This document shows positions 1-64,000 of a DNA stretch of 64,000 nt, piece after piece. The stretch comes from Cognatishimia sp. WU-CL00825 (lineage in GTDB: Bacteria > Pseudomonadota > Alphaproteobacteria > Rhodobacterales > Rhodobacteraceae). The DNA is taken from NCBI RefSeq assembly GCF_040364665.1, contig NZ_BAABWX010000001.1, forward strand, positions 1,736,001-1,800,000, in the 5' to 3' direction. A model generated the notes under the pieces. The model worked only from the letters and a program-made list of their open reading frames with translations. It did not search any database and was not told where the DNA came from. Both the position numbers and the translations under genes were made by a program. How positions within the stretch are numbered: position 1 is the first letter of the stretch; each line of letters starts with the position of its first letter.

Positions 1-377
1 ACACTCGTGAACTGGTCGCTGCGACCTGTATCGTCTTAGACGCCCCGCAGAACGTGTTCTTGCCAGATAAACTTTGGAGCCTCGAAGTTGATCCTGACGA
101 GGCCACGGCACCATACCTTAAATTCGTGCTGACTGACCCCGGTTATCGCTACGCTCTGTGCTTACGTGCATCCGGCACCAGCGGATCGATGCTGAATATC
201 TCCAAGGCGAAACTACTCGATCACCCAATCCCCATTCCACCGATACAAAAGCAGAAGGATTTTGAGAAGATATGGTGGAGAACTCAGGAAACCGTCAAAC
301 GGCTGAAGTCAGAGCTTGAGATGTCAAACGAACTATTTGGATCGCTCTCCCAACGTGCATTCAGCGGTGGTCTGTAG
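1..377 (+). CDS. hsdS: Type I restriction-modification specificity subunit (HsdS), C-terminal part
   Basis: The reading frame is open to the left edge of the window, so only about the last 124 residues are present. They show the end of a type I specificity subunit: the conserved-region pattern SGTSGSMLNISKAKLLDHPI followed by IPIPPIQKQKDFE, then a long helix of the kind that spaces the two target-recognition domains, ending in LFGSLSQRAFSGGL. HsdS selects the DNA sequence recognised by the HsdM methylase and HsdR translocase, which would lie to the left outside the window. The genes that follow on the same strand start 9 bp downstream, so they may be co-transcribed with the restriction system. 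Family assignment is firm; completeness and target cannot be judged. Confidence 0.85.
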   Translation, partial: TRELVAATCIVLDAPQNVFLPDKLWSLEVDPDEATAPYLKFVLTDPGYRYALCLRASGTSGSMLNISKAKLLDHPIPIPPIQKQKDFEKIWWRTQETVKRLKSELEMSNELFGSLSQRAFSGGL

Positions 378-386
378 GATGCTGAG

Positions 387-941
387 ATGAACCTTACCGG
401 CAACCGAAACCAACTTATAAACGTTAGCCCAGCCGTTAGGCCGGAACTTCACCAAATGACGTTGCCCGGTCCGATGCTTCAGCGGGGGTTCTGGCTCTAT
501 GTCTGGCGTGTCGAGACACCCAACCGTGAACGTCTTTATGTAGGCCGCACCGGTGATAGCAGCAGCCCCCATGCCACTGCACCGTATACTCGCATGGGTC
601 AGCACCTTGGCTTCGCAAAGACGCAAAACAGCCTTAGGCGATTGCTTGGTGAAGCTGGTATCGAACCTGAATCTTGTGCTCGATACGATTTGGTTTCGTT
701 CGGTCCCATGTTCCCAGAGGTCGGTCTGAAACCAGATCAAGACCGTGACGAGCAGATGGCCCTGCACAAACCGCTGCGCGATCAGATGGCCGGATTGGAA
801 AAGAAGCTGCGCGATGCACTGGTCGCATCCGGATACGACGTGTTGAATGTGGTCCACAGCAAAAAGCAATTTGATGACGCCCATTGGGCAATGGTGCGTA
901 ACGCATTTTCAATACATTTCCCGGAGTTGATTGATGAGTGA
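387..941 (+). CDS. GIY-YIG-like protein of unknown role beside a type I RM system
   Basis: The product is 184 residues. The middle carries LYVWRVETPNRERLYVGRTG at about residues 37-56, which resembles the two short strands (GIY and YIG) of GIY-YIG nucleases. It is followed by YTRMGQHLG, a candidate for the conserved arginine, and DEQMALHK, a candidate for the helix carrying the metal-binding glutamate. The rest is not recognised. The gene begins 9 bp after hsdS and its last 8 bp overlap the next gene, indicating one operon. A role in defence or modification is inferred from this setting only. It could also be a catalytically dead relative, since the motif spacing is not canonical. Confidence 0.6.
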   Translation: MNLTGNRNQLINVSPAVRPELHQMTLPGPMLQRGFWLYVWRVETPNRERLYVGRTGDSSSPHATAPYTRMGQHLGFAKTQNSLRRLLGEAGIEPESCARYDLVSFGPMFPEVGLKPDQDRDEQMALHKPLRDQMAGLEKKLRDALVASGYDVLNVVHSKKQFDDAHWAMVRNAFSIHFPELIDE

Positions 942-1854
942 TTTAAAGCTGTTCCACCTAAACGGCTCCGATGCCGCCGAAATTCCCGGCAGCGGCCTGG
1001 CCCTTGAAAAATCCTTGCAGACGCTGATCGAGCAAAACCTGGAAACATTCCTTGGTGTTCGTTTTCTGGCGTCAGAATTCTCAACCGGTGCGGAACACGG
1101 TGGGCGGATGGACACGCTGGGTTTGGATGAGAACGGTTACCCCGTGATCATTGAATACAAACGGTCCACAAACATGAACGTCATTAACCAAGGGCTGTTC
1201 TATCTTGATTGGTTGGTCACCCATCGCGGTGATTTCGAGATGTTAGTGCTCAAGACCTTTGGTGCCGAAGCCGCGCAATCGGTTGAATGGTCATCCCCCC
1301 GTCTGATCTGCATCGCCGGTGATTTCAGCAAATATGACGAACACGCCATCAAGCAGATGAACCACAACATCGATCTGATCCGGTACGTGAAATTCGGCGA
1401 CGATTTGGTGCTGCTCGAACAGATCAACGCGGCGGTTGCTCCGACGAATGGAGTCCTTGCACCGAGCGGACCGAAACCGGCTGCTGGCAAGGCCAAGTAT
1501 ACCACGGTGTCAGAGCATCTGGAGAAAGCGGATGATGACCTGACCGACCTTTACGAAGCCGTGAAGGAACATCTGCTGAGCCTTGGAGATGATGTCCAAC
1601 ACAAAGCACTGAGGTTCTATTTCGCCTTTAAGCGGATCAAGAATTTTGCCTGTGTCGAGATCAAGAACCAGGACAAAAAGGTCATGGTTTACCTGAAAGT
1701 TGATCCGGATAGCGTCGATCTGGACGATGGTTTCACACGTGATGTTCGAAAGATCGGTCATTTCGGGACTGGAGATTTAGAGGTCACAATTCGATCTATG
1801 GATGATTTCGAACGAGCCAAGCCGCTCATCGAACGCAGCTATGAGGTTGCCTGA
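934..1854 (+). CDS. NucS-like PD-(D/E)XK domain plus DUF5655-type C-terminal domain protein
   Basis: The ATG at 934 is preferred over the TTG at 931 because GGAG lies about 7 bp upstream; the product is 306 residues. Residues 50-80 contain the PD-(D/E)XK nuclease signature: D60 in GGRMDTLGLDENG, then E74 and K76 in VIIEYKRS. This fits endonucleases of the NucS/DUF91 type, which cleave branched or mismatched DNA. The C-terminal third (from about residue 195, beginning TVSEHLEKADDDL) matches the alpha/beta layout of DUF5655. The gene overlaps its upstream neighbour by 8 bp and is followed 2 bp later by the EVE/GIY-YIG gene, so translation is probably coupled. DNA cleavage is inferred from the motif; the target is unknown. 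Confidence 0.72.
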   Translation: MSDLKLFHLNGSDAAEIPGSGLALEKSLQTLIEQNLETFLGVRFLASEFSTGAEHGGRMDTLGLDENGYPVIIEYKRSTNMNVINQGLFYLDWLVTHRGDFEMLVLKTFGAEAAQSVEWSSPRLICIAGDFSKYDEHAIKQMNHNIDLIRYVKFGDDLVLLEQINAAVAPTNGVLAPSGPKPAAGKAKYTTVSEHLEKADDDLTDLYEAVKEHLLSLGDDVQHKALRFYFAFKRIKNFACVEIKNQDKKVMVYLKVDPDSVDLDDGFTRDVRKIGHFGTGDLEVTIRSMDDFERAKPLIERSYEVA

Positions 1855-1856
1855 GC

Positions 1857-2837
1857 ATGATGGACGAGGCTGAGTTCAAGGATCGACAAATTTGGGTGCG
1901 TGCATTCTATGGCTTTGACCCGGAACATGACGGGCTGATCGGCTTCACGCTCGAACAAAACCGCACCACCATGATGGAAAAAATGCGTGATGGCGATTTG
2001 GTTCTCATCTACGGTGCGGTTGATAGTCTGACAGATCAAGACCTCCGGCGGCAGGCCCTTGGGTTCCTAGAGGTAAAGCTAGAGGAATGTCGTGATCACG
2101 AGAGAATGAGTCCATTATCCATTCAATGGCGCAAAGACCGAGGTTTCCAAGATCGCTGGAACTACGGCATCAGAGTAACTCGTGCATGGCGGGTCACTAA
2201 CCGCGTCCATATCAAAACTATTGCGCCCGAGTCTTACAAAGGTGTCTACAGGTTTGACCGCACTACGAGAGCCAAACTGTTGGAGCCTGATGAGCAACGC
2301 AGAGCACTCAGCCACCATGTGCGTCAGGTTAACGTTTTTGGTGAAGAACCCATAGAACTGGATGACTTGGAAACCGGAACGTTGGAACACGTTCTGATAC
2401 CTTCGAAGGGCATTCCACCTTCATTTGGTGAACGAACATCAACCATAGTCGATGGTGAAAACCACGTATATTTGATGAGGTTCTCCGGAGGAGCCAGTTT
2501 TTTGTTTGGGCGCACTGGATACAACGATGGTCAAGCACTGGTGAAGGTAGGAAGGTCGAACGATCCTACGCGTCGGCTGGCCGAAATCAACAACGGATTT
2601 CCACAACGATCAGTGGAAAGATGGGCGCTTGAGAACTTCCAAAAGTTCCCAAATGGCGAAACTGCCCACCGTGTTGAAACCAACATCAAGTCGGCGTTCG
2701 ATGCCGAATTCACTTCTGAAGGTGGCGAATTCTTTAGCGGTGAATGGGCTTCCATGCAGAACAAATTTCAGAACATTTGTATTTCTTCGATGCCGCACAT
2801 TCTCGGTGCCCCTGCAAAGGCCAAGGGTGTAAAGTGA
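1857..2837 (+). CDS. EVE-like (PUA-fold) domain fused to a GIY-YIG (T5orf172-type) nuclease domain
   Basis: The product is 326 residues with two parts. Residues 8-150 look like an EVE/PUA-type domain: RQIWVRAFYGF, then DGDLVLIYGAV, then RVTRAWRV. Such domains bind modified bases in DNA or RNA. From about residue 202 a GIY-YIG nuclease domain of the T5orf172 kind begins: HVYLMRFSG, ALVKVGRSNDPTRRLAEINN with the conserved arginine, and AHRVETNIKSAF with the likely metal-binding glutamate near residue 270. Family knowledge makes a reader-plus-nuclease fusion a likely modification-dependent restriction enzyme; no activity can be shown from sequence. It starts 2 bp after the previous stop. The next gene follows after 47 bp. 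Confidence 0.7.
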   Translation: MMDEAEFKDRQIWVRAFYGFDPEHDGLIGFTLEQNRTTMMEKMRDGDLVLIYGAVDSLTDQDLRRQALGFLEVKLEECRDHERMSPLSIQWRKDRGFQDRWNYGIRVTRAWRVTNRVHIKTIAPESYKGVYRFDRTTRAKLLEPDEQRRALSHHVRQVNVFGEEPIELDDLETGTLEHVLIPSKGIPPSFGERTSTIVDGENHVYLMRFSGGASFLFGRTGYNDGQALVKVGRSNDPTRRLAEINNGFPQRSVERWALENFQKFPNGETAHRVETNIKSAFDAEFTSEGGEFFSGEWASMQNKFQNICISSMPHILGAPAKAKGVK

Positions 2838-2884
2838 ACGTCCAATGGTAGCCAATACCACAACAAAAATAAATAGGATCAAGA

Positions 2885-4564
2885 ATGCGACTAAGCCGAA
2901 TTGAGATCGAGAATTTTAAGGGCATCGCCGCAAAACAGGTCATTGATCTGGCTCCAATAACATTGCTCTTTGGGGCAAACTCGGCTGGCAAGAGTACGAT
3001 TTTACAAGCTCTGCACTATCTCCGTGAAGTCTTGAGTCGAGCCAATCCTGATCCAGACCAAACCCTAGCGGGTGGTTTGATCGATCTCGGCGGCTTCGCG
3101 AATTTGATCCATGCGCACGATCTGAACCGAACCATGACCGTAAAAATCGTAATCGATGGTGTGGATGGGTTTGGAACAGACCATTTACCCTTGAACGGTG
3201 GTGGCTCGGTGAGCGCACCGGAGTTTGAGCAACTCCCTATTCGCTACTTGCTTGGTGAAAACACAGACGTGAAGGACTACGCGGTGGTTCAAACCATCGG
3301 AGTTAGCGTGTCTGTCGCTTGGAGCGAACTGAACGCTCAACCATACGTCTCCTCAATCTCGGTTGAACTTGACGACGAAGATGTGGCGACAATTTCGTCA
3401 CCGCCTCAATCCGGGCGGGCAACCCTTTCAGACATCAACTTCGAACACAAACTATTCCACCGGATCGTCGAACACGACGAACCTGATGAACAAGACGAAG
3501 GGCTATCTAAGTTCCCGCTTGCCGATGAAGTGGCGGAACTGTCACGGCAGATGGCCGACTCCGATGCCGTCCCAGAATCCAGCTATCGCGTTGCAGTAAA
3601 GACAATCAGCGGGGCGTTGCCCGATCTAAATTCTACATTGACCAGCGATATACGCGACCCAGACGTGTCGAAGGTTGAGTTTGAGAGGACTTCGCCGAGG
3701 GTCCGTGGCCTTGAGAACCTTCTCGACGAACTTGTTGTCGGTCCAATGAGAGTAGCCCGCGACTACTTGAATGAAACAACCTATATCGGTCCACTTCGAG
3801 AGATTCCACCGCGCGGCTTTCAGCCGAAGCTTTCACCGGACGAAGCGCGTTGGGCGCAAGGTCTGGCGGCTTGGGACTTGCTGTTCACCGACCGGAAGGG
3901 GGAATTGCTGAAGCGAGTAAATCTCTGGCTGAGCGGAAAGGACAAGCTGGGAACCAACTACGAAATCTTGCGCACAGAACGTCGGGAAATTCCAGCCACC
4001 AGCCGTATGCACCATTTATTTGCAAGGGGTATCACCGAAGATGATTTGCCAGAACTCCAAGATGCATATTCAGATTTAAACGCGACTAACGAGATCGTTC
4101 TGCGGGACTTCGCCCAGAATATCACTGTCTCGCCAATAGATGTTGGGGTTGGTATTTCGCAGATGATACCTGTTGTCGTAGCTTGCTTGAAAAATGGCTC
4201 CGGGGTTGTAATGGTTGAGCAACCTGAGTTGCATATTCATCCCGCCATCCAGGTTGGACTTGGCGATCTATTCTTGGCTGCAATCAGTTTGGACCAGACC
4301 TCGATCTCTGGCACAAAGACTTTGCTCATAGAAACACACAGTGAGCACATAATGCTGCGGCTACTTCGACGGGTTCGTGAAACTTCAAATGACGAACTCC
4401 CACCTGGCGCACTCGGTACATCTGTGAACGACATAGCGGTAATTTACGTCGAAAACCGTGATCAGACTGTCGAATTTTTCAGGATGAGTGTGGATCAGGA
4501 TGGCGATTTCAGTGACCGCTGGCCGCGAGGGTTTTTCACGGAACGCGCTGAGGAACTGTTCTAA
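2885..4564 (+). CDS. OLD/RecF-like AAA ATPase (DUF3696-type)
   Basis: The product is 559 residues. The N-terminus MRLSRIEIENFKGI is typical of SMC/RecF/OLD-type ATPases. Walker A is GANSAGKST at residues 30-38. Near residue 440 is a Walker B-type strand, VVMVEQPELHIHP, and near residue 482 ETHSEHIMLRLLRR, as in the DUF3696 group of overcoming-lysogenisation-like ATPases. There is no TOPRIM nuclease domain in this protein. Its stop overlaps the next start by one base (TAATG), so the two gene products are probably made in fixed ratio and act together. ATPases of this kind commonly pair with a separate effector in phage-defence modules. That role here is inferred from the neighbourhood. Confidence 0.8.
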   Translation: MRLSRIEIENFKGIAAKQVIDLAPITLLFGANSAGKSTILQALHYLREVLSRANPDPDQTLAGGLIDLGGFANLIHAHDLNRTMTVKIVIDGVDGFGTDHLPLNGGGSVSAPEFEQLPIRYLLGENTDVKDYAVVQTIGVSVSVAWSELNAQPYVSSISVELDDEDVATISSPPQSGRATLSDINFEHKLFHRIVEHDEPDEQDEGLSKFPLADEVAELSRQMADSDAVPESSYRVAVKTISGALPDLNSTLTSDIRDPDVSKVEFERTSPRVRGLENLLDELVVGPMRVARDYLNETTYIGPLREIPPRGFQPKLSPDEARWAQGLAAWDLLFTDRKGELLKRVNLWLSGKDKLGTNYEILRTERREIPATSRMHHLFARGITEDDLPELQDAYSDLNATNEIVLRDFAQNITVSPIDVGVGISQMIPVVVACLKNGSGVVMVEQPELHIHPAIQVGLGDLFLAAISLDQTSISGTKTLLIETHSEHIMLRLLRRVRETSNDELPPGALGTSVNDIAVIYVENRDQTVEFFRMSVDQDGDFSDRWPRGFFTERAEELF

Positions 4565-5502
4565 TGCTCAATGAATACGCGATTGAGCCTCGCATTATGG
4601 GTTCAGATTTCCACTTGTTCAGTTTGCTTCACGGATATTTTGGAATCGAACGCGGCCGGGTTATTGCCCAGTTTCCGAAGCAGTGGAGTAGGCTGGTATT
4701 TGAGGCAGCAAAAACTGCGGAAATGAGAGAGGTTGATTATCTTCGACTAGTTGAACGCCTAAAATCAATCAAGTCCGAGACCTTGTGCCGGAGTGGAAGA
4801 AGCTATGACCCCGAACTTGGAGGATGGCTGGCAAATGCCATAAATGCGCACGCCACCAAGCCGTTTCATGCCATAATTGCTCCTGATAATGCTGTCTCGC
4901 ACCCCTCAATAATCGACATGTCTGAATTTGATCCTGCGTCTGATTTGATGGTGGCCGAGGCGTCGCAAGAGGTTAAGCGAACCGCAACCGATCTGACAGA
5001 ATGCTTGGCTACCTTGCTGAGAATGGCCAACGACGTGACTTTAGTTGATCCTTACTTCGAGATTTTTAGCCCGAGGTATATTGAACCGCTAAGACATTTT
5101 CTTGGCACACTTTCAAACGTGGCAAGTCCAGCCAAAAAAATAAAGATACATCGGCGGTACGACGGACAAGCGAATGATCTCAATGTAATCAGAGCAAATG
5201 CAGTGAATGAGCTTCAAGGGGTTATTCCACAAGGCTACAGCGTCGAGGTATTCGAGTGGGAACAACTTCCAGGAGGCCATGATATTCACGACCGCTATCT
5301 TCTGTGTGATTGTGGCGGAGTATCTATAGGCGCGGGCTTCTCCGAAGAGGGTGACCATGAATTGGCTTTAGTTTCGCTGCTTTCAAATACCGTCGTTCAA
5401 AACCTAAGGAACAGATACCGAGAAGGTAGCGGGGCCTACCGCTTGGCTAAACCAGTGCTGCTGATTGACGAAAACTGCAACGTAGTTGAACGCACGAACT
5501 AG
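4564..5502 (+). CDS. Protein with PLD-like (MIT C-terminal-type) effector region, partner of the ATPase
   Basis: The product is 312 residues and I do not recognise it as a whole. Two parts are informative. Around residues 158-172 is VTLVDPYFEIFSPRY. Around residues 236-256 is GGHDIHDRYLLCDCGGVSIG, which resembles the HDR half-motif of phospholipase D-like domains such as those seen at the C-terminus of MIT-domain proteins. The N-terminal 130 residues show no known motif. The gene overlaps the upstream ATPase gene by one base. A sensor or ATPase coupled to a PLD-like nuclease is a plausible defence arrangement, but only one HDR-type motif is visible, so binding instead of cleavage is possible. 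Confidence 0.5.
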   Translation: MLNEYAIEPRIMGSDFHLFSLLHGYFGIERGRVIAQFPKQWSRLVFEAAKTAEMREVDYLRLVERLKSIKSETLCRSGRSYDPELGGWLANAINAHATKPFHAIIAPDNAVSHPSIIDMSEFDPASDLMVAEASQEVKRTATDLTECLATLLRMANDVTLVDPYFEIFSPRYIEPLRHFLGTLSNVASPAKKIKIHRRYDGQANDLNVIRANAVNELQGVIPQGYSVEVFEWEQLPGGHDIHDRYLLCDCGGVSIGAGFSEEGDHELALVSLLSNTVVQNLRNRYREGSGAYRLAKPVLLIDENCNVVERTN

Positions 5503-5524
5503 GAGCCCACCCGTTCAACAGAGT

Positions 5525-6157
5525 TCACATCCCCCATCGTAGAAGTGCCGCTTCAACGCCCAGGCGATTATCCCTGATCCGCAATACCGCTTGCCGAGAC
5601 AACCCTGTCAACTTGGCTACTGCGGTAGTTCCATTGCCCTGTTCAATCAGTTTGCAAACAACTTCAAATTTATCCCTGTCAAACGATGGTTTTCGACCCG
5701 GATACTTTCGTTCATCACGCCTTGCAGCATCGATCCCAGCCCGTTGCGCGATCTTTGTTGCTTCTGACTGAGCCTGAGCAGTTGCGGCGAGAAATGAGAT
5801 CAAGGCGTCTCTGACTGCTTGTTGTACAGGGTCCTTGGTTGCTCCGTCGAAGACCATGCCATTGATAACTGTCTTTACGACCACGCCAGAATTCATGAAT
5901 TCCCGAACCGTTGAGGTTACGTCTTCGTAAGACCTTCCCAATCGATCCAACCATCTAACAACCAGAACGTCTCCGGCCCTCAAGATATCGAAAAGTCGCC
6001 GTCCTTGGGGGCGGTCAATCAAACGGTGTTTAACGCCCGAGACTCCAACATCAGAAATTACTTCATCTATCACGAATCCTGCTTTTCGTGCTTGAGTCAC
6101 CTGATGTTCCAACGTTTGGTCAAGCGTCGAAACTCTAGCATAAAATACTGTGGCCAC
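5525..6157 (-). CDS. Serine recombinase (Tn3/gamma-delta-type resolvase or invertase)
   Basis: The GTG at 6157 is chosen because a strong ribosome site (AGGAGGG) sits 4-5 bp upstream and the first residues then match the resolvase start. The open frame extends 17 codons further but would run through the res-like repeats. The product is 210 residues. The catalytic domain starts TVFYARVSTLDQ, placing the nucleophile serine at residue 10 as in gamma-delta resolvase. RWLDRLGRSYEDV supplies the active-site arginines. A helix-turn-helix (GTTAVAKLTGLSRQAVLRI) lies at the C-terminus. The gene is convergent with the defence operon and divergent from nothing annotated. It probably resolves or inverts DNA at the repeats just upstream. 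Confidence 0.9.
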   Translation of the reverse strand: MATVFYARVSTLDQTLEHQVTQARKAGFVIDEVISDVGVSGVKHRLIDRPQGRRLFDILRAGDVLVVRWLDRLGRSYEDVTSTVREFMNSGVVVKTVINGMVFDGATKDPVQQAVRDALISFLAATAQAQSEATKIAQRAGIDAARRDERKYPGRKPSFDRDKFEVVCKLIEQGNGTTAVAKLTGLSRQAVLRIRDNRLGVEAALLRWGM

Positions 6158-6170
6158 TACCCCTCCTATA

Positions 6171-6285
6171 TGTCCGTATGGGTAATGTCCGTTGATACAG
6201 GTGTACATTGATTGATTGAAGCCCTAACGGACACAAAAACTCAGTAGAGCGGCCCGTCCGCAACAGTATACCCTAGCGGACAATG
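6171..6285. repeat. Candidate res site: four TGTCCG-type half-sites
   Basis: Four related short motifs lie just upstream of the resolvase start. On the plus strand they are TGTCCGTATGGGTA at 6171 and TGTCCGTTGATAC at 6186. Read on the minus strand they are TGTCCGTTAGGGC (ends near 6222-6233) and TGTCCGCTAGGGTA (near 6270-6282). Two face right and two face left. They match the general TGTCyrnTA form of resolvase half-sites, and a res site is normally next to its resolvase gene, where it also serves as operator. The pairing into subsites I-III is not resolved. Confidence 0.6.
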
Positions 6286-6339
6286 CCTATAGGTCCTCAA
6301 TAAAAGACCAATGTTGGACTGAGGTGACGGCTAGTATTT

Positions 6340-6744
6340 TCAATCTCCGATTGGCCGGACTCGAGGGGCACAGCCAGAACGGCGATCTTGAACTTCAATT
6401 AGACCTGCACCCTCCAGCACAACCACGGCACGGGCCTTGGCACTGGAAGACACCCCGAAGCGTCTTACAGCCGCGTTGCTCAGAACCACCCAGTCCCGTC
6501 CGCGCATCACATGAAGATGCCGCACCGCCAATGCAACAGGCAGCGCCGCACCGGGCAAATTGGCCGCAGCTTCAATCCAACCTATACGGATCGGCCCAGC
6601 CAGGAACTCCCCATCATTGACCTGCTGACCCACAGATGTCGTGGTCGAAGGCAATGTCGCAGGCTGTTCGGCAGCTAAAGATGAAGAAGCATCCCCCAGG
6701 GTCTCAGGCAAGGTGAACAGGCTCAGATCAAACGCCTTGCCCAT
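6340..6744 (-). CDS. Winged-helix-like hypothetical protein of a mobile element
   Basis: The ATG at 6744 is used because it overlaps the stop of the polymerase gene (TAATG), a typical coupled start; the product is 134 residues. The first half is low in structure and rich in Ser, Thr and Gln. The second half, from GPIRIGWIEAAANLPG to GAGLIEVQDRRSGCAPRV, resembles a small winged-helix domain, with VVLSNAAVRRFGVSSSAKARAVVVLE as the likely recognition region. No enzymatic motif is visible. It is the last gene of a three-gene minus-strand unit with the polymerase. A DNA-binding accessory or regulatory role is inferred. Confidence 0.55.
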   Translation of the reverse strand: MGKAFDLSLFTLPETLGDASSSLAAEQPATLPSTTTSVGQQVNDGEFLAGPIRIGWIEAAANLPGAALPVALAVRHLHVMRGRDWVVLSNAAVRRFGVSSSAKARAVVVLEGAGLIEVQDRRSGCAPRVRPIGD

Positions 6745-8495
6745 TACGCAGCCCACTCCGACACATAAGACCACAACCCCACACCGCGTTTGTCCATGAA
6801 CCTATCTGGATACTGGCAAACCTGTTCCACACCTGCCGTAATCACAAACCCGTCCAGCACCACACGGGCGGCGTCCGTCATGATCTCTTTCATCAGATCA
6901 ATGTCAGCCTCCAGGCGATCCACAGCACCATGTATCAGCACCGCATCATGCACGGGTGCACAGACCTCAATCCCAGCTTCCGTCGCATTGATACAAGCTA
7001 GACGCAGCATTTCAGCGCCATTGGCCTGCATCGGGAAATTACGGATCGACCTCTCGTTCGGTTGCACGGGAAGATGACAGCGCCACCCAAATACCGTCTC
7101 GATCCATCCCCGCATCAGCGCCGTCTCCAACATCTGATCCGACCATGACCAGAACTGGTGATACGTTCGCCGATGCAGCGTCAACAAGTCCTGTGCCGCA
7201 ATGGCAGGCTGACCAATCCGCCCACCAAGAGATTCAGCACCCATGCCATATTGCACGGCCAGCACACAGGCTTTGAACATATCCCGCTCTGCGGGGTGGC
7301 TGTCCTTGGTTCCAAATTCAGGTACTGCCCCAGCCTGTTTGGCAAATGCCAGATAAGGATCGCCTGACTGATACGCCGCCATCATCGCTGCATCCCCGGA
7401 CAAGGCCGCCGCGATCCCGAACTCCTGTTGATCCCAATCCAGATAGGCCAGACCGCAGCCAACATCAGAGCGGATAAAGCTACGCCACCAAGCCGACTGA
7501 CCAAAAATGAACCGACTGTTCGATGGCTGATTGCGCCCAGTTCTGGACGCAAAGGGCATCAGGGCAGCACGGTTACGACCATCGTCACCGATCTGAAGGC
7601 GGTTCGTTCGCAGCCCTGATAAGCTCCGGCGCAACTCATGCAAGGGTCGTAACTGCGGAAAGGCCAATGCACGGTCTTTGAACGTATCATTATCAAGCTT
7701 CAGTTTGCCAGATGGCAGACGCGGCCATGCAATCCCTTCCCGCATCAAATACCATTGGAAGGCAGCGGCATTGAACGTGCCATCCACATAGACCCCGTAA
7801 TCCGCATCCACCTTCGCGATCAGAGCATCCCGCACATCATCATGATGGTCTAGAACATTCCTCAGACCAGAATGGTCCATCGGGATGCCTGTCCACTCCA
7901 TCCGTGCCGCTGCCGCCATATACCGACCACGCACCAGTGCACGATCCAGATCGATGTGGTCCAACGCAACCATCGCCGAAAATAGATCACCAGTACCGAC
8001 AACATCTTCCGCGCAATAGTCCAAAATACGCATCTGATCGTCCGCATCCCACGGTCCACCCGCCATGATCAAATCACGGCAGGCATCTTTCACGCCCGCC
8101 GACATCGATCCCAATCCATAAGAGGTCAACGCACCCAAGAGACCCGTACCATACGCCCGATCCCGGCCATTCGTGATCCGCAGATGCTCCACGTAAAGGT
8201 CCAGCACATTGCACGGCATCTCCCAGCCCTGCGCCAGATGCACACCCAGTTCTGCTGACGCCATGAACGACACAAACAGCGCATCCTCCCCCAGATCATA
8301 CGGACATGGGATTGGATGGATCGGATGGGCTGGAGCATTCCCCAACCACGCCCGCTCTTCGCGCCCGCTGCGAAGTTCATGGGCCACCACGCACACAGGT
8401 TTAGGACGACACCCATCTGGGGCTACATATTCAGTATCCAAAACCCAGATCGTGGCAAACCGATCATAGACTGATGGCAATGCAACGCCCTCCAT
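6744..8495 (-). CDS. Phage-type family A DNA polymerase with 3'-5' exonuclease domain
   Basis: The product is 583 residues, about two thirds of bacterial Pol I, and lacks a 5'-3' nuclease domain. A DnaQ-like proofreading domain begins with IWVLDTEYVAP (D20, E22). The polymerase domain shows motif A as YLDWDQQEFGIAAAL near residue 355, motif B around RDMFKACVLAVQYGMG near residue 408, and motif C as APVHDAVLI near residue 519. These are the metal- and nucleotide-binding motifs of family A enzymes, as in phages and some plasmids. The start overlaps the preceding stop by one base and the stop overlaps the following start. It probably replicates or repairs the element carrying it; it is unlikely to be the host's main PolA. 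Confidence 0.88.
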   Translation of the reverse strand: MEGVALPSVYDRFATIWVLDTEYVAPDGCRPKPVCVVAHELRSGREERAWLGNAPAHPIHPIPCPYDLGEDALFVSFMASAELGVHLAQGWEMPCNVLDLYVEHLRITNGRDRAYGTGLLGALTSYGLGSMSAGVKDACRDLIMAGGPWDADDQMRILDYCAEDVVGTGDLFSAMVALDHIDLDRALVRGRYMAAAARMEWTGIPMDHSGLRNVLDHHDDVRDALIAKVDADYGVYVDGTFNAAAFQWYLMREGIAWPRLPSGKLKLDNDTFKDRALAFPQLRPLHELRRSLSGLRTNRLQIGDDGRNRAALMPFASRTGRNQPSNSRFIFGQSAWWRSFIRSDVGCGLAYLDWDQQEFGIAAALSGDAAMMAAYQSGDPYLAFAKQAGAVPEFGTKDSHPAERDMFKACVLAVQYGMGAESLGGRIGQPAIAAQDLLTLHRRTYHQFWSWSDQMLETALMRGWIETVFGWRCHLPVQPNERSIRNFPMQANGAEMLRLACINATEAGIEVCAPVHDAVLIHGAVDRLEADIDLMKEIMTDAARVVLDGFVITAGVEQVCQYPDRFMDKRGVGLWSYVSEWAA

Positions 8496-9046
8496 CAGGC
8501 ATAACCCATCAGCTTACGCACCACAGGATGCTCCACCTCCATGATCTGTTTACCCTCAAAGGCAATCCCCAGAAGCTCATCCATCGGTTGGTCAGGCCAT
8601 TGCGGATCATCGTCAATCCCTTTGGCCTCAGGGGTGATATACATCCCCTGATCCATATCAGACATCACACGCACCCACGCATCCTGCGCTTTACGTGCAG
8701 CCATCATCGCGGATTCGTTCCACATATTCGGGCGACCATCCCCACGAGGCAGGTTCAACGGCCATAGGAATGGAACGACACCACCCCGCGCAACAGCCAG
8801 GTGTAACCGCACAGCGCGGTATTCTCCCTCCAAAGCCGCCAGCATCGACCCCGCAACCAGATAGGTCTCCCCCTCGTAAGGCAGGACCGCAGCGTCGTAT
8901 GTATATGCGGGATCAGGATGCGTTCTGATGAACTGCTGACGGTTCGGTTTCTGGACCGGGATATTGGTCAGCAATGTTTCGGTGACCAATGTCGGGTCAA
9001 CCAATGTGTCCAGCTTAAACTGGGACGGATCAAAAGTGTTTTGCAT
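8495..9046 (-). CDS. Conserved hypothetical protein upstream of the phage-type polymerase
   Basis: The product is 183 residues and begins MQNTFDPSQF. No catalytic motif is recognised. The stretch QQFIRTHPDPAYTYDAAVLPYEGETYLVAG suggests a compact beta-rich fold, and the C-terminal part is acidic. It is the first gene of the unit and overlaps the polymerase start by one base, so it is probably a replication- or processivity-related accessory of that polymerase. That is inferred from position only. Confidence 0.55.
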   Translation of the reverse strand: MQNTFDPSQFKLDTLVDPTLVTETLLTNIPVQKPNRQQFIRTHPDPAYTYDAAVLPYEGETYLVAGSMLAALEGEYRAVRLHLAVARGGVVPFLWPLNLPRGDGRPNMWNESAMMAARKAQDAWVRVMSDMDQGMYITPEAKGIDDDPQWPDQPMDELLGIAFEGKQIMEVEHPVVRKLMGYA

Positions 9047-10023
9047 GATTGGGGTTCCTTCTTGCCATGCGTTTCCAAATCCAACGACAAGACGACCCGA
9101 AAGAGGCTACGTACGCAGCCCAGACGATCACCGATGTCATTGGCACGCTGTGCAAGTACGACCCTGCATCACCAAGCAACCTCTCTATCGGTCACCGTGA
9201 CAGCGCAAAACGCGGGCAAGAATGCGGCCCACTCGCAATCACATGAGAGTGGCATAGTCGGATTGCAAGTGGCACACCTCAAAAAATTGCCACACCGTTA
9301 CCCACACCGATATTTAGCTATCCATGTCCCCCAGGACCCACAGTTCTGACAGGGCGCACAAAAAGCCCAGTAAAATATGAGCTTCGGAGGAAGAGTAACG
9401 TCTGGATCAGAGCCAAATACATCTGCGTAGATAAGCAACATCGGTCAAAGACACGGATCGCCTTCGCGTGGAAGGTAGATTAGGCCAAAAGGATCAATGC
9501 CGCAAAATCCGTACTTGATTTAGAGTATTCAAGAAACGCTCATATAGCCCAGTCACCGGACAATCCGCGCCCAGGATAGCGCCCAAAAGTTATTACACAG
9601 TCACAGGCGCACAGGATCGATCTTAGCCACATCCCACGATCAGTAGTGGCACTGATGGTGGCGGGATCGGCAAGCTGTGCGATCAGACCAAACGGGCAGA
9701 GGATGCAGTCACATACCTGCTCAGTTATCATCCTGGATCGCGATCACGCAGATAATCACATCACGATACCCTGACAGATTGACTGGTGCGTCGAGATCAG
9801 AACCAGTTTGTTCTAGCAGTCCAATCTTCTACCCATAAACAATACTGTACAGGTCACCACCAACGGGAAGGTACCGAACCAACAGTGGGATGGTTCATCA
9901 CAATCGCAAACAACATGAGGCGGACATTGCGACATCAGCCAACATGCCCCCAAAGTCACACAATCCAAACACCAATCGCATAAATACCAACACTGGGGTC
10001 AGCCAAGAGAAGGGACATCCACA
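9047..10023. other. Non-coding stretch of about 1 kb
   Basis: No convincing gene is seen on either strand. Short open frames lack ribosome sites and recognisable motifs. The left end must hold the promoter of the polymerase unit. A 59-codon frame from the ATG at 9067 has protein-like composition (MRFQIQRQDDPKEATY) but begins only 20 bp from the divergent start at 9046, leaving no room for two promoters. The stretch may be decayed element DNA or an origin region. Confidence 0.4.
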
Positions 10024-10197
10024 ATGAACAAAACATCGATCCGCAACATCAATCCAGATACGCTATGGGACGCCAAGATTTATGCGGCGCAAACACGGCA
10101 GACCATGGGTGAAGTTGTCACCGAAGCGTTGGATAAGCTCATCAATGAAGATTACGAATGTGATACAGAAGAAAACCAGGCTCCGCTGCCCAAATAG
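10024..10197 (+). CDS. Small ribbon-helix-helix protein (CopG/Arc-like)
   Basis: This 57-residue frame starts MNKTSIRNINPDTLWDAK. A purine-rich ribosome site (AAGGGA) lies about 11 bp upstream. The pattern is that of a ribbon-helix-helix repressor: a short strand TSIRNI, a helix PDTLWDAKIYAAQTRQ, a turn, and a second helix TMGEVVTEALDKLINE, then an acidic tail. Such proteins control plasmid copy number, partition or toxin genes, or act as antitoxins. No toxin gene follows: the next 350 bp have no frame of note. It probably belongs with the mobile DNA to its left. Confidence 0.65.
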   Translation: MNKTSIRNINPDTLWDAKIYAAQTRQTMGEVVTEALDKLINEDYECDTEENQAPLPK

Positions 10198-10555
10198 GCA
10201 CTACCTTCGACACTAAATACCCTCAATCTCTGCGCTTTTATGATTTATTTACAGTAACTTAAAAAACAGCTGTCGTGTCCGGTACTCGCCTCCATTTATT
10301 TTGAAGCACTTAGGTGAACTCTCGAAGCAGAGCGCGAATTTCAAACACGGATATTTGAAACTATTATTCTGCAAAGTAGGAATCTCTTCCTGCTGGCTCT
10401 GGAACGCGGCAAGAAATTGCAATCCAAAGAACTCATTCGAAATAAGGCAAATGCTGCGGGTCCAGACTCAAATCTGGACGTTTAGTCGAGCCTTGCTTTA
10501 AGAGCACAGCAACCACTCGCAATACGCCGTCATATTAATAAATGTTGCGAAATTG
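10198..10555. other. Intergenic stretch with a tRNA-end-like repeat
   Basis: There is no credible gene here. The stretch separates the small ribbon-helix-helix gene from the end of the large minus-strand catabolic operon. Its only notable feature is the tRNA 3'-end-like sequence at 10278-10297. Confidence 0.5.
10278..10297 (+). repeat. Short copy of a tRNA-Cys 3' end (possible att remnant)
   Basis: The sequence TCCGGTACTCGCCTCCATTT matches 19 of 20 bases of TCCGGTAGTCGCCTCCATTT at 28126-28145, which is the end of a tRNA-Cys-like 3' half followed by the first bases after CCA. The two copies are in the same orientation 17.8 kb apart. A direct repeat of a tRNA 3' end is the usual mark of integration at a tRNA gene. 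No integrase lies beside this copy, and the match is short. Confidence 0.4.
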
Positions 10556-10966
10556 CTATCGCACGACCATCACTGAGCAAGTAGCACGCCTCGTCAGCCG
10601 AGACGAAGTAGAACCAAGAGCGTAGCCGGAACTTCCCGGGCGGCTTGCACAGGCCACGATCAAGTCAGCTCCTGTTTTCTCCGCGTACTCAGCCACAACA
10701 ACACCCGGTTTTCCTGTGAGGACCTTTCGACCGATGTCTGGGTCATCCGCGAACAAGCGGTCCAGCATTTCGAACGCGCGCTTGGTTATCTCTTTCTGAT
10801 CCGGGCGTACTACCATGTACTCTGCAACATGTGTTGGGAAGTCTTCGACTACTGAAACCGCAGAAATTTTTCCGCCTTCCGCTTTTAATCGTTGCGCTAT
10901 TTCGATCTGCTCAGGCAAGAGCGCTTCGTGATCAGGTGTGATCGGGATCAAGATATTTTGGTACAT
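10556..10966 (-). CDS. Universal stress protein, UspA family
   Basis: The ATG at 10966 is preferred, giving 136 residues, because GGAGAGG lies just upstream and the product then starts MYQNILIPITPDHEALLPEQ, the usual first strand of UspA domains. The C-terminal GSTSSRLTRRATCSVMVVR resembles the ATP-binding G-x(9)-G(S/T) tail of ATP-binding Usp proteins. It is the last gene of the long minus-strand operon, about 50 bp after the ThDP enzyme gene. UspA proteins respond to starvation or stress. Why it is in a catabolic operon is unclear, though TRAP-linked operons often contain one. Confidence 0.85.
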   Translation of the reverse strand: MYQNILIPITPDHEALLPEQIEIAQRLKAEGGKISAVSVVEDFPTHVAEYMVVRPDQKEITKRAFEMLDRLFADDPDIGRKVLTGKPGVVVAEYAEKTGADLIVACASRPGSSGYALGSTSSRLTRRATCSVMVVR

Positions 10967-11016
10967 GTGTCCTCTCCAAAGGAAACCGGGGCCTACTGGC
11001 CCCGACTGCTTTTGTT

Positions 11017-12798
11017 TTAAGTGGCGACGTGGCTGACGTCTTTGTCTGGCGAGTAGATATCCAGAATGTTCCAATGACCCGTCGTTGGCGTTGGGTTGTT
11101 GATCATCGGGACATTGAGAACCGTTGGCTTACCACTCGCAATTGCCTCTTGCAGCGCCGGAAGCAGCTCTTCAGCAGAAGTGATGTTGCGACCCACCGCG
11201 CCATAGGCCTGCGCAATCGCTGCATAGTCCGGTCCATTGGTTGGCTCTGCCGCAGATCCGGGGAATGTGGTGCCATAGGTCAGGCCGTAATGCGCTTTTT
11301 GCAGGCCGGCGATCGTGCCGAAAGCGTTGTTGTTCATCACAAGCCAGATGATCCCAAGATCAAGCTCCACAGCCGTTGCCAGCGCCGCAGGGTTTTGACC
11401 AAAACCGCCGTCCCCAACCAAGCTGATGACGACGCGCTCCGGTGCAGCAAGCTTTGCGCCCAGCGCACCCGGAGGACCAAAGCCCATCGTGGCAAACCCG
11501 CCCGGCGTCAGAACGGAGCCCGGTGTCAGAATATCAAACTGCTGTCCGACCCCGTTTTTGTTCCATCCCACATCCGTTGTGATGATGGCGTCATCCGGCA
11601 GCGCATTGCGCGTATCCGCCAGAATGCGTTCTGGCATCAACGGGAAGGCCGCCGAGGTCTGCATTTCGACATTGGAAGCCTTGAAAGCAATCCGGAAGGC
11701 AGCAATTTCCTCGCGTTTTTGAGTGCGAGGGAAGCCATCAGGATACATTTCCTTGGCAACCCGCGTCAGCACACGCAGGGCGGCTTTCGCATCTGCCACG
11801 ACACCAATTTCGGTCGGGTAATTGCGGCCGATTTCCTGTGGTTCGATGTCGATGTGAATGACTTTGGACCCTGGAATGTTGAAGGTATAGCCCGGATACC
11901 AAGACGAACAGTCTGCTTCTTTGAAGCGCGTGCCCACGGCAAAAATGTAATCGGCATTCAGGCAGCTCTGGTTCACCAATTCCGTGCCCCAGAACCCGGT
12001 CATGCCCATGACCAACGGATGATCGTCCCGCAATGCACCTTTGCCCATCAGGGAGTGCGCAACAGGCAGACCCATGTGATCCACAAACTCACGCAGTTCT
12101 TCGCTGGCCTGAGCCAGAAGAATGCCGCCACCAACGTAGGCAACAGGCTTTTCTGCTTTGGCCAGACGCTCGACAATCTGACGCGCGGTTTCGTCGTCAA
12201 TCGACGGTTTCACCAGTGCGCGGGTGTTGTCCAGAATACGGTCAAAGCTGTCAGATGGGATCACTTCAGAGAAAATGTCCATTGGCACGTTGACCAATAC
12301 AGGACCCGGCTGACCGCTTTCGGCCAGATGGAAGGCTTTTTCCAGGATCTCAGCCATCAGGTCCGCTCGATCCACGCGCCACGCACGCTTCACGAAGGGA
12401 CGATAGATTTCATATTGCTGCGCATCCGCGTGCAGGTTCACCTCTTGGTGCGGATGTTTGCCGTAGTAATGTGTTGGAATGTCGCCCGCGATCACAACCA
12501 TCGGGATACAGTCCAGCGCCGCATTGGCGACCCCGGTGGCGCAGTTGGTCAACCCAGGAGACAGGTGTGACAGCACCACCGAGGCCTTACCGGTCACGCG
12601 CGCATAGGCGTCCGCCGCGTGGCTGGCGATTTGTTCGTGACGCACTGTCACAAATTCAATCGGGCTTTCGGCGAGGGCCGCGAGCACAGAGATGTTAGTG
12701 TGACCGCAAAGACCAAAGACGTGTTTGACTTCGCGCCGCTCCAGAAAGTCGACGATATGTTCGGCAACTGTTTTGCCGTCTACTTGTGTGCCGTCCAT
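11017..12798 (-). CDS. Thiamine-diphosphate-dependent enzyme (acetolactate-synthase-like)
   Basis: The ATG at 12798 follows AGGAGGT and shares one base with the preceding stop; the product is 593 residues. The three ThDP-enzyme domains are evident. The N-terminal domain has the cofactor-activating glutamate in RHEQIASHAADAYARVTG. The central domain contains VAYVGGGILLAQ. The C-terminal domain has the Mg-ThDP motif GDGGFGQNPAALATAVEL ending in NNNAF. Enzymes of this family decarboxylate 2-oxo acids or join or split C-C bonds. The N-terminus does not resemble sulfoacetaldehyde acetyltransferase. Coupling to the adjacent CoA-acylating aldehyde dehydrogenase suggests that it makes an aldehyde later turned into an acyl-CoA. 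The substrate is unknown. Confidence 0.75.
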   Translation of the reverse strand: MDGTQVDGKTVAEHIVDFLERREVKHVFGLCGHTNISVLAALAESPIEFVTVRHEQIASHAADAYARVTGKASVVLSHLSPGLTNCATGVANAALDCIPMVVIAGDIPTHYYGKHPHQEVNLHADAQQYEIYRPFVKRAWRVDRADLMAEILEKAFHLAESGQPGPVLVNVPMDIFSEVIPSDSFDRILDNTRALVKPSIDDETARQIVERLAKAEKPVAYVGGGILLAQASEELREFVDHMGLPVAHSLMGKGALRDDHPLVMGMTGFWGTELVNQSCLNADYIFAVGTRFKEADCSSWYPGYTFNIPGSKVIHIDIEPQEIGRNYPTEIGVVADAKAALRVLTRVAKEMYPDGFPRTQKREEIAAFRIAFKASNVEMQTSAAFPLMPERILADTRNALPDDAIITTDVGWNKNGVGQQFDILTPGSVLTPGGFATMGFGPPGALGAKLAAPERVVISLVGDGGFGQNPAALATAVELDLGIIWLVMNNNAFGTIAGLQKAHYGLTYGTTFPGSAAEPTNGPDYAAIAQAYGAVGRNITSAEELLPALQEAIASGKPTVLNVPMINNPTPTTGHWNILDIYSPDKDVSHVAT

Positions 12799-14207
12799 CA
12801 CGCGACCTCCTGTCCAAAGAACTCACCGAACAGCTCTTCGTCCGAAGGGCGGTCTTCCGGGATTGGGCGGCTGACCCAGGTGTAGTTCATCATGTGTTTC
12901 ATGGTGACGTTTTCATTGATGATGTTGCCGCCCCAGATGCCGCAGCCCAGAGAGCTGGTCATCGGCATGCCATTGGTCCACGCACCAGCGTTGGCTTTGG
13001 ACTGAGGCTGACGCACCATCATGCGGCTGACCGGTGCCAGACGCGCGAGACGGTCAATGTTCTCGTCATTGTGGCTGTAGATGCCGCAAGAGTGGCCCTT
13101 GCCGCCCACAGCGTAGATTTTGGACACGGTGTCCAGCGCGTCATCAAAGGTCTCAAAGTGGTAAAGCGCCATCAGTGTGGTCAGCTTTTCTTTGGAGAAT
13201 TTGTGCTCGGTGCCAATCTTGCCTTGGTTTTCAACCATCAGGAACTTGCGATCTTCCGGGATTTCAAAACCTGCCACCTTGGCGGTTTGCTGTGGACGGC
13301 AGGCGATGGTTGGGAAGGTGCGGTTGCCCTTCTCGTCCCACATCGCTGCTTCGAGCATTTGCTTTTCTTCCTCAGAGCAGAGGTAACCGCCTTCAGCTTC
13401 CAGCGCCTTGACCATGTCCTCATAGATGGATTTCTGGATGATGATGTTGCCATCAGCAGAGCAGCCAGAACCAAAGTCAGAGGTCTTGGAAATGCGCGTG
13501 TTTATCGCGGCGATATAGAGATCTGCGGTCTCGTCGATCACAATCGAGGAATTACCCGCGCCCACACCATAGGCAGGTTTACCGGACGAATATGCCGCCT
13601 TCACCATCGGCTTGCCGCCGGTGGCCAGTGTGAGGTCGGCAATTTCCATCAGGTGCTGTGTCAGCGGAATAGATGGCTTTCGAATGGACTGGAACAGGTC
13701 TTCTGGTGCGCCTGCCGCGCGACAGGCAGCCCGCATCACTTCGACGATTTCATACGTTGTTTGCGCGGTGCGCGGGTGCGGAGAGAAGATCACAGCGTTG
13801 CGCGCATTTGCAGAAGACACGCCCGTGACAGGGGGTGTCATCGCAGGGTTGGTCATGGGAACCAAAGAGGCGATCACACCAGCCGGTTTGGCGTATTTGA
13901 CCAGACCCTTGGCTTCGTCGACTTCGACAACACCAGTGGACGGGGTCCGCAATACATCGCGCAGCACCATGTGGATTTTGAACCGCTTTCCCGGGCGGCC
14001 ATTGCGGTCACCGATGCCGCTTTCATCCACGCCCTGCTCTGCCAACCGCGTGAATGTCTTTTCGTTGCCCGCGTACCAAGCGATGGCTTGGGCCAGGCGA
14101 TCAAGCTGTTCCTGCGACCAGTCTTCGATTTCCGCCATAGCTGCGCGTGCGCGTGCCAGCATGTCGGCCGCCAGCTGGCGGTCCTCTTCAGTGAGCTCTT
14201 TGCCCAT
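12798..14207 (-). CDS. CoA-acylating aldehyde dehydrogenase (SauS/EutE/AdhE-N-like)
   Basis: The product is 469 residues. It belongs to the aldehyde dehydrogenase superfamily branch that forms acyl-CoA. It lacks the usual ALDH motif LELGGK. The catalytic cysteine lies in TSDFGSGCSADGNIII. PVTGVSSANARNAVIFSPHPRT and GVGAGNSSIVIDETADL match the AdhE N-domain/EutE pattern. Sulfoacetaldehyde dehydrogenase (acylating) is among its closest known functions as far as I can tell, but no sulfonate genes are nearby. The start overlaps the previous gene by 20 bp and the stop overlaps the ThDP enzyme start. It probably oxidises an aldehyde made in this pathway to its CoA thioester. Confidence 0.75.
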   Translation of the reverse strand: MGKELTEEDRQLAADMLARARAAMAEIEDWSQEQLDRLAQAIAWYAGNEKTFTRLAEQGVDESGIGDRNGRPGKRFKIHMVLRDVLRTPSTGVVEVDEAKGLVKYAKPAGVIASLVPMTNPAMTPPVTGVSSANARNAVIFSPHPRTAQTTYEIVEVMRAACRAAGAPEDLFQSIRKPSIPLTQHLMEIADLTLATGGKPMVKAAYSSGKPAYGVGAGNSSIVIDETADLYIAAINTRISKTSDFGSGCSADGNIIIQKSIYEDMVKALEAEGGYLCSEEEKQMLEAAMWDEKGNRTFPTIACRPQQTAKVAGFEIPEDRKFLMVENQGKIGTEHKFSKEKLTTLMALYHFETFDDALDTVSKIYAVGGKGHSCGIYSHNDENIDRLARLAPVSRMMVRQPQSKANAGAWTNGMPMTSSLGCGIWGGNIINENVTMKHMMNYTWVSRPIPEDRPSDEELFGEFFGQEVA

Positions 14208-15102
14208 GATGTTCCTCGTGCGTTTTCAAGAGTTGTGGTTCCGGCACTCGGCGCTGAGAGCGCGCCTCACCGAAGGTTCGTTTCGCGTGTTGCAAGCAAC
14301 GCCGCGCGTGTTCTTCGTAACCAAGCTCTGCCACCCGGCTTTGGTTAGGCAGCTCAATGGAATAATCCACCGTTGGCATGCGTTCGATAATCCCGGCGAA
14401 ATCAATCCAACCTTCGCCCGGATAAAGACGCGCATCGCGCGCCAGTTGGATCATACCTTCGCGGGTATCGGCGATGCCCGGCAGGCAATCCGAAATGTGG
14501 AGAAAATGGAAAAGTTCTGACGGCACGTGCAGCAGCTCACCCAGATCAACGCGCGAGAGGTGCAGATATAGCGTGTCCACAAGAATGCCGCCGTTTGGAC
14601 GGTCAGCTGCGCGCACAATATCGAGGGTTTCATCGAGCGTGCGTAGTCGGGAAAAGGACGGAAATTCCAGATCAACGGTGATGCCGTAAGGCGCTGCCAG
14701 ATCGCAGGTTTCGCCAAAGACATCGACCAAAAAATTGCGATCATCGCGCGACTGGGTCCATGCCGACATGATCATTCGCTTGGCGCCAAGTTCACCGCCG
14801 AGTTCAAGCGCGCGTTCGAAACTGCGTGGATCCACATCCTCGGTGATACGAGCGAGCTCTACGTCCAGAACTTTGAGCCCCGTGCTGGCCAAAGCCGTCT
14901 TAGTCGCATGTACCTGGCCTTTATCGACCGGCTTTTCTTTGAACTCTCCGGGGACCTTCATCGGGATAAAACGCGGGCTGACGGCATCATATCCAGCCCG
15001 CGCGGCAATATAGACCAGCTCCGGAGGTGTGGCCCCAATCAACGTCAAATGGGCCAACGAATAAAGTGGCTCAACTGGCGTCTCAGGCGTGCTGTTCGGC
15101 AT
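14188..15102 (-). CDS. Sugar phosphate isomerase/epimerase-like TIM-barrel protein
   Basis: The product is 304 residues of the xylose-isomerase-like (AP endonuclease 2) TIM-barrel family. Barrel strands and metal-ligand candidates are visible in GYDAVSPRFIPM, LKVLDVELARI, GITVDLEFPSFSRL, GGILVDTLYLHLSR, FHFLHISDCLPG and DYSIELPN. Such proteins isomerise, epimerise or dehydrate sugars and cyclitols (IolE, IolH and IolI are examples). It follows the Gfo/Idh gene after a 69-bp gap that holds a perfect palindrome, so this gene may have its own promoter. The exact reaction is unknown. Confidence 0.72.
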   Translation of the reverse strand: MPNSTPETPVEPLYSLAHLTLIGATPPELVYIAARAGYDAVSPRFIPMKVPGEFKEKPVDKGQVHATKTALASTGLKVLDVELARITEDVDPRSFERALELGGELGAKRMIMSAWTQSRDDRNFLVDVFGETCDLAAPYGITVDLEFPSFSRLRTLDETLDIVRAADRPNGGILVDTLYLHLSRVDLGELLHVPSELFHFLHISDCLPGIADTREGMIQLARDARLYPGEGWIDFAGIIERMPTVDYSIELPNQSRVAELGYEEHARRCLQHAKRTFGEARSQRRVPEPQLLKTHEEHHGQRAH

Positions 15103-15151
15103 TTTGACGGCTCCGGATTACGTATGTGAGTCGCAAGTCTGTCTTACGTAA

Positions 15152-15174
15152 TAAAAAATATCTGATATTTTTTA
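15152..15174. promoter_or_regulatory. 23-bp perfect palindrome, candidate GntR operator 1
   Basis: The 11 bases at 15152-15162 (TAAAAAATATC) are the exact reverse complement of 15164-15174 around a central T. It overlaps the stop codon of the upstream dehydrogenase gene and lies 50 bp before the next gene start. Related sequences occur at 24767-24787 and 25973-25989. It is too AT-rich to be a good terminator. Recurrence near gene starts in one operon favours a regulator site, most simply for the GntR protein at 26045. Confidence 0.55.
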
Positions 15175-16386
15175 AAATGTCAACCGTCGATTTCGCAAGT
15201 CGATTTTTACCCAGTCCCCTGACGCATTGGAACGCACTGAGGCGTCGATGAACTGCACACCTGCCGCACCATCAGCAACGCGTGGGAAACCGACCCAGCC
15301 AACCGGTGGGATGACACCGTCTTTGCGCGCAGCGACAGCCATTGCGAATTCCATGTAAAGATTGGCCCAGGCTTCGATAATGCCTTCCGGGAAACCCCGC
15401 GCGGCGCGCACTAGGCGTTCGGTGGCGGCGCTGACGCCGTGGCCATGCCCGCGGCTGATCACCCGATCCGGTTCGCCGTAACGGTTGAGCTTCAACTGCT
15501 CGGCGTTTTCCAAATCCCATTCCACGCCGCCTTCGGAGCCATAGACCCTAAGCCGCAATCCACCCCGATTGCCCGGCGCCAATCGGGTCGCCATTAGCGT
15601 CCCAGGCACCTCTCCTTCGTAGCGGGTGAACATAAACGCCGTGTCTTCCAGCGGTTTCGGCGCGCCGCACACGTGGAATTCCGCGCGCAGATCCGTCATG
15701 TCTAAACCCGACACAAAGCTCGCTAGATGCGCTGCGTGCGTGCCGATGTCGCCCACGCAACTGGTTGGGCCCGAGATTTTTGGGTCCAGCCGCCACTTCA
15801 CATGCGGGGCATCGCTGACATCCTCCGGCGTCATCCAATCCTGAAGAAATTCGACGTGGATCTGATTGATCTTGCCAATGCCACCTTCAGCCACGATTTC
15901 GCGCGCCTGGCGGATCATTGGAAAACAGGACATGGCATAGCCAACCGCGAAAACCTGCCCGGTCTGTTCGGTGAATGTGATCAGTTCCAGCGCTTCTGAG
16001 ACTTTATTGGTCAGCGGTTTGTCACAGAGCACATCGATTCCCGCCTCCAGAAACACTTTTGCTGCCGCAAAATGCGCGTGGTTTGGCGTTGTGATCATGA
16101 CGGCATCGACGCCATCCGGACGTTCGGATTCCGCCTTGGCCATGTCCTCAAATGAGGCGTAACAGCGATCTGCAGGTAGAAACCAATCCGCACCACGCTC
16201 AGCTGCGCGCTGGGGATCAGACGACAGAACCCCCGCGACCACTTCCCAACGATCGGTGAGACGGGCAGCCGTCGCTTGCGTTGCAGAGATCCGGCCACCG
16301 CCGACAACGCCAAGCCGCAGGCGGCGGGACAAACGCGGGTATGCGCCATCAAAATCAATGTTTTCAGGAAGAAGTCTCTTAGTCAT
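15172..16386 (-). CDS. Gfo/Idh/MocA-family oxidoreductase
   Basis: The ATG at 16386 is used because GGAGGT lies 5 bp upstream; the product is 404 residues. The nucleotide-binding motif is RLGVVGGGRISATQATAARL. The family catalytic lysine appears as DKPLTNKVSEAL, where most relatives have EKP. The substrate domain includes CVGDIGTHAAHLASF, the position of the conserved histidine/aspartate pair. These NAD(P)-dependent enzymes oxidise or reduce sugars and cyclitols. The gene overlaps the end of the cupin-like gene by 8 bp. It is one of three Gfo/Idh genes in the operon, suggesting successive oxidations or parallel substrates. Confidence 0.85.
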   Translation of the reverse strand: MTKRLLPENIDFDGAYPRLSRRLRLGVVGGGRISATQATAARLTDRWEVVAGVLSSDPQRAAERGADWFLPADRCYASFEDMAKAESERPDGVDAVMITTPNHAHFAAAKVFLEAGIDVLCDKPLTNKVSEALELITFTEQTGQVFAVGYAMSCFPMIRQAREIVAEGGIGKINQIHVEFLQDWMTPEDVSDAPHVKWRLDPKISGPTSCVGDIGTHAAHLASFVSGLDMTDLRAEFHVCGAPKPLEDTAFMFTRYEGEVPGTLMATRLAPGNRGGLRLRVYGSEGGVEWDLENAEQLKLNRYGEPDRVISRGHGHGVSAATERLVRAARGFPEGIIEAWANLYMEFAMAVAARKDGVIPPVGWVGFPRVADGAAGVQFIDASVRSNASGDWVKIDLRNRRLTF

Positions 16387-17053
16387 TTTGACCTCCGACA
16401 TCAGGAATCTCGGCCCCTTCAGGTAGTATTTCGAGCGCCAAAAAGATGCTGGGCGTCGTGGTTTCGAATTGATGCCAAGGGTAATTGCCCTCAGCGTCAT
16501 ACATCGGGCGATGGGTTATTCCGGGGGCCATCGGCTCTTCGAGGTAAAGCGTTGCCGGATCGCGTTCCTTGCACTGCTGCATCTTTCCATACCCGACAAG
16601 CTGGGTGTGTACTTCGCGGAAACCCGGCACCGGACAGAAGGGATGCTCATTGTGCAGACCGACATTCAACGGCACAGAAGCTGAGTGATAAATACTCAGA
16701 CCGATGTTGCCGACAAATGTCTTTGGGGACATGTAATGTTCAACACCGCGCAACCGCTCTTCGCCGCGCTTTTCAAAGGCGGTCGGCCAAGCCTTCCGCA
16801 CCTCTTCGCAAAGCGCATCATCGCTGTCATGGCTATCAAAACGATCAATCACAATGGCCCGATCAACATCGCGGAGTGTGACATTGGCAAAGATCGCAGA
16901 TTGCAAAGGTTGCAACAGCTGCGCCTCAACCTGAATGGCGCGATCGGCAACGTTCAACACAATCGCACGCTCGTTGATGTCGACGGTAGCCTCGTCAGAG
17001 ATATGACGCAGTCCGAAGAATGGTTCACCAATTGTGATAACTTCAGTTGGCAT
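16379..17053 (-). CDS. Cupin-like hypothetical protein
   Basis: The ATG at 17053 is chosen. It gives 224 residues starting MPTEVITIGEPFFGLRHIS and overlaps the upstream gene by 11 bp; the longer upstream frame has no protein-like character. The sequence is beta-rich with evenly spaced glycines and prolines and contains VPLNVGLHNEHPFCPVPG and MAPGITHRPMYD, which could supply cupin-type histidine and glutamate ligands. I do not recognise the family with certainty. Position between two sugar/cyclitol dehydrogenase genes would suit an isomerase or dehydratase analogous to cupin isomerases such as IolB, but this is inference. Confidence 0.5.
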   Translation of the reverse strand: MPTEVITIGEPFFGLRHISDEATVDINERAIVLNVADRAIQVEAQLLQPLQSAIFANVTLRDVDRAIVIDRFDSHDSDDALCEEVRKAWPTAFEKRGEERLRGVEHYMSPKTFVGNIGLSIYHSASVPLNVGLHNEHPFCPVPGFREVHTQLVGYGKMQQCKERDPATLYLEEPMAPGITHRPMYDAEGNYPWHQFETTTPSIFLALEILPEGAEIPDVGGQND

Positions 17054-18239
17054 GGGCTGGCTCCTTAGACTGCGCACCTTCACTCGCAGGGAAATCCTCG
17101 GGCAGTGGCGCTGGCACCGGGCAAGAACTTGAAATGTTCTGATATACGCCATGCACTGGCGCCCGCGCGATGGCATCCATGACCTCAAACACGTGGTACG
17201 AGAGCGCTCCGCTCGCACGAACCGGCCGACCATCGCGGACCGCATAAGCCAGATCCAACAGACCGAGGCCTCGGCTGTCTTCGTTGAAACCGTGATGATT
17301 TTCGGAGACCTGCCAATCATCCCGCCCAGTCGGACGGGGCTGATGGGACCACCGAGAAGTTTCGCGAGTTCTGTACCAGACCGGACCTTCGAACCGGTTT
17401 GGTCCATTGACCGGATCGGGATCGTTCACAGTGATCACGCCCTTTTCGCCATAGATCTCAAAGCGCGGTGTTTCACTGTCCCAGACATCAAAGCTCATGG
17501 TCATGGACCCAATCGCGCCACTCTCAAACTGCAGCAGGCTGAGGGAATGCGTGTCGACTTCAACGTCAATATACTCTCCGTTGCGTGGCCCGTTTTCGAT
17601 CAACCTCTGATCCGACACCCGGTTGGACATGCCTGCGACCCGTGCAATCGGGCCAAGAAAGAAGATCATGGCCGTCAGGTAGTAGGGCCCGAGGTCAAGC
17701 AGCGGGCCGCCACCTTGCTGATAATAGAAATCTGGATTGGGGTGGTGCCGTTCCGTCCCATGGGTCCCAACATGGGCAAAAACCCCCGTTGGGCGTCCAA
17801 TTGTGCCTTCTTCGATCAAACGCCGCATGGTCTGCCAGCGCCCGCCCAGGAATGTATCTGGCGCATTGCCAAGCTTCAGGCCTTTGGCCTCTGCCAAATC
17901 AAGAAGTTCCTGCCCTTCAGACATATCCGTGACAAACGGCTTTTCTGAATAGACGTGCTTGCCAGCGCTCAACGCGCGACGCGTGATGTCGGCGTGGGCG
18001 GTGGGAATTGTGAGGTTCAGGATGCAATCTATCGATGGATCGACAAGCGCCTCTTCCACCGAACAGGCGCGCGCGATGCTGTGTTGTTCTGCTTTGGCCC
18101 GACTTTCCTTTAGATCGAGACTGGCGCAAGCCACCACCTCGATCTCAGGAAATTTTGCAAGCGTTGTCAAATAGATGTCGCTGATGCGACCACAGCCAAT
18201 CAGGCCGACCCGGAAGGTTTTCGGGTGATTACTGGTCAT
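17043..18239 (-). CDS. Gfo/Idh/MocA-family oxidoreductase
   Basis: The ATG at 18239 overlaps the end of the citryl-CoA-lyase-like gene by 11 bp; an in-frame ATG 15 bp upstream is also possible. The product is 398 residues. FRVGLIGCGRISDIYLTTL is the dinucleotide-binding loop and YSEKPFVTDMSEGQ holds the family EKP motif with its catalytic lysine. GGGPLLDLGPYYLTAM marks the substrate domain. The family uses NAD(P) to oxidise sugar or cyclitol hydroxyls. The substrate is unknown. Confidence 0.86.
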   Translation of the reverse strand: MTSNHPKTFRVGLIGCGRISDIYLTTLAKFPEIEVVACASLDLKESRAKAEQHSIARACSVEEALVDPSIDCILNLTIPTAHADITRRALSAGKHVYSEKPFVTDMSEGQELLDLAEAKGLKLGNAPDTFLGGRWQTMRRLIEEGTIGRPTGVFAHVGTHGTERHHPNPDFYYQQGGGPLLDLGPYYLTAMIFFLGPIARVAGMSNRVSDQRLIENGPRNGEYIDVEVDTHSLSLLQFESGAIGSMTMSFDVWDSETPRFEIYGEKGVITVNDPDPVNGPNRFEGPVWYRTRETSRWSHQPRPTGRDDWQVSENHHGFNEDSRGLGLLDLAYAVRDGRPVRASGALSYHVFEVMDAIARAPVHGVYQNISSSCPVPAPLPEDFPASEGAQSKEPAHAN

Positions 18240-19053
18240 CTTCTTTCTTTTCATAAAGTGGAAGGTATTTCGGAGGCATTGGCCCCTTGTTGCGACCACC
18301 CTGCTGCATCTGTTCCCAGCCATGGGCCAGAACGCCAACAGAGCGCGAAAGACAAAACAATCCGCGCGACAAAGGCGCGGGAAACCCGAGCTCGCAAAAA
18401 ATCACAGCCGTCGCTCCGTCGATGTTCATCGCAATCGGACGACCGCCGCGTTGCACACCCAGCTCTCTTTGGACGGCTTCACCAATCTCGGCATAGCGCC
18501 CGGAAACTGTTCCGTTGGCAGCGGCATCGCGTACAAGATTCATCAACCGTGGTGCGCGAGGATCAACCGGTTTGTGGAACCGATGGCCAAAACCAGAGAC
18601 AATCTTCCCATGCTCCCGTCGCCAGGCCGCCAGACCCGCACCAACGGCATTTTCAAGGGTTGCGCCCTCGTCCATGCGCGCAGCAATTGAGAAGTATAGC
18701 TCAGCACATTGTTCACCTGCGCCGCCATGTACGTCGCCCAACATGTTGACCCCTGTGGCCATGACGTTGTTCAGCCCTAATCCACAGGTCGCCGCCATAC
18801 GTGCGGCTGCAATCGATGGCGCTTGTGGCCCGTGATCAACCCCTGCGACCAAAGCAGCTTCAAACAGGGCTGCCTGTTCTGCGGTTGGCAGATCGCCTCG
18901 CACCATCAGCCAGATCATTTGTGGGAATGATACACTGCCAATTAACTCTTCAATTGGGTGATCGCGAAACGAGATGCGCCCCGGGGCCATGTCTATGATA
19001 GAGGTGCGCCACCATTGGCGGACATTTTGCGCGTCGGTGAGGACCTCTGTCAT
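18229..19053 (-). CDS. Citrate-synthase-superfamily protein, citryl-CoA-lyase-like
   Basis: The product is 274 residues, far shorter than citrate synthase (about 430) and typical for the citryl-CoA lyase group. All three catalytic positions of the superfamily can be placed: the histidine in LGDVHGGAGEQC, the histidine in SGFGHRFHKPVDPRAPRL, and the aspartate in MNIDGATAVIFCELGFP. Family members cleave or form citryl-CoA-like hydroxyacyl-CoA thioesters. Its start overlaps the quinate/shikimate dehydrogenase stop by 4 bp. With a CoA-acylating dehydrogenase in the same operon, it could cleave a branched hydroxyacyl-CoA to acetyl-CoA plus an oxo acid. The real substrate is unknown. Confidence 0.75.
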   Translation of the reverse strand: MTEVLTDAQNVRQWWRTSIIDMAPGRISFRDHPIEELIGSVSFPQMIWLMVRGDLPTAEQAALFEAALVAGVDHGPQAPSIAAARMAATCGLGLNNVMATGVNMLGDVHGGAGEQCAELYFSIAARMDEGATLENAVGAGLAAWRREHGKIVSGFGHRFHKPVDPRAPRLMNLVRDAAANGTVSGRYAEIGEAVQRELGVQRGGRPIAMNIDGATAVIFCELGFPAPLSRGLFCLSRSVGVLAHGWEQMQQGGRNKGPMPPKYLPLYEKKEDDQ

Positions 19054-19907
19054 GTTGAAATCTGTTCTTTAGACACTAGGTTCTGAAAACTCTGTTTCAT
19101 GCGCTCCGGTGAAGCCATTTTTCCAGTGATAAGGTGAAAGGCTGCCGCAGCCTGGAAAATCGCCATCCCGCTGCCATCCATGGTGCGCAGCTGTTGTGCC
19201 TCAGCTGCGCGCAGAAGTTCCGCTTTTCGCGGGAAATAGACAATGTCAGCGACCCAGCAGTCCGGGCCCAAGTCCTGAGGATCAAGCGCCTTTCCCGGAT
19301 GATCAACCATGCCCATCGGGGTCGCATTCACGACGCCATCGAGTGACCGCAGATCAAAGCGTGCCAGTTCTGAGACGCATTGAATGGAAACACGTGGGCG
19401 CGCTGCTTGCAGCTGTTTAGCAAGTTCTTCAGTAGCCGCTTGCGATTGGTCGAACAGACAGAGTGTCTGGCAACCTTGATCGATCAACGCCATTGCTGTC
19501 GCACGACCTGCCCCCCCAGCGCCGAGCAAGAGAACCTTGCGTACCTGCCCACCAGAAAGCCCATTCCTCAGAGCAGACCTGAAACCAACATAATCAGTGT
19601 TGTGACCAATACGTTGCCCATCTTTGAACAGGATCGTGTTCACGGCCCCCAAAAGCTGGGCAGACTCAGAAAGCTCATCCACCAGAGCGACAGCGTCGCG
19701 CTTGAATGGATGCGTGACATTTACTCCGGCAAAACCTTCAGCTTCTGCCATATCCAATAGCGCGCTAAGGGGTTTGTCGCCAAAAGGCGCAACTGCAGTG
19801 TCAAACCGCAGGTACTCGTAGGCAAACCCCTGTACTTTTGCCTCGGCCATATGCATGTCCGGGGTCAGTGATTCACTGATAGACAATCCTATCAAAGCAG
19901 CTTTCAT
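19050..19907 (-). CDS. Quinate/shikimate dehydrogenase (AroE-like)
   Basis: The product is 285 residues. The substrate-binding start LIGLSISESLTPDMHMAEA has the SLTPxMH form seen in catabolic quinate/shikimate dehydrogenases rather than the SxSPxMHN of biosynthetic AroE. The catalytic lysine is in NVTHPFKRDAV and the catalytic aspartate in HNTDYVGF. The nucleotide loop is LLGAGGAGRATAMAL. It would oxidise quinate or shikimate to the 3-dehydro form with NAD(P). It overlaps the QuiC-type gene by 4 bp, and that gene would take the product further. A housekeeping AroE is normally elsewhere in the genome, so a catabolic role fits. Confidence 0.85.
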   Translation of the reverse strand: MKAALIGLSISESLTPDMHMAEAKVQGFAYEYLRFDTAVAPFGDKPLSALLDMAEAEGFAGVNVTHPFKRDAVALVDELSESAQLLGAVNTILFKDGQRIGHNTDYVGFRSALRNGLSGGQVRKVLLLGAGGAGRATAMALIDQGCQTLCLFDQSQAATEELAKQLQAARPRVSIQCVSELARFDLRSLDGVVNATPMGMVDHPGKALDPQDLGPDCWVADIVYFPRKAELLRAAEAQQLRTMDGSGMAIFQAAAAFHLITGKMASPERMKQSFQNLVSKEQIST

Positions 19908-21787
19908 ATTTTCGGCATCCCAACTGGTCGTTGATATTTCATTTGCGCGGCCAAGCGCGCGGAAGCATTGCGTGCACCGTAGCCGGAATAACCGCGGCGG
20001 CGTTCGACAATTTCAAAGAAGAAACCGTTAAAGATCGGCTGACTGTAGATCTGGAAATATTCCGTGCCGTTCTGACGGTCGTAGAGGATATTTTCAGCCT
20101 GCAGTCGCGCAATCAATTCGTCCTCCAGGCCGAACTGCGCCTGCAGATCATCATAGTAATTTGCGGAGATCGCTAATCTTGGAAACCCGTGACTTTCAAG
20201 CAGATCCGAGGTCTCAAAGATGTCATCGCTCAGAAGAGCAATATGCTGAACACCGGCACCGAATTTGTCTTCTAGGAAAGACGCCGCAAAGGTTCTACGA
20301 CCCTCGGCCCCATTCAAATTTAGACGCACCTCGCCTTCTGGGCTTTCAATCGCCTGACTGTGCACAACACCGGACGGGTCCGCGACATCCACAATTGGGG
20401 ACTTCGCCATTTCAAAGGTGGAGGCATAGTAGAGCAACCAGCTCTGCATTTCCTCATAGCGCATGGTCTGCGCCACATGATCGATACGTCGCAGCCCAGC
20501 TGGCTGTGTTGCTTCTGTGCGACTGGCAGGTTGAAATTCTATGTCCCAGACCCTGTGCAGATCCGACTTTTCGTCAATGAAATGGACAACATTGCCACCT
20601 ACACCACGAATGGCAGGGATATCGAGCTCCCCGCTGCCTACGGTTTGCGAAAAGCGCGGAGTGCCAAGAATATTTGCCCGCGCAACGGTTTGCTCCGCGT
20701 CTTTGACGCGCAATCCCATGTCGCAGACAGAGGGTCCGTGACCGACGAATGCGGTATGGGCGTAGCCTTCTTTCGAGGTGTTGACGACGATGTTGATCGC
20801 ACCCTGCCGCCACAGCTCAACCTGTTTGGAAACATGCCGCCGTTCCATGCGGAAACACATGCTGGATAGAAGGCCCGTCAGCACCTTCCCGCTGCTTTCA
20901 TCTGCGGTGAATTCAATAAATTCAAACCCGGATGTGTAAACGCGTGGCGGCATGTCCGGGATGTCAAACGACAGGTCTGGATCACTTTTTGAAACTTCAT
21001 CGAGAAGGTTCACAAGCGCGCGGTAGCCGTCGCGCGCAAGGGTGCGTCCCCCGGGTCTTGGGCTTTGTTCATTGACACGGGCCACGGACCAAGAGCCCGC
21101 GTAACCACTGCGCGCGAGGACCTTCACAAATCCGGCAAGATTAAGCACCCCCTGCCCCGGCAGGAGGCCAAAGTGGCGTTTCAATCCGCGAATATTGCGC
21201 TCAACAAATGGGGCGTCCGAGAGCTGGACGTGAAATACCATTTCACCCGGGATATTGCGCAGCTGGGCCGGCATGGTGCCATCCACCAGCGAAAAATAAC
21301 TGTTCAGAGCCAGCCCGAGGTGTGGGTTATTGATTTCTTCCACCAATGAAAGCGCTTGTTTGTCTGTTTGCGTGCTCCCGGCCCATGGCAAGGCAAGATA
21401 AGCAAGTCTGACCTCACGCTTGGCGGCCCGTTCAGCCGCTTCCGACAAATCGGCCAGCGACGTTTCTCGGTCGGTCGGCACACTTGATGCGCCAACCAAA
21501 AGTGTTTTCGTTCCAAGCGTTTCCATCAGATCGAACTTGCGTTCCAGCCGATCAAAGGCCCGGTTTCGTTCCTCTCCCTGCCAGCCTTCCAAATCAATGA
21601 AAGGCTTCAGCAGGCTGATCTTCAACCCAAGGTCCTTGGCGAGCTTTACCAGCTCATCCGCAGAGCCATGAAAGCCGGTGAAGTCGGGTTCATGCAGTTC
21701 GATATGCGAGAACCCTGCTTCAGCAATGGCGTTCAGCTTCTCCCCTAAATCGCCGGGGATGGAAGTGGTTGAAATCGCGAGTGACAT
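19904..21787 (-). CDS. quiC: 3-dehydroshikimate dehydratase-like bifunctional protein (QuiC type)
   Basis: The product is 627 residues, the usual length of QuiC-type proteins. The N-terminal half is a xylose-isomerase-like TIM barrel (GFSHIELHEPDFTGFHGS, MVFHVQLSDAPFVERN). The C-terminal half is a vicinal-oxygen-chelate domain like 4-hydroxyphenylpyruvate dioxygenase (RRIDHVAQTMRYEEMQ, GAGVQHIALLSDDIFET, FFFEIVERRRGYSGYG). QuiC dehydrates 3-dehydroshikimate to protocatechuate with a divalent metal. The quinate/shikimate dehydrogenase next to it supports this, yet no protocatechuate ring-cleavage genes are in the operon. A related dehydration of another cyclic keto acid cannot be excluded. Confidence 0.78.
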   Translation of the reverse strand: MSLAISTTSIPGDLGEKLNAIAEAGFSHIELHEPDFTGFHGSADELVKLAKDLGLKISLLKPFIDLEGWQGEERNRAFDRLERKFDLMETLGTKTLLVGASSVPTDRETSLADLSEAAERAAKREVRLAYLALPWAGSTQTDKQALSLVEEINNPHLGLALNSYFSLVDGTMPAQLRNIPGEMVFHVQLSDAPFVERNIRGLKRHFGLLPGQGVLNLAGFVKVLARSGYAGSWSVARVNEQSPRPGGRTLARDGYRALVNLLDEVSKSDPDLSFDIPDMPPRVYTSGFEFIEFTADESSGKVLTGLLSSMCFRMERRHVSKQVELWRQGAINIVVNTSKEGYAHTAFVGHGPSVCDMGLRVKDAEQTVARANILGTPRFSQTVGSGELDIPAIRGVGGNVVHFIDEKSDLHRVWDIEFQPASRTEATQPAGLRRIDHVAQTMRYEEMQSWLLYYASTFEMAKSPIVDVADPSGVVHSQAIESPEGEVRLNLNGAEGRRTFAASFLEDKFGAGVQHIALLSDDIFETSDLLESHGFPRLAISANYYDDLQAQFGLEDELIARLQAENILYDRQNGTEYFQIYSQPIFNGFFFEIVERRRGYSGYGARNASARLAAQMKYQRPVGMPKI

Positions 21788-21790
21788 GCA

Positions 21791-23086
21791 TCAGCCTTGG
21801 TAGCCAAGCAGCCGTGGCAGCCACAGAACCAGATCAGGGACCAGCAGCATGAGAAGCAATGCAGCAACAAGGACAGCAAGAAAGGCCCAGATTTCAGCAA
21901 TGATCTCGCGCAGCGGGATGTCCGTGACCGCGTTGATGACGAATAGCAGGATACCATAAGGCGGTGTGATCAAGCCGATCATGGAATTCACCACAACCAG
22001 AACACCGAAGTGAACAAGGTCGATGCCCAGCGCCGCACAGGTCGGAATAAACAGCGGCACAATCACCAGAATGATGGTCGTCGCATCCAACACACACCCG
22101 AGTGCTAGGATCAATAGGTTAACAAGGATCAGGAATAGGATCGGGCTAATGTCTGAACCTTCCAGCATTGCCGAAATCGCCTGAGGAATCTGTTCCTGGA
22201 TCACGATGAAATTCAAAATAAAGGCCCCGCCGATCACGATCCCAACTGAAGCTGAAGAGCGCGCACTGTCTACGAAGACGCGGTAAAGAGTACCCAATGA
22301 AATGGCCCGATAGAACATTGCAGCCAGCATTAGGGCATAGAAGGCAGCTACTGCAGCGGCTTCGGTTGGCGTGGTGACACCGCCATAGATGCCATAAAGC
22401 AGGATCACAGGCATGAGCAGTGCCGGGAACGCATTCGCGGTTTTCTTCGGCAGTTCATTCAGAGGAATAGGCTCTTCCAGTGCGAAGTCTCGTTTACCCG
22501 CAATATAGGTGTTCACGGCCATTAGCACAGCCCCCATCATCAAACCTGGCAGGATGCCCGCGAGGAACAAAGAGCCGATGGAGGTATCAGACACTAGAGC
22601 ATAGAGAACCATTGGAATGGATGGTGGAATGATAGGGCCGATGGTCGCCGATGCTGCTGTGATGGCAGCGGCATATCCGCGAGGGTAACGACCATCTTTG
22701 GTCATCATGGAGATGATGATTTTCCCGATACCAGCGGCATCCGCCACGGCAGATCCTGACATGCCCGAGAAAATCAGCGACGCCACAACATTCACGTGGC
22801 CCAGACCGCCTTTGAAGCGACCTACCGCAGCGACACAGAAATTGAGCAGCCGATCCGTGATCGACCCGGCGTTCATGATATTGGCAGCTACGATAAACAA
22901 CGGTACCGCGAGAAGAATTGTACTTTTGTAGAAGCCCTGCAGGATCTTTTCACCTGCAAGCGCGATATCCAGACCAGCAACGCCGAGGTACGCCACAGAC
23001 GCAAGAAGAATTGAGTACCCGATCGGCGTTCCGATTCCAGCTAGTAGGAACAGCGTCACCAGCAGCGAAAGCATTTCCACGCTCAT
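21791..23086 (-). CDS. dctM: TRAP transporter large permease subunit (DctM)
   Basis: The product is 431 residues with about twelve hydrophobic segments. Typical DctM stretches are visible: FSGMSGSAVADAAGIGKIII, AAITAASATIGPIIPPSIPM, and near the end LITPPYGILLFVINAV. It carries the substrate through the inner membrane using the sodium or proton gradient, together with the small permease (overlapping by 4 bp) and the periplasmic binding protein. It probably imports the substrate of this operon, likely an organic acid. Confidence 0.92.
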   Translation of the reverse strand: MSVEMLSLLVTLFLLAGIGTPIGYSILLASVAYLGVAGLDIALAGEKILQGFYKSTILLAVPLFIVAANIMNAGSITDRLLNFCVAAVGRFKGGLGHVNVVASLIFSGMSGSAVADAAGIGKIIISMMTKDGRYPRGYAAAITAASATIGPIIPPSIPMVLYALVSDTSIGSLFLAGILPGLMMGAVLMAVNTYIAGKRDFALEEPIPLNELPKKTANAFPALLMPVILLYGIYGGVTTPTEAAAVAAFYALMLAAMFYRAISLGTLYRVFVDSARSSASVGIVIGGAFILNFIVIQEQIPQAISAMLEGSDISPILFLILVNLLILALGCVLDATTIILVIVPLFIPTCAALGIDLVHFGVLVVVNSMIGLITPPYGILLFVINAVTDIPLREIIAEIWAFLAVLVAALLLMLLVPDLVLWLPRLLGYQG

Positions 23087-23643
23087 TTGTCGTCTCCTTC
23101 GGAGGCTTCTTTGTCCTCTTCGTGCATCGCCTCTAAGACAAGCTCGAGTTCAGTTTTCGGTGGGCCATTTTTGATGATATCAAAGAAACTCCACGCGTAG
23201 CGCACGGCCACGGCCACCATGAAAACAGCGTAGATCGAAAAGATCGTGCGCATCGGGATCTTGTCGCCTGTAAACGGATTTCTAACCGTTGTGGTTTTGC
23301 GGATTTTCATCCAATCGATGTAATCCCAGGTCGGTAGCAACGTGTAGAGCATGCCAATGACGAGGGCCGCGGCGGTGATAAGCGCAAAGATTGCTCGTGT
23401 ACGACGACTAACAGCCAGATAGATGATGTCAAAACGGACGTGGTCTGATTCACGGACATTGAAGGCACAGGCAAAGAAAATCACCCAGACCCAGAGAATG
23501 CCGATCAGTTCCAGCGTCCAACCTGCTGGGGTAAAGAAATAGCGCAGCAGGATTTGGAAAAGGAAAATCGCGAAGATTGCCGCCAGCATCCCGCCGGCAA
23601 TCGCTTCTGAAAGACGGGAGAACCCCTTGAATAACTTGATCAT
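23083..23643 (-). CDS. dctQ: TRAP transporter small permease subunit (DctQ)
   Basis: The ATG at 23643 is used (MIKLFKGFSRLSEAIAGG), because the upstream part of the open frame overlaps the binding-protein gene and is not protein-like. The product is 186 residues with four membrane segments and the DctQ landmark FFACAFNVRESDHVRFD. The last 30 residues are highly charged. It lies 31 bp after dctP and overlaps dctM by 4 bp, the standard P-Q-M order. Confidence 0.9.
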   Translation of the reverse strand: MIKLFKGFSRLSEAIAGGMLAAIFAIFLFQILLRYFFTPAGWTLELIGILWVWVIFFACAFNVRESDHVRFDIIYLAVSRRTRAIFALITAAALVIGMLYTLLPTWDYIDWMKIRKTTTVRNPFTGDKIPMRTIFSIYAVFMVAVAVRYAWSFFDIIKNGPPKTELELVLEAMHEEDKEASEGDDK

Positions 23644-23674
23644 ATTGGTTCTCCCTTTCCTATTACCTGCAGGC

Positions 23675-24688
23675 TTAGTTGCTGCCCAGCGCGTTGATTT
23701 TCTCCAACACCCCTTCAGGCCAGCTTTCTGCAAACTCGGACCCAATATACTGCGCTTGGACGTGTTCGCGGAATGCTGTCAGATCAGGCTCGTAAACCGA
23801 CATGCCCTGCTCTTCGAGGAACGCGACCAAGCTGCCCTCCAATTCCAACTGCTTCGTGCGGCCTGCCTCCGCAGCTGCATCAGCGGCTGCTTGAACGGTC
23901 GCTTGCTGTTCAGAGGTCAAGCTATCCCAAACGCCTTTGCCGATAGCGATATAATTCAGGTCAACAAGATGCGACGTCAGAACGATCTGATTGGTCACCT
24001 CATAGAACTTCTTGTCCACTACGGTTGGCAGCGGGTTGTCTTGGCCATCAACTGCGCCTGTGGCCAGACCTGTATAGACCTCTGAGAAGGCCATTGGTGT
24101 CGGTGCTGCCCCCAAAGCCGCTCCCAGGAACTGCCACGCATCGGTGCCCGGCATACGCAAGTTCACACCCGCCAGATCAGCAGGAGTCATTACCGTCAGC
24201 TCGTCTTTGGATTGACGCAGGTTTACCTGACGACGACCCAGATACATAACGGACAGCAATTTAACGCCGAGATCGTCTTCAGCAGTCTTTTTGAATGGGT
24301 CCATCAGCGGGTCGTTGAATACCGCGACCTGGTGGTCTGCACTTTGATGAACGTAACCTGTTGCGAAGATCGAAAACTCTGGGAAGAACTGTGCAAGTTC
24401 CTGCGCAGAAGCAATGGACATTTCAAGGTTGCCACGAGAAATCGCGTCAAGTTCAGTACCCTGAGCAAAAATAGTACCGTTGTAGCTTGGCTGGAAGTCG
24501 GCAAATGCCGCAACTGCTGGTCCGAATACTTCCGCCATTGCCACAGAACGCTGGTCCGTTTCGGAGCCAGAGGTCGCAAGACGCAGCTGGATCTTGTCTG
24601 CTGCGAAACTACTTCCCGCAGCGCTGGTCAGCATACCAGCAGCGAGAAGTGCGGACATTGCAGTCCGACGTGTGAGTTTATTGATCAT
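23675..24688 (-). CDS. dctP: TRAP transporter periplasmic substrate-binding protein (DctP)
   Basis: The ATG at 24688 follows GGGAGGAA; the product is 337 residues. It begins with a signal peptide (MINKLTRRTAMSALLAAGML, cleavage likely after SSFA near residue 30). The C-domain contains LRMPGTDAWQFLGAALGAAP, whose arginine normally salt-bridges the substrate carboxylate, then MAFSEVYTGLATGAVDGQ. This points to an acidic substrate. A palindromic candidate operator sits about 80-100 bp upstream, so the transporter and everything after it may have a promoter separate from the first gene of the operon. Confidence 0.92.
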   Translation of the reverse strand: MINKLTRRTAMSALLAAGMLTSAAGSSFAADKIQLRLATSGSETDQRSVAMAEVFGPAVAAFADFQPSYNGTIFAQGTELDAISRGNLEMSIASAQELAQFFPEFSIFATGYVHQSADHQVAVFNDPLMDPFKKTAEDDLGVKLLSVMYLGRRQVNLRQSKDELTVMTPADLAGVNLRMPGTDAWQFLGAALGAAPTPMAFSEVYTGLATGAVDGQDNPLPTVVDKKFYEVTNQIVLTSHLVDLNYIAIGKGVWDSLTSEQQATVQAAADAAAEAGRTKQLELEGSLVAFLEEQGMSVYEPDLTAFREHVQAQYIGSEFAESWPEGVLEKINALGSN

Positions 24689-24766
24689 TTGTTTCCTCCC
24701 ATGGATGACATATGTGTCAGCTCGATCATAAGATTGCCTGATTTTTAGGATATTGCAATATTTTTT

Positions 24767-24787
24767 ACAAAATATCTGGTATTTTTT
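24767..24787. promoter_or_regulatory. Imperfect palindrome, candidate GntR operator 2
   Basis: AAAATATC at 24769-24776, a central T, and GGTATTTT at 24778-24785 form an inverted repeat with one mismatch. It has the same core as the perfect palindrome at 15152-15174. It sits about 80 bp upstream of dctP at the end of the preceding gene, a suitable place for regulating the transporter genes. Confidence 0.5.
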
Positions 24788-25872
24788 CAAGTAACCCCTT
24801 CTTCCTCTTTAATTTCAGTGTTTTGCGTTCCATTTATCTTAACCAATCCGCCTGTCCTGCAGGCTGTCTGGATAGCCTCCAGCACTTTCAGGGTGCGCAA
24901 ACCTTCTTGCCCGGACACCAGTGGTTCGGCTTTCTCAGCAATGATATCAGCGAAGTGGCGCATTTGATTCACAAGCGGATCAGACCCACCCCGGATCAAG
25001 GTTGTTGCCGCGATTGGCGTCCACCAATCCCGCACCTCACCCTGATGTTTCCAAAGCCGCAGATCAGGCACCGAGAGCGAGCCGTGTGACCCCCCTATCA
25101 AATAGCAACTTTCCTGCGTGGGCGGGTAAATCGGGTATTCGCTAGACGTCAGCTCCCAGCTCCAGGGTGATACGATGCTGTCTGAAACTGTGATTGTTCC
25201 GATGGCGCCGCTGCGGAAGCGCAATACAGCGGCGGCTACATCTTCGTTTTCGAAACCACGCACTGAGGGTGCCGCCTGTGCTTGAACGGTTTCGACCTCT
25301 CCACACAGGTGACGAATGAGATCAACGTCATGGGCAAGGTTGACGGAAATAGGCCCCGCGCCTGCTTTTTTTCGCCACGGCGCTTCATCGAAGTAATGGT
25401 CCGGTTTGTAGAACCAACACTGAATATGAGCGGATCGAACATCGCCGATCTCACCCGCCGAGATCGCCTCATACGCCTTGCGGATCAGCGGATTGTGTCG
25501 TCTATGATGCCCCACCAACACGGGCACACCCGCCGCCTCTGCTGCCACAACGAGCGTTTCAGCTTCCTGAGCGGAGGTGGCCAGAGGTTTTTCAACAAGC
25601 ACCGGACACCCGTTACGAATGCAGGTCAGGCCCTGTTCAACATGCAGCAACGTGGGCGTCGCTAAGACGACCCCATCCGGCTGCTGTGACCCGAACAGCT
25701 CCTCCAACGTTTCAAAACACGGCACCCCGCGTTCTTCGGCAAATTTGCGCCCTGTATCGCTGGGGTCAACCACACCGCAAAGGTTCACATTTTTGATCTG
25801 GTTGATGGCGTCTACGTGTCGTCGGCCGACAAGCCCGACACCCGCAATTGCAACCTGAACTTCCTGAGACAC
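24787..25872 (-). CDS. Gfo/Idh/MocA-family oxidoreductase (first gene of operon A)
   Basis: The GTG at 25872 is chosen because GAGGAGGG lies 6-7 bp upstream; the alternative GTG 15 bp earlier overlaps that site. The product is 361 residues. VQVAIAGVGLVGRRHVDAIN is the nucleotide-binding loop, PVLVEKPLATSAQEAE holds the EKP motif, and SVNLAHDVDLIRHLCGE carries the histidine and aspartate common in inositol-dehydrogenase-like members. It is the first gene after the promoter region shared with the GntR regulator, so it probably performs the entry oxidation of the imported compound. The substrate is unknown. Confidence 0.85.
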   Translation of the reverse strand: MSQEVQVAIAGVGLVGRRHVDAINQIKNVNLCGVVDPSDTGRKFAEERGVPCFETLEELFGSQQPDGVVLATPTLLHVEQGLTCIRNGCPVLVEKPLATSAQEAETLVVAAEAAGVPVLVGHHRRHNPLIRKAYEAISAGEIGDVRSAHIQCWFYKPDHYFDEAPWRKKAGAGPISVNLAHDVDLIRHLCGEVETVQAQAAPSVRGFENEDVAAAVLRFRSGAIGTITVSDSIVSPWSWELTSSEYPIYPPTQESCYLIGGSHGSLSVPDLRLWKHQGEVRDWWTPIAATTLIRGGSDPLVNQMRHFADIIAEKAEPLVSGQEGLRTLKVLEAIQTACRTGGLVKINGTQNTEIKEEEGVT

Positions 25873-25972
25873 CCGGTCCCTCCTCACTTGCGCTTACGCG
25901 CCCTAATTCTACGGGGCTCAGAATCAAATCCACCCTCTGCGGCAAGTCTAGGTGAAACAAATGCTATTTGCA

Positions 25973-25989
25973 ATAATGTCTGATATTTT
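25973..25989. promoter_or_regulatory. Candidate GntR operator 3 in the divergent promoter region
   Basis: AATAATGTCTGATATTTT repeats the TCTGATATTTT core of the palindromes at 15152-15174 and 24767-24787. It lies 55-70 bp before the regulator gene and about 100 bp before the first gene of the divergent operon, where a GntR repressor would act on both. Confidence 0.5.
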
Positions 25990-26044
25990 GCCTTTTGACT
26001 GATTTATTCTATTATTGTTGCTGTTAGCATAAGGTGATAATTAG

Positions 26045-26728
26045 ATGGCAAATAGAAAATCACCGGACAAAATCATGACCGAGCAATTCACCACAGTAGG
26101 ATCCAGCACCTATCAGCGCATCAAGCGCGACATCATTTTTGGTGAGTTGAACCCGGGCGCGAAGCTGAAACTCGCGGGTTTGAAGCAGCGCTATGAAACC
26201 AGCTCTTCCACCCTTCGCGAAACGCTGAACCGCTTGGCCAGCGAAGGCTTTGTCGAAGCGCCAGAGCAGCGAGGATTCTTCGTAACCCCAGTGTCGCGCG
26301 AAGATCTGACCGAGATCACAGAGCTACGTGTATTGCTGGAGTGCCATGCCCTAGAGCAATCCATTGAAAACGGGAACACAGATTGGGAAGGCAATCTTGT
26401 CGCAGCACACCACAAGCTCAGCACCATGGAACAGCGCATGCTGGCCGGCGACCATTCAGAAAAAGAGCTATGGAAGCGTTACGATTGGGAATTTCACCTC
26501 GCAATGATCGAGGCCTGCAATTCACAGAATCTACTGTCCCTGCACTCGACCCTGTATAACAAGTATCTGCGTTACCAAATGCTGGTTCTGACCTACCGTG
26601 GAGAGGAGGCTGTACAAGAACACAAAGCAATGTTTGACGCTGCTCTTGCACGGAACTCTCAAATGGCCAAGAGCTTACTGGAACAGCATATCCGTAAAGG
26701 TTTAGACCATACGCTCGCCGCTATGTAG
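26045..26728 (+). CDS. GntR-family transcriptional regulator with FCD domain
   Basis: The product is 227 residues. The winged helix-turn-helix covers residues 20-85: STYQRIKRDIIFGELNPGAKL is the classical GntR start and SSSTLRETLNRLASEGFVE the recognition helix region. The C-terminal FCD domain shows ITELRVLLECHALE and YDWEFHLAMIEACN, with the aspartate and histidines that usually bind metal and ligand. AAGGTG lies upstream of the ATG; an in-frame ATG at codon 11 is also possible. It is divergent from the 14-gene operon, whose inducer it probably senses. Confidence 0.9.
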   Translation: MANRKSPDKIMTEQFTTVGSSTYQRIKRDIIFGELNPGAKLKLAGLKQRYETSSSTLRETLNRLASEGFVEAPEQRGFFVTPVSREDLTEITELRVLLECHALEQSIENGNTDWEGNLVAAHHKLSTMEQRMLAGDHSEKELWKRYDWEFHLAMIEACNSQNLLSLHSTLYNKYLRYQMLVLTYRGEEAVQEHKAMFDAALARNSQMAKSLLEQHIRKGLDHTLAAM

Positions 26729-27071
26729 CAGCTACCTTCTGCAACATAGACCCGCCCGTAAGCACAGATTGTCAACCTCCCTATACCATTTTCTTACCGC
26801 AAAATGGTGATTTTGGCGCGACAAGCATGAAGTCCAAAAAATTGAGAAGCGGCATTCTATCGTACGACCAAGTTTCTAGGGGCGGTCTCCTCTAAACCAA
26901 ACTCTAGCCCCTACGCGGACTAATCATCATCACAGGATGAATTTTGAACTTCTCAGCACTTAAGGTGCGTTCTGTTGTATCGAAACACCACTACCGTTAC
27001 ACCTTGCTCCGGCTCGAGTCGGACCTCCCAACTGCCTAGACTAAATGTTAACCAAAACGCCTTGCGGATTC
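26729..27071. other. Intergenic stretch without recognisable feature
   Basis: About 340 bp separate the regulator gene from the end of the minus-strand helix-turn-helix gene. I see no gene, strong hairpin or repeat in it. Confidence 0.5.
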
Positions 27072-27959
27072 CTATGCCCTTCTAGCTAGGCCAGCTAAGA
27101 CGTTAGCCCCGCAGCGCCCACCTGTTCGGGGCGTCACTAGCTGTGATGCAATCAAATCCTCGATCTGCCGGTTGGTGATGTGGCGGCATAGAGGATGGCG
27201 CTCGTGGATCCATTCGGCAAGGCTGGCACGCCCTTTGGCTTCGGCCTCTCGCGCCTTCTCTCGGTCCGCCCTTACCTGGGCAAGCCCCTTCTCCCATCGG
27301 CGCATCTTGAACCAATTGTCCGAGAAACAGACCTTGCTGCGTGTATAGCCCTCGCTTTCCTTGGCATAGGCTTTAACCGCCTGACGCAGGTCATCGGGCT
27401 CCACACCGGCTTTCACAGCCGCTGCAATCAGGCGCAGAGTAGTCCGCCGGTCTCGGATTCTGTCTTCGGGATAGGCCGCCAAGATCTTCTCAGATTTAAG
27501 ATCTTCAACCTCCTCCGCCGCCTCGCGCCTGCGCGTAGGTGGTTTATGGATGGTTTTAGGATGGTTTGGGGTCCACGGTGAACCCCGTACCCCGTTCACC
27601 GTGGACCCCGTACCGGGTTCAGGCTGGACGGGGTTCACAGTGACCCCCGTCTCAATGTCGGGCTCTGCAGTGAGTTCGATAGCGGCCACGCGCTCCAGAA
27701 CGATGCGGTAAATGACGGTGTAGCCATTCTTGCATTGCCGTCGCCCTGTCTCGATCAGAATGCCTTCTCGCAAGAAGTCGATGATGCTGCGCTTGACCGT
27801 GCTCTCGCTGAGCTCTGTGTGGCGCTGGATCGTCCCCTTGGAACACCAGATGCCCGAACCGTCATCGCTCGCCTTGTCGGCCAGAAACATGATGATCTGC
27901 TTGCGCGCGGCGTTGCCAAAGCGGCGCTCGGCGCATTCGTTTGCAACCGCCCAGCTCAT
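27072..27959 (-). CDS. Helix-turn-helix protein of an integrated element (replication-initiator-like)
   Basis: The product is 295 residues. Residues 1-90 (MSWAVANECAERRFGNAARK, then WCSKGTIQRHTELSESTVKR) form a winged helix of the kind found in plasmid and phage replication or primase-like accessory proteins. A proline- and threonine-rich linker follows at about 105-150. A charged helical domain closes the protein. No enzymatic motif is seen. It lies 130 bp from the tRNA fragment that marks an integration boundary. Cargo of an integrated element is the best reading. Confidence 0.6.
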   Translation of the reverse strand: MSWAVANECAERRFGNAARKQIIMFLADKASDDGSGIWCSKGTIQRHTELSESTVKRSIIDFLREGILIETGRRQCKNGYTVIYRIVLERVAAIELTAEPDIETGVTVNPVQPEPGTGSTVNGVRGSPWTPNHPKTIHKPPTRRREAAEEVEDLKSEKILAAYPEDRIRDRRTTLRLIAAAVKAGVEPDDLRQAVKAYAKESEGYTRSKVCFSDNWFKMRRWEKGLAQVRADREKAREAEAKGRASLAEWIHERHPLCRHITNRQIEDLIASQLVTPRTGGRCGANVLAGLARRA

Positions 27960-28092
27960 TGAAACGCCCCATGTGGCTGAGCGGCTCCTTCTACAAAAAG
28001 GTCGTTCAATGACTTTGAAACCTTCGCTTTTTGTTCACTTTTTGTCAGCGTGTGTTTTGTACCCTTAAGTCGTTGTTTTCGCTGCCCCTCTT

Positions 28093-28142
28093 TCTGGATT
28101 GCAAATCCGTGTACACCGGTTCGATTCCGGTAGTCGCCTCCA
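28093..28142 (+). repeat. tRNA-Cys 3' half without 5' half (putative attachment site)
   Basis: The segment reads as the second half of a tRNA with a GCA anticodon. GGATTGCAAATCC forms the anticodon arm, GTACA the variable region, and CCGGTTCGATTCCGG a perfect T arm; the acceptor strand then ends GTCGCCTCCA. The 35 bases before the anticodon arm show no D arm and no acceptor partner, so this is not an intact tRNA. Sequence identity that begins at the anticodon stem and ends at CCA is the usual footprint of tyrosine-recombinase integration. A decayed integrase lies about 100 bp downstream. Confidence 0.7.
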
Positions 28143-28237
28143 TTTTAAAACAATTACTTAGATCATTCCTTCCCATGTTTGGGCCCTACCGTTTACAGGG
28201 CCGTTTACATTCTAGTGTTTTCAGACCGCGATTTGGC

Positions 28238-28921
28238 CTAATTGAGTTTGCGCGAAACAGTGTCACTTTCGTCCGGGCTAACCTGCACATAATGCTCGAT
28301 AACCTGCGCCGCGTAGCGCACCGACTACCCCATTAGCACCGCAATTTGGCGCAACGACCGATCGCCGGTCAGCAATCTTGTCGCCACTGTCCCACGCGTA
28401 TCGGACAAAGTCTTCTCGCGCCCATCGCCCCATGGGGGTAGCTGCGCTTCGCGCCGCCACTTGGTGATTTGGTTCTATGCCCAACGGGCGGTCAAAGGCC
28501 TGCCAAGCTCTGACACCAGAAGCAATTCTTGTTCCTCGGGTGTCTCTTCGATCAGTTTCTCAAGGGCTGATGTGGCGGGGATATAAGCGACCTTCCCACG
28601 TTTACTGGTCCGAAAACGAAGGCGTCTACCGTGCAGCGTGTCTTCGAATTAGTCCATTTTAACTTTTACCAAGTCAGCCCCTAGCAAGCCGGTTTCCCAT
28701 CCTGCGGTCAGAATCCTCTGCACCCATTTCGGCGCAAACTTGTTGAACTGGGCGATATTGCCACTCGTCCAGATGATCTCTGTCCGGTTCGATTGGTCGA
28801 GCTTCTTGAGCTTGTGGCAGTGGCGCTCTTCGAGCTTTCTGCAATGAGGGCGAGCTTCATTCCAATGCGCGGTTCTGAATCTCCAAAACCCGTGCGTAAT
28901 CTTCCGTGATCTCGCGCGCAT
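28238..28921 (-). pseudogene. Tyrosine integrase pseudogene (in-frame stops)
   Basis: One continuous minus-strand frame translates as a site-specific recombinase interrupted by three stop codons. Before the first stop (28649-28651) is TEIIWTSGNIAQFNKFAP, then VQRILTAGWETGLLGADL. After it come GRRLRFRTSKRGKVAYIPAT and ELLLVSELGRPLTARWA, a second stop, then TLSDTRGTVATRLLTGD, RQIAVLMG, a third stop where tryptophan is expected, and SVRYAAQVIEHYVQV. This order matches the catalytic domain of integrases of the MGWS.R.AA.VIE.Y type. No frameshift is needed downstream of 28921. The N-terminal domain is not traceable with confidence. Confidence 0.75.
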
Positions 28922-29037
28922 GTTCTAAGACCTAGCGTCGCTCCTTATCCGTAAGCATCCGGTCTTGGGTCGTGCTGCTCTGATGCATCATAGAGTGTGC
29001 TGATAGTGTCCACCCTTGATAGTGGACATCTTGAGGG

Positions 29038-29120
29038 TTGATATGGCGGGACAAAAGACAGAAGAAACGGTTCTGGTCGGATGAGGAGAAGGTGCCGATC
29101 TGCGCGCAAATATGCGCACC
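29038..29120 (+). pseudogene. Transposase OrfA fragment (IS66/IS2-like)
   Basis: The short frame DKRQKKRFWSDEEKVPICAQ resembles the N-terminus of IS66/IS2-type OrfA helix-turn-helix proteins (KRRWSDDEKR.IC.QT). After about 25 codons the similarity ends. An inverted repeat, TGTCCAC at 29007-29013 and GTGGACA at 29022-29028, lies just upstream. This is a remnant only, consistent with decay of the island around 28 kb. Confidence 0.4.
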
Positions 29121-29378
29121 GAGGCTTGCAATACGACGGCTGTCGAAAATTACAGAAACACGTATTTTTTTACCGACCTTAACCTCTGCACTCGGAAAGT
29201 TACGATCAGGAATGGTCTAGGGAAACTAATTGTAACTAATGCTCCCCGAATCCTAACGCTGTGGTGTTGCACCTTCAGATACTGAACACGAAGCGAAGCT
29301 AGGCCAGTATGCTCTTTAGGTTCAAAGGCCGCTAAATCGGCAAAGCGCCGCGACGTCGCTGATTTTCCACCTACACAT

Positions 29379-29413
29379 TTCTATTTAATAGAATATGATT
29401 CCATTAAATAGAA
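29379..29413. promoter_or_regulatory. Tandem IclR-type operators before the aldehyde dehydrogenase
   Basis: TTCTATTTAATAGAA at 29379-29393 is a perfect 7-1-7 palindrome. TTCCATTAAATAGAA at 29399-29413 is the same motif with one mismatch. Their centres are exactly 20 bp apart, two helical turns, and the second ends just before the ribosome site of the gene. The same paired layout occurs at 36181-36215 and 45299-45333. The likely binder is the IclR regulator at 32298-33092. Confidence 0.65.
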
Positions 29414-29426
29414 TTTGGAGGACTCT

Positions 29427-30890
29427 GTGAAGCATTCCCAACCGCAAAGCGGCCTGTTTATCGATGGCGCATGGTGCCCGGCCGGTTCAACTTTCCAATC
29501 AGTTGCGCCACATGATCAACGGACCGTGGCCGATGTCGCAAACGCAACAATCGCCGATACCCAAAACGCGATTGCAGCGGCACATCGTGCGTTTAGCACC
29601 TGGTCGCAGACCTCTTACGCAGAACGCGCAGGGTTGCTGCTACGTGCCGCTGATATCTGGGAAGCCCGCAAAGCTGACTATGTGGCGTTGCAACACAAAG
29701 AATGTGGCAGCACCCTAGCAAAGGCCTATTATGAAGCCGCCAATGTCTCCGAAATTTTCCGTACCGCCGCCGCAATGTGTTATGCGCCAACGGGCCACAT
29801 TTTACCTTCAAAACTGGGCAAACACTCGACAGCGGTACGCGTTCCAATTGGCCCGATCACTGTCATCAGCCCATGGAACTTTTCTGGCATCTTGACCGCG
29901 CGCGGCTTTGCCTTTGCATTGGCTGCTGGCAATACCATTGTTCTTAAACCTTCCGAAGAAACCCCCATTACAGGCGGCGTATTCTTTGCAGAGGTTATGC
30001 AAGCCGCAGGCACTCCCGAGGGTGTTTTCAACCTCATCACGTGTGACCGTAATGGCGTGGCCCAAATTGGGGACCTGCTTGTTAACGATCCACGCATCGC
30101 TGGCGTCTCGTTTACCGGGTCGACCAATGTCGGGCGTCAAATTGCATCAAGATGCGGTCACATGCTTAAAAAGTGCTGCTTAGAACTGGGCGGTAAGGAC
30201 AATCTAATCATTCGCCAAGATGCGGATATGGACCGGGCGCTAAACGCAGCGACCTTCGGCGCGTTTTTCCACCAAGGCCAGATTTGCATGTCAGTTGAAC
30301 GCATTCTGGTGCACGTTTCCTTGTACCAAGAATTCCTCGCTAAGTTCAAAGAGCGCACAGCAAAGATCACTTATGGCGATCCAACTGTCGCCACAAATGC
30401 GATCGGCCCATTGATCAACGCGCAACAAGTGCGGCGCATTCAGGCGCAGCTTGACGATGCGATTGCCAAGGGCGCAACATTAGAAACTGGCGGCACCACC
30501 GAAGGCAACTACTTCGCCCCCACTATCCTGACAGGCGTCACACGAGAGATGGAAATCTATGGTGATGAAACCTTTGGCCCAGTCGTTCCCGTCTTGAAAT
30601 TCAGCGACGATGCCCAAGCGGTTGAGCTGGCAAACGACACCGCCTTTGGCCTATCTGCGGGTATTATCTCCGCCGATGAAGAGGCCGCGCTGGCTGTCGC
30701 CGCACAACTAAAAACGGGCATGTGTCACATCAATGATTCATCTGTAAACGATGAACCTCATGTCCCTTTTGGTGGGTCCAAAGATTCAGGCGTCGGACGT
30801 CATGGCGGACAATGGTCGATGGAAACCTTCACCGAAACCCGTTGGATTACCTGCGAACGGGGTGGGCGTCAGTATCCTCCGGGGTTCTAA
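29427..30890 (+). CDS. Aldehyde dehydrogenase, aromatic/benzaldehyde-vanillin type
   Basis: The GTG at 29427 is used because GGAGG lies 5 bp upstream; the product is 487 residues. The ALDH landmarks are present: SPWNFSGILTARGFA, the NAD-binding FTGSTNVGRQIA, the general base in CLELGGKDN near residue 253, and the nucleophile in FHQGQICMSVERILVH near residue 287. The substitution pattern around the cysteine and the HVPFGGSKDSGVGRHGG end resemble benzaldehyde/vanillin dehydrogenases. It would oxidise an aldehyde to the acid with NAD(P). It is preceded by two IclR-type operators and followed by a secreted hydrolase gene. Confidence 0.85.
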   Translation: MKHSQPQSGLFIDGAWCPAGSTFQSVAPHDQRTVADVANATIADTQNAIAAAHRAFSTWSQTSYAERAGLLLRAADIWEARKADYVALQHKECGSTLAKAYYEAANVSEIFRTAAAMCYAPTGHILPSKLGKHSTAVRVPIGPITVISPWNFSGILTARGFAFALAAGNTIVLKPSEETPITGGVFFAEVMQAAGTPEGVFNLITCDRNGVAQIGDLLVNDPRIAGVSFTGSTNVGRQIASRCGHMLKKCCLELGGKDNLIIRQDADMDRALNAATFGAFFHQGQICMSVERILVHVSLYQEFLAKFKERTAKITYGDPTVATNAIGPLINAQQVRRIQAQLDDAIAKGATLETGGTTEGNYFAPTILTGVTREMEIYGDETFGPVVPVLKFSDDAQAVELANDTAFGLSAGIISADEEAALAVAAQLKTGMCHINDSSVNDEPHVPFGGSKDSGVGRHGGQWSMETFTETRWITCERGGRQYPPGF

Positions 30891-30933
30891 TTCGCCTTCG
30901 CCATTCAGTCGTCGTTTAATAAGGAATATTTTT

Positions 30934-32262
30934 ATGCTCCGATCCATTTTCTTCGCGGCCACAGTTGTCGTCGGCAGCGCTGCGATTGCAGAGAACCGCA
31001 TCGACACACAATTGCCAAACGCACCGGAACTTGCCGCCTACGGCTCCCATACTGTCGGCGTGCGCACGCTTGAACTGACCAACCCCGATCAGGTTGACGT
31101 TCTGGCGCTGGACGCTATGAGTGAAAAGCCCAAGACACTGCCGCGCTACGATCGTACCCTGACCGTCGAAATATGGTACCCCACTGCACAAGACGCGGCT
31201 GGGGATACCGCAGTGCAAGCCTTTCTGCGTGATGGTAAAACCAAAGTCACACTAACGGGCCAAGCCATACGCGACGCAGCGGCCTCTGACGAAACCTATC
31301 CTTTGGTTGTCATGTCGCACGGTTGGCCTGGAAACCGGTTCCTCTTGTCACACCTTGCTGAAAACATCGCCTCCAAAGGTTATGTGGTTGCCTCAATCGA
31401 CCACCTAGAATCCACCTACCGCACATTTCAGGTGTCCGACCAATACTTTGCGAGCTTTGGCTCAACCCTTGTGAACCGTCCGCAAGACCAGATCTTTGTT
31501 ATCGACGCAATCGAAGCCCTCGCCCAAGATGAAAACTCTTTTCTGAGCGACCTGGTCAATACATCTAATTCTGCGTTGGTCGGGTATTCTATGGGCGGCT
31601 ATGGCGCGATTGTGAATGCAGGGGGTAGTGTGACGCAAACCGCTGTTGAACTGCCATTTGGCGCAAGACATGGTGCTTTGTCTGTACATCAGCGTGACAG
31701 CGCAGATTACATTACTGCCCCCGATCCACGTGTGAAAACGATTGTCGCGATTGCACCATGGGGTCAAACCATGGGCGTTTGGGACAGTGACACTCTTAAA
31801 GGTATCTCTATTCCAACCTTGTTTGTGGCAGGCTCTCAGGATGACGTGTCTGGCTATGAAAGCGGCGTACGCAAAATGTGGCAAAACTGCGTAAAGTCTG
31901 ATCGCGCGTTGCTGACATTTAACCATGCCAATCACAATGCTGCCGCGCCAATTCCAGTTCCGTCCGAAGCCCTAGCGTTGGATCAGGCAAACGGATCAGA
32001 CATCAGCGATCATTATATGGATGCGGTTTGGGATACAGCACGGATGAACAACATCCTGCAACACTTCGTCACCGCTTGGCTAGGCCAAGAGCTGAAACAA
32101 GAGGCCGACAAAGCGGCGTATTTAGATTTGATTGCAGAATCAGATGCTGGCGTGTGGTCCATGGGCGAGGACGATAAAGCAACTGCACAGCATACCTATT
32201 GGAAAGGGTTCTCAAAACGCTGGGCCAAAGGCCTGCGCTTTGAACGACTAGCAGCTGAATAA
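30934..32262 (+). CDS. Secreted alpha/beta hydrolase, dienelactone-hydrolase/PAF-acetylhydrolase-like
   Basis: The ATG at 30934 gives 442 residues beginning with a signal peptide (MLRSIFFAATVVVGSAAIA, cleaved near residue 19); AAGGA lies upstream. Earlier in-frame starts lie inside the aldehyde dehydrogenase gene and are not credible. The fold shows PLVVMSHGWPGNRFLL (oxyanion region), the nucleophile elbow GYSMGG near residue 219, a later aspartate in FVAGSQDDVSG and a histidine in TFNHANHNAAAP. It is probably a periplasmic or outer-surface esterase that frees an acid or aldehyde for import and oxidation. It lies 43 bp after the aldehyde dehydrogenase and ends at a terminator. Confidence 0.78.
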   Translation: MLRSIFFAATVVVGSAAIAENRIDTQLPNAPELAAYGSHTVGVRTLELTNPDQVDVLALDAMSEKPKTLPRYDRTLTVEIWYPTAQDAAGDTAVQAFLRDGKTKVTLTGQAIRDAAASDETYPLVVMSHGWPGNRFLLSHLAENIASKGYVVASIDHLESTYRTFQVSDQYFASFGSTLVNRPQDQIFVIDAIEALAQDENSFLSDLVNTSNSALVGYSMGGYGAIVNAGGSVTQTAVELPFGARHGALSVHQRDSADYITAPDPRVKTIVAIAPWGQTMGVWDSDTLKGISIPTLFVAGSQDDVSGYESGVRKMWQNCVKSDRALLTFNHANHNAAAPIPVPSEALALDQANGSDISDHYMDAVWDTARMNNILQHFVTAWLGQELKQEADKAAYLDLIAESDAGVWSMGEDDKATAQHTYWKGFSKRWAKGLRFERLAAE

Positions 32263-32267
32263 TACAA

Positions 32268-32299
32268 AAGAAAAGGCGCTGGTTTCAGCGCCTTTTCTT
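32268..32299. terminator. Bidirectional intrinsic terminator
   Basis: AAGAAAAGGCGCT at 32268-32280 pairs perfectly with AGCGCCTTTTCTT at 32287-32299 around a 6-base loop. The flanking A and T runs allow use in both directions. It separates the convergent hydrolase gene (stop at 32262) and the iclR gene (stop at 32298, inside the stem). Confidence 0.85.
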
Positions 32300-33092
32300 A
32301 AACGCCTTCAACAACAGAAAACGGTTGGCCCGTTGCAACACACAACGCTCTGACCGCTTCTGCCAATGCAGGGCCAACGGTTTCAACAATCGCGGTTTCG
32401 CTTAATGTCTCAGACGCAGCACCACACAGAATAGAAACCGGCTCGCCGAATTCAGACGGACGATAGGGCGCAGCAATCGCATTGATAGATTGTGTAAACC
32501 GTTGCTCGCCACTGATCAAAGCATAACCTTTGGACACGATTGAATCACGTGCTGCCTTATGAAAATCAGCTAGGTGCGGGGCATCAATTTCGGGCAGCTT
32601 ATCCTTAAGCGATCCCAGTTCTGCCTTCGATAGCGCCCCAATAAAGCTGGCTCCTGTCGAAGAGCTAAGCATTGGCATACGATATCCAACATCAAGCCAG
32701 ATCGTCGGCGACCGAACAGGGCGCCACGTCTTAACCATCAACATCTCACCGTCGTCTTGCAGTGCCACGCCCACCAATGCGGATGTTTCATCCGCAAGCT
32801 TCTGCATAATTGGTCCAGCAATATCGACAAATGCAAACGACGCTGCGGCAATATTCCCAAGGGCCAAAGACGCAGGCCCTAAGCGATAGCGTTCGTGGTG
32901 GCGCCCATGAGACAAGTACCCCAAAGCACACAGTGTAAATGTAAGCCGCGAAATGGTTGAGCGCGGTATGCCCGTGCGCTCAGACAATTCCATGTTTGTC
33001 AGCCCGTTATCAGTGGGACGAAAGGCCCGCAGAATATTTAATCCGCGGGCCAACGTATTGGCAAATCGTTTGTCGTCCGTCAGTTGCGTCAT
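32298..33092 (-). CDS. IclR-family transcriptional regulator (regulon B)
   Basis: The ATG at 33092 gives 264 residues beginning MTQLTDDKRFANTLARGLNI. The winged helix-turn-helix spans residues 10-75 (TNMELSERTGIPRSTISRL is the recognition part). The effector domain runs from about residue 85, with VGVALQDDGEMLMVKTW and MPMLSSSTGASFIGAL typical of IclR ligand pockets. It is placed between the aldehyde dehydrogenase/hydrolase pair and the TRAP genes. Paired operators at three promoters nearby suggest that it controls all of them. The effector is unknown, probably the transported or aldehyde-derived acid. Confidence 0.88.
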   Translation of the reverse strand: MTQLTDDKRFANTLARGLNILRAFRPTDNGLTNMELSERTGIPRSTISRLTFTLCALGYLSHGRHHERYRLGPASLALGNIAAASFAFVDIAGPIMQKLADETSALVGVALQDDGEMLMVKTWRPVRSPTIWLDVGYRMPMLSSSTGASFIGALSKAELGSLKDKLPEIDAPHLADFHKAARDSIVSKGYALISGEQRFTQSINAIAAPYRPSEFGEPVSILCGAASETLSETAIVETVGPALAEAVRALCVATGQPFSVVEGV

Positions 33093-33157
33093 GCGGTACA
33101 ATTATCTCAAGTGTTAAATTATTCCGTATAGAAAGCACTATTTGCATTAAATCGCAA

Positions 33158-34498
33158 TCACTTGACGGCTTGTGACAACACCAATGATATCCAAGGGAAC
33201 GAGATGATTAAATAAAGCACAACGATATCCGCACAAAGGAAACGCCAGATGCCCGAAAAGATCATCCCGACCGGCGCGGTTTTACCCACAACATTGGAAA
33301 GAACAAAGACGTTCAAACCAACTGGCGGCGTGATCAATCCGATTTCAAGCAGCTTAACCACAACAACGCCGAACCAAATCAGGTTCATATCATAGGCTTC
33401 CACCAACGGCAGCATCAATGGCAAGGTCAGAACCATAATCCCAATCGGATCAAGGAACATGCCCAGCACCAAATAGGCCGCACAAATTGCCAACAACAAT
33501 GTTGTTTGTGACAGTTCAGCTGCACTGACCGCATCTACCAGCGCCGGCGCCATACCTGTTAGGGCAATCGCCGCCACAAAAATCTTGGCACCCGCCGCAA
33601 CAATAAAAATCGCTGAGGTTTGCAAACATGTTTCGCGTACCGCCTCCCAAGTGTCTTTGATCGTCAGCTTACGGCTTGCAAAGCCAGTGGCTGTGGTAAC
33701 GACCACACTTACAGCTGCAGCAGCTGTTGCGGTGAAAAAGCCACCATAGATGCCTACAACAACGATCAAAAAGATCATCAAGGCTGGCCAGGCTGACCGC
33801 GCCGCCGCCATCTTTTCCCTAAACGGAATGGCTTCGCCACGCTCTGGCACGACCTTTGGGTTGACCCACATCCAGACCCAGATCGTCAGGGTAAAACCAG
33901 CCAAGGTCAGCAAACCCGGCAAAACGCCCGCAAGGAATAGTTTGTTGATCGAGGTCTCGGTAAAGATCGCGTAGATAATGAACAGAACACTCGGCGGGAT
34001 CAAAGATCCCATCGTGCCACCTGCAGCAACACTGGCAGTCGCCAGCCGTGGGTCATACCCTAGTCGCATCATCTCGGGCGTACAGATTTTACCCATAGTC
34101 GACGCACAAGCGATGCTTGATCCAGTGATGGCCGAAAAGCCACCGCAGCCAACAATAGAGGCCACCGCAACGCCACCCCGCTGACGCATCATCCATACTT
34201 TGGCAGCATCATAAACAGCCGTGGTGATTCCCGCGCGATAAGCGATGTTCCCTAAGGCCACAAAGAGCGGGATCATCGAAAGGTCAAACGTATGCACCAA
34301 ATCAAAAGAATTCGAGAACACCAAAGAGGCGGTCGCTCGAAACGCGCGTTCGGGCAAAAAAGTACCTGTACGGAACGCGAAAATTGTAAACGCGGCTAAA
34401 GTGGCGATCCCGATCAGGGAAAATGCGATCGGCACGCGCATTGCCAGCAAAACCAGCATAATGCCGAACGCGATCAGACCAATGGTTGCAGGATCCAT
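33158..34498 (-). CDS. dctM: TRAP transporter large permease subunit (DctM)
   Basis: The product is 446 residues and strongly hydrophobic, with the DctM landmarks GCGGFSAITGSSIACASTMGK, SVAAGGTMGSLIPPSVLFII and IGLITPPVGLNVFVLSNV. It is the last gene of the second P-Q-M set and follows the small subunit after 40 bp. It should energise uptake of a carboxylate or similar compound by the sodium gradient. It is clearly distinct in sequence from the DctM at 21.8-23.1 kb, so the two transporters are not a recent duplication. Confidence 0.92.
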   Translation of the reverse strand: MDPATIGLIAFGIMLVLLAMRVPIAFSLIGIATLAAFTIFAFRTGTFLPERAFRATASLVFSNSFDLVHTFDLSMIPLFVALGNIAYRAGITTAVYDAAKVWMMRQRGGVAVASIVGCGGFSAITGSSIACASTMGKICTPEMMRLGYDPRLATASVAAGGTMGSLIPPSVLFIIYAIFTETSINKLFLAGVLPGLLTLAGFTLTIWVWMWVNPKVVPERGEAIPFREKMAAARSAWPALMIFLIVVVGIYGGFFTATAAAAVSVVVTTATGFASRKLTIKDTWEAVRETCLQTSAIFIVAAGAKIFVAAIALTGMAPALVDAVSAAELSQTTLLLAICAAYLVLGMFLDPIGIMVLTLPLMLPLVEAYDMNLIWFGVVVVKLLEIGLITPPVGLNVFVLSNVVGKTAPVGMIFSGIWRFLCADIVVLYLIISFPWISLVLSQAVK

Positions 34499-34538
34499 GA
34501 CGCCCTCTTGAGTTGCAAATTAACGGATTAGGGATTGA

Positions 34539-35030
34539 TTAGGACAGATCTAGCTGACCCTTGGTGACGATCGTGTGGATGTCTTGGAAAACCATAATCA
34601 CAAGACGGATCCAACACAGCAGAATACCCATGACAAAGGCCAGACGGCCCGGCCATTGCGGCAATCCAAGATCGCCGTAAAACTCACTGCCGATGCGCAT
34701 TTGGTGCATCAGGTCTTTGTAGCCAGAAAGGATCATTGGCAGCAGAGCCAAAACAGCGAAAACCGTGCCAAAAACAATAAACCAGCTCACCAATCTAGGC
34801 GGCAGTTTATTGGTGACGAATTCCACAGAAATATGCGCCCGTTGCGCCGTCGCTGCCGCCAGTGGCATCAGAATGGCAACAACCATCAACTCACGCACAA
34901 TGATAACAGTATCAGGCACTGACACGTTGAATAGGTTCAGTGAAACCACATCAAAAAAGATCATCAACGCAAGGACGACAACGGCCATAGTGGCCACATC
35001 CAAAAATAAGCTCTCCAAGCGACGCATCAT
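34539..35030 (-). CDS. dctQ: TRAP transporter small permease subunit (DctQ)
   Basis: The ATG at 35030 is used (MMRRLESLFLDVATMAVVVL), because AAGGAAA lies upstream and the longer frame crosses into non-coding DNA. The product is 163 residues with four membrane segments and the DctQ-type sequence TAQRAHISVEFVTNKLPP. It lies 60 bp after dctP and 40 bp before dctM. Confidence 0.88.
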   Translation of the reverse strand: MMRRLESLFLDVATMAVVVLALMIFFDVVSLNLFNVSVPDTVIIVRELMVVAILMPLAAATAQRAHISVEFVTNKLPPRLVSWFIVFGTVFAVLALLPMILSGYKDLMHQMRIGSEFYGDLGLPQWPGRLAFVMGILLCWIRLVIMVFQDIHTIVTKGQLDLS

Positions 35031-35090
35031 GTTTCCTTTCCGATGGCAAGTTGGGCCCGCCCCCAATGACACGGGCCCAATGCTGATAAG

Positions 35091-36155
35091 TTACTCACGA
35101 GTCCAAGGGTAACCTTGCTCTTCCAGCTCTTTAGAGAACTCGGCAACTGCGGAGGTATATATCTCAATCAGCTCATGCGCATTCAGACCAACGCTTGTCG
35201 CGTTCTCTTTCCAAGTGTCTAGGAAAGGCTCAGTCGCTGCGGTCAAAGCTGTAGATTCTTCCGCTGCAACTTCGATCAGTTTCACTTCGCTGTCCAACTT
35301 GTTTTCTTTCATTGCAGTGACCGCTTTAGAGTTCGCACCGATAACGATTTGCGCAAACTTATCCGCCAGCTCTTCACCCGTTTGGGTTAGAACTGCCCTT
35401 TGGTCATCGCTGAGGCTGTCATAAGTGTACTTGTTCATGAACATACCGTAGCCACCGATCTGGCCCCAATTTAGCAGGGTGTAGTTGTCGATAACTTCGA
35501 ACCATTTCAGTGCAGGAACGATATAAGAATAACCTTGTGTACAGTCGATCAAACCTGTGTCCAGCGCCTGATAGGCTTCGTACACATTCAGGTTCACCAT
35601 GGTCGCGCCTAGCTCGGCAAAGACTTTACCATATACGCCAGCGCCGCGAACTTTTTTGCCCGCGATGTCATGGATCGAGTTAATCTCAACACCTTTACAC
35701 GCAACGTTCACGTCAGATGCTGTAAATGTACCGATATAGACAAGGCTCTGCTGTTCTAGGTGCTCTTTGATGCCCGGTGCTGTGCGCATCAATTTATCTG
35801 TCGCGCGCAAACCAACCCATGGATCAGGGCCACCCAGTGGCAAATCAGCAAGGCTATATGCCGCCATTTCTTTTTGGAAATAGGCTGCAATCACGGAACC
35901 CGCATCCGCCACGCCATCGCCAATTGCTTGGACAGAACCAGTCGCTTTAAACAGCGCGCCGCCCCATTGAACGTCAAGCATCAAATCGCCAGCTGACAAT
36001 TCCTCAATACGACCACCGAACCACTTCAGCGCCGCTGGCACTGTGCCGCGGTCTGGACCGCTGTGGCCATAATAGATCGTGGTTTCTGCAGCTGCAGCGG
36101 TTGCAAGACCAGCTGACAAAAATGCACCTGCCAGTACATTCTTAACAATTTTCAT
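35091..36155 (-). CDS. dctP: TRAP transporter periplasmic substrate-binding protein (DctP)
   Basis: The product is 354 residues with a signal peptide (MKIVKNVLAGAFLSAGLATA, cleavage near residue 23, AAA-ETT). GGAGGAG precedes the ATG. The family region reads GKKVRGAGVYGKVFAELG then VYEAYQALDTGLIDCTQGYS. The usual arginine of the substrate carboxylate clamp is at the KKVRGAG position. The first residues after the signal peptide (TTIYYGHSGPDRGTVPAALK) place it in a subgroup different from the DctP of operon A. Two IclR-type operators lie 25-60 bp upstream. Confidence 0.9.
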   Translation of the reverse strand: MKIVKNVLAGAFLSAGLATAAAAETTIYYGHSGPDRGTVPAALKWFGGRIEELSAGDLMLDVQWGGALFKATGSVQAIGDGVADAGSVIAAYFQKEMAAYSLADLPLGGPDPWVGLRATDKLMRTAPGIKEHLEQQSLVYIGTFTASDVNVACKGVEINSIHDIAGKKVRGAGVYGKVFAELGATMVNLNVYEAYQALDTGLIDCTQGYSYIVPALKWFEVIDNYTLLNWGQIGGYGMFMNKYTYDSLSDDQRAVLTQTGEELADKFAQIVIGANSKAVTAMKENKLDSEVKLIEVAAEESTALTAATEPFLDTWKENATSVGLNAHELIEIYTSAVAEFSKELEEQGYPWTRE

Positions 36156-36180
36156 TACGCATCTCCTCCAAGCGTGTTTA

Positions 36181-36215
36181 TTTCACTATGTAAAATGGTA
36201 TTCCATTATTGGAAA
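36181..36215. promoter_or_regulatory. Tandem IclR-type operators before the TRAP genes
   Basis: TTTCACTATGTAAAA at 36181-36195 and TTCCATTATTGGAAA at 36201-36215 have centres 20 bp apart, as at 29379-29413 and 45299-45333. The second contains the inverted arms TTCCA and TGGAA. They lie just upstream of the dctP start on the minus strand. Confidence 0.55.
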
Positions 36216-36264
36216 TATCACCCCTACTTTCGTCAAACGAAACCCCAGACCTTATCTCTTAGTT

Positions 36265-37785
36265 TCACTCAGACGCCTCTAGCTCGGCCGCAAAAGTGTC
36301 TAGCAGCTTAGCTTTCAACAATTTCCCTGTTGGTGCCGCTGGCAAATCCGTCGCAATCACAACCCGAGTTGGGCGTTTGTACGGGGCCAGTTTGTCGTGA
36401 ACAAAAGCCTTCAGAGTGTCTTCCGTCACAGAATCCACCGACTCGACTTTCACAAATCCAATGACTTCTTCGTTGCCAGTCACTTTGCGCCCAACCACAC
36501 CTGCAACAATCACATCAGGATGTTCGATCAGCGCGGCCTCAACCTCAACCGGATACACGTTAAACCCAGACCGAATGATCAGCTCTTTCGACCGGCCCGT
36601 GATATGCAGACGGCCTTCTTCGTCAAAACGCCCCAAATCACCTGTGCGGAAATACCCATCAGCGGTCAATGCTTTGGCGGTCTGTTCAGCATCACGGAAA
36701 TAACCCTTCATGACCTGCGGACCACCGACATGGATTTCACCAATGCCCTTGTTTGGCTCTGACCCAAACGTGTCAAATTCGATGCGGATCAGGCAATCAT
36801 CCATAGGACGTCCAACACTAATGTCCGGATCACCGAATTCATTCAATGTTGCACAAACCCCGGCTGAGCCTTCTGTCAGCCCATAACCATTCTGCAACGG
36901 CAAACCATAAAATGCCTCCGCATCGCGTTTCCACATCGGATCAAGCGGCGCACCACCTGACGACACAAAACGCAACAGGCCTTTTTCATACTTGGGCTTG
37001 TTCTGGCTTTGCGCGTAATGGAACAAATGCGCGTGCATCTGAGGCACGGCAGGCAAATGGGTCACATCCGTATGCAGCGCTTCATACAGGCGCTCGACAC
37101 AGAACTTCGCCTCTAGCCGCACAGTCGCCTGTGCCGCAAAGGCCGCCAACAAAGTCACCAGACCAAACACATGAGACAGCGGAAGTGCGAGGAAAGAAAT
37201 CGCTGTATCATCCACCCGGCGGACTTTTGCAGTGGCATGAGAGGCGGCAATCAGATTGCCATGCGTTAGCATTGCCGCTTTTGGCAAACCTGTGGTGCCA
37301 GAAGTATACAACAATACGGCAATTTGTTCATCGCTGGCCTTATATACCGGCTCTGGCGTCCCACCTGGACGCCGCATAATCGCAATGTCGCCAAAGGCAC
37401 CGCTTGTGTTTTCCGCCTGTAAACGCTCGCCGTGGGCCGCGGCCGCTTTAGACGCCTGCGTACACATCACCACAACCCGTGGCTCGCTGTGATTAAACAC
37501 GCGCTCTAACTCAGGGCCAGCCATACGCGCGTTCATCAGAACGGAAATGGCGTCCAACCGGCTAGCTGCAAACAAAAATGCGGGAACCGCAATGCAGTTT
37601 TCAAACACCAGCACCACACGATCACCAGCGACAACGCCAGCATCTATCAGAATAGCCTGAGCTTGATCCGTCGCTTCTGCTAAATCTGCCCAGCTATAGC
37701 TGCGATCGGTAAAATCAACGACAGCGGATTTCCCACCAACCTGTGCCGCTGCTTTATCTAGAAACTCGTGAATTCGCTGTTCCAT
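36265..37785 (-). CDS. Acyl-CoA synthetase (AMP-forming ligase)
   Basis: The ATG at 37785 follows a GGGGGA ribosome site and gives 506 residues. The adenylation signature is VLLYTSGTTGLPKAAMLTHG, the A5-type motif is LQNGYGLTEGSAG, and the A8 hinge is GYFRTGDLGRFDEEGRLHIT with GRSKELIIRSGFNVYPVEVE. The catalytic lysine lies in APTGKLLKAKL near the end. The enzyme activates a carboxylic acid to its CoA ester for the upstream-encoded beta-oxidation enzymes. It is the last of seven genes on this strand. The substrate may be medium-chain, branched or aromatic. Confidence 0.88.
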   Translation of the reverse strand: MEQRIHEFLDKAAAQVGGKSAVVDFTDRSYSWADLAEATDQAQAILIDAGVVAGDRVVLVFENCIAVPAFLFAASRLDAISVLMNARMAGPELERVFNHSEPRVVVMCTQASKAAAAHGERLQAENTSGAFGDIAIMRRPGGTPEPVYKASDEQIAVLLYTSGTTGLPKAAMLTHGNLIAASHATAKVRRVDDTAISFLALPLSHVFGLVTLLAAFAAQATVRLEAKFCVERLYEALHTDVTHLPAVPQMHAHLFHYAQSQNKPKYEKGLLRFVSSGGAPLDPMWKRDAEAFYGLPLQNGYGLTEGSAGVCATLNEFGDPDISVGRPMDDCLIRIEFDTFGSEPNKGIGEIHVGGPQVMKGYFRDAEQTAKALTADGYFRTGDLGRFDEEGRLHITGRSKELIIRSGFNVYPVEVEAALIEHPDVIVAGVVGRKVTGNEEVIGFVKVESVDSVTEDTLKAFVHDKLAPYKRPTRVVIATDLPAAPTGKLLKAKLLDTFAAELEASE

Positions 37786-37804
37786 GTTCCCCCAACCTGC
37801 GCAA

Positions 37805-38809
37805 TCAGGCCGCGCAACCAAGGCGATCAAGCGCCTTAAGTGCATCTACCTCGAAATCCGCAACGATTTCTGCCATCGGCTGAACCTTGCGAATAAACCC
37901 AAGCGCATGGCCGGCACTTAGAATGCCGCGTGAAATATCGCCGGTCGCATAAGCCTTGCGGCCAATCGCGCCGGACACATGTTCCAACAGGCCCTTGATC
38001 CCAATATCAGGATTTTCTTGTTCCAGCTTTGACACCAAATCCGTGGTTTCATTGCGCAATGACCGCACCGTGTTTCGCACCGATTGCATACAAAGCGCCG
38101 TGTCTGTTTCTTTGGCAACAATCAGCGCCTGCTTATAATCGCCATGCGCCTGCAGCTCTTCTGAAACCAACATGCGCGTGCCCATCACAACGCCCGAGGC
38201 CCCCATGCCAAGCGCTGCAACCAATTGCGCGCCGCGCCCAACGCCGCCGCCAATCAACCAAGGAATATCCAAACGCTCTTCGGCCAGCCCCGCGTTAACC
38301 ATGCTGCCGATCATATCCAGACCTGGATGCCCACCGCATTCCGCGCCAACGATCGAAACCATATCAACGCCAACAGACTGAGCCTTAACCGCAAACCTCA
38401 AAGATGGCACCTTGTGCAACACCTTGATGCCTGCCTCTTTCAAGATCGGCATAAACTCTTCTGGGCTACGCCCAGAGGTTTCGACAAACTTCACACCACT
38501 ATCCGCGACTAACTGGAATATCTCAGCCGTACGTTCGCCCTGCACCAGTTTCGGGATCATCGAAATGTTCACGCCAAAAGGAGCGCCGTCACACATCTCG
38601 CGACATTTCTCGATTTCCGCTTTCAGGTCTTCTGGCTCAGCAAAGCTGGCAGCCGTGATAAACGAGATAATACCCGCCCGACCCGCAGCAGAAACATACT
38701 CCGCCTTAGATAGCCATTGCAGCCCCCCAGCAACCACTGGCACCCGCGTGCCAAAGGTCCGCGTGACAGGAGTGTCAAAGATCGTTGGAAGTGGAGTTGA
38801 ATCTTTCAT
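37805..38809 (-). CDS. Nitronate monooxygenase/2-nitropropane dioxygenase-family FMN protein
   Basis: The product is 334 residues of the TIM-barrel FMN family. Visible landmarks are VPVVAGGLQWLSKAEYVSAA, FGVNISMI, VGAECGGHPGLDMIGSM, IPWLIGGGVGRGAQLVAALG and GVVMGTRML, the phosphate-binding end of the FMN site. It fills the 13- and 19-bp gaps of the operon between an enoyl-CoA hydratase and a CoA ligase gene. In beta-oxidation clusters such proteins are often annotated as nitronate monooxygenases but may act as enoyl reductases (FabK-like) or on unsaturated CoA esters. The true reaction is uncertain. Confidence 0.8.
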   Translation of the reverse strand: MKDSTPLPTIFDTPVTRTFGTRVPVVAGGLQWLSKAEYVSAAGRAGIISFITAASFAEPEDLKAEIEKCREMCDGAPFGVNISMIPKLVQGERTAEIFQLVADSGVKFVETSGRSPEEFMPILKEAGIKVLHKVPSLRFAVKAQSVGVDMVSIVGAECGGHPGLDMIGSMVNAGLAEERLDIPWLIGGGVGRGAQLVAALGMGASGVVMGTRMLVSEELQAHGDYKQALIVAKETDTALCMQSVRNTVRSLRNETTDLVSKLEQENPDIGIKGLLEHVSGAIGRKAYATGDISRGILSAGHALGFIRKVQPMAEIVADFEVDALKALDRLGCAA

Positions 38810-38821
38810 CGTCGCAGCCTT

Positions 38822-39601
38822 TCAACGAAAAATAGGTGTTTGTTTGTTTAAGAAAGCCGAGATGCCGATTTGTGTCTCACCCCCGCCCAAGGCCCGCGCC
38901 ATGGCTTCGCATTCTGTATCCAGATGCGCCTCCATCGTGGCGTCCTCAGCCTGATTCATCAGTGTTTTGATAGAGGCGATTGCCCGTTCTGGCCCCGTGC
39001 TCAGCTCAGCGGCCAATCCACGTGCCGTATCCATGGCTGCGCCTTTGGCCACAATCTCAGTGATCGCGCCCAAATCATACAAACGCTCGGCCAGCAAAGG
39101 CTTGGCCATCATCGCCATTTTCGCCACCGTGGCGCGAGGCAACATCTGCATCAAAGTGCGCGTAACACCACCATCTGGAACCAAACCGGCACGCACATAA
39201 GCCAATACAAACTTGGCCTTTTCAGCACTCACCACCATGTCACAAGCCAAAGCAATGCTTAGACCCGCGCCAGCAGCACCGCCTTCAACCGCCGAAATCA
39301 CCGGTTTTGGGCACGCGCGGATTGCACGAATGATGTCATGCAGACGGTTGATGTTGGCATACCGCTGTTCAAGCGTCATATCGCGACGCTCTTTCAACTG
39401 GTTTAAATCACCACCAGAGCAAAAGAACCCGCCTTCGCCACTTAGGATGACAGCAGTGATTGCCGGATTTTCCGACGCTTCGCGCAGCCCATCAATGACA
39501 CCTTGATAATACTCAGGCGTCAACGCATTCCGGGTTTCTGTGAAAGTGTTCCACAGCTCCAAATGCCGGTCGTGCAAATCGCGTCGGAAAAATTGGGTCA
39601 C
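38822..39601 (-). CDS. Enoyl-CoA hydratase/isomerase (crotonase family)
   Basis: The product is 259 residues. Crotonase oxyanion-hole stretches are AVILSGEGGFFCSGGDLNQL and AVEGGAAGAGLSIALACDMV. The usual second catalytic glutamate region reads AYVRAGLVPDGGVTRTLM, with aspartate (PDGG) where hydratases often have glutamate, so isomerase or hydrolase activity is possible. It overlaps the acyl-CoA dehydrogenase gene by 4 bp. A close paralogue lies at 45459-46244 outside this operon. Confidence 0.85.
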   Translation of the reverse strand: MTQFFRRDLHDRHLELWNTFTETRNALTPEYYQGVIDGLREASENPAITAVILSGEGGFFCSGGDLNQLKERRDMTLEQRYANINRLHDIIRAIRACPKPVISAVEGGAAGAGLSIALACDMVVSAEKAKFVLAYVRAGLVPDGGVTRTLMQMLPRATVAKMAMMAKPLLAERLYDLGAITEIVAKGAAMDTARGLAAELSTGPERAIASIKTLMNQAEDATMEAHLDTECEAMARALGGGETQIGISAFLNKQTPIFR

Positions 39602-40746
39602 AGCTGCCCCCCCGACGCTGCGCTCAGAGCGATAAAGCGTTCGAGGTGGTGGTCCACATCACCAAAGAGGTGGTCGATCATGGTCAGACGGCGCGCAAAA
39701 TGCGACAGCGCATATTCATCCGTCATTCCGATACCACCGTGCATCTGAATGGTCTCTTCTGCAACCAGCGTCCCCACGCGGCCAATCAGGTTTTTGGTGG
39801 CGCTGACATGCAAGTCACGGGTCGCCGCATCTGCTTCCATATGCCCCGCCAGATTCACAACCGCGGAACGCGCCTGTTCGATCTCGATCAGCACATCCGC
39901 CATACGGTGCTGCAGCGCTTGGAATTTACCAATCGGAACACCGAATTGTTTGCGCTCTTTCAGGTAACCAACGGTCAGGTCTTTCGCCGCGTCCATCGCA
40001 CCAAGCGCCTCGGCGGAAACGGCCAACGTGCCGCGTGCGATCGCTGTTTCGATCGCCTCAAAAGCAGCGCCCGCATCACCCAAACGATCTGCCGCTGACA
40101 GACGAACATCGGTCAAATCAACCCGTGCGGCCGAGGTGCCATCGACGTTCTGATAGGCATTTATCGATACACCCGGCGCATCGCTGGACACCATGAACAA
40201 TGAAATGCCGACGTGATCCGTATCCGCGCCACTCTCGCGTGCGGACACGATCAGTTTGCCGGCCTGACCACCGTTGATCACATGCGTTTTGGTCCCATTC
40301 AGAACGATCGCGTTGCCATCCGCCGCAGCAGTCGTGCGCACATCACTCAAGTCATAGCGTGCCGTAGGCTCGCCATGCGCCAAAGCCAACACCGATTGCC
40401 CGCCGACGACAGCCTCAATCAATTCTTTTTGCTCGTCATTACCCAAAGCAGCAACAAGCGATCCACCTAATACAGCCGAGGCCAAAATAGGCTCGATCAC
40501 ACCTGCACGGCCGAATTCTTCGAAGACAACCGAGATGTCAAAACCTGCGCCGCCAAAGCCGCCATCCTCTTCCGAGAAGATCGCACCCAGAATGCCCAGC
40601 TCTGCCAGTTCATTCAAAATATCCGCATCATATGCGGTACCAGACTCCAGCAACTTGCGCCGCGCTTCGTGGTCGTAACGTTCTGCCAGAAACCGCTGCA
40701 ACATGTCCTGCAGCATTGTCCGTTCTTCGGTCAGATTAAAATCCAT
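39598..40746 (-). CDS. Acyl-CoA dehydrogenase
   Basis: The ATG at 40746 gives 382 residues starting MDFNLTEERTMLQDMLQRFL; the longer frame runs back into the previous gene. The family is clear from FSEEDGGFGGAGFDISVVFE, the central beta domain (LNGTKTHVINGGQAGKLIVS), and MHGGIGMTDEYALSHFARRL at the C-terminus. This FAD enzyme would introduce the 2,3-double bond of an acyl-CoA. Its length and sequence differ from the next gene, and two adjacent unlike acyl-CoA dehydrogenases often form a heteromer or act on successive intermediates. Confidence 0.86.
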   Translation of the reverse strand: MDFNLTEERTMLQDMLQRFLAERYDHEARRKLLESGTAYDADILNELAELGILGAIFSEEDGGFGGAGFDISVVFEEFGRAGVIEPILASAVLGGSLVAALGNDEQKELIEAVVGGQSVLALAHGEPTARYDLSDVRTTAAADGNAIVLNGTKTHVINGGQAGKLIVSARESGADTDHVGISLFMVSSDAPGVSINAYQNVDGTSAARVDLTDVRLSAADRLGDAGAAFEAIETAIARGTLAVSAEALGAMDAAKDLTVGYLKERKQFGVPIGKFQALQHRMADVLIEIEQARSAVVNLAGHMEADAATRDLHVSATKNLIGRVGTLVAEETIQMHGGIGMTDEYALSHFARRLTMIDHLFGDVDHHLERFIALSAASGGQL

Positions 40747-40759
40747 ATCAAACGGCCTT

Positions 40760-41956
40760 TCAGAGTTCCAAGATGGCTTTGGAAATGATCGTGCGCTGAA
40801 TCTCGTTGGCACCGCCAAAGATCGAGAGCTTACGCATATTGAAATAAGTCGGTGCTGCCGAAGCCGCGTGTTCCGGCCCCATGGCGTCAACGTTGTCGCC
40901 GCCCTCTAGGTAATCAGGCAGATACGGCATGGCATCCGGTCCTGCTGCGCGGCGCAGCAACGATGTCAGCTCTTGGCGCAACAAGGTGCCTTTCACTTTC
41001 AACATCGAGCTTTCCGCACCCGGTGCCTGCCCTTTCGCAGCCGCACTAATAACTCGCAAGTTGGTGGTACGCATCGCCATCAAATCGATTTCAACCTGCG
41101 CCAAGCGCGCTGCGAAATGCGGGTTCTGATTCAGCGGTTTGCCACCCGATGCTGTATTGGCCGCAACGTGTTTCAACGTTGCCAGAGCCGCATCAGAAAA
41201 ACCAACGCCTGCAATATTAGTACGTTCGTGCGTCAGCAGATACTTGGCATAGGTCCAGCCCTTGTCCTGTTCACCCACCAAATTTTCGACAGGCACGCGC
41301 ACATCGTCGAAAAACACCTCGTTCACTTCGGCATCTCCATCAATCAATTTGATTGGGCGCACGGTGACACCCGGCGTATTCATGTCGATCAACAGAAAGG
41401 AAATACCCGCCTGATTTTTGACTTCGGTATTTGTCCGCACAAGGCAGAAAATCCAGTTGGCGTGTTGACCCAGTGTGGTCCAAGTCTTTTGGCCATTCAC
41501 GACGTAATGATCGCCGTCCAACACAGCACGGGTTTTCACCGCCGCTAGGTCAGAACCAGCACCCGGCTCTGAATAGCCCTGACACCACCAGTCTTCGCCA
41601 CTTAAGATACGTGGCAAGAAACGTTGACGCTGCTCTTCGCTACCGAAGGCCAGCAAAACAGGCGCTAGCATCGTCAGGCCAAAGGGCACCAGACGCGGAG
41701 CATGGGCCAAACAAGCCTCTTCTTCAAAAATCTGACGCTCCACCGCGTTCCATTCAGCGCCTCCATAGGCTTTTGGCCAATTGGCAGCCAACCACCCACG
41801 GGCATTCAGAATGGCATTCCATTCTTCCGTATCCGCCTTGGTCAGCTGTTTCCCCAACCGAGTTTTTTCGGCAATGTGGTCCGGCAGGTTATCAGCCAAA
41901 AAGCTGCGCACCTCGGCGCGAAACGCCTCTTGTTCTTCGGTGTAGTTCAGATCCAT
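40760..41956 (-). CDS. Acyl-CoA dehydrogenase
   Basis: The ATG at 41956 follows GGGAGC and gives 398 residues. Landmarks are YGGAEWNAVERQIFEEE, WWCQGYSEPGAGSDLAAVKT (FAD-binding loop), GDHYVVNGQKTWTTLGQHAN and the C-terminal IFGGANEIQRTIISKAIL. This is the FadE-like branch frequent in degradation of sterol side chains, cyclic acids and branched acids. It lies 10 bp after the thiolase gene and 13 bp before the second dehydrogenase gene. Electrons go to the ETF system encoded elsewhere. Confidence 0.88.
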   Translation of the reverse strand: MDLNYTEEQEAFRAEVRSFLADNLPDHIAEKTRLGKQLTKADTEEWNAILNARGWLAANWPKAYGGAEWNAVERQIFEEEACLAHAPRLVPFGLTMLAPVLLAFGSEEQRQRFLPRILSGEDWWCQGYSEPGAGSDLAAVKTRAVLDGDHYVVNGQKTWTTLGQHANWIFCLVRTNTEVKNQAGISFLLIDMNTPGVTVRPIKLIDGDAEVNEVFFDDVRVPVENLVGEQDKGWTYAKYLLTHERTNIAGVGFSDAALATLKHVAANTASGGKPLNQNPHFAARLAQVEIDLMAMRTTNLRVISAAAKGQAPGAESSMLKVKGTLLRQELTSLLRRAAGPDAMPYLPDYLEGGDNVDAMGPEHAASAAPTYFNMRKLSIFGGANEIQRTIISKAILEL

Positions 41957-41966
41957 CACCCGCTCC

Positions 41967-43145
41967 CTAGAAAATTTCGAACAGGCCAGCGGCACCTTGG
42001 CCACCACCGATACACATCGTCACAACACCCAACTTGGCACCACGACGTTTGCCTTCGATCAGCAGATGCCCCGTCATACGCGCACCGGTCATGCCAAACG
42101 GGTGACCAATCGAGATAGAGCCGCCGTTCACATTACAAATCGCAGGATCAATCTCTAGGCGGTCACGGCAATACAGCGCCTGGGACGCAAAGGCCTCGTT
42201 CAATTCCCACAAATCGATGTCATTCACGGTCAAACCATGACGTTTCAACAGACGTGGCACGGCAAAAACCGGACCAATGCCCATTTCATCTGGCTCACAA
42301 CCTGCAACAGCAAAACCTTTGAATGCACCCAACGGTTCTATGCCTTCGCGTGCCGCTGCATCTGCGTCCATCACCACCAATGCGGCTGCACCATCAGACA
42401 ATTGTGATGCGTTACCCGCAGTGATGAAATGACCTTCGCCCTGAACGGGCTTCAAACCAGCCAAGCCTTCCAAAGTGGTGTTCGGGCGGTTGCAATCATC
42501 CATGCTAAAGGTCACCTCCCTATGGGTAACCTCACCAGTTTCACGATCTTTGAACGCCTGCGTTACAGTGATTGGGACAATCTCATCGTCCAGCTTACCG
42601 GACCCCTGCGCTGCTGCTGTCCGCTTTTGGCTTTCCAACGCCAACTCATCCTGCGCTTCGCGGCTGATGTTATAGCGTTGCGCCACAATATCCGCGGTTT
42701 GAATCATCGACAGATAAGTCTCTGGCTTGTTTTCAACGATCCAGCTTTCTTTCGCCTGCGGAGGACGTGACGGAGGCATCTGGCTGATGCTTTCAACACC
42801 ACCAGCAATCGCCGCGTCCGCACCTTCGGTGGTGACCGTATTCGCCGCCATCGCGATCGCTTGCAAACCGGACGAGCAGAACCGGTTCACAGTTGCCGCC
42901 GCAACCGTCACAGGCAGGCCTGCACGGATGACGGCCTGACGCGCGATGTTGCTGCCTGTCCAAGCTTCAGGATAGCCGCAACCAATCAGAGCATCTTCGA
43001 TCAGATCAGGGTTCACACCAGATCGTGCGACAGCATGTTCAATCGCATGGCCAGCCATAGTCGCGCCATGAGTTTCGTTGAAGGCACCTCGGTAAGACTT
43101 TGCCAGACCTGTGCGTGCCGTAGAGACGATAACCGCTTGTTTCAT
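41967..43145 (-). CDS. Acetyl-CoA acyltransferase (thiolase)
   Basis: The product is 392 residues with all catalytic residues of thiolase: the nucleophilic cysteine in [16 protein letters not shown], the histidine in [16 protein letters not shown], and the second cysteine in [27 protein letters not shown] completes the motif set. It releases acetyl-CoA from a 3-oxoacyl-CoA, or makes the reverse condensation. It follows the FadJ-like gene after 11 bp, as is usual for a beta-oxidation pair. Confidence 0.93.
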
Positions 43146-43156
43146 TGCTATTTCCT

Positions 43157-45244
43157 TTACCCGTTCAGATCGGCAAATGTTTTGCCTTCAGCCACCAGTC
43201 GCTCCAACAATGGGGCCGGTTGCCACATGAAATCGTCCTCTTGGGACAGGCGTTTGATGTCGTTCAGAATTTTGTCCAGGCCTACAGTGTCCGCATATTG
43301 CATCGGACCACCGCGCCAGCGTGGGAAGCCATAGCCATTCAACAGCGTCACATCGACATCTAGCGGACGCAGGGCAATGCCCTCTTCCAAGACGCGCGCC
43401 GCTTCGTTGATCATGGCGGCCATATAACGATCGACGATCTCTTGATCGCTGATCTCTTGTGCCTTCACGCCATTATCCGTGCGCTCAGCAGCAATGATCT
43501 CCAGAACCTCTGGGTCTGCCGACGGCTTGCCATCTTCGTAGATATAGAAACCACGGCCAGTCTTACGGCCAAAACGATCTTTCTCACAAAGACGATCCGA
43601 GAATTCCGCATACATCTCACGCGGATCACGGGTTGGTGCCAAACGCTTGCGTGTCGCCCATCCGATATCCAGGCCAGCAAGGTCAGCCACCGAAAATGGC
43701 CCCATCGCCATGCCGAAATTCACCAATGCACGGTCAACGTCATATGGGCTTGCACCCGCAATCACGACGCCGTCCATTGCTTGACGGTAATGCGACAACA
43801 AACGGTTGCCAATGAACCCATCACAAACACCAGACCGTACAGCAACTTTGCGCAGCTTCTTGGCAAAGGCAAAACCAGTCGCGACGACTTCGGCAGAGGT
43901 CTTATCCGCCACAACCACTTCAAGCAGCTTCATCACATGCGCTGGCGAGAAAAAGTGCAGGCCAATCACATCCTCAGGACGTTTTGTCATCTCGGCGATG
44001 GCGTTTACGTCCAGATAAGAGGTGTTAGAGGCCAAAATCGCGCCCGGTTTACAGATCGCATCCAGCTGGCCAAAGACGTCTTTTTTAACCTCAAGGCTTT
44101 CAAAGACAGCCTCAACAACGATGTCCGCATTCGCCAGATCCTGATAGTCAGATGTGGCCGCAAAGCGGTTTGCCAGAATGTCGTCAAACGCAGCTTGGCT
44201 TAGCTTGCCGCGCTTTACGGACCCTTCCAGCATTTTGGAAACAGATGAGGTCGCTCGATCGGCCGACGCTTGGTCCCGCTCGATCAAGGTCACGGTGAGC
44301 CCAGCAAGGAGAGAGCTAACAGCAATGCCGGCACCCATCGTACCGCCGCCCACGACCCCAATCGCGGCGATGTCACGTGGTGATACATCTTTGATTTCGG
44401 GCAACTTGCCCACCTGGCGTTCTGAGAAGAACGCATGGATCAACGCAGAACGCTGATCGCCATTCATAAGGTCTTGGAAAAATGCACGCTCTTGCGCCAA
44501 ACCTTCGGTGATTGGCAGCTTGGTTGCATTTTCAATCGCGTCAACGCATTTCTGCGGCGCGAACTGGCCACGCATCTTTTTCGCCAAAGTTGCGCGGGCT
44601 GTGTCAAACAGACCATCTTCAGCGCTGTTGCATGGCAACGCACCGGTTGGACGCGCCAGCTTACCTTCAGACAACAATGTCATCGCATAAGCGATACCAG
44701 CAGTACGCGGATCATCTTGATCTGCAACCGCATCAACCAAACCAGCCTCTTGCGCCTCAGCCACTTTGATCTGACGGCCAGAGGTGATCATGTCCAAAGC
44801 CATCTTCACGGGAACAACACGTGGCAAACGCTGCGTGCCCCCTGCCCCTGGCAACAGACCCAAAGTCACTTCAGGCAGGCCAAAACGAGTGTTTGGCTGT
44901 GCTATGCGATAATGCGCACCCAATGCAACTTCTAGACCACCACCCAGAACGGTTCCATGCAGAGAAGCAACCACGGGCTTTGCAGAGGCTTCGATCGTTT
45001 CGATGACCGCAGGCAAGGATGGTTCCGCATGCGGCTTACCAAATTCACGAATATCCGCACCGGCAATAAAGGTGCGACCTTCACAGCAAATAACGACCGC
45101 TTGCACAGTTTCATTGGCATTTGCCTGAGCAACACAATCGGCCAGTCCGGCACGAACAGCTTGAGAAAGCGCGTTCACCGGAGGGTTCGACACCTCAATG
45201 ACAGCTACATTTTCTACAGTTTCAATTTTTACGGCGTTGGTCAT
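43157..45244 (-). CDS. Bifunctional enoyl-CoA hydratase/3-hydroxyacyl-CoA dehydrogenase (FadJ/FadB-like)
   Basis: The product is 695 residues, the common size for this fusion. The N-terminal crotonase domain shows [18 protein letters not shown] and [20 protein letters not shown]. The hydroxyacyl-CoA dehydrogenase begins near residue 296 with [20 protein letters not shown], then [15 protein letters not shown] (catalytic histidine) and [13 protein letters not shown]. It performs hydration and NAD-dependent oxidation of acyl-CoA intermediates. It is the first gene of the seven-gene operon; paired IclR-type operators lie 55-90 bp upstream. Confidence 0.92.
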
Positions 45245-45298
45245 GTGTCACCTGAGTCGTGAATTGTGTGGGAAAGTCATCGCATCAATCTTCATAAA

Positions 45299-45333
45299 TT
45301 TCAATATGTAGAATTTATTTCTGTTAAATGGAA
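45299..45333. promoter_or_regulatory. Tandem IclR-type operators before the beta-oxidation operon
   Basis: TTTCAATATGTAGAA at 45299-45313 and TTCTGTTAAATGGAA at 45319-45333 have centres 20 bp apart. The first matches 13 of 15 bases of the upstream site at 36181, and the second is close to the sites at 29379 and 29399. They lie upstream of the fadJ-like start on the minus strand. Confidence 0.58.
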
Positions 45334-45458
45334 CCTAAGGTTACTTCGAATAACAGGCGAAACGCGGAAATTTTCCCGGTTTAGGCCCGTGAAAACAGCG
45401 GCATGCGCTGACCATCAGCAAGTCCGGCACACCACTTAGGCTAGCTGTTCAACTTTGA

Positions 45459-46244
45459 TTATGATGAGCGGAACTTTGGCGCTTCCTTATTCAAGAATGC
45501 AGAAACGCCGATACTGGCCTCTTCGCCAGCCAAAGCCTGCGCCATTGTGTTGCATTCCAGATCAAGCTGAGCATCCAAGCCATTCGTTTCTGCGGCTTCC
45601 AACAGTGCCTTAATGCTACCAATCACTTTATCCGGCCCTGCGTAAATCCGTGCGGCCAATTTCTGCGCCTCCTCTAGAGCTTTCCCCTTCAAAGTCACTT
45701 CAGAAATTGCGCCCAATTCAAACAGACGCTGCGCCGAAATCGGCTCACCCAGCATAGCAAGCTTAGACACTAATGCTCGCGGAAGTGCGGCGCGCAGCGA
45801 ATGGGTCACCCCACCGTCAGGCACAAGCCCAGCATTTACATAGGCCAGAATGAGCTTACTCTGCTCAGCAGCGACGATCATGTCACAAGCCATCATCAAA
45901 GACAGCCCAGCACCCGCCGCGCCACCTTCAACCGCACAAATCACCGGCTTGGTACAGGTGCGAATGGCTTTGATTACATCATGCAACGCATTGATGTTAT
46001 CAAACCGCTCTTGCTCAGAAAGGCTGTTATTTTCTTTCAAAAAGTTCAGATCGCCACCCGAGCAAAAGAAATCCCCTTCTGCCGCAAGGATCACGCTTCC
46101 AATAGCAGCATCGGCACTGGCCTCTTCCAACGCCTCAATCAGTGCAAGGTTGTAGGACTCGGTCAAAGCGTTCTTGTACTTTGAGTTCGTATTCCAAAAG
46201 ACGACATGCCCTTCTTGCACGTCCTTACGGAAAGTCTGCGTCAT
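45459..46244 (-). CDS. Enoyl-CoA hydratase/isomerase (crotonase family), paralogue
   Basis: The ATG at 46244 follows AAAGGTGAG and gives 261 residues. The sequence runs parallel to the crotonase at 38822-39601 throughout, sharing FFCSGGDLN, INALHDVIKAIRTC (there INRLHDIIRAIRAC), AVEGGAAGAGLS and AYVNAGLVPDGGVT. The catalytic region again has PDGG. It stands alone, about 175 bp from the porin gene and 210 bp from the beta-oxidation operon. It may supply a second substrate range or a non-hydratase reaction such as isomerisation or ring processing. Confidence 0.85.
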   Translation of the reverse strand: MTQTFRKDVQEGHVVFWNTNSKYKNALTESYNLALIEALEEASADAAIGSVILAAEGDFFCSGGDLNFLKENNSLSEQERFDNINALHDVIKAIRTCTKPVICAVEGGAAGAGLSLMMACDMIVAAEQSKLILAYVNAGLVPDGGVTHSLRAALPRALVSKLAMLGEPISAQRLFELGAISEVTLKGKALEEAQKLAARIYAGPDKVIGSIKALLEAAETNGLDAQLDLECNTMAQALAGEEASIGVSAFLNKEAPKFRSS

Positions 46245-46419
46245 GCGCTCACCTTTCATGGCGGCACAAGGCGTGCCGTGTAACGTCAAAAATGTTAAAA
46301 TACCCCTCAGAAGGCAGCGAATATGCTAACTGGAGAAGCCTTAGGATTTTCGAATTCTTCGACCGAGGCATGGGGTCCACATATGAGAGGCGCTGGGAGT
46401 GCGGGGACATTGTGGATAG

Positions 46420-47079
46420 CTAAAAGCGGTATGTGTAACCGGCATGCAAGATCCATGGATTTAAGTCGACTTCAGCCACAACAGGCGCACCGCCAAAACC
46501 AGGTACGGCAGGACTCACAGTGCCTGTGATCGTCGTCTTAGTGATAAGCTTATTGGCAGAGAAAAAGACGCCCTGCTTGTCATCAATCAGATAATCAAAC
46601 CCAGCACGCAACACGCCACCAAAGGCGTTATCAATTGATAGGTCATTTACCGAGCCGTCGCTTTCATCAAAAACCATCGTATAGCTGATGCCAGCACCGA
46701 CAAATGGCTGGAGACGCCCTTGTGGATTGAAGTGATAGTTAGCCGCCAGAATAGCCGGCCCATAGGTAACCTCACCAACATCCAAACCGGCAATTGTTCC
46801 TTCGCCAGTAATGCTACTTGTTGGGGGCGTACCGATGATACCGATCACGGAAACATTCGGGTTAAAAAAGTAACCAATGCCAACACCCAAAGCTAACTCA
46901 CTGGAAACGTCGACGTTAGATGACGGCACTGCGCCACCTGCTGCCGTCAGCGATGTGCTTTCATTGAAAGCGACGCTCGCGACACCGGCTTGAACGTACC
47001 AACCACTATCACCCGCATGGGCAGCCGTAGCAGTTACCGCAACCAGCGCCAGTGCGCTGCAAAGCATTTTTGAATTCAT
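46420..47079 (-). CDS. ompW: OmpW-family outer-membrane protein
   Basis: The product is 219 residues with a signal peptide (cleaved after AHA near residue 22). The mature part alternates hydrophobic residues as in an eight-stranded barrel and ends in aromatic YTYRF, the usual outer-membrane targeting end. GWYVQAGVASVAF, NPNVSVIGIIGTPP and PFVGAGISYTMVF match OmpW. OmpW-type channels help hydrophobic small molecules cross the outer membrane and are frequent in alkane, aromatic and terpene degradation loci, which suits the neighbouring genes. GGGAGG precedes the ATG. Confidence 0.87.
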   Translation of the reverse strand: MNSKMLCSALALVAVTATAAHAGDSGWYVQAGVASVAFNESTSLTAAGGAVPSSNVDVSSELALGVGIGYFFNPNVSVIGIIGTPPTSSITGEGTIAGLDVGEVTYGPAILAANYHFNPQGRLQPFVGAGISYTMVFDESDGSVNDLSIDNAFGGVLRAGFDYLIDDKQGVFFSANKLITKTTITGTVSPAVPGFGGAPVVAEVDLNPWILHAGYTYRF

Positions 47080-47148
47080 TCTGTCCTCCCGTTAAAGCGC
47101 GATTTCCGATCAGATATCTCGCTGATGTCGCGAGAAATGCGCTATACT

Positions 47149-47302
47149 GAGCCTCTTCTGGGCTCGTTTCTTCGTCTTCCCCCAAAGCCTTTTTGCTTTG
47201 AGGGTCGCATTCGTTGTTATGTTCGAAAGCAACCATTTCTTAGCTTGGCAAATCCGATTTGAACCAACCCCAGCCTTTAGGCGGGGTCGGTTGGATTTTT
47301 TT
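47149..47302 (+). ncRNA. Candidate small RNA with terminal intrinsic terminator
   Basis: No plus-strand gene precedes the terminator at 47264-47302, yet it has the hairpin-plus-T-run form for plus-strand transcription. Upstream are a TATACT box at 47143-47148 and two more hairpins: GAGCC (47149) with GGCTC (47161), and CCCAAAGC (47181-47188) with GCTTTGAGGG (47195-47204, one bulged A). No clear -35 box is seen. It lies between ompW and the aldehyde dehydrogenase gene, antisense to both transcripts' spacer. The sequence is not recognised as a known RNA family. Confidence 0.4.
47264..47302 (+). terminator. Intrinsic terminator read on the plus strand
   Basis: CCAACCCC and GGGGTCGGTTGG pair with a small bulge around GCCTTTAGGC, followed by ATTTTTTTA. 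The T run is on the plus-strand side only. The reverse direction, where the aldehyde dehydrogenase gene ends, has no T run. Confidence 0.65.
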
Positions 47303-47311
47303 ATTTAGGGC

Positions 47312-48718
47312 TTAGGCCCCCATCAATTTCAGAACCAATTTCGAGATCGGCCCATACGGCGGATACAGCAACTTCACCCCAGTGAAATGCCCAAGCCCCT
47401 TTTGCTCAAAGACCGATTTATAGTGGCTGAACGTATCAAAGCCTTCTTTGCCGTGATAAGCACCCATGCCACTTTGACCGACACCACCAAAGGCGAGGTC
47501 TTCTTGGATATATTGCAGCAAGGCTTCGTTCACACCCATGGAACCCGAATGCGTTTTCCGCATCACTTCACGGCGCACCAATTGGTCACCGCTAAAGCAA
47601 TACAGCGATAGCGGGCGTTCATTGGCGCTGATATAGGCAATGGCGTCTTCGATCTTATCGTAGCCAACGATCGGCAAAATCGGACCAAATATCTCTTCCT
47701 GCATCAGCGCACAATCTTGTGGCGCATTCAGTACGATGGTCAGAGGGAACTTATAGGTGGAATCCACCACGCTTTCCGTAATGCCATCTGGCTGAATGAT
47801 CGTCGCGCCTTTTTCTTCGGCTTCTTTCAGCAGGTCCTTCAAACGGCGGAAAAAGCGTTCCGAAATGATCGCGGTATAATCGTAATCCAAGATCGAATTG
47901 TAGAACTTCTTAAAGTTCTTCAGCACCTCTTGGCCGAATTCCTCGACATGTTTGTTTGGCACCAATGCATAGTCTGGAGCGATACAGGTCTGGCCTGCAT
48001 TAAACGACTTACCCCAGGTGATCCGCTCGGCAGCTTCTTTCACCGAATAATCCGGTGCAACAATTGCCGGGCTTTTTCCCCCCAGCTCCAACGTGACCGG
48101 TGTCAGGTTTGGCGCAGCAGCCGCCGCGATCAATTTACCCACACGCGTCGACCCAGTGAACAGCAGGCGATCAAATGGCAGGCTCGAGAAATGTGGCGCA
48201 AGCGAAGGGTCACCCTGCACAACTGTGACAATCTCAGGCTCAAAAGTGTCTGCCAACAAATCCGCCAGATACTTGGCAAGATTTGGTGTTTCTTCAGAAA
48301 GCCAGAGCATCACAGTATTGCCCGCAGCCAATGCGGCCACCAAAGGCGCAATACTTAGGTGCAGCGGATAATTCCAAGGCGCCATAATGCCAACCACGCC
48401 CAAGGGCTGCGGCATCGCATAACATTTCGCTGGCAACGACCAGAAAGAGGTGTGGCGTCTCTTAGCCTTCATCCACTTCTTCAGGTTCTTCTCAGCATAG
48501 TGAATGGCCCCATGGCTACCAAGGATTTCAGCAATCAACGTCTCAGAGCGCGCACGGCACCCGAAATCCTTGTTAATCGCAGAGATGAGCCCTTCCTTGT
48601 GTTTCCCCAAAGCGCCAGCCAATTTGTGAAGACGATCCAAGCGCGTCGCGAGGCTGGGGTAAGGGTCAACTTCAAAGGCCGCCTTTTGCTTTTCGAATAT
48701 TGGACGAATGTGGTTCAT
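47312..48718 (-). CDS. calB: Coniferyl-aldehyde-dehydrogenase-like (class 3) aldehyde dehydrogenase
   Basis: The product is 468 residues of the short, class 3-like ALDH branch. Landmarks are MAPWNYPLHLSIAPLVAALA, LLFTGSTRVGKLIA, VTLELGGKSPAIV (general base), and FNAGQTCIAPDYALVP (nucleophile cysteine). The C-terminus runs LYPPYGPISKLVLKLMG, a hydrophobic tail common in this group. Such enzymes oxidise coniferyl, aliphatic or terpenoid aldehydes. It is divergent from the ferredoxin gene with a 119-bp shared promoter region. An aldehyde made by the isomerase-like protein at 52 kb is a natural substrate candidate. The gene symbol reflects family only. Confidence 0.82.
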   Translation of the reverse strand: MNHIRPIFEKQKAAFEVDPYPSLATRLDRLHKLAGALGKHKEGLISAINKDFGCRARSETLIAEILGSHGAIHYAEKNLKKWMKAKRRHTSFWSLPAKCYAMPQPLGVVGIMAPWNYPLHLSIAPLVAALAAGNTVMLWLSEETPNLAKYLADLLADTFEPEIVTVVQGDPSLAPHFSSLPFDRLLFTGSTRVGKLIAAAAAPNLTPVTLELGGKSPAIVAPDYSVKEAAERITWGKSFNAGQTCIAPDYALVPNKHVEEFGQEVLKNFKKFYNSILDYDYTAIISERFFRRLKDLLKEAEEKGATIIQPDGITESVVDSTYKFPLTIVLNAPQDCALMQEEIFGPILPIVGYDKIEDAIAYISANERPLSLYCFSGDQLVRREVMRKTHSGSMGVNEALLQYIQEDLAFGGVGQSGMGAYHGKEGFDTFSHYKSVFEQKGLGHFTGVKLLYPPYGPISKLVLKLMGA

Positions 48719-48765
48719 GAATCTTCTCCCTTAAAATCTCATTAAAGGAAGCAATTCGACCATCG

Positions 48766-48783
48766 CCCGAACTTAAGGATGGG
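48766..48783. promoter_or_regulatory. Dyad in the aldehyde dehydrogenase/ferredoxin divergent promoter
   Basis: CCCGAACTTAAGGATGGG is an inverted repeat (CCC/GGG ends, CTTAAG centre). A similar dyad, CCCTAACCTAAAGTTTGGGG, lies at 51953-51972 before the isomerase gene. Both sit in promoter regions next to the MalT/AlkS-like regulator, so they are candidates for its binding sites. Confidence 0.35.
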
Positions 48784-48837
48784 TTTTCCCATTCGTTTCG
48801 TAATTAGAACGTACAATAACGGAAATTGGAGGAACCA

Positions 48838-49155
48838 ATGGTCAAGATTATCATTGTCGACGCTGATAAAGCAGCTCATGAACTTGAAGTGACCGCAGGC
48901 ACCACGCTGATGGAAGCGGCAAAAAACAACTCGATTCGCGGCGTTGATGCAGACTGCGGCGGCGCAGCTGCATGTGGCACCTGCGCCATGTCGTTTTCAC
49001 CGGACTGGTTGCACCTTCTAGAGAGCCGCAGTGAAGAAGAAGACGACATGTTGGAATTCTCTGTCGAATCCCCAGAAAAATGCCGCCTGACCTGTCAGAT
49101 CACCCTAACCGACGAAATGGACGGCCTACACGCGACAGTCGAAACAGAACAATAA
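48838..49155 (+). CDS. [2Fe-2S] ferredoxin, putidaredoxin/adrenodoxin type
   Basis: The ATG at 48838 follows GGAGG; the product is 105 residues. The cluster ligands are C40, C46 and C49 in DADCGGAAACGTC and C86 in CRLTCQI, giving the C-x5-C-x2-C-x36-C spacing of vertebrate/putidaredoxin-type ferredoxins. These carry single electrons from an FAD reductase to P450s or other oxygenases. No P450 is present in the window. The fitting reductase is encoded at 55234-56451, and the only oxygenase-like partner is the diiron protein at 52553-53455. Confidence 0.92.
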   Translation: MVKIIIVDADKAAHELEVTAGTTLMEAAKNNSIRGVDADCGGAAACGTCAMSFSPDWLHLLESRSEEEDDMLEFSVESPEKCRLTCQITLTDEMDGLHATVETEQ

Positions 49156-49157
49156 GC

Positions 49158-51908
49158 CTATAAAAGCCCGCATTTGCGGGCTTTCGCCAAAGCACCCATG
49201 CGGTTCTTAACACCAAGCTTTTGAAACACGTTGTGCAGGTGCCACTTAACCGTGGCGACTGACAGCACCAGATGAGCTGCCAATTGCGCATTGGTCATGC
49301 CGCTTTCAATAAGTTGCAACAGTTCGACCTCGCGATTGGTCAAATCCTCTACAATCCATCCGTCATCCGCATCGGCCTCAGCCTCACTCGCTTTCGGGTC
49401 GCACGGATCCACCAGACGCAAAATTTTGAATTCTGGCGCTTCCAGAATCAAATCTTCCGACGTCCCGACCTTACGTCGCATTTCAACGATGCTCTTCAAA
49501 ATGGGGCGCACATACCCAGCGAATTCGATAAAGGGAACGTAGATTCCATGCTTGTCTGCAACCTGCGACGTGCGCGACAACTCGCGTGCTGCGTCGTTGT
49601 GCCGGCCAGCCTGAAAATAGGCGTGTGACTTTAGAATGCTAAGGGTCAGCAGCTCTTCCTGCGGCCAGCGGTTTTTCAACCTGCGCTCAAGATCCTCAAC
49701 CGTTTGCGCGGCCTCATCAAATGCCCCTTCGGCAATTGCCACCTCGGCCATAATGCGGCGCTGACACACAGCAATAATCTCATTGGGCTTGCTGAACCGT
49801 GTACCCCAACTGCCATCATATACGCCCCATTGCTCTGCAATTCGGCGTGCAGTCTCGGCCTCTTGTCGACGACTGTAATGTGAAATCTGCAAACACACCG
49901 TCATAAAGGCAAGACTTGGCAATCCGTTGCGTAAACCCAGCGTTTGACCGCGCTCTAGAATCTCAAGCGCCCGCGCCGGGTTGCCATTGATTGCCGCCGT
50001 TCCGGACCGAACTTTGTGCGAAATTAGCAGCGGCTCCAACGGCCCGTAGGTCGCCGAATACCCTGTGCCAGAAGCCAACTCGATCTGTGCCAAAGGCACA
50101 TCACCGCTAAGATAGGCTAGATTGGCTGCCAACATATGCACCATCAAACCAAGCAAGGTGTTTTCACCCTCTTCGCCCGAGGCCTCTAGCGCACGTTTCA
50201 ACGGCGCCTTGGCCGCATCCAAGTTGCCCATGCGGCAATGCACCATAACCTCGATGCAATCGGCCCAAAGCCAGACATATGGCAACCCGGCCTGCATGCC
50301 CAAAACACGTGCACTCATCGCTTCTTTGATAGCGGCGCCCGCACGGTTGTTGGCCATCTGACAATAGGCCGTCACATTGGCCATAATACCCTGCACCCCG
50401 GCTTCACACGCAGGCCATCGCTTACGCGTTTCCGAAATCATCTCTAGCGCTGCTTCCGTGTCATCCTTAGCGGCCCGCGCCAGCGCTTCGACGGTTTCCG
50501 CATAGGCCAGCGTCTCTGCCACAGCTAAATCGCTGGTATCAGCGCCCTGCATGGCGTCACGAATACGGGCAACAATTTTCAAAGCCGGATCGGTGGAATG
50601 TGTGAACGCCAGTGAAAACGCATAATCCAACATCATCGCCGGATAGCGCTCCTGATGCTCAGAGGGCAAACGCTCGATCCAACGGATCAGCAGATGATTA
50701 TCACCATTCTGGCGCGCGATACGCGGAGCAGACTCGCTGATAATCCGGGCAGCCTCGTCAAAATCTTTGATATCCAGCAGGTAATTTACCGCCTCATCCA
50801 GAAATCCATTCTCTAGGCACCATTGGCTTGCCTTATGGTGGATGTCGGATTTCGAAAAATTCGGATCATTTTGCGCTGTCTCAAGGAGAAATTCCGCAAA
50901 CAGATGGTGGTACCGATACCAAGTCGCGGTTTCATCCAGCGACACAAGAAACAGGTTGGTATCCATCAGCCATTGCAGAATAGCCTTATTGCCCTTTTCC
51001 CCGCGCACGAATTCACACATCGGCACGCAAAACCGGCTTAGCGGCGCTGTACTTAGCAAGAAGTCCCGAACGCCTTCGGGCACGCGCTCCATCACATTGT
51101 CATAAAGATAGCGCGCCACGCGCTCTTTTGATCCGCTGAACTGTGACGGAATCGACGATATGCGCTTGGTCGACGTATTCATCGAAATCGATGCAATCTG
51201 CAGCCCGGCAACCCAGCCTTCTGTTGAATTCAGAATCTCAGAAACATCCGAAGGCAAAAGCGAACGCAGTTCTGACCGTTCAAAGAATGTCTCAGCCTCA
51301 ATCTGCGAAAACTTCAACTGTCCTGCATCAACAACGACAAAACTACCTTCCATCTCCCGCCGATCAAATTCCAAACGCGGCACAGTACGAGACGAAATGT
51401 ACACCCGAAGTGAGTTAGACTTAGAATCCAGAAAGCGCCCGAAACCACGCATCAGGCTGGGATTTTTAATAAAGTGGAAATCGTCAAAGAACAGGGCAGT
51501 TGGTTCAGATACACGCGCCGCCGCCTGGCTGATCAGCGCAAAGGCAACGTCAAATTCTTCTTCTTCAGCAAAGCTGGTCTGCTGGAACAACTCACGCCGG
51601 TCGATAACTCTTGCCTCAGACAGCATCTGAACAAAATATCCAAAAAAGGTCTGTGGTTGATCATCCAATGTATCAAAACTCAACCAAGCAGTGCGCTGAC
51701 CTGCGGCTGTCACCGTATCAAACAACTGTCGCATGATCGTTGTTTTGCCGTATCCTGTTGCGGCAACAAAAAGCGCAGACTCTGATGACAGGGCTTTGAA
51801 TCGCGTGACGATCTTGCCGCGCGTGACGTTCGACTTTGTTAACTTTGGCGATTGCAGCTTGGTATCAATCAAGATGCTACCATCTTGGTTCCCTTGCTTC
51901 TCATCCAT
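49158..51908 (-). CDS. MalT/AlkS-like LuxR-family ATP-dependent regulator
   Basis: The product is 916 residues, the size of MalT and AlkS. Near the N-terminus is Walker A ATGYGKTT at residues 50-57, followed by a STAND-type NTPase (LFFDDFHFIKNPSLMRGF as Walker B). The middle is a helical repeat superstructure. The C-terminal 65 residues are a LuxR helix-turn-helix (LTNREVELLQLIESGMTNAQ, then VATVKWHLHNVFQKLGV). AlkS regulates alkane oxidation in response to the substrate. Here the gene lies between the ferredoxin and the isomerase/diiron genes, which are probably its targets. Its last codons form a hairpin that also ends the convergent ferredoxin transcript. Confidence 0.88.
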   Translation of the reverse strand: MDEKQGNQDGSILIDTKLQSPKLTKSNVTRGKIVTRFKALSSESALFVAATGYGKTTIMRQLFDTVTAAGQRTAWLSFDTLDDQPQTFFGYFVQMLSEARVIDRRELFQQTSFAEEEEFDVAFALISQAAARVSEPTALFFDDFHFIKNPSLMRGFGRFLDSKSNSLRVYISSRTVPRLEFDRREMEGSFVVVDAGQLKFSQIEAETFFERSELRSLLPSDVSEILNSTEGWVAGLQIASISMNTSTKRISSIPSQFSGSKERVARYLYDNVMERVPEGVRDFLLSTAPLSRFCVPMCEFVRGEKGNKAILQWLMDTNLFLVSLDETATWYRYHHLFAEFLLETAQNDPNFSKSDIHHKASQWCLENGFLDEAVNYLLDIKDFDEAARIISESAPRIARQNGDNHLLIRWIERLPSEHQERYPAMMLDYAFSLAFTHSTDPALKIVARIRDAMQGADTSDLAVAETLAYAETVEALARAAKDDTEAALEMISETRKRWPACEAGVQGIMANVTAYCQMANNRAGAAIKEAMSARVLGMQAGLPYVWLWADCIEVMVHCRMGNLDAAKAPLKRALEASGEEGENTLLGLMVHMLAANLAYLSGDVPLAQIELASGTGYSATYGPLEPLLISHKVRSGTAAINGNPARALEILERGQTLGLRNGLPSLAFMTVCLQISHYSRRQEAETARRIAEQWGVYDGSWGTRFSKPNEIIAVCQRRIMAEVAIAEGAFDEAAQTVEDLERRLKNRWPQEELLTLSILKSHAYFQAGRHNDAARELSRTSQVADKHGIYVPFIEFAGYVRPILKSIVEMRRKVGTSEDLILEAPEFKILRLVDPCDPKASEAEADADDGWIVEDLTNREVELLQLIESGMTNAQLAAHLVLSVATVKWHLHNVFQKLGVKNRMGALAKARKCGLL
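49163..49184. terminator. Hairpin terminator inside the end of the regulator gene
   Basis: AAAGCCCGC and GCGGGCTTT form a perfect stem around four bases. It lies 8 bp after the ferredoxin stop and encodes the last residues (AKARKCGLL) of the convergent regulator gene. The T tract is short on both sides. Confidence 0.65.
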
Positions 51909-51952
51909 GACCTTCTCCCTACAGTCTTTCTAACAGACTGAAATCACGAGCT

Positions 51953-51972
51953 CCCTAACCTAAAGTTTGGGG
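51953..51972. promoter_or_regulatory. Dyad in the regulator/isomerase divergent promoter
   Basis: CCCTAACCTAAAGTTTGGGG has matching ends (CCC with GGG) and resembles the dyad at 48766-48783. A related half, CCGAACCTAAAACTC, occurs at 53462 before the CoA ligase. A separate small hairpin (CAGTCT 51922-51927, AGACTG 51935-51940) lies closer to the regulator start. It is a candidate operator for the MalT/AlkS-like protein. Confidence 0.35.
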
Positions 51973-52027
51973 TCGCTTTCGATCAGTTGCCCTAAATATC
52001 GAGAAAATAAAACACTGGGAGGACAGT

Positions 52028-52513
52028 ATGTCAGATCACCTGCATACGAACAGACTGATTAAACACGGAATTCTCGTGATGATCGTGGGGCTATTTAGCG
52101 GATTCGGACTAACGTTTTCGATTCTAGGCCAAATCAGCCTATCGCCAATTCCATTCGTCATCGACTACGAGCTACCGGGCACCACGTCCGCATGGGCACG
52201 GATGCACACCGGCTGCCTAATGAATGGTCTGATGCTTTTGGCCTTTGCTGCATTGCGTCCACGTTTCACGCTCAGCAGTAGTCAAGAATCCTCAATCAGC
52301 AAAAGCCTAGTCTTTATCGCCTGGGCGAACGTGCTGTTTTATTTTTTCGGCGCGTTCTCTCCAAACCGGGGTCTAGCGTTGAACGAAACACCGGCAGGTG
52401 GCGCAAACTGGGCATCTTATGTCGCCTATGTTCCCGCGGTCATCGCAGCAGTTCTACTTTTGCTCGTTCTGATCCGCCTACTGGCGAACCTACCGAGCAA
52501 ACGACATCTGTAA
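52028..52513 (+). CDS. styC: Styrene-oxide-isomerase-like membrane protein
   Basis: The product is 161 residues with four predicted membrane segments (about 13-35, 58-77, 93-115, 131-152), the same size and plan as StyC. Sequence blocks match StyC closely: KHGILVMIVGL, PGTTSAWARMHTGCLMNGLM and WANVLFYFFGAFSPNRGL. H60, N66 and Y105 fall where StyC has the heme-ligand histidine and the two substrate-contact residues, as I recall from the published structure. StyC turns styrene oxide into phenylacetaldehyde by a 1,2-shift. No styAB flavoprotein monooxygenase is seen here. The gene starts after GGGAGGA and begins the rightward cluster. Substrate identity is open; family is firm. Confidence 0.85.
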   Translation: MSDHLHTNRLIKHGILVMIVGLFSGFGLTFSILGQISLSPIPFVIDYELPGTTSAWARMHTGCLMNGLMLLAFAALRPRFTLSSSQESSISKSLVFIAWANVLFYFFGAFSPNRGLALNETPAGGANWASYVAYVPAVIAAVLLLLVLIRLLANLPSKRHL

Positions 52514-52552
52514 GCGGCATCTACCGCGACACAGTCAAAGGAGGAGGAAGTC

Positions 52553-53455
52553 ATGACTAAGATCACTGACGAACACCCAATGGACAACATAAAGGTGCGT
52601 ACCCTGAAGTTTGAAACTTCAGAGATGGAGTCACCAGTTTGGAGCAAATCTTGCCCAGAATTCGCGATATTTATCAACGCTCTAGGGGTCCATATCCCCT
52701 ATTTCGAACGCTACTTGATCGCAGCCCTTGGCAAAGCCAAGAAAGAAATCACCGATGATCAGCTGCGCAGCGATGTGTCAGACATCATCGGACAAGAAGC
52801 GCATCACGCTAAGAACTTTATCGACTTCAACAAGTACTTGGCGGATTGCTATCCAAAAGGCGACGCGCTGGACAAACACGCCAAAAAAGACTTTGCCACT
52901 ATGGCACGCAAAGACGATTTGCGCCGTCTTGTCGGCTTCACTGCGGGGTATGAAACCTTCACATTTCTCGCGGGCATGATCATCTTAGACAACTATGAAA
53001 AGTGGATGCACGACGCCAATCCGATCGTGCGCGCGCTTTGGGTCTGGCATCAGGTCGAAGAAGTGGAACACGGTGCCGTGGCCTTTGAGGCCTATCAACA
53101 CCTCTTTGGCGAAGATGAATGGTACCGCCGCCGCATGGTCGGCGAGGCCCTTTGGCACATCACCAAAGAAACCTGCAAAGCCTACTTCCACATGTGTAAA
53201 GTCGAGGGTTACTTCAAATCCGTTCGTGGCACTTGGAAAAGCATCAGCTTCTTGACCAAAACCATGGCGCAAATGGCTTGGCTCGCAAAACCGGTATTGA
53301 AACGCAACTATACTCCTCGCGACCACCCGCTCGTGAACCAACGCAAAAATCCTGTCGGTTTTGCATGGCGCAACTGGGAAAGCGATGGCGGCGAAGTGCT
53401 CTCTATTGATCACAGCCGTATGGCGCGAATCCTCATGTACGAAATGCCTGACTAA
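52553..53455 (+). CDS. Ferritin-like diiron protein (PF10118-type 'metal-dependent hydrolase'), candidate oxygenase
   Basis: The product is 300 residues, mostly helical, with no signal peptide. It matches the family named predicted metal-dependent hydrolases. Four ligand motifs can be placed: E52 in PYFERYL, E82-x-x-H85 in IIGQEAHHAKN, E134 in GYETFTF, and E170-x-x-H173 in HQVEEVEHGAVAFE. E, ExxH, E, ExxH with spacings of 30, 52 and 36 residues is the ligand layout of diiron oxygenases and desaturases such as acyl-ACP desaturase. This suggests O2 activation, not hydrolysis. It lies 39 bp after the isomerase gene, with ferredoxin and reductase genes nearby. Epoxidation of an alkene is the inferred role. 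Confidence 0.7.
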   Translation: MTKITDEHPMDNIKVRTLKFETSEMESPVWSKSCPEFAIFINALGVHIPYFERYLIAALGKAKKEITDDQLRSDVSDIIGQEAHHAKNFIDFNKYLADCYPKGDALDKHAKKDFATMARKDDLRRLVGFTAGYETFTFLAGMIILDNYEKWMHDANPIVRALWVWHQVEEVEHGAVAFEAYQHLFGEDEWYRRRMVGEALWHITKETCKAYFHMCKVEGYFKSVRGTWKSISFLTKTMAQMAWLAKPVLKRNYTPRDHPLVNQRKNPVGFAWRNWESDGGEVLSIDHSRMARILMYEMPD

Positions 53456-53506
53456 GATCATCCGAACCTAAAACTCGAGAGATCGCTTCAGTCCAAAGGA
53501 AAAGAA

Positions 53507-55126
53507 ATGCTTGGAAAAATGATGGCGCAGCAACTGACTATCGGTTCTGCGATCGACCACGCTGAAAGATACCACGCCGCAACCGAAGTTGTCGGCATCG
53601 AAACCAATGGCACCAAGACAAAAAGCAACTGGAGATCAGTTGCTAAACGCGCGCGCCAATTGGGCAGTGCCCTCACAAAGGCCGGCCTAAACAAAGGCGA
53701 CCGCATCGCGACCATCGCTTGGAACAACCTGCGCCACCTAGAGATTTATTTTGGTAGTTCTAGTGCTGGTTATGTCTGCCACACGATCAACCCTCGCCTT
53801 TTCCCGGCGCAGTTGGAATATATCGTAACCCACGCAAAGGACCGCATCCTGTTTGTGGATGAAACCTTTGCGCCCATCGTGGCCAATTTGGCTGACAAGT
53901 TGACCGTGCTAGATCGCATCGTCATCATGGCACCAAAAACCGATGCTTTGGCAGAGCTGTTGCCACGGGCCGAGTTCTACGAAGATTTCATCGCCACAGG
54001 CGATTCTAATTTCACTTGGCCAAATTTCGAAGAAAACCATGCCTCCAGCCTGTGCTACACATCCGGCACAACGGGTAATCCCAAAGGCGTGGCCTATACG
54101 CACCGCAGCACCATCTTGCATTCCATGGCTTTGATGGCTGCAGACGCGATGGCCATCAGCGCCAAGGAATCTGTGCTGACCGTGGTGCCAATGTTTCATG
54201 TGAACGCATGGGGTATCCCATATGCTGCGGCAATGTCTGGCTGTAAGTTGCTATTGCCGGGTCCAAAACTGGATGGCGAAAGCCTGTTGACCTTGATCAA
54301 CGAAGAACAAGCCACATTTGCGGCTGGCGTTCCAACGATTTGGGGCGGGTTGTTGCAGGCCTTGACAGCGAACAAACCAGAAAACCTATCGCTGAAACGC
54401 ACTGTCGTTGGCGGCGCGGCTTGTCCACCGTCGATGATGGACACATTCCGCAAAGGCTTTGGCGTCGAAGTCATTCACGCTTGGGGCATGACCGAGACTA
54501 GCCCGCTGGGGGTCATAAACCAGCTAAAAAACGCGCAGCTTTCGTTGTCAGAAGATGAACAAAATCAAATACGCGTCAGTCAGGGCCGTCCCCCCTTTGG
54601 CGTGCAGCTTCGTCTGTTGGATGACGAGGGTGCCGAGATCAAAACAGGTTCCGGAGGCACCGGTATTCTGCAAATCAAAGGCCATTGGATCGTGCAGCGA
54701 TATTTCAACGCAGAAAACGACGCGACCGAAGACGGTTGGTTTGACACTGGTGATATTGCAGCAATGGATCAGGACGGTTTCATCACCATCTTGGATCGCT
54801 CCAAAGACCTGATCAAATCGGGTGGTGAATGGATTTCCTCGGTAGAATTGGAAAACATCGCAATCGCTCATCCAGAAGTCATGGACGCTGCCGCAATCGC
54901 GGTTCCGCATCCAAAGTGGGACGAACGTCCAATTATTCTGGTGAAACTGGTCGAAGGTGCATCTCCCTCCGAGGCAGACATCCTAAGCATCTACCGCGAT
55001 AAAATTGCCAATTGGCAAATCCCTGATCGGGCGATCTTTGTGGACGAAATCCCACGCAACGCGACAGGCAAGATTGTTAAAAATCAGCTGCGCGAAAAAT
55101 TTGGAAGCGTTTCCTTAGACCCCTGA
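53507..55126 (+). CDS. Acyl-CoA synthetase (AMP-forming, FadD/DmdB-like)
   Basis: The product is 539 residues. Adenylation motifs are SLCYTSGTTGNPKGVAYTHR, VIHAWGMTETSPLGV, DGWFDTGDIAAMDQDGFITI, DRSKDLIKSGGEWISSVELE and a catalytic lysine in RNATGKIVKNQLRE. The GGEWIS form is typical of medium/long-chain and methylthio- or phenylalkanoate-CoA ligases. It follows the diiron gene after 51 bp. It would activate the acid formed by oxidation of the aldehyde, feeding the beta-oxidation operon at 36-45 kb. It is clearly different from the ligase at 36265. Confidence 0.9.
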   Translation: MLGKMMAQQLTIGSAIDHAERYHAATEVVGIETNGTKTKSNWRSVAKRARQLGSALTKAGLNKGDRIATIAWNNLRHLEIYFGSSSAGYVCHTINPRLFPAQLEYIVTHAKDRILFVDETFAPIVANLADKLTVLDRIVIMAPKTDALAELLPRAEFYEDFIATGDSNFTWPNFEENHASSLCYTSGTTGNPKGVAYTHRSTILHSMALMAADAMAISAKESVLTVVPMFHVNAWGIPYAAAMSGCKLLLPGPKLDGESLLTLINEEQATFAAGVPTIWGGLLQALTANKPENLSLKRTVVGGAACPPSMMDTFRKGFGVEVIHAWGMTETSPLGVINQLKNAQLSLSEDEQNQIRVSQGRPPFGVQLRLLDDEGAEIKTGSGGTGILQIKGHWIVQRYFNAENDATEDGWFDTGDIAAMDQDGFITILDRSKDLIKSGGEWISSVELENIAIAHPEVMDAAAIAVPHPKWDERPIILVKLVEGASPSEADILSIYRDKIANWQIPDRAIFVDEIPRNATGKIVKNQLREKFGSVSLDP

Positions 55127-55145
55127 TTTGAGGACATTCCGAACA

Positions 55146-55199
55146 GACTGTCAGGATTAGGTGCAATCCCTTCTCCTCCCAAGATACATCCTGACAGTC
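55146..55199. promoter_or_regulatory. 12-bp inverted repeat between CoA ligase and reductase genes
   Basis: GACTGTCAGGAT at 55146-55157 and ATCCTGACAGTC at 55188-55199 are perfect reverse complements 30 bases apart. The loop is pyrimidine-rich. There is no T run, so termination is unlikely. It lies 34 bp before the ferredoxin-reductase gene and could be an operator pair, an RNA stability hairpin or a small insertion remnant. Confidence 0.45.
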
Positions 55200-55233
55200 G
55201 CTGTTTACCCGCCCCTCAAATGAAAGACATACA

Positions 55234-56451
55234 ATGACTGGAACCCTGGTAATCGGCGCCGGCCAGGCCGCCGCGTCCTTGGCAATCAAACTCCGCGCGC
55301 TGGGGTATGATGCCGATATTACGATCATCGGCCAAGAGCCCACGCCCCCCTATCAGCGCCCTCCCCTATCCAAGGCCTTTCTGCGTGGCGATCTAACCGA
55401 AGATCGCCTGTTGCTGCGCCCGGCTGCGTTCTGGGCGGACAACAATATTTCGCTACTGCTGGAAGAAACGGCCACCCAAGTGGACGTCGCAGGCAAAACC
55501 GTCACCACAGACAAGAGCGCAACGCTTTCGTTTGATCATCTGGTTTTCGCCACCGGTGCCACCCCGCGCCACCTACCGGATGCAATCGGTGGCGCGTTGG
55601 GTAACGTCTTTTGCATACGTGGCAAAAACGACGTGGCCCAGCTCGCCCCACAATTGAAACCCGGCAAGAAACTGGTCGTGATCGGTGGCGGCTACATCGG
55701 ACTAGAAGCCGCCGCAGTGGCGCGCAAGCTCGACATGGATGTCACCCTGATCGAGTCGCAACCTCGCATCTTGCAGCGCGTCGCCGCACAAGAAACCTCG
55801 GACTACTTCCGTAAGTTACACCAAGACAATGGCGTCAACGTTCTAGAAAACACCCCTATTCAGGGTCTGGTTGGTGATCAGGATGTGTCAGGTGTTGCGC
55901 TTCAAGACGGCTCTGTCCTTGCGGCTGATCTGGTCATCACTGGCATCGGCGTCACACCCAACTCCGAGATCGCCGACGCCGCGGGCATCAAGGTGCTCAA
56001 CGGCATCATAACCGATGACCATTGCCGCACCTCTGCGGACAACATCTGGGCCATTGGAGATTGCGCCTCTTTCGCCTATCGCGGCGAAACGATCCGCCTA
56101 GAAAGCGTCGGAAATGCTATTGATAGCGGCGACTGCGTGGCCGCCAATATCGCAGGCACGGACACGCCCTATGTTCCAAAACCGTGGTTTTGGTCTGATC
56201 AGTACGACACCAAACTACAGATTGCCGGCCTAAACCTTGGATACACCGAAGTCATCACCCGCAATGACGCAGCAGCCGCAGGTTTGTCGTTTTGGTACTA
56301 TCAGAACGACACGTTGATCGCCGTGGATTCCGTAGGAGATCGCAAAGCCTATCTCGGTGGTAAGAAGATGATAGAAACCGGCATCTCCCCCCTGAAATCA
56401 GACGTGGCCGACGTCACCAAATCTGTAAAAGAGATCATGTTAGCAGGTTAA
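55234..56451 (+). CDS. NAD(P)H-dependent FAD ferredoxin reductase (putidaredoxin-reductase type)
   Basis: The product is 405 residues. FAD loop TLVIGAGQAAASLAIKL, the conserved PPYQRPPLSKAFLRGD, the NAD(P)H loop KLVVIGGGYIGLEAAAVAR, FAD-contact NIWAIGDCASF, and the C-terminal RLESVGNAIDSGDCVAANI with WFWSDQYDTKLQIAG are all hallmarks of reductases for putidaredoxin-type ferredoxins (ThcD, CamA). It supplies electrons to the [2Fe-2S] ferredoxin at 48838. It is the last gene of the rightward cluster and is followed by a strong terminator. Confidence 0.92.
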   Translation: MTGTLVIGAGQAAASLAIKLRALGYDADITIIGQEPTPPYQRPPLSKAFLRGDLTEDRLLLRPAAFWADNNISLLLEETATQVDVAGKTVTTDKSATLSFDHLVFATGATPRHLPDAIGGALGNVFCIRGKNDVAQLAPQLKPGKKLVVIGGGYIGLEAAAVARKLDMDVTLIESQPRILQRVAAQETSDYFRKLHQDNGVNVLENTPIQGLVGDQDVSGVALQDGSVLAADLVITGIGVTPNSEIADAAGIKVLNGIITDDHCRTSADNIWAIGDCASFAYRGETIRLESVGNAIDSGDCVAANIAGTDTPYVPKPWFWSDQYDTKLQIAGLNLGYTEVITRNDAAAAGLSFWYYQNDTLIAVDSVGDRKAYLGGKKMIETGISPLKSDVADVTKSVKEIMLAG

Positions 56452-56495
56452 TTCCGCCAAAATCTCAACACAAAACAATACACCATAATCAAACT

Positions 56496-56534
56496 AAAAA
56501 GAGCACGGAGTTAACTCGACCCCGTGCTCTTTTT
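56496..56534 (+). terminator. Strong intrinsic terminator
   Basis: AAAAAGAGCACGG at 56496-56508 pairs with CCGTGCTCTTTTT at 56522-56534. It ends the isomerase-diiron-ligase-reductase transcript. A separate perfect palindrome (CATTTCA, 3 bases, TGAAATG) follows at 56539-56555. Confidence 0.85.
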
Positions 56535-56772
56535 AGTTCATTTCATTCTGAAATGGCTCGCCACAGCCGCCGAGCAATGTGGTCATCTTGACTTTTCCCG
56601 AGTGAAATCCTGATAGCCGGGCTCAAGTCCTTTTTCCGGGGTAGAAACCAAACCTACACAAGATCTACTTTTTGCCCGTTCCGGCTGAGCTACGCGTACT
56701 CTATCCCAGCCCTTGCAGGTTGGGCCTGAACGCCTGGACGTGTCGCGGAATTGTGCCGCCGCAAGTGCTCGC

Positions 56773-57640
56773 TTAAGCCACCTTACGCTCGAATGCGACG
56801 GGGCTTTTCCAGCCGAGTGCTGAGTGTCGGCGGCGCGGATTGTAGATGCCGTTGATGTATTCCACCGGCCGGCAGTTGATACGCAATATCAATGAGAGTG
56901 GGAGATCGCCATTTCAGCTTTTCGTCGCGTATCCCATTGATGCCGCCAGATTAGCTCAGCCTTGATGGTTTTGAAGAATGTCTCAACAACCGCAATATCG
57001 TAGCAATTACCTTTGACAGACTTCAATACCTTGAACCCATGCAGGCGCGGGAGTTTGTGGTAGTCGTTTGAACAATATTGCGACCCGCGACCCGCGCTCC
57101 GTGTGATGAATGCAGCCTTTGGGCCGTTGCGGGAACGCGATGGCTATCTCCAATGCCCGGACCGCGAGGTCGCGTTTCATGCGGTTTCTCACGGCCTAGC
57201 CGATGACGCGCCGGGAATGCAGATTAAGATCACGGCCAGATACAACCAGCCCTCACGCGTCCAGACATAGCTGATATCACGCGCCCATTTCTGGTTCGGT
57301 TCATCTGCCGTGAAGTTTCTACCAGGCAGGTTGAGGGCGATGTTGAACTTATGATTGCTGTCAGTCGTAACTTTGTTTTTGCGTGTTTTGACCATGGATA
57401 TGCGTTCTGGCGCATCAAGCGTCCGACACGGTGGTGCCCGACATCCAGACCAAATCTCTTTAGCTCTTCAGTCATCCTTGGCCGATCGTAGCAGCCAAGG
57501 CTGAGACACGATTGTTCTTTGATGTGAGCCAACGTGACCAGATCAGACCGCTGCCTGCGGCTGACAGGTCGACTGCGATACGCCCGTAGTCCACGCGTGT
57601 CGACGCCAACGACATCACACAACCGATTTGGGTGAGCTGC
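56773..57640 (-). pseudogene. IS3-family transposase (OrfB) remnant
   Basis: Pieces of an integrase-type transposase are spread over several frames of the minus strand. They include LVTLAHIKEQSCLSLGCYDR and FGLDVGHHRVGRLMRQN, then FTADEPNQKWARDISYVWTR and GWLYLAVIL, then MKRDLAVRALEIAIAFPQRP and KGCIHHTERGSR, and finally YINGIYNPRRRHSALGWKSP before the stop at 56773. The order is that of an IS3/IS150-like OrfB. Multiple frameshifts and missing segments show that it is dead. It marks the boundary between the terpenoid-like cluster and the right-hand genes. Confidence 0.75.
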
Positions 57641-57718
57641 TGTTCAGCCTTGCTGCAACCGCCAGACTGCTCGATTGCTAAATCAGGAAAGGCTTGTTGT
57701 TTGTTCTAATGCGCAGGA

Positions 57719-58465
57719 TTAAGCCGCTAGAAAGCCCCCATCCACTACCAATTCCGTTCCTGTGACAAAGGAGCTCTCATCAGACAACAGAAATAGAACA
57801 GCGTTTGCAATTTCTCTCTCATCTGAAAGCCTCCCCATTGGGTATCTTGCTATTAAACTTTCTCGCAAACCCTGTGTATTGCGAAACAGCTCTTGTACCA
57901 AAGGTGTCTCACAATGTCCCGGGCAGACCAAGTTAACTCTTATGGAAGATTTTGCGTAGTCCAACGCCATGTTACGCGAAAAGCTAACCAGTGCTGCCTT
58001 CGATGCCGCATATGCGCAACTTTTTGACACCCCTGTGAACGACGTAATCGATCCGGCTGGGACAATCGAACCACCGCCCGCTCTTTCCAGAAATGGAATA
58101 GTCTGTTTGCAAGTTAAGAACACGCCTTTCAAATTTACTTGCATGATCCTGTCCCAGTCACTTTCAGGCATATCCACGACCGTGCCATTCGTCGTGATCC
58201 CGGCGCAGGCAAATACGCCATCTAGCTTTCCAAATCGCTCCACGGACTTTTGCACCACAGCTTCAAGACTTTCATGGCATGTTACATCCACTTCCTGAGC
58301 ATATGCGATATAGCCATCGGCGTTAATGGCATTCGCGACTTTCTGCGCGGCACTAAAATCTAAGTCGCCAACCACAACCCTTGCACCCTCTATTGCAAGG
58401 CGTTGCGCAGTGGTCGCCCCTAACCCGGAACCACCACCTGTTACAAAAACGGAACGTCCATTCAT
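57719..58465 (-). CDS. Short-chain dehydrogenase/reductase
   Basis: The ATG at 58465 gives 248 residues; the longer frame continues into the neighbouring gene. The Rossmann loop is VTGGGSGLGATTAQRL, DVT and NAG-type stretches are present (FACAGITTNG), and the catalytic serine-tyrosine-lysine set appears as AGSITSFTGVSKSCAYAASKAAL. It ends GTELVVDGGFLAA, typical of FabG-like enzymes. It should oxidise or reduce a hydroxyl with NAD(P). It lies 16 bp after the frameshifted SDR gene, and both are downstream of aldA. The substrate is unknown. Confidence 0.87.
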   Translation of the reverse strand: MNGRSVFVTGGGSGLGATTAQRLAIEGARVVVGDLDFSAAQKVANAINADGYIAYAQEVDVTCHESLEAVVQKSVERFGKLDGVFACAGITTNGTVVDMPESDWDRIMQVNLKGVFLTCKQTIPFLERAGGGSIVPAGSITSFTGVSKSCAYAASKAALVSFSRNMALDYAKSSIRVNLVCPGHCETPLVQELFRNTQGLRESLIARYPMGRLSDEREIANAVLFLLSDESSFVTGTELVVDGGFLAA

Positions 58466-58481
58466 TCTCACTTTCTGATCC

Positions 58482-59290
58482 TCACACTTGTATTTCACTA
58501 AGGTCAAACAAAACTCGACCCTCTTTTCCGCCAACGAGGCGAACAATTTCGCCCGTAATATGGCCACTCAATTGGCCGGAAATCAGAAAGGCCACAGCGT
58601 TTGCAACATCTTCAGGTGTAGCAAACTTCCGGAGGCTTGCAGTTTGGAGTACTTTTTTCATTTCTTCCTCCGCATCAAGTTTTGCCTTGATCATTCTTGT
58701 GCGAACAAAACCAGGCGCAACCAAGTTTACGCGTCCTTGAGGAGCAAGCCGGATAATTTCATCCTTGAGAGTAGGCAGAAGGCCGTTTGTCATAGCACTT
58801 TTCGCGGCCGAATAATCAGCGAGTCCAGGTTGTCCCCAAACGCCTGACATAGAACCAATCAAAACAACTGAAGGGTCTTGAACACTCGCATTTTTCAGTT
58901 GGCCCAAATATCCTCGAGTGCTTAAGAAAACAGATGTCAGATTCCGATCAACGGTCGTGTTCCACTGACTAAGCGACATGTCCACGAGAGGAACCTGCTC
59001 CTCCTGCAAATAGCCCGCGTTGCATACAAAATCATGAATGATCTTGTCAGAAGAGATGTTTGCAAACATGTCATTCACATCCTCCTCAACGGTCAGATCA
59101 GCATGTACTATAGTGGCTCCGTTAGTTTGGAACGCATCTTCGCGCGCTAATGCTTCAATCCGATTTCTGGAGGACTGATAGTGTAAAAAACATGGGCGCC
59201 GGCGGACGCTAGAATGCGAGCTGTTGCTGCGCCAATGTCCCCGGATGCGCCGGTAACCAATACGTTTCGACCATGCATAGTGGTGTCCAT
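58482..59290 (-). pseudogene. Short-chain dehydrogenase gene with a frameshift near the N-terminus
   Basis: From the ATG at 59290 the frame reads MDTTMHGRNVLVTGASGDIG and AATARILASAGAHVFYTIS, a normal SDR start with TGxxxxIG, but runs into a stop after 47 codons. The rest of the enzyme (SSRNRIEALAREDAF onward, with NAGYLQEEQVPLVDM, SGVWGQPGLADYSAAKSAMT and a typical C-terminus) continues in another frame. The junction lies near 59170-59182. One base gained or lost explains it. Either the gene is dead or the sequence has an error; everything else looks intact. Confidence 0.75.
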
Positions 59291-59392
59291 TTTTGCTGCC
59301 CTCAATTTTGATGGGTGCTGCACCGCAACAGCTCAATACTGTTCCCACGTGGCACTACTTAGAACCAAAAAACTTTGTTTGGCCGAGCGCGG

Positions 59393-59785
59393 TTAGAAAC
59401 CAACTTTACTGATTGCAAAGCATTTCTTGATATAGATAGGCACGTGCCATTCGGTGCGCAGCCCGGCTTCCATCACAAATGAATCCCCAGCTCTAATGAT
59501 ACGGGTGGAGCGGTCTGCCAAGTTTGTGACTTCGGCCTCGCCTTCAAGTATATGGCAAAATTCAGTGATGCCTTCCATCGTCGCACGAAACCGGCCCGCA
59601 TTAGATTCCCAAATGCCAAATTTTGAGCCACTTTGGGTGTCATCACTGTAGAGCCAAACGCCCTGCTCTGCTTTTCCGGCAATCAGATTTACCTCGTCAT
59701 TTTTGACGACGCGCGGCACTTCCGGAGCACCGAACAGGATGAAACTGGGTTGCACCGTTGTGTGAATGAAGTTCTGAGCGTTCAT
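59393..59785 (-). CDS. Cupin-domain protein (DUF861-like)
   Basis: The ATG at 59785 gives 130 residues with GGGAG upstream. The single cupin domain reads KFGIWESNAGRFRATMEGIT, then EFCHILEGEAEVTNL, RIIRAGDSFVMEAGLRTEWH and VPIYIKKCFAI, the pattern of the cupin_3/DUF861 group. Members include ureidoglycine aminohydrolase-like and sugar-binding proteins, many unassigned. It lies between aldA and two dehydrogenase genes, separated from aldA by a terminator. No specific reaction can be named. Confidence 0.72.
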   Translation of the reverse strand: MNAQNFIHTTVQPSFILFGAPEVPRVVKNDEVNLIAGKAEQGVWLYSDDTQSGSKFGIWESNAGRFRATMEGITEFCHILEGEAEVTNLADRSTRIIRAGDSFVMEAGLRTEWHVPIYIKKCFAISKVGF

Positions 59786-59815
59786 TAGGGTCACTCCCGT
59801 TTTTTGAAGGAAAAG

Positions 59816-59840
59816 GACCGGGCTTTTGAAAAGCCCGGTC
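59816..59840 (-). terminator. Intrinsic terminator after aldA
   Basis: GACCGGGCTTTT at 59816-59827 and AAAAGCCCGGTC at 59829-59840 form a perfect stem with one unpaired base at the centre, so the real loop is larger. Read on the minus strand it is followed by a T-rich stretch. It lies 30 bp after the aldA stop. Confidence 0.75.
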
Positions 59841-59869
59841 TAGTGAAAGCTAATCCATTACACAGGAGA

Positions 59870-61306
59870 TCAGCTTTGAATGTAGACCATATGAGTTTGA
59901 GTAAATTCATAGAGGCCATGTTTACCGTCCGCCCCGCCGATTCCGGATTTGCGAACACCGGCGTGGTAGCCCTGCATGGCTTCAAAATTGTTGCGATTGA
60001 TGTAGGTCTCGCCGAATTTCAGTTCGCGGCAAGCCTGCATCGCGGAGTTGATGTCGCGCGTGTAGATAGATGAGGTCAGGCCATAATCACTGTCATTAGC
60101 GCGTGTGATAGCTTCGTCGATGTCTTTAACTGTATTGACGGGCAAGACTGGGCCAAAGACTTCTTTTTGAATGATCTCGCTGTCCTGAGCACAGCCTGTT
60201 AGAACTGTCGGCTGATAGTAGTTACCCTGACCCAAGTCAGCCACTTCGCCACCTGTCACAACCGATGCACCGGCCGCTTTTGCACGTTCAACAAGACCAG
60301 CGACCTTATCCAATCCGGCCTTATTGATCATGGGTCCGTAGGCGACGGTAAAGTCCTCTGCCGGGTTACCAAATTTCTGCTCGGACATCTTTTGGGACAA
60401 CTTAGCAACGAATTCATCCTCGACGCTTGCTTCCACGTAAACACGCTCAGCACAATTACAGACCTGTCCAGAGTTGATGACACGTGAAGCAACGATTGCA
60501 TCAGCTGCCAAATCCAAATCCGCGTCTTTCAGGACAATCGCGGGAGCCTTCCCGCCGAGTTCAAGATTTACCTTGGTAATATTCTTTGCTGCCGCGCCCA
60601 TGATACGAGAACCGGTCTCAACGGAGCCCGTGAAGCTCAACAGGCCAACATCTGGGCTTTCGCAAAGTGCGGCACCTGAAACAGCACCGCGGCCGTAAAC
60701 CATGTTCACAACACCTTTTGGCATGTCGGTTTCCGCAAGCAGATCCATGAACATCGCAGCATTGTTAGGTGTTTCCTCAGACGGCTTCAGAACAATGGTA
60801 TTGCCTGTCAGAAGCGCAGGCGCGAGTTTGCGGGCGATCAGGAAGAACGGGAAATTCCAGGGCAGGATACCACCCACGACGCCAATAGCTTGCCGGAACA
60901 AAAAGATGCTTTCTTTCGGGTTATCAGACGTGACAATTTCACCTTCAAGCCGGCGTGCCCACTCAGCCATATAGTCGATGTAGTCGGCAGTGAAGTTCAC
61001 TTCGACTTCCGCCAGACCCATGGTTTTGCCCTGCTCAGCCACGATTGCCTTTGCAAGGGCAGGTACGTTTTGACGAATTTTTGCGGAGATCTGACGGAGG
61101 TAACCCGCCCGCTCAATTGGAGCTTTTGCTTCCCATGATTTCTGTGCTGCCTTGGCAGAGGCAATCGCGTCTCCGACGGCTTCAGGCGAGGTTTCCGGAA
61201 TTTCCGACAAAACCGCACCAGTCGCTGGATTGAGCACTGGGATCATACCCTGAGCCTTCGCATCGACAAATCCGCCATTGATGAAGTTGCGGTGTTGAAT
61301 TGTCAT
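59870..61306 (-). CDS. aldA: Lactaldehyde/glycolaldehyde dehydrogenase (AldA-like)
   Basis: The product is 478 residues and matches E. coli AldA almost block by block: FTADYIDYMAEWARRLEGEI, ILPWNFPFFLIARKLAPALL, KNITKVNLELGGKAPAIV, SRVINSGQVCNCAERVYV (nucleophile cysteine), SDYGLTSSIYTRDIN and KFGETYINRNNFEAMQGYH. AldA oxidises lactaldehyde, glycolaldehyde and related small hydroxyaldehydes with NAD. It follows the amine-oxidase-like gene on the same strand but has its own upstream region with a GTTCTG-TAATT-CAGAAC palindrome. In this setting it may oxidise an aldehyde from amine oxidation. Confidence 0.92.
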   Translation of the reverse strand: MTIQHRNFINGGFVDAKAQGMIPVLNPATGAVLSEIPETSPEAVGDAIASAKAAQKSWEAKAPIERAGYLRQISAKIRQNVPALAKAIVAEQGKTMGLAEVEVNFTADYIDYMAEWARRLEGEIVTSDNPKESIFLFRQAIGVVGGILPWNFPFFLIARKLAPALLTGNTIVLKPSEETPNNAAMFMDLLAETDMPKGVVNMVYGRGAVSGAALCESPDVGLLSFTGSVETGSRIMGAAAKNITKVNLELGGKAPAIVLKDADLDLAADAIVASRVINSGQVCNCAERVYVEASVEDEFVAKLSQKMSEQKFGNPAEDFTVAYGPMINKAGLDKVAGLVERAKAAGASVVTGGEVADLGQGNYYQPTVLTGCAQDSEIIQKEVFGPVLPVNTVKDIDEAITRANDSDYGLTSSIYTRDINSAMQACRELKFGETYINRNNFEAMQGYHAGVRKSGIGGADGKHGLYEFTQTHMVYIQS

Positions 61307-61334
61307 TCTTTTCTCCCGATCATTCCCTGTAACA

Positions 61335-61351
61335 GTTCTGTAATTCAGAAC
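61335..61351. promoter_or_regulatory. IclR-type palindrome before aldA
   Basis: GTTCTGTAATTCAGAAC has perfect 6-base arms around TAATT. Related sequences lie at 62773-62789, 63621-63637 and 63752-63768, all at gene starts. The likely binder is the IclR protein at 62837-63604. Confidence 0.55.
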
Positions 61352-61418
61352 AAATCTATTGCAATACGATACTTACTCCCAAATTCGATTCTGTCAACCG
61401 TTGAGGTCAGAAACGAAA

Positions 61419-61443
61419 AAAGGCGCGGAAAAACCGCGCCTTT
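61419..61443 (-). terminator. Intrinsic terminator after the amine-oxidase-like gene
   Basis: AAAGGCGCGG at 61419-61428 pairs with CCGCGCCTTT at 61434-61443 around five A residues. The A run at 61415-61420 becomes a T run on the minus strand, so it ends the transcript of the gene stopping at 61464. Confidence 0.85.
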
Positions 61444-61463
61444 ATCAGGAATACAGCTCAAAA

Positions 61464-62768
61464 TCATCGCGTTTCGAGATAGTCCAGAAGCCGCATGAAC
61501 CAGATCGCAGTTCCCATTCCAACCATTTTGGTTCGCCTAAAAGAGAAGTTCTTTATCTGTGTAACAGGCAACGCAAGCGCGCCAGGATCTTTGCCCAAAA
61601 CACGTTCGGCCAAAACGCGCCCCACCACAATGGACATCGCGACGCCCCGTCCATTGTAGCCGAGACCCGCCAAAATACCCGGTTGTGGTTCATGAAGGTG
61701 CGGTAGGTGATCATCTGTGATGGCGATATGCCCCCCCCATTCATGCGTCCACTGAGCACCATTGAGTTGAGGGTACACGCGCTCAGCGTCTTTCCTAAGC
61801 CAATCATATCCTGCCATACTGCCATCAGATTGTGGTTTACCGAGCCCACCATAAACCAAGCGATTGTCGGGCTCCCGTCGCGCATACATTATGACACGCC
61901 GGCTGTCAGAGATTGTATGACCTTCAGGAAGAATGGTTTGAATGATACTTTCGGGAAGCGGAGCCGTTGAAACTTGAATGGGTGTCATAGGCAAGATACT
62001 ATTTGAGAGCCCCGGCAACAGATCATCTGAATAAGCATTGGTTGCCACAATCACCCAATCCGAAACTACGGATCCAGAAGGCGTTTTTGCAATCCACTTC
62101 TGCCCGTCTTTGCTGATTTCAAGCACTGGGCTTTTTCCGTAGAACCTAACCCCTTGATCACTGGCGGCCTTGGCCAGACCCTGCGCAAGCATCTTTGGAT
62201 GAACCGCACCACCTTTATGTGCGATGACACCAGACAAATAGGAAGATGTTCCGGCAAGCCGGTGTAATTCGCCCCCTTCAACAACCTCAGCCGTCGATCC
62301 ATATTCGCGCCAATTCGCTATATCTTGTAACGAACTGCGGTGGGCGCGGTTGCTGTGGTTCACACGCAACCACCCTCTTTGACGGGCTTGGCAATCGATT
62401 TGATGGGTGCGCACAAGATCAAACAACTCATCAGCGGAGTTTAGGGAAGCCTGTGTGATCCTCTCAAAATATTTGTTTCCCAAAAGCTGCCGAAGTTTCT
62501 TTGGCGAATTGAACGGAAGCAGCGGATTAACTTGCCCACCAGTTCGACCGGACGCTCCACGAGCAACGTCTGCCGCATCGAGAACCACAACGTCTGTTCC
62601 AGCCGCTGCCAGCTTCAGCGCCGCCCGTAGTCCTGTAAACCCTGCACCAATGACTGTGACATCCGCCGTGATCGCCTCCTGTAGAGGGGCGTGTGGTTTA
62701 TCTGGCGGAGCAGTGGCCTGCCAGAGCGATGCTGTAGCGTCGGGAGAAGGCGGCGTATTGTGAATCAT
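61464..62768 (-). CDS. FAD-dependent amine/amino-acid oxidase, PuuB-like
   Basis: The product is 434 residues of the DAO (glycine/D-amino-acid oxidase) family. The FAD loop is VTVIGAGFTGLRAALKLAAA, then VARGASGRTGGQVNPLLPF, where PuuB-like enzymes bind flavin. HKGGAVHPKMLAQGLAKAA and TPIQVSTAPLPES are typical of the branch. The C-terminus has PGILAGLGYNGRGVAMSIVV. Gamma-glutamylputrescine oxidase is the best-known relative; other secondary amines are possible. It probably yields an aldehyde and amine, and aldA is next on the same strand. A GTTCTG-type site lies just upstream. Confidence 0.82.
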   Translation of the reverse strand: MIHNTPPSPDATASLWQATAPPDKPHAPLQEAITADVTVIGAGFTGLRAALKLAAAGTDVVVLDAADVARGASGRTGGQVNPLLPFNSPKKLRQLLGNKYFERITQASLNSADELFDLVRTHQIDCQARQRGWLRVNHSNRAHRSSLQDIANWREYGSTAEVVEGGELHRLAGTSSYLSGVIAHKGGAVHPKMLAQGLAKAASDQGVRFYGKSPVLEISKDGQKWIAKTPSGSVVSDWVIVATNAYSDDLLPGLSNSILPMTPIQVSTAPLPESIIQTILPEGHTISDSRRVIMYARREPDNRLVYGGLGKPQSDGSMAGYDWLRKDAERVYPQLNGAQWTHEWGGHIAITDDHLPHLHEPQPGILAGLGYNGRGVAMSIVVGRVLAERVLGKDPGALALPVTQIKNFSFRRTKMVGMGTAIWFMRLLDYLETR

Positions 62769-62772
62769 TTTA

Positions 62773-62789
62773 ATCTCGCATTGCAGAAC
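62773..62789. promoter_or_regulatory. IclR-type half-palindrome before the amine-oxidase-like gene
   Basis: Read on the minus strand the site is GTTCTGCAATGCGAGAT, close to GTTCTGTAATGCAGGAT at 63752. It overlaps the region 5-20 bp upstream of the start codon, where a bound repressor would block transcription. Confidence 0.45.
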
Positions 62790-62836
62790 TCACCTATCAA
62801 TATGCGAGACTATGGTAGGCCTGGTCAAGATGGGGA

Positions 62837-63604
62837 TTAACTTGGTCGCCAACCAATGATTTTCGAAATCCCCTGAGCAGCTTCAATTAAAAGTTCAGAT
62901 TGTGCGATGACTGAATCCGTATCTGCCGTATGCTCAAGCGCCCAAAGAGAAAGGCAGGCAACAACATCGTCTTGCTCGTTGAAAATTGGCGCTGCAATGC
63001 CAGTCACCTGTAAAAACTCCTCTTTTATGGCTTTTCCGAAGCCATTGTTCTTTGTCTCCCAAAGGGAACGCTTCATCTGATCCAAAGAGGTAAGCGTGAA
63101 TTCGGTGAACTTTTCGAAATCCAAGTCATCGAGCAATTCTTGCCTCCGTGCGTCCGACAGATGAGCCAGAAACACTTTGCCAGCCGCTGTACAATGAAGC
63201 GGTGCATGATCTCCAGAATGCGCAGCATAACGCACGGGCGTCTGTTCGACGGTTCGCAAATAAAGAATCGTTTGGCCATCTAAAATCGACAGGGCCGCGT
63301 TCATTTCTGTGGTTTCACTCAGGCGGTTCATGGGCTCTGCAGCGACTTGTTGCAGATCGATTCTTCGCCAGGCTGAGCGTGCCCATTGGTGCAAACGGCT
63401 TCCTGTACGATATGTGCGGGAAGGCTTGTCATATTCGATAATCCCTTCGCCTTGAAGTACTGCAAGAATGCGGTGGCAGGAACTTTTCACAAATCCTGTG
63501 CTTTCAACAATCTCTGAAAAAGCAAGAGGTTGGCGCGCCTCGGACAAAACATCCAACACAATCGCGCATTTCGTGACAATCGAACTCTCAGTGGGTCTGC
63601 CCAT
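62837..63604 (-). CDS. IclR-family transcriptional regulator (right-end regulon)
   Basis: The product is 255 residues. The winged helix-turn-helix covers about residues 8-70, with AFSEIVESTGFVKSSCHRIL the recognition region. The effector domain has LHCTAAGKVFLAHLSD and a C-terminal CLSLWALEHTADTDSV. It lies between the amine-oxidase-like gene and the divergent binding-protein gene. Four similar GTTCTG-type sites in the surrounding promoters suggest that it regulates this whole group and itself. Confidence 0.88.
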   Translation of the reverse strand: MGRPTESSIVTKCAIVLDVLSEARQPLAFSEIVESTGFVKSSCHRILAVLQGEGIIEYDKPSRTYRTGSRLHQWARSAWRRIDLQQVAAEPMNRLSETTEMNAALSILDGQTILYLRTVEQTPVRYAAHSGDHAPLHCTAAGKVFLAHLSDARRQELLDDLDFEKFTEFTLTSLDQMKRSLWETKNNGFGKAIKEEFLQVTGIAAPIFNEQDDVVACLSLWALEHTADTDSVIAQSELLIEAAQGISKIIGWRPS

Positions 63605-63620
63605 GTTTCCTCACATTAGC

Positions 63621-63637
63621 CTATTGCAATGTAGAAC
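63621..63637. promoter_or_regulatory. IclR-type site before its own gene
   Basis: Read on the minus strand, GTTCTACATTGCAATAG resembles the other right-end sites. It lies about 20 bp before the regulator start codon, consistent with autoregulation. Confidence 0.4.
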
Positions 63638-63751
63638 TATCCGGTGCCTGTGCACTTGGCAACCTCTTGGCAAGAGCGCCAAATTTCCCAGCACAAATAA
63701 AATATTGACGCAGCATCGTAGCTTTGCCTACTATCGTCTTGCGGAACTAGT

Positions 63752-63768
63752 GTTCTGTAATGCAGGAT
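63752..63768. promoter_or_regulatory. IclR-type site before the binding-protein gene
   Basis: GTTCTGTAATGCAGGAT lies 51 bp before the start of the plus-strand gene at 63819. An overlapping inverted repeat, GAACTAGTGTTC, occupies 63744-63755. Confidence 0.45.
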
Positions 63769-63818
63769 TTCTTAAAAATAGCCGTGACGAACGGCATCGA
63801 TCCAACAGGAGACAAAAG

Positions 63819-64000
63819 ATGAAAAAGTTGATCACGGCACTTGTCGCTGGAACGGCATTGAGCGCCTCTATGCTCCCGGTCCAGGCTGGTGGGCACCTTG
63901 AAGAAATTACGGTCGCCTATTTCTTGGAGTGGCCGCTACCTATGATGGAATCCAAAGCAAATGAAACCTATGACGAAGCGCTTGGGCTAAAGGTCAATTG
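63819..64000 (+). CDS. ABC-type periplasmic substrate-binding protein, N-terminal part
   Basis: Only the first 60 codons are in the window. They encode a signal peptide (MKKLITALVAGTALSASMLP, cleavage after VQA near residue 23) and the start of the mature protein, EEITVAYFLEWPLPMMESKA. This resembles taurine/nitrate/sulfonate-type (SsuA/TauA-like) binding proteins, which begin with I.V.Y..W..P. The gene is divergent from iclR and probably starts a transporter operon to the right for the amine or related compound handled by the adjacent oxidase. CAGGAG precedes the ATG. Confidence 0.72.
   Translation, partial: MKKLITALVAGTALSASMLPVQAGGHLEEITVAYFLEWPLPMMESKANETYDEALGLKVN

Follow-up and report, generated by a model that had tools for sequence, protein, structure and literature searches.

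Closest described systems

The described systems closest to the locus reported here are the styrene pathway StyABCD, the styrene oxide isomerase (SOI) of known structure (8PNU/8PNV), the ferritin-like diiron enzymes (R2lox, ADO, CADD and the soluble diiron monooxygenases, SDIMO), and the CYP153 alkane hydroxylase genes of an Acinetobacter plasmid. According to an excerpt of PMC11374702, the haem of SOI is bound axially by H58, and the residues N64, N99 and Y103 position the substrate.

The locus belongs to Cognatishimia sp. WU-CL00825 (GCF_040364665.1, genome G000) and was studied in a window of 64,000 nt, the whole stretch of DNA analysed (NZ_BAABWX010000001.1, 1,736,001-1,800,000, forward strand). 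As in StyABCD, the window encodes a StyC homologue, an aldehyde dehydrogenase and an OmpW-type channel, the last of which is also found in the Phaeobacter sty cluster, and the same logic of epoxide to aldehyde to acid can be read in it. Unlike StyABCD, however, the place of StyAB is occupied by a PF10118 gene, a ferredoxin and a reductase stand in for the flavin reductase, and a CoA ligase, beta-oxidation genes and a MalT-type regulator are present. With the ferritin-like diiron enzymes the PF10118 protein shares the ligand order and a predicted helical fold, with weak structural matches; it differs from them as a member of a single-subunit family, and neither a beta subunit nor an effector gene was seen near it. 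The Acinetobacter plasmid likewise carries genes for a 2Fe-2S ferredoxin and an FAD reductase with PF10118 nearby, but there a P450 is present, the PF10118 protein is of another group, and no StyC was found.

Organization and probable co-regulation of the gene cluster

All the components named in the initial annotation (StyC-like protein, PF10118 protein, ferredoxin, reductase, CoA ligase, aldehyde dehydrogenase, OmpW channel and regulator) were recovered at the coordinates given there, with Pfam or NCBIfam matches. The OmpW-family outer-membrane channel (46420..47079, minus strand; PF03922, E 7e-32) is followed by an aldehyde dehydrogenase resembling benzaldehyde and coniferyl aldehyde dehydrogenases (47312..48718, minus; PF00171, E 6e-81), whose top NCBIfam model is MdlD, with a score under the cut-off of that model. 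The adjoining [2Fe-2S] ferredoxin (48838..49155, plus; Fer2 PF00111, E 1.2e-9), which we take to be putidaredoxin-type, has its cysteines at C40, C46, C49 and C86 in the alignment, numbered from the ATG at 48838. Next come a MalT-type LuxR regulator (49158..51908, minus; GerE and TPR_MalT in Pfam), presumably AlkS-like, the StyC homologue (52028..52513, plus), the PF10118 gene (52553..53455, plus), an acyl-CoA ligase (53507..55126, plus; Pfam) whose score lies under the cut-off of its top NCBIfam model, 3-(methylthio)propionyl-CoA ligase, and an FAD-dependent ferredoxin reductase (55234..56451, plus; PF07992/PF14759). Between the last two genes, a 12-bp inverted repeat (GACTGTCAGGAT/ATCCTGACAGTC, 55146..55199) can be read from the sequence, and a 20-bp hairpin at 56492..56538 is a possible operon end. 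The neighboring beta-oxidation operon (36265..46289, minus), with genes for ECH, a FadB-type protein, a thiolase, two acyl-CoA dehydrogenases, an NMO and a CoA ligase, is a possible downstream pathway. The cluster is flanked by transposase remnants.

Seven genes of this module are found in the same order in a locus of an uncultured Roseovarius (L017). The PF10118 protein is the most conserved of them, with 91% identity versus 55-75% for the others (55% for the regulator, 63% for OmpW, 64% for the ferredoxin, 72% for the CoA ligase and 73% for the aldehyde dehydrogenase). A candidate operator, CCTWAAGNNYGG, lies upstream of the OmpW gene (47270..47281, minus), between the aldehyde dehydrogenase and ferredoxin genes (48767..48778, minus), and in the divergent promoter of the regulator and StyC (51959..51970, plus). 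In the 64 kb the pattern occurs these three times, against 0.27 expected, and solely at promoters of the module; the same three promoters carry the candidate operator in L017. Outside the module the pattern has 15 matches, and the four that were looked at (L200-L202) all fall within open reading frames. The idea that the genes form one regulated neighborhood is supported by the synteny and the common operator pattern; the reductase and the beta-oxidation operon are absent from the L017 block. The reductase homologue of the Roseovarius genome is on a different contig from the block, and the window genome holds three more homologues at E <= 1e-20.

The module genes are a conserved unit, probably under joint control, and the MalT-type protein is probably an activator acting via the CCTWAAGNNYGG candidate site. 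It is 30% identical to its counterpart in genome G421, which adjoins a PF10118 gene.

The PF10118 protein and its diiron-type ligands

Membership of the window protein in PF10118 (Metal_hydrol) is clear, at 145.2 bits versus a curated Pfam cut-off of 33.2. The protein was matched in 57 of 398 genomes of the phylum, and no tested activity for the family is described in the papers found. The full diiron ligand set attributed to this product was borne out: E52, E82xxH85, E134 and E170xxH173 follow the order E..ExxH..E..ExxH, and all six residues are invariant in the 66 aligned relatives (66/66).

The alignment behind the structure model was fed with distant relatives from viral contigs, which yielded only distant ones. 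The resulting model is helical and of moderate quality (pLDDT 70), and it places the ligand positions on four predicted helices. In a Foldseek search with it the best E value was 0.03, with TM 0.45, and no hit reached E <= 0.001; R2 and R2lox took the top ranks and CADD, ADO and T4moH lower ones, all as weak matches in a list that also includes haem oxygenases and one designed helical barrel. A PDB search with the single protein gave no convincing match. PF10118 may be a ferritin-like diiron protein, possibly with a buried two-metal site.

Other candidate oxygenases

The foremost alternative is that the epoxide comes from another oxygenase, a P450 or an enzyme outside the search, fed by the ferredoxin and reductase, while PF10118 acts elsewhere, for instance on an aldehyde or an acid. 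The search of the window genome covered StyA, PF02332 and P450 proteins. StyA gave no match in any of the six genomes searched, in a run made without a positive-control genome; the same query protein did find StyA at other loci. PF02332 diiron monooxygenases were matched in two of the six. One of these, G421, has two sets of these classical genes starting some 4 kb past its StyC, which favors another source of the epoxide, and the genome of L017 has one set, on another contig. Conversely, neither StyA nor PF02332 was found in G977, G865, G840 and the window genome, all of which keep the catalytic pair.

Neither StyAB nor a P450 had been seen in the neighborhood; three P450s exist elsewhere in the window genome. 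As a source of the epoxide they would suit the alternative, as would the 38% identity of the window ferredoxin to the CYP153 partner ferredoxin of L009. However, they are unlinked, either on a different contig or at least about 780 kb away from the module, no operator pattern was found beside them, and they are 21-26% identical to the CYP153 of L009. The search of the window genome thus yielded no StyA, PF02332 or linked P450 as its oxygenase. Elsewhere, PF10118 does occur close to P450 genes: on the Acinetobacter plasmid an IS5 transposase gene separates it from nearby fdx-CYP153-FdR genes, and in G466 fdx-CYP153 is about 2.6 kb away. CYP153 could itself be the oxygenase at such places, where PF10118 is of another group. 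On this evidence, a different oxygenase is unlikely, but it deserves serious consideration.

Recurrence of the PF10118-StyC pair and the role of StyC

The strongest new result is the recurrence of PF10118 beside StyC. Among 337 alphaproteobacterial genomes, 19 of 39 StyC-superfamily places are within 270 bp of PF10118 and two of 39 are near StyA, the 39 including the window's own and the G421 places, which were added from separate look-ups. The 19 are spread over 16 of the 21 genomes having any StyC-superfamily place, so that co-occurrence beyond this strain, set in advance as a test, was seen in other Alphaproteobacteria. The two genes are closely spaced, and in one case their matches overlap. 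In a tree of PF10118 proteins, from which duplicate loci and fragments of less than 180 residues were left out, the StyC-linked members group on one side of one branch; at the loci labeled 'none' StyC was not found, although 27 of these are only about 2.5-3.8 kb long. Of the eight loci in the window's PF10118 clade, three were seen to contain a ferredoxin gene, which in G421 lies some 10 kb away from PF10118. Other contexts of PF10118 are found on Acinetobacter and Marinobacter plasmids.

The window StyC matches the NCBIfam model StyOxIsoStyC (E 4.5e-33) with 114.4 bits, under the equivalog cut-off of 150, matches the solved SOI chains at E about 3e-22, and is 30-37% identical to six plasmid StyC proteins. 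It keeps H60, N66, N101 and Y105, the equivalents of H58, N64, N99 and Y103 of SOI. In contrast, D95, whose change to alanine impairs SOI, is replaced by I in the window and by V in L017; the equivalent position is D in none of 21 PF10118-linked StyC proteins versus 31 of 33 StyA-linked ones.

A second alternative is that the paired StyC is mainly a membrane haem partner of the diiron protein, an anchor or electron donor rather than an isomerase, with the residues of the window protein perhaps kept by descent. It would agree with the tight spacing of the genes and with the membrane-anchor role proposed for SOI in an excerpt of PMC12502698. The axial histidine is retained in all 21 paired StyC proteins, while N99 is missing in 15 of them, 12 of which lack Y103 as well; the general role of the pair need therefore not be epoxide isomerization. 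All 15 non-catalytic pairs, however, are in the sister subgroup of the window's, and the six with N99 and Y103 are all in the window's own PF10118 subgroup, where they make up six of six adjacent pairs. The aldehyde dehydrogenase and CoA ligase of the window cluster also suit an aldehyde product, and this second alternative is improbable.

A chance neighborhood of horizontally gathered, functionally loose genes, which the rarity of StyC and PF10118 in the order (1/390 and 2/380 genomes) and the transposase remnants might suggest, is largely refuted and very improbable because of the L017 synteny, the common operator, the frequent adjacency and the matching PF10118 and StyC subgroups.

Proposed pathway and its implications

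Epoxide formation by PF10118, followed by conversion to an aldehyde by StyC, is the reading that fits best, though it is unproven. That the module is a regulon for degrading an alkene or a comparable unsaturated compound, with PF10118 as epoxidase and StyC as isomerase, has in our judgment close to an even chance. In the scheme that we infer, from the substrate, metal binding and electron path to each catalytic step and the link between regulator and site, the MalT-type protein would switch the module on through the CCTWAAGNNYGG site and OmpW would let the substrate in. Supplied with electrons by the [2Fe-2S] ferredoxin, PF10118 would then activate O2 to form the epoxide, which StyC, as a membrane haem enzyme, would convert to the aldehyde via a Meinwald rearrangement. 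The aldehyde dehydrogenase would produce the acid, the CoA ligase would activate it, and beta-oxidation would complete the breakdown. The non-syntenic reductase, the PF02332 genes near StyC in G421, the closeness of PF10118 to CYP153 and the predominance of non-catalytic StyC among the pairs speak against this reading.

More generally, and tentatively, the StyC-linked PF10118 proteins may be new single-component diiron alkene epoxidases that pass the epoxide straight on to a membrane haem isomerase dedicated to them, as a two-gene unit in several families of Alphaproteobacteria, whereas the StyC of the sister unit, its isomerase residues lost, may carry out other, undescribed haem chemistry. 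The two-gene unit is small enough for testing in Escherichia coli, and natural variants of each partner are available from related units. If the reading is true, PF10118, a common 'predicted metal-dependent hydrolase', would gain its first function, and a diiron route would join the few known ways from alkene to aldehyde; the recurrence of PF10118 with StyC hints at an undescribed route of alkene breakdown.

The PF10118-StyC gene pair and its recurrence

All the genes named in the initial annotation are present in the window, and the cysteine set of the ferredoxin (48838-49155; C40, C46, C49, and C86, numbered from the ATG at 48838) is as described there. The product of 52553-53455 (+) is a PF10118 protein. 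The adjacent gene (52028-52513, +) encodes a StyC-like protein, which matches the solved styrene oxide isomerases (SOI) with an E-value of about 3e-22 and the NCBIfam StyC model with one of 4.5e-33, under the equivalog cut-off of that model.

Among 396 genomes of the phylum, a StyC-superfamily profile found five places in three genomes, and StyC adjoins PF10118 in each of these genomes (three of the five places). A second profile, whose ten rows include the proteins of the window, of the uncultured Roseovarius locus L017, and of loci L082 and L085, and which may therefore favor PF10118-linked kinds, matched at least 39 places in 21 of 337 genomes of the class. The 34 regions examined, some ending at contig ends, cover 35 of the 39 places, the remaining four being the window and three places in genome G421; in 17 of them, the gap between the matched stretches of PF10118 and StyC is at most 270 bp. 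Once the window and contig C14 of G421 are added, PF10118 stands by StyC at 19 of the 39 places found, in 16 of the 21 genomes and seven families (by the tool's grouping), so that the co-occurrence looked for by the initial annotation extends beyond the source strain. StyA, the styrene monooxygenase subunit, is near StyC at two of these 39 places. The chance of a given StyC gene lying so close to PF10118, roughly estimated from gene number and genome size, is well under 1/100. The pair is real and recurrent, and has presumably been selected. No description of it was found among the open-access papers listed; an excerpt of the one PF10118 paper (PMC8960859) applies the name incidentally to a group of putative proteases.

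Variants of the arrangement include a tandem of two StyC-superfamily genes next to a single PF10118 gene (L161, genome G769). In L139 (genome G865), the genes after the catalytic StyC-PF10118 pair encode PAP2, a LuxR-type autoinducer receptor, and an autoinducer synthase.

Conservation of the surrounding cluster

With single-protein queries, StyC was found in one of 390 genomes of the window's order and PF10118 in two of 380. A separate profile scan with one genome per species gave 32 StyC loci, several ending at contig ends, a sample skewed to true StyC because the scan patterns contain the catalytic motif; by tblastn, 23 of them hold StyA and only one, L017, holds PF10118. The window and L017 share the gene order OmpW, aldehyde dehydrogenase (ALDH), ferredoxin, regulator, StyC, PF10118, and CoA ligase, with 91% identity for PF10118 and 55-75% for the other syntenic genes. 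Missing from the L017 locus are the reductase (55234-56451 in the window) and, of the beta-oxidation genes, FadB and ECH; a reductase homologue with 51% identity is encoded on another contig of its genome.

In the window, the gap that separates CoA ligase from reductase contains a perfect 12-bp inverted repeat (55146-55199). An HTH_21 fragment (57230-57622), with short frames beside it, separates the cluster from the following genes and is probably the relic of an IS3-type transposase. A resolvase-type recombinase and a DNA-polymerase-like ORF at 5525-9046 may form a mobile element.

A shared promoter motif

Comparison of seven intergenic stretches, four from the window and three from L017, revealed one common motif, missing from the stretch upstream of the reductase. 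For the derived pattern, CCTWAAGNNYGG, the 64-kb window has three matches against 0.27 expected (three reached in 1 of 100 shuffles) and L017 has three against 0.14 expected (0 of 100), counts that are not blind because the pattern was built from those same six sites. In both loci the matches stand at the OmpW, ALDH/ferredoxin, and regulator/StyC promoters. The pattern is not enriched genome-wide, since it has 18 matches against 64 for the control pattern read backwards; for random positions, the probability that three of the 18 fall within 4.7 kb is about 0.004. The pattern was not found in the G421 cluster L114.

PF10118 as a candidate diiron protein

The full diiron ligand set claimed for the 52553-53455 product is borne out by the family: every one of the 66 PF10118 proteins compared has E52, E82, H85, E134, H166, E169, E170, E172, and H173, a set that contains the pattern E..ExxH..E..ExxH. 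Residues beside the ligands (T135, F/Y at 89, F51, F138, and G174) set apart a subgroup of eight that includes the window's protein. Position 135 is T in this subgroup, H in all 43 proteins outside the StyC-linked group, and S/T in the sister fifteen, and position 89 is F/Y as against H in the 58 other proteins. An AlphaFold2 model built with eight input sequences is all-helical (pLDDT 70, pTM 0.71). Its Foldseek matches are led by R2 subunits and R2lox, followed further down by CADD, aldehyde-deformylating oxygenase, and toluene 4-monooxygenase, but also by haem oxygenases and a designed helical barrel; none of the matches listed (50 of 425) reaches E <= 0.001.

Joint evolution with StyC

In a tree of the 66 proteins, with a midpoint root for drawing only, all StyC-linked PF10118 proteins lie on one side of a single branch (100/99; 23 rows), although long branches meet, according to a tool warning, and some joins may be false. 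The window's subgroup (100/99) consists of six proteins with a catalytic StyC and two G421 copies not adjoining StyC, and the sister subgroup (99/96) of fifteen with a non-catalytic one. In the stretches examined for the remaining 43 rows and for the two G421 copies, no StyC was found; on a fuller stretch of G421, one of these copies lies 9.9 kb from a catalytic StyC.

A total of 82 StyC sequences were compared at SOI positions H58, N64, D95, N99, and Y103, whose roles are given in an excerpt of PMC11374702. The N99/Y103 pair is kept in 33/33 StyA-linked, 21/28 other, and 6/21 PF10118-linked proteins; the remaining 15 of the last set have all lost N99, and 12 of them Y103. H58 is kept in all 21 PF10118-linked proteins, and D95 is present in none, versus 31/33 of the StyA-linked ones. 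The haem protein of the sister pairs (L082, L085, L137, L144, L146, L147, L152, L153, L155, L158-L162, and L165), with its haem His kept and N99 lost, must, judging by these residues, have another role or work differently.

Other candidate oxygenases

Searches covered StyA, the PF02332 diiron monooxygenase subunits, and P450s. StyA matched none of six genomes (the source genome G000, that of L017, G421, G977, G865, and G840), in a search run without a positive-control genome. The initial annotation had seen neither StyAB nor P450 in the neighborhood. G000 encodes three P450s, all unlinked to the cluster, one with a 71% relative in the genome of L017.

PF02332 gave no match in G000, G977, G865, or G840 and was found in G421 and the genome of L017. 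In the latter, the set lies on a different contig from L017 (309,755 against 169,234 bases) and, by gene order, presumably resembles a propane monooxygenase set. In G421, two PF02332 sets share a contig with StyC, ferredoxin, ALDH, and the PF10118/regulator/CoA-ligase group, and these enzymes may serve its StyC. The stretch in question (L114/L181, C13:316000-344026, at a contig end) holds PF10118, CoA ligase, MalT-type regulators, MMPL, DUF1329, StyC, ferredoxin, ALDH, a XylR-type activator, and the two PF02332 gene sets, and is by its gene content a dense island, putatively for alkene or aromatic oxidation.

P450s occur in all six genomes. On an Acinetobacter plasmid (L009), a third-group PF10118 gene has ferredoxin-CYP153-reductase genes in its vicinity, with an IS5 transposase gene in between, and another lies near ferredoxin-CYP153 in genome G466 (L095); in these two loci the P450 may be the oxygenase. 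Around the three P450 genes of G000, CCTWAAGNNYGG has no match: there is none on contig 12 or near C1:757580, and the one closest to C1:1002698 is about 12.5 kb off.

Proposed pathway

Against a reading of PF10118 as epoxidase and StyC as isomerase stand the loss of isomerase residues in 15 of the 21 paired StyC homologues, the CYP153 genes near PF10118 in L009 and L095, and the PF02332 sets of G421. A further contrary observation concerns ferredoxin, which was not seen beside PF10118 in L081 or within the 6 kb examined in L139, L141, L149, and L157. For the window's subgroup, epoxidation by PF10118 followed by isomerization by StyC is the simplest account, with both catalytic steps putative: PF10118 would epoxidize the substrate, StyC would isomerize the resulting epoxide, and the ALDH and CoA ligase would act downstream of StyC.
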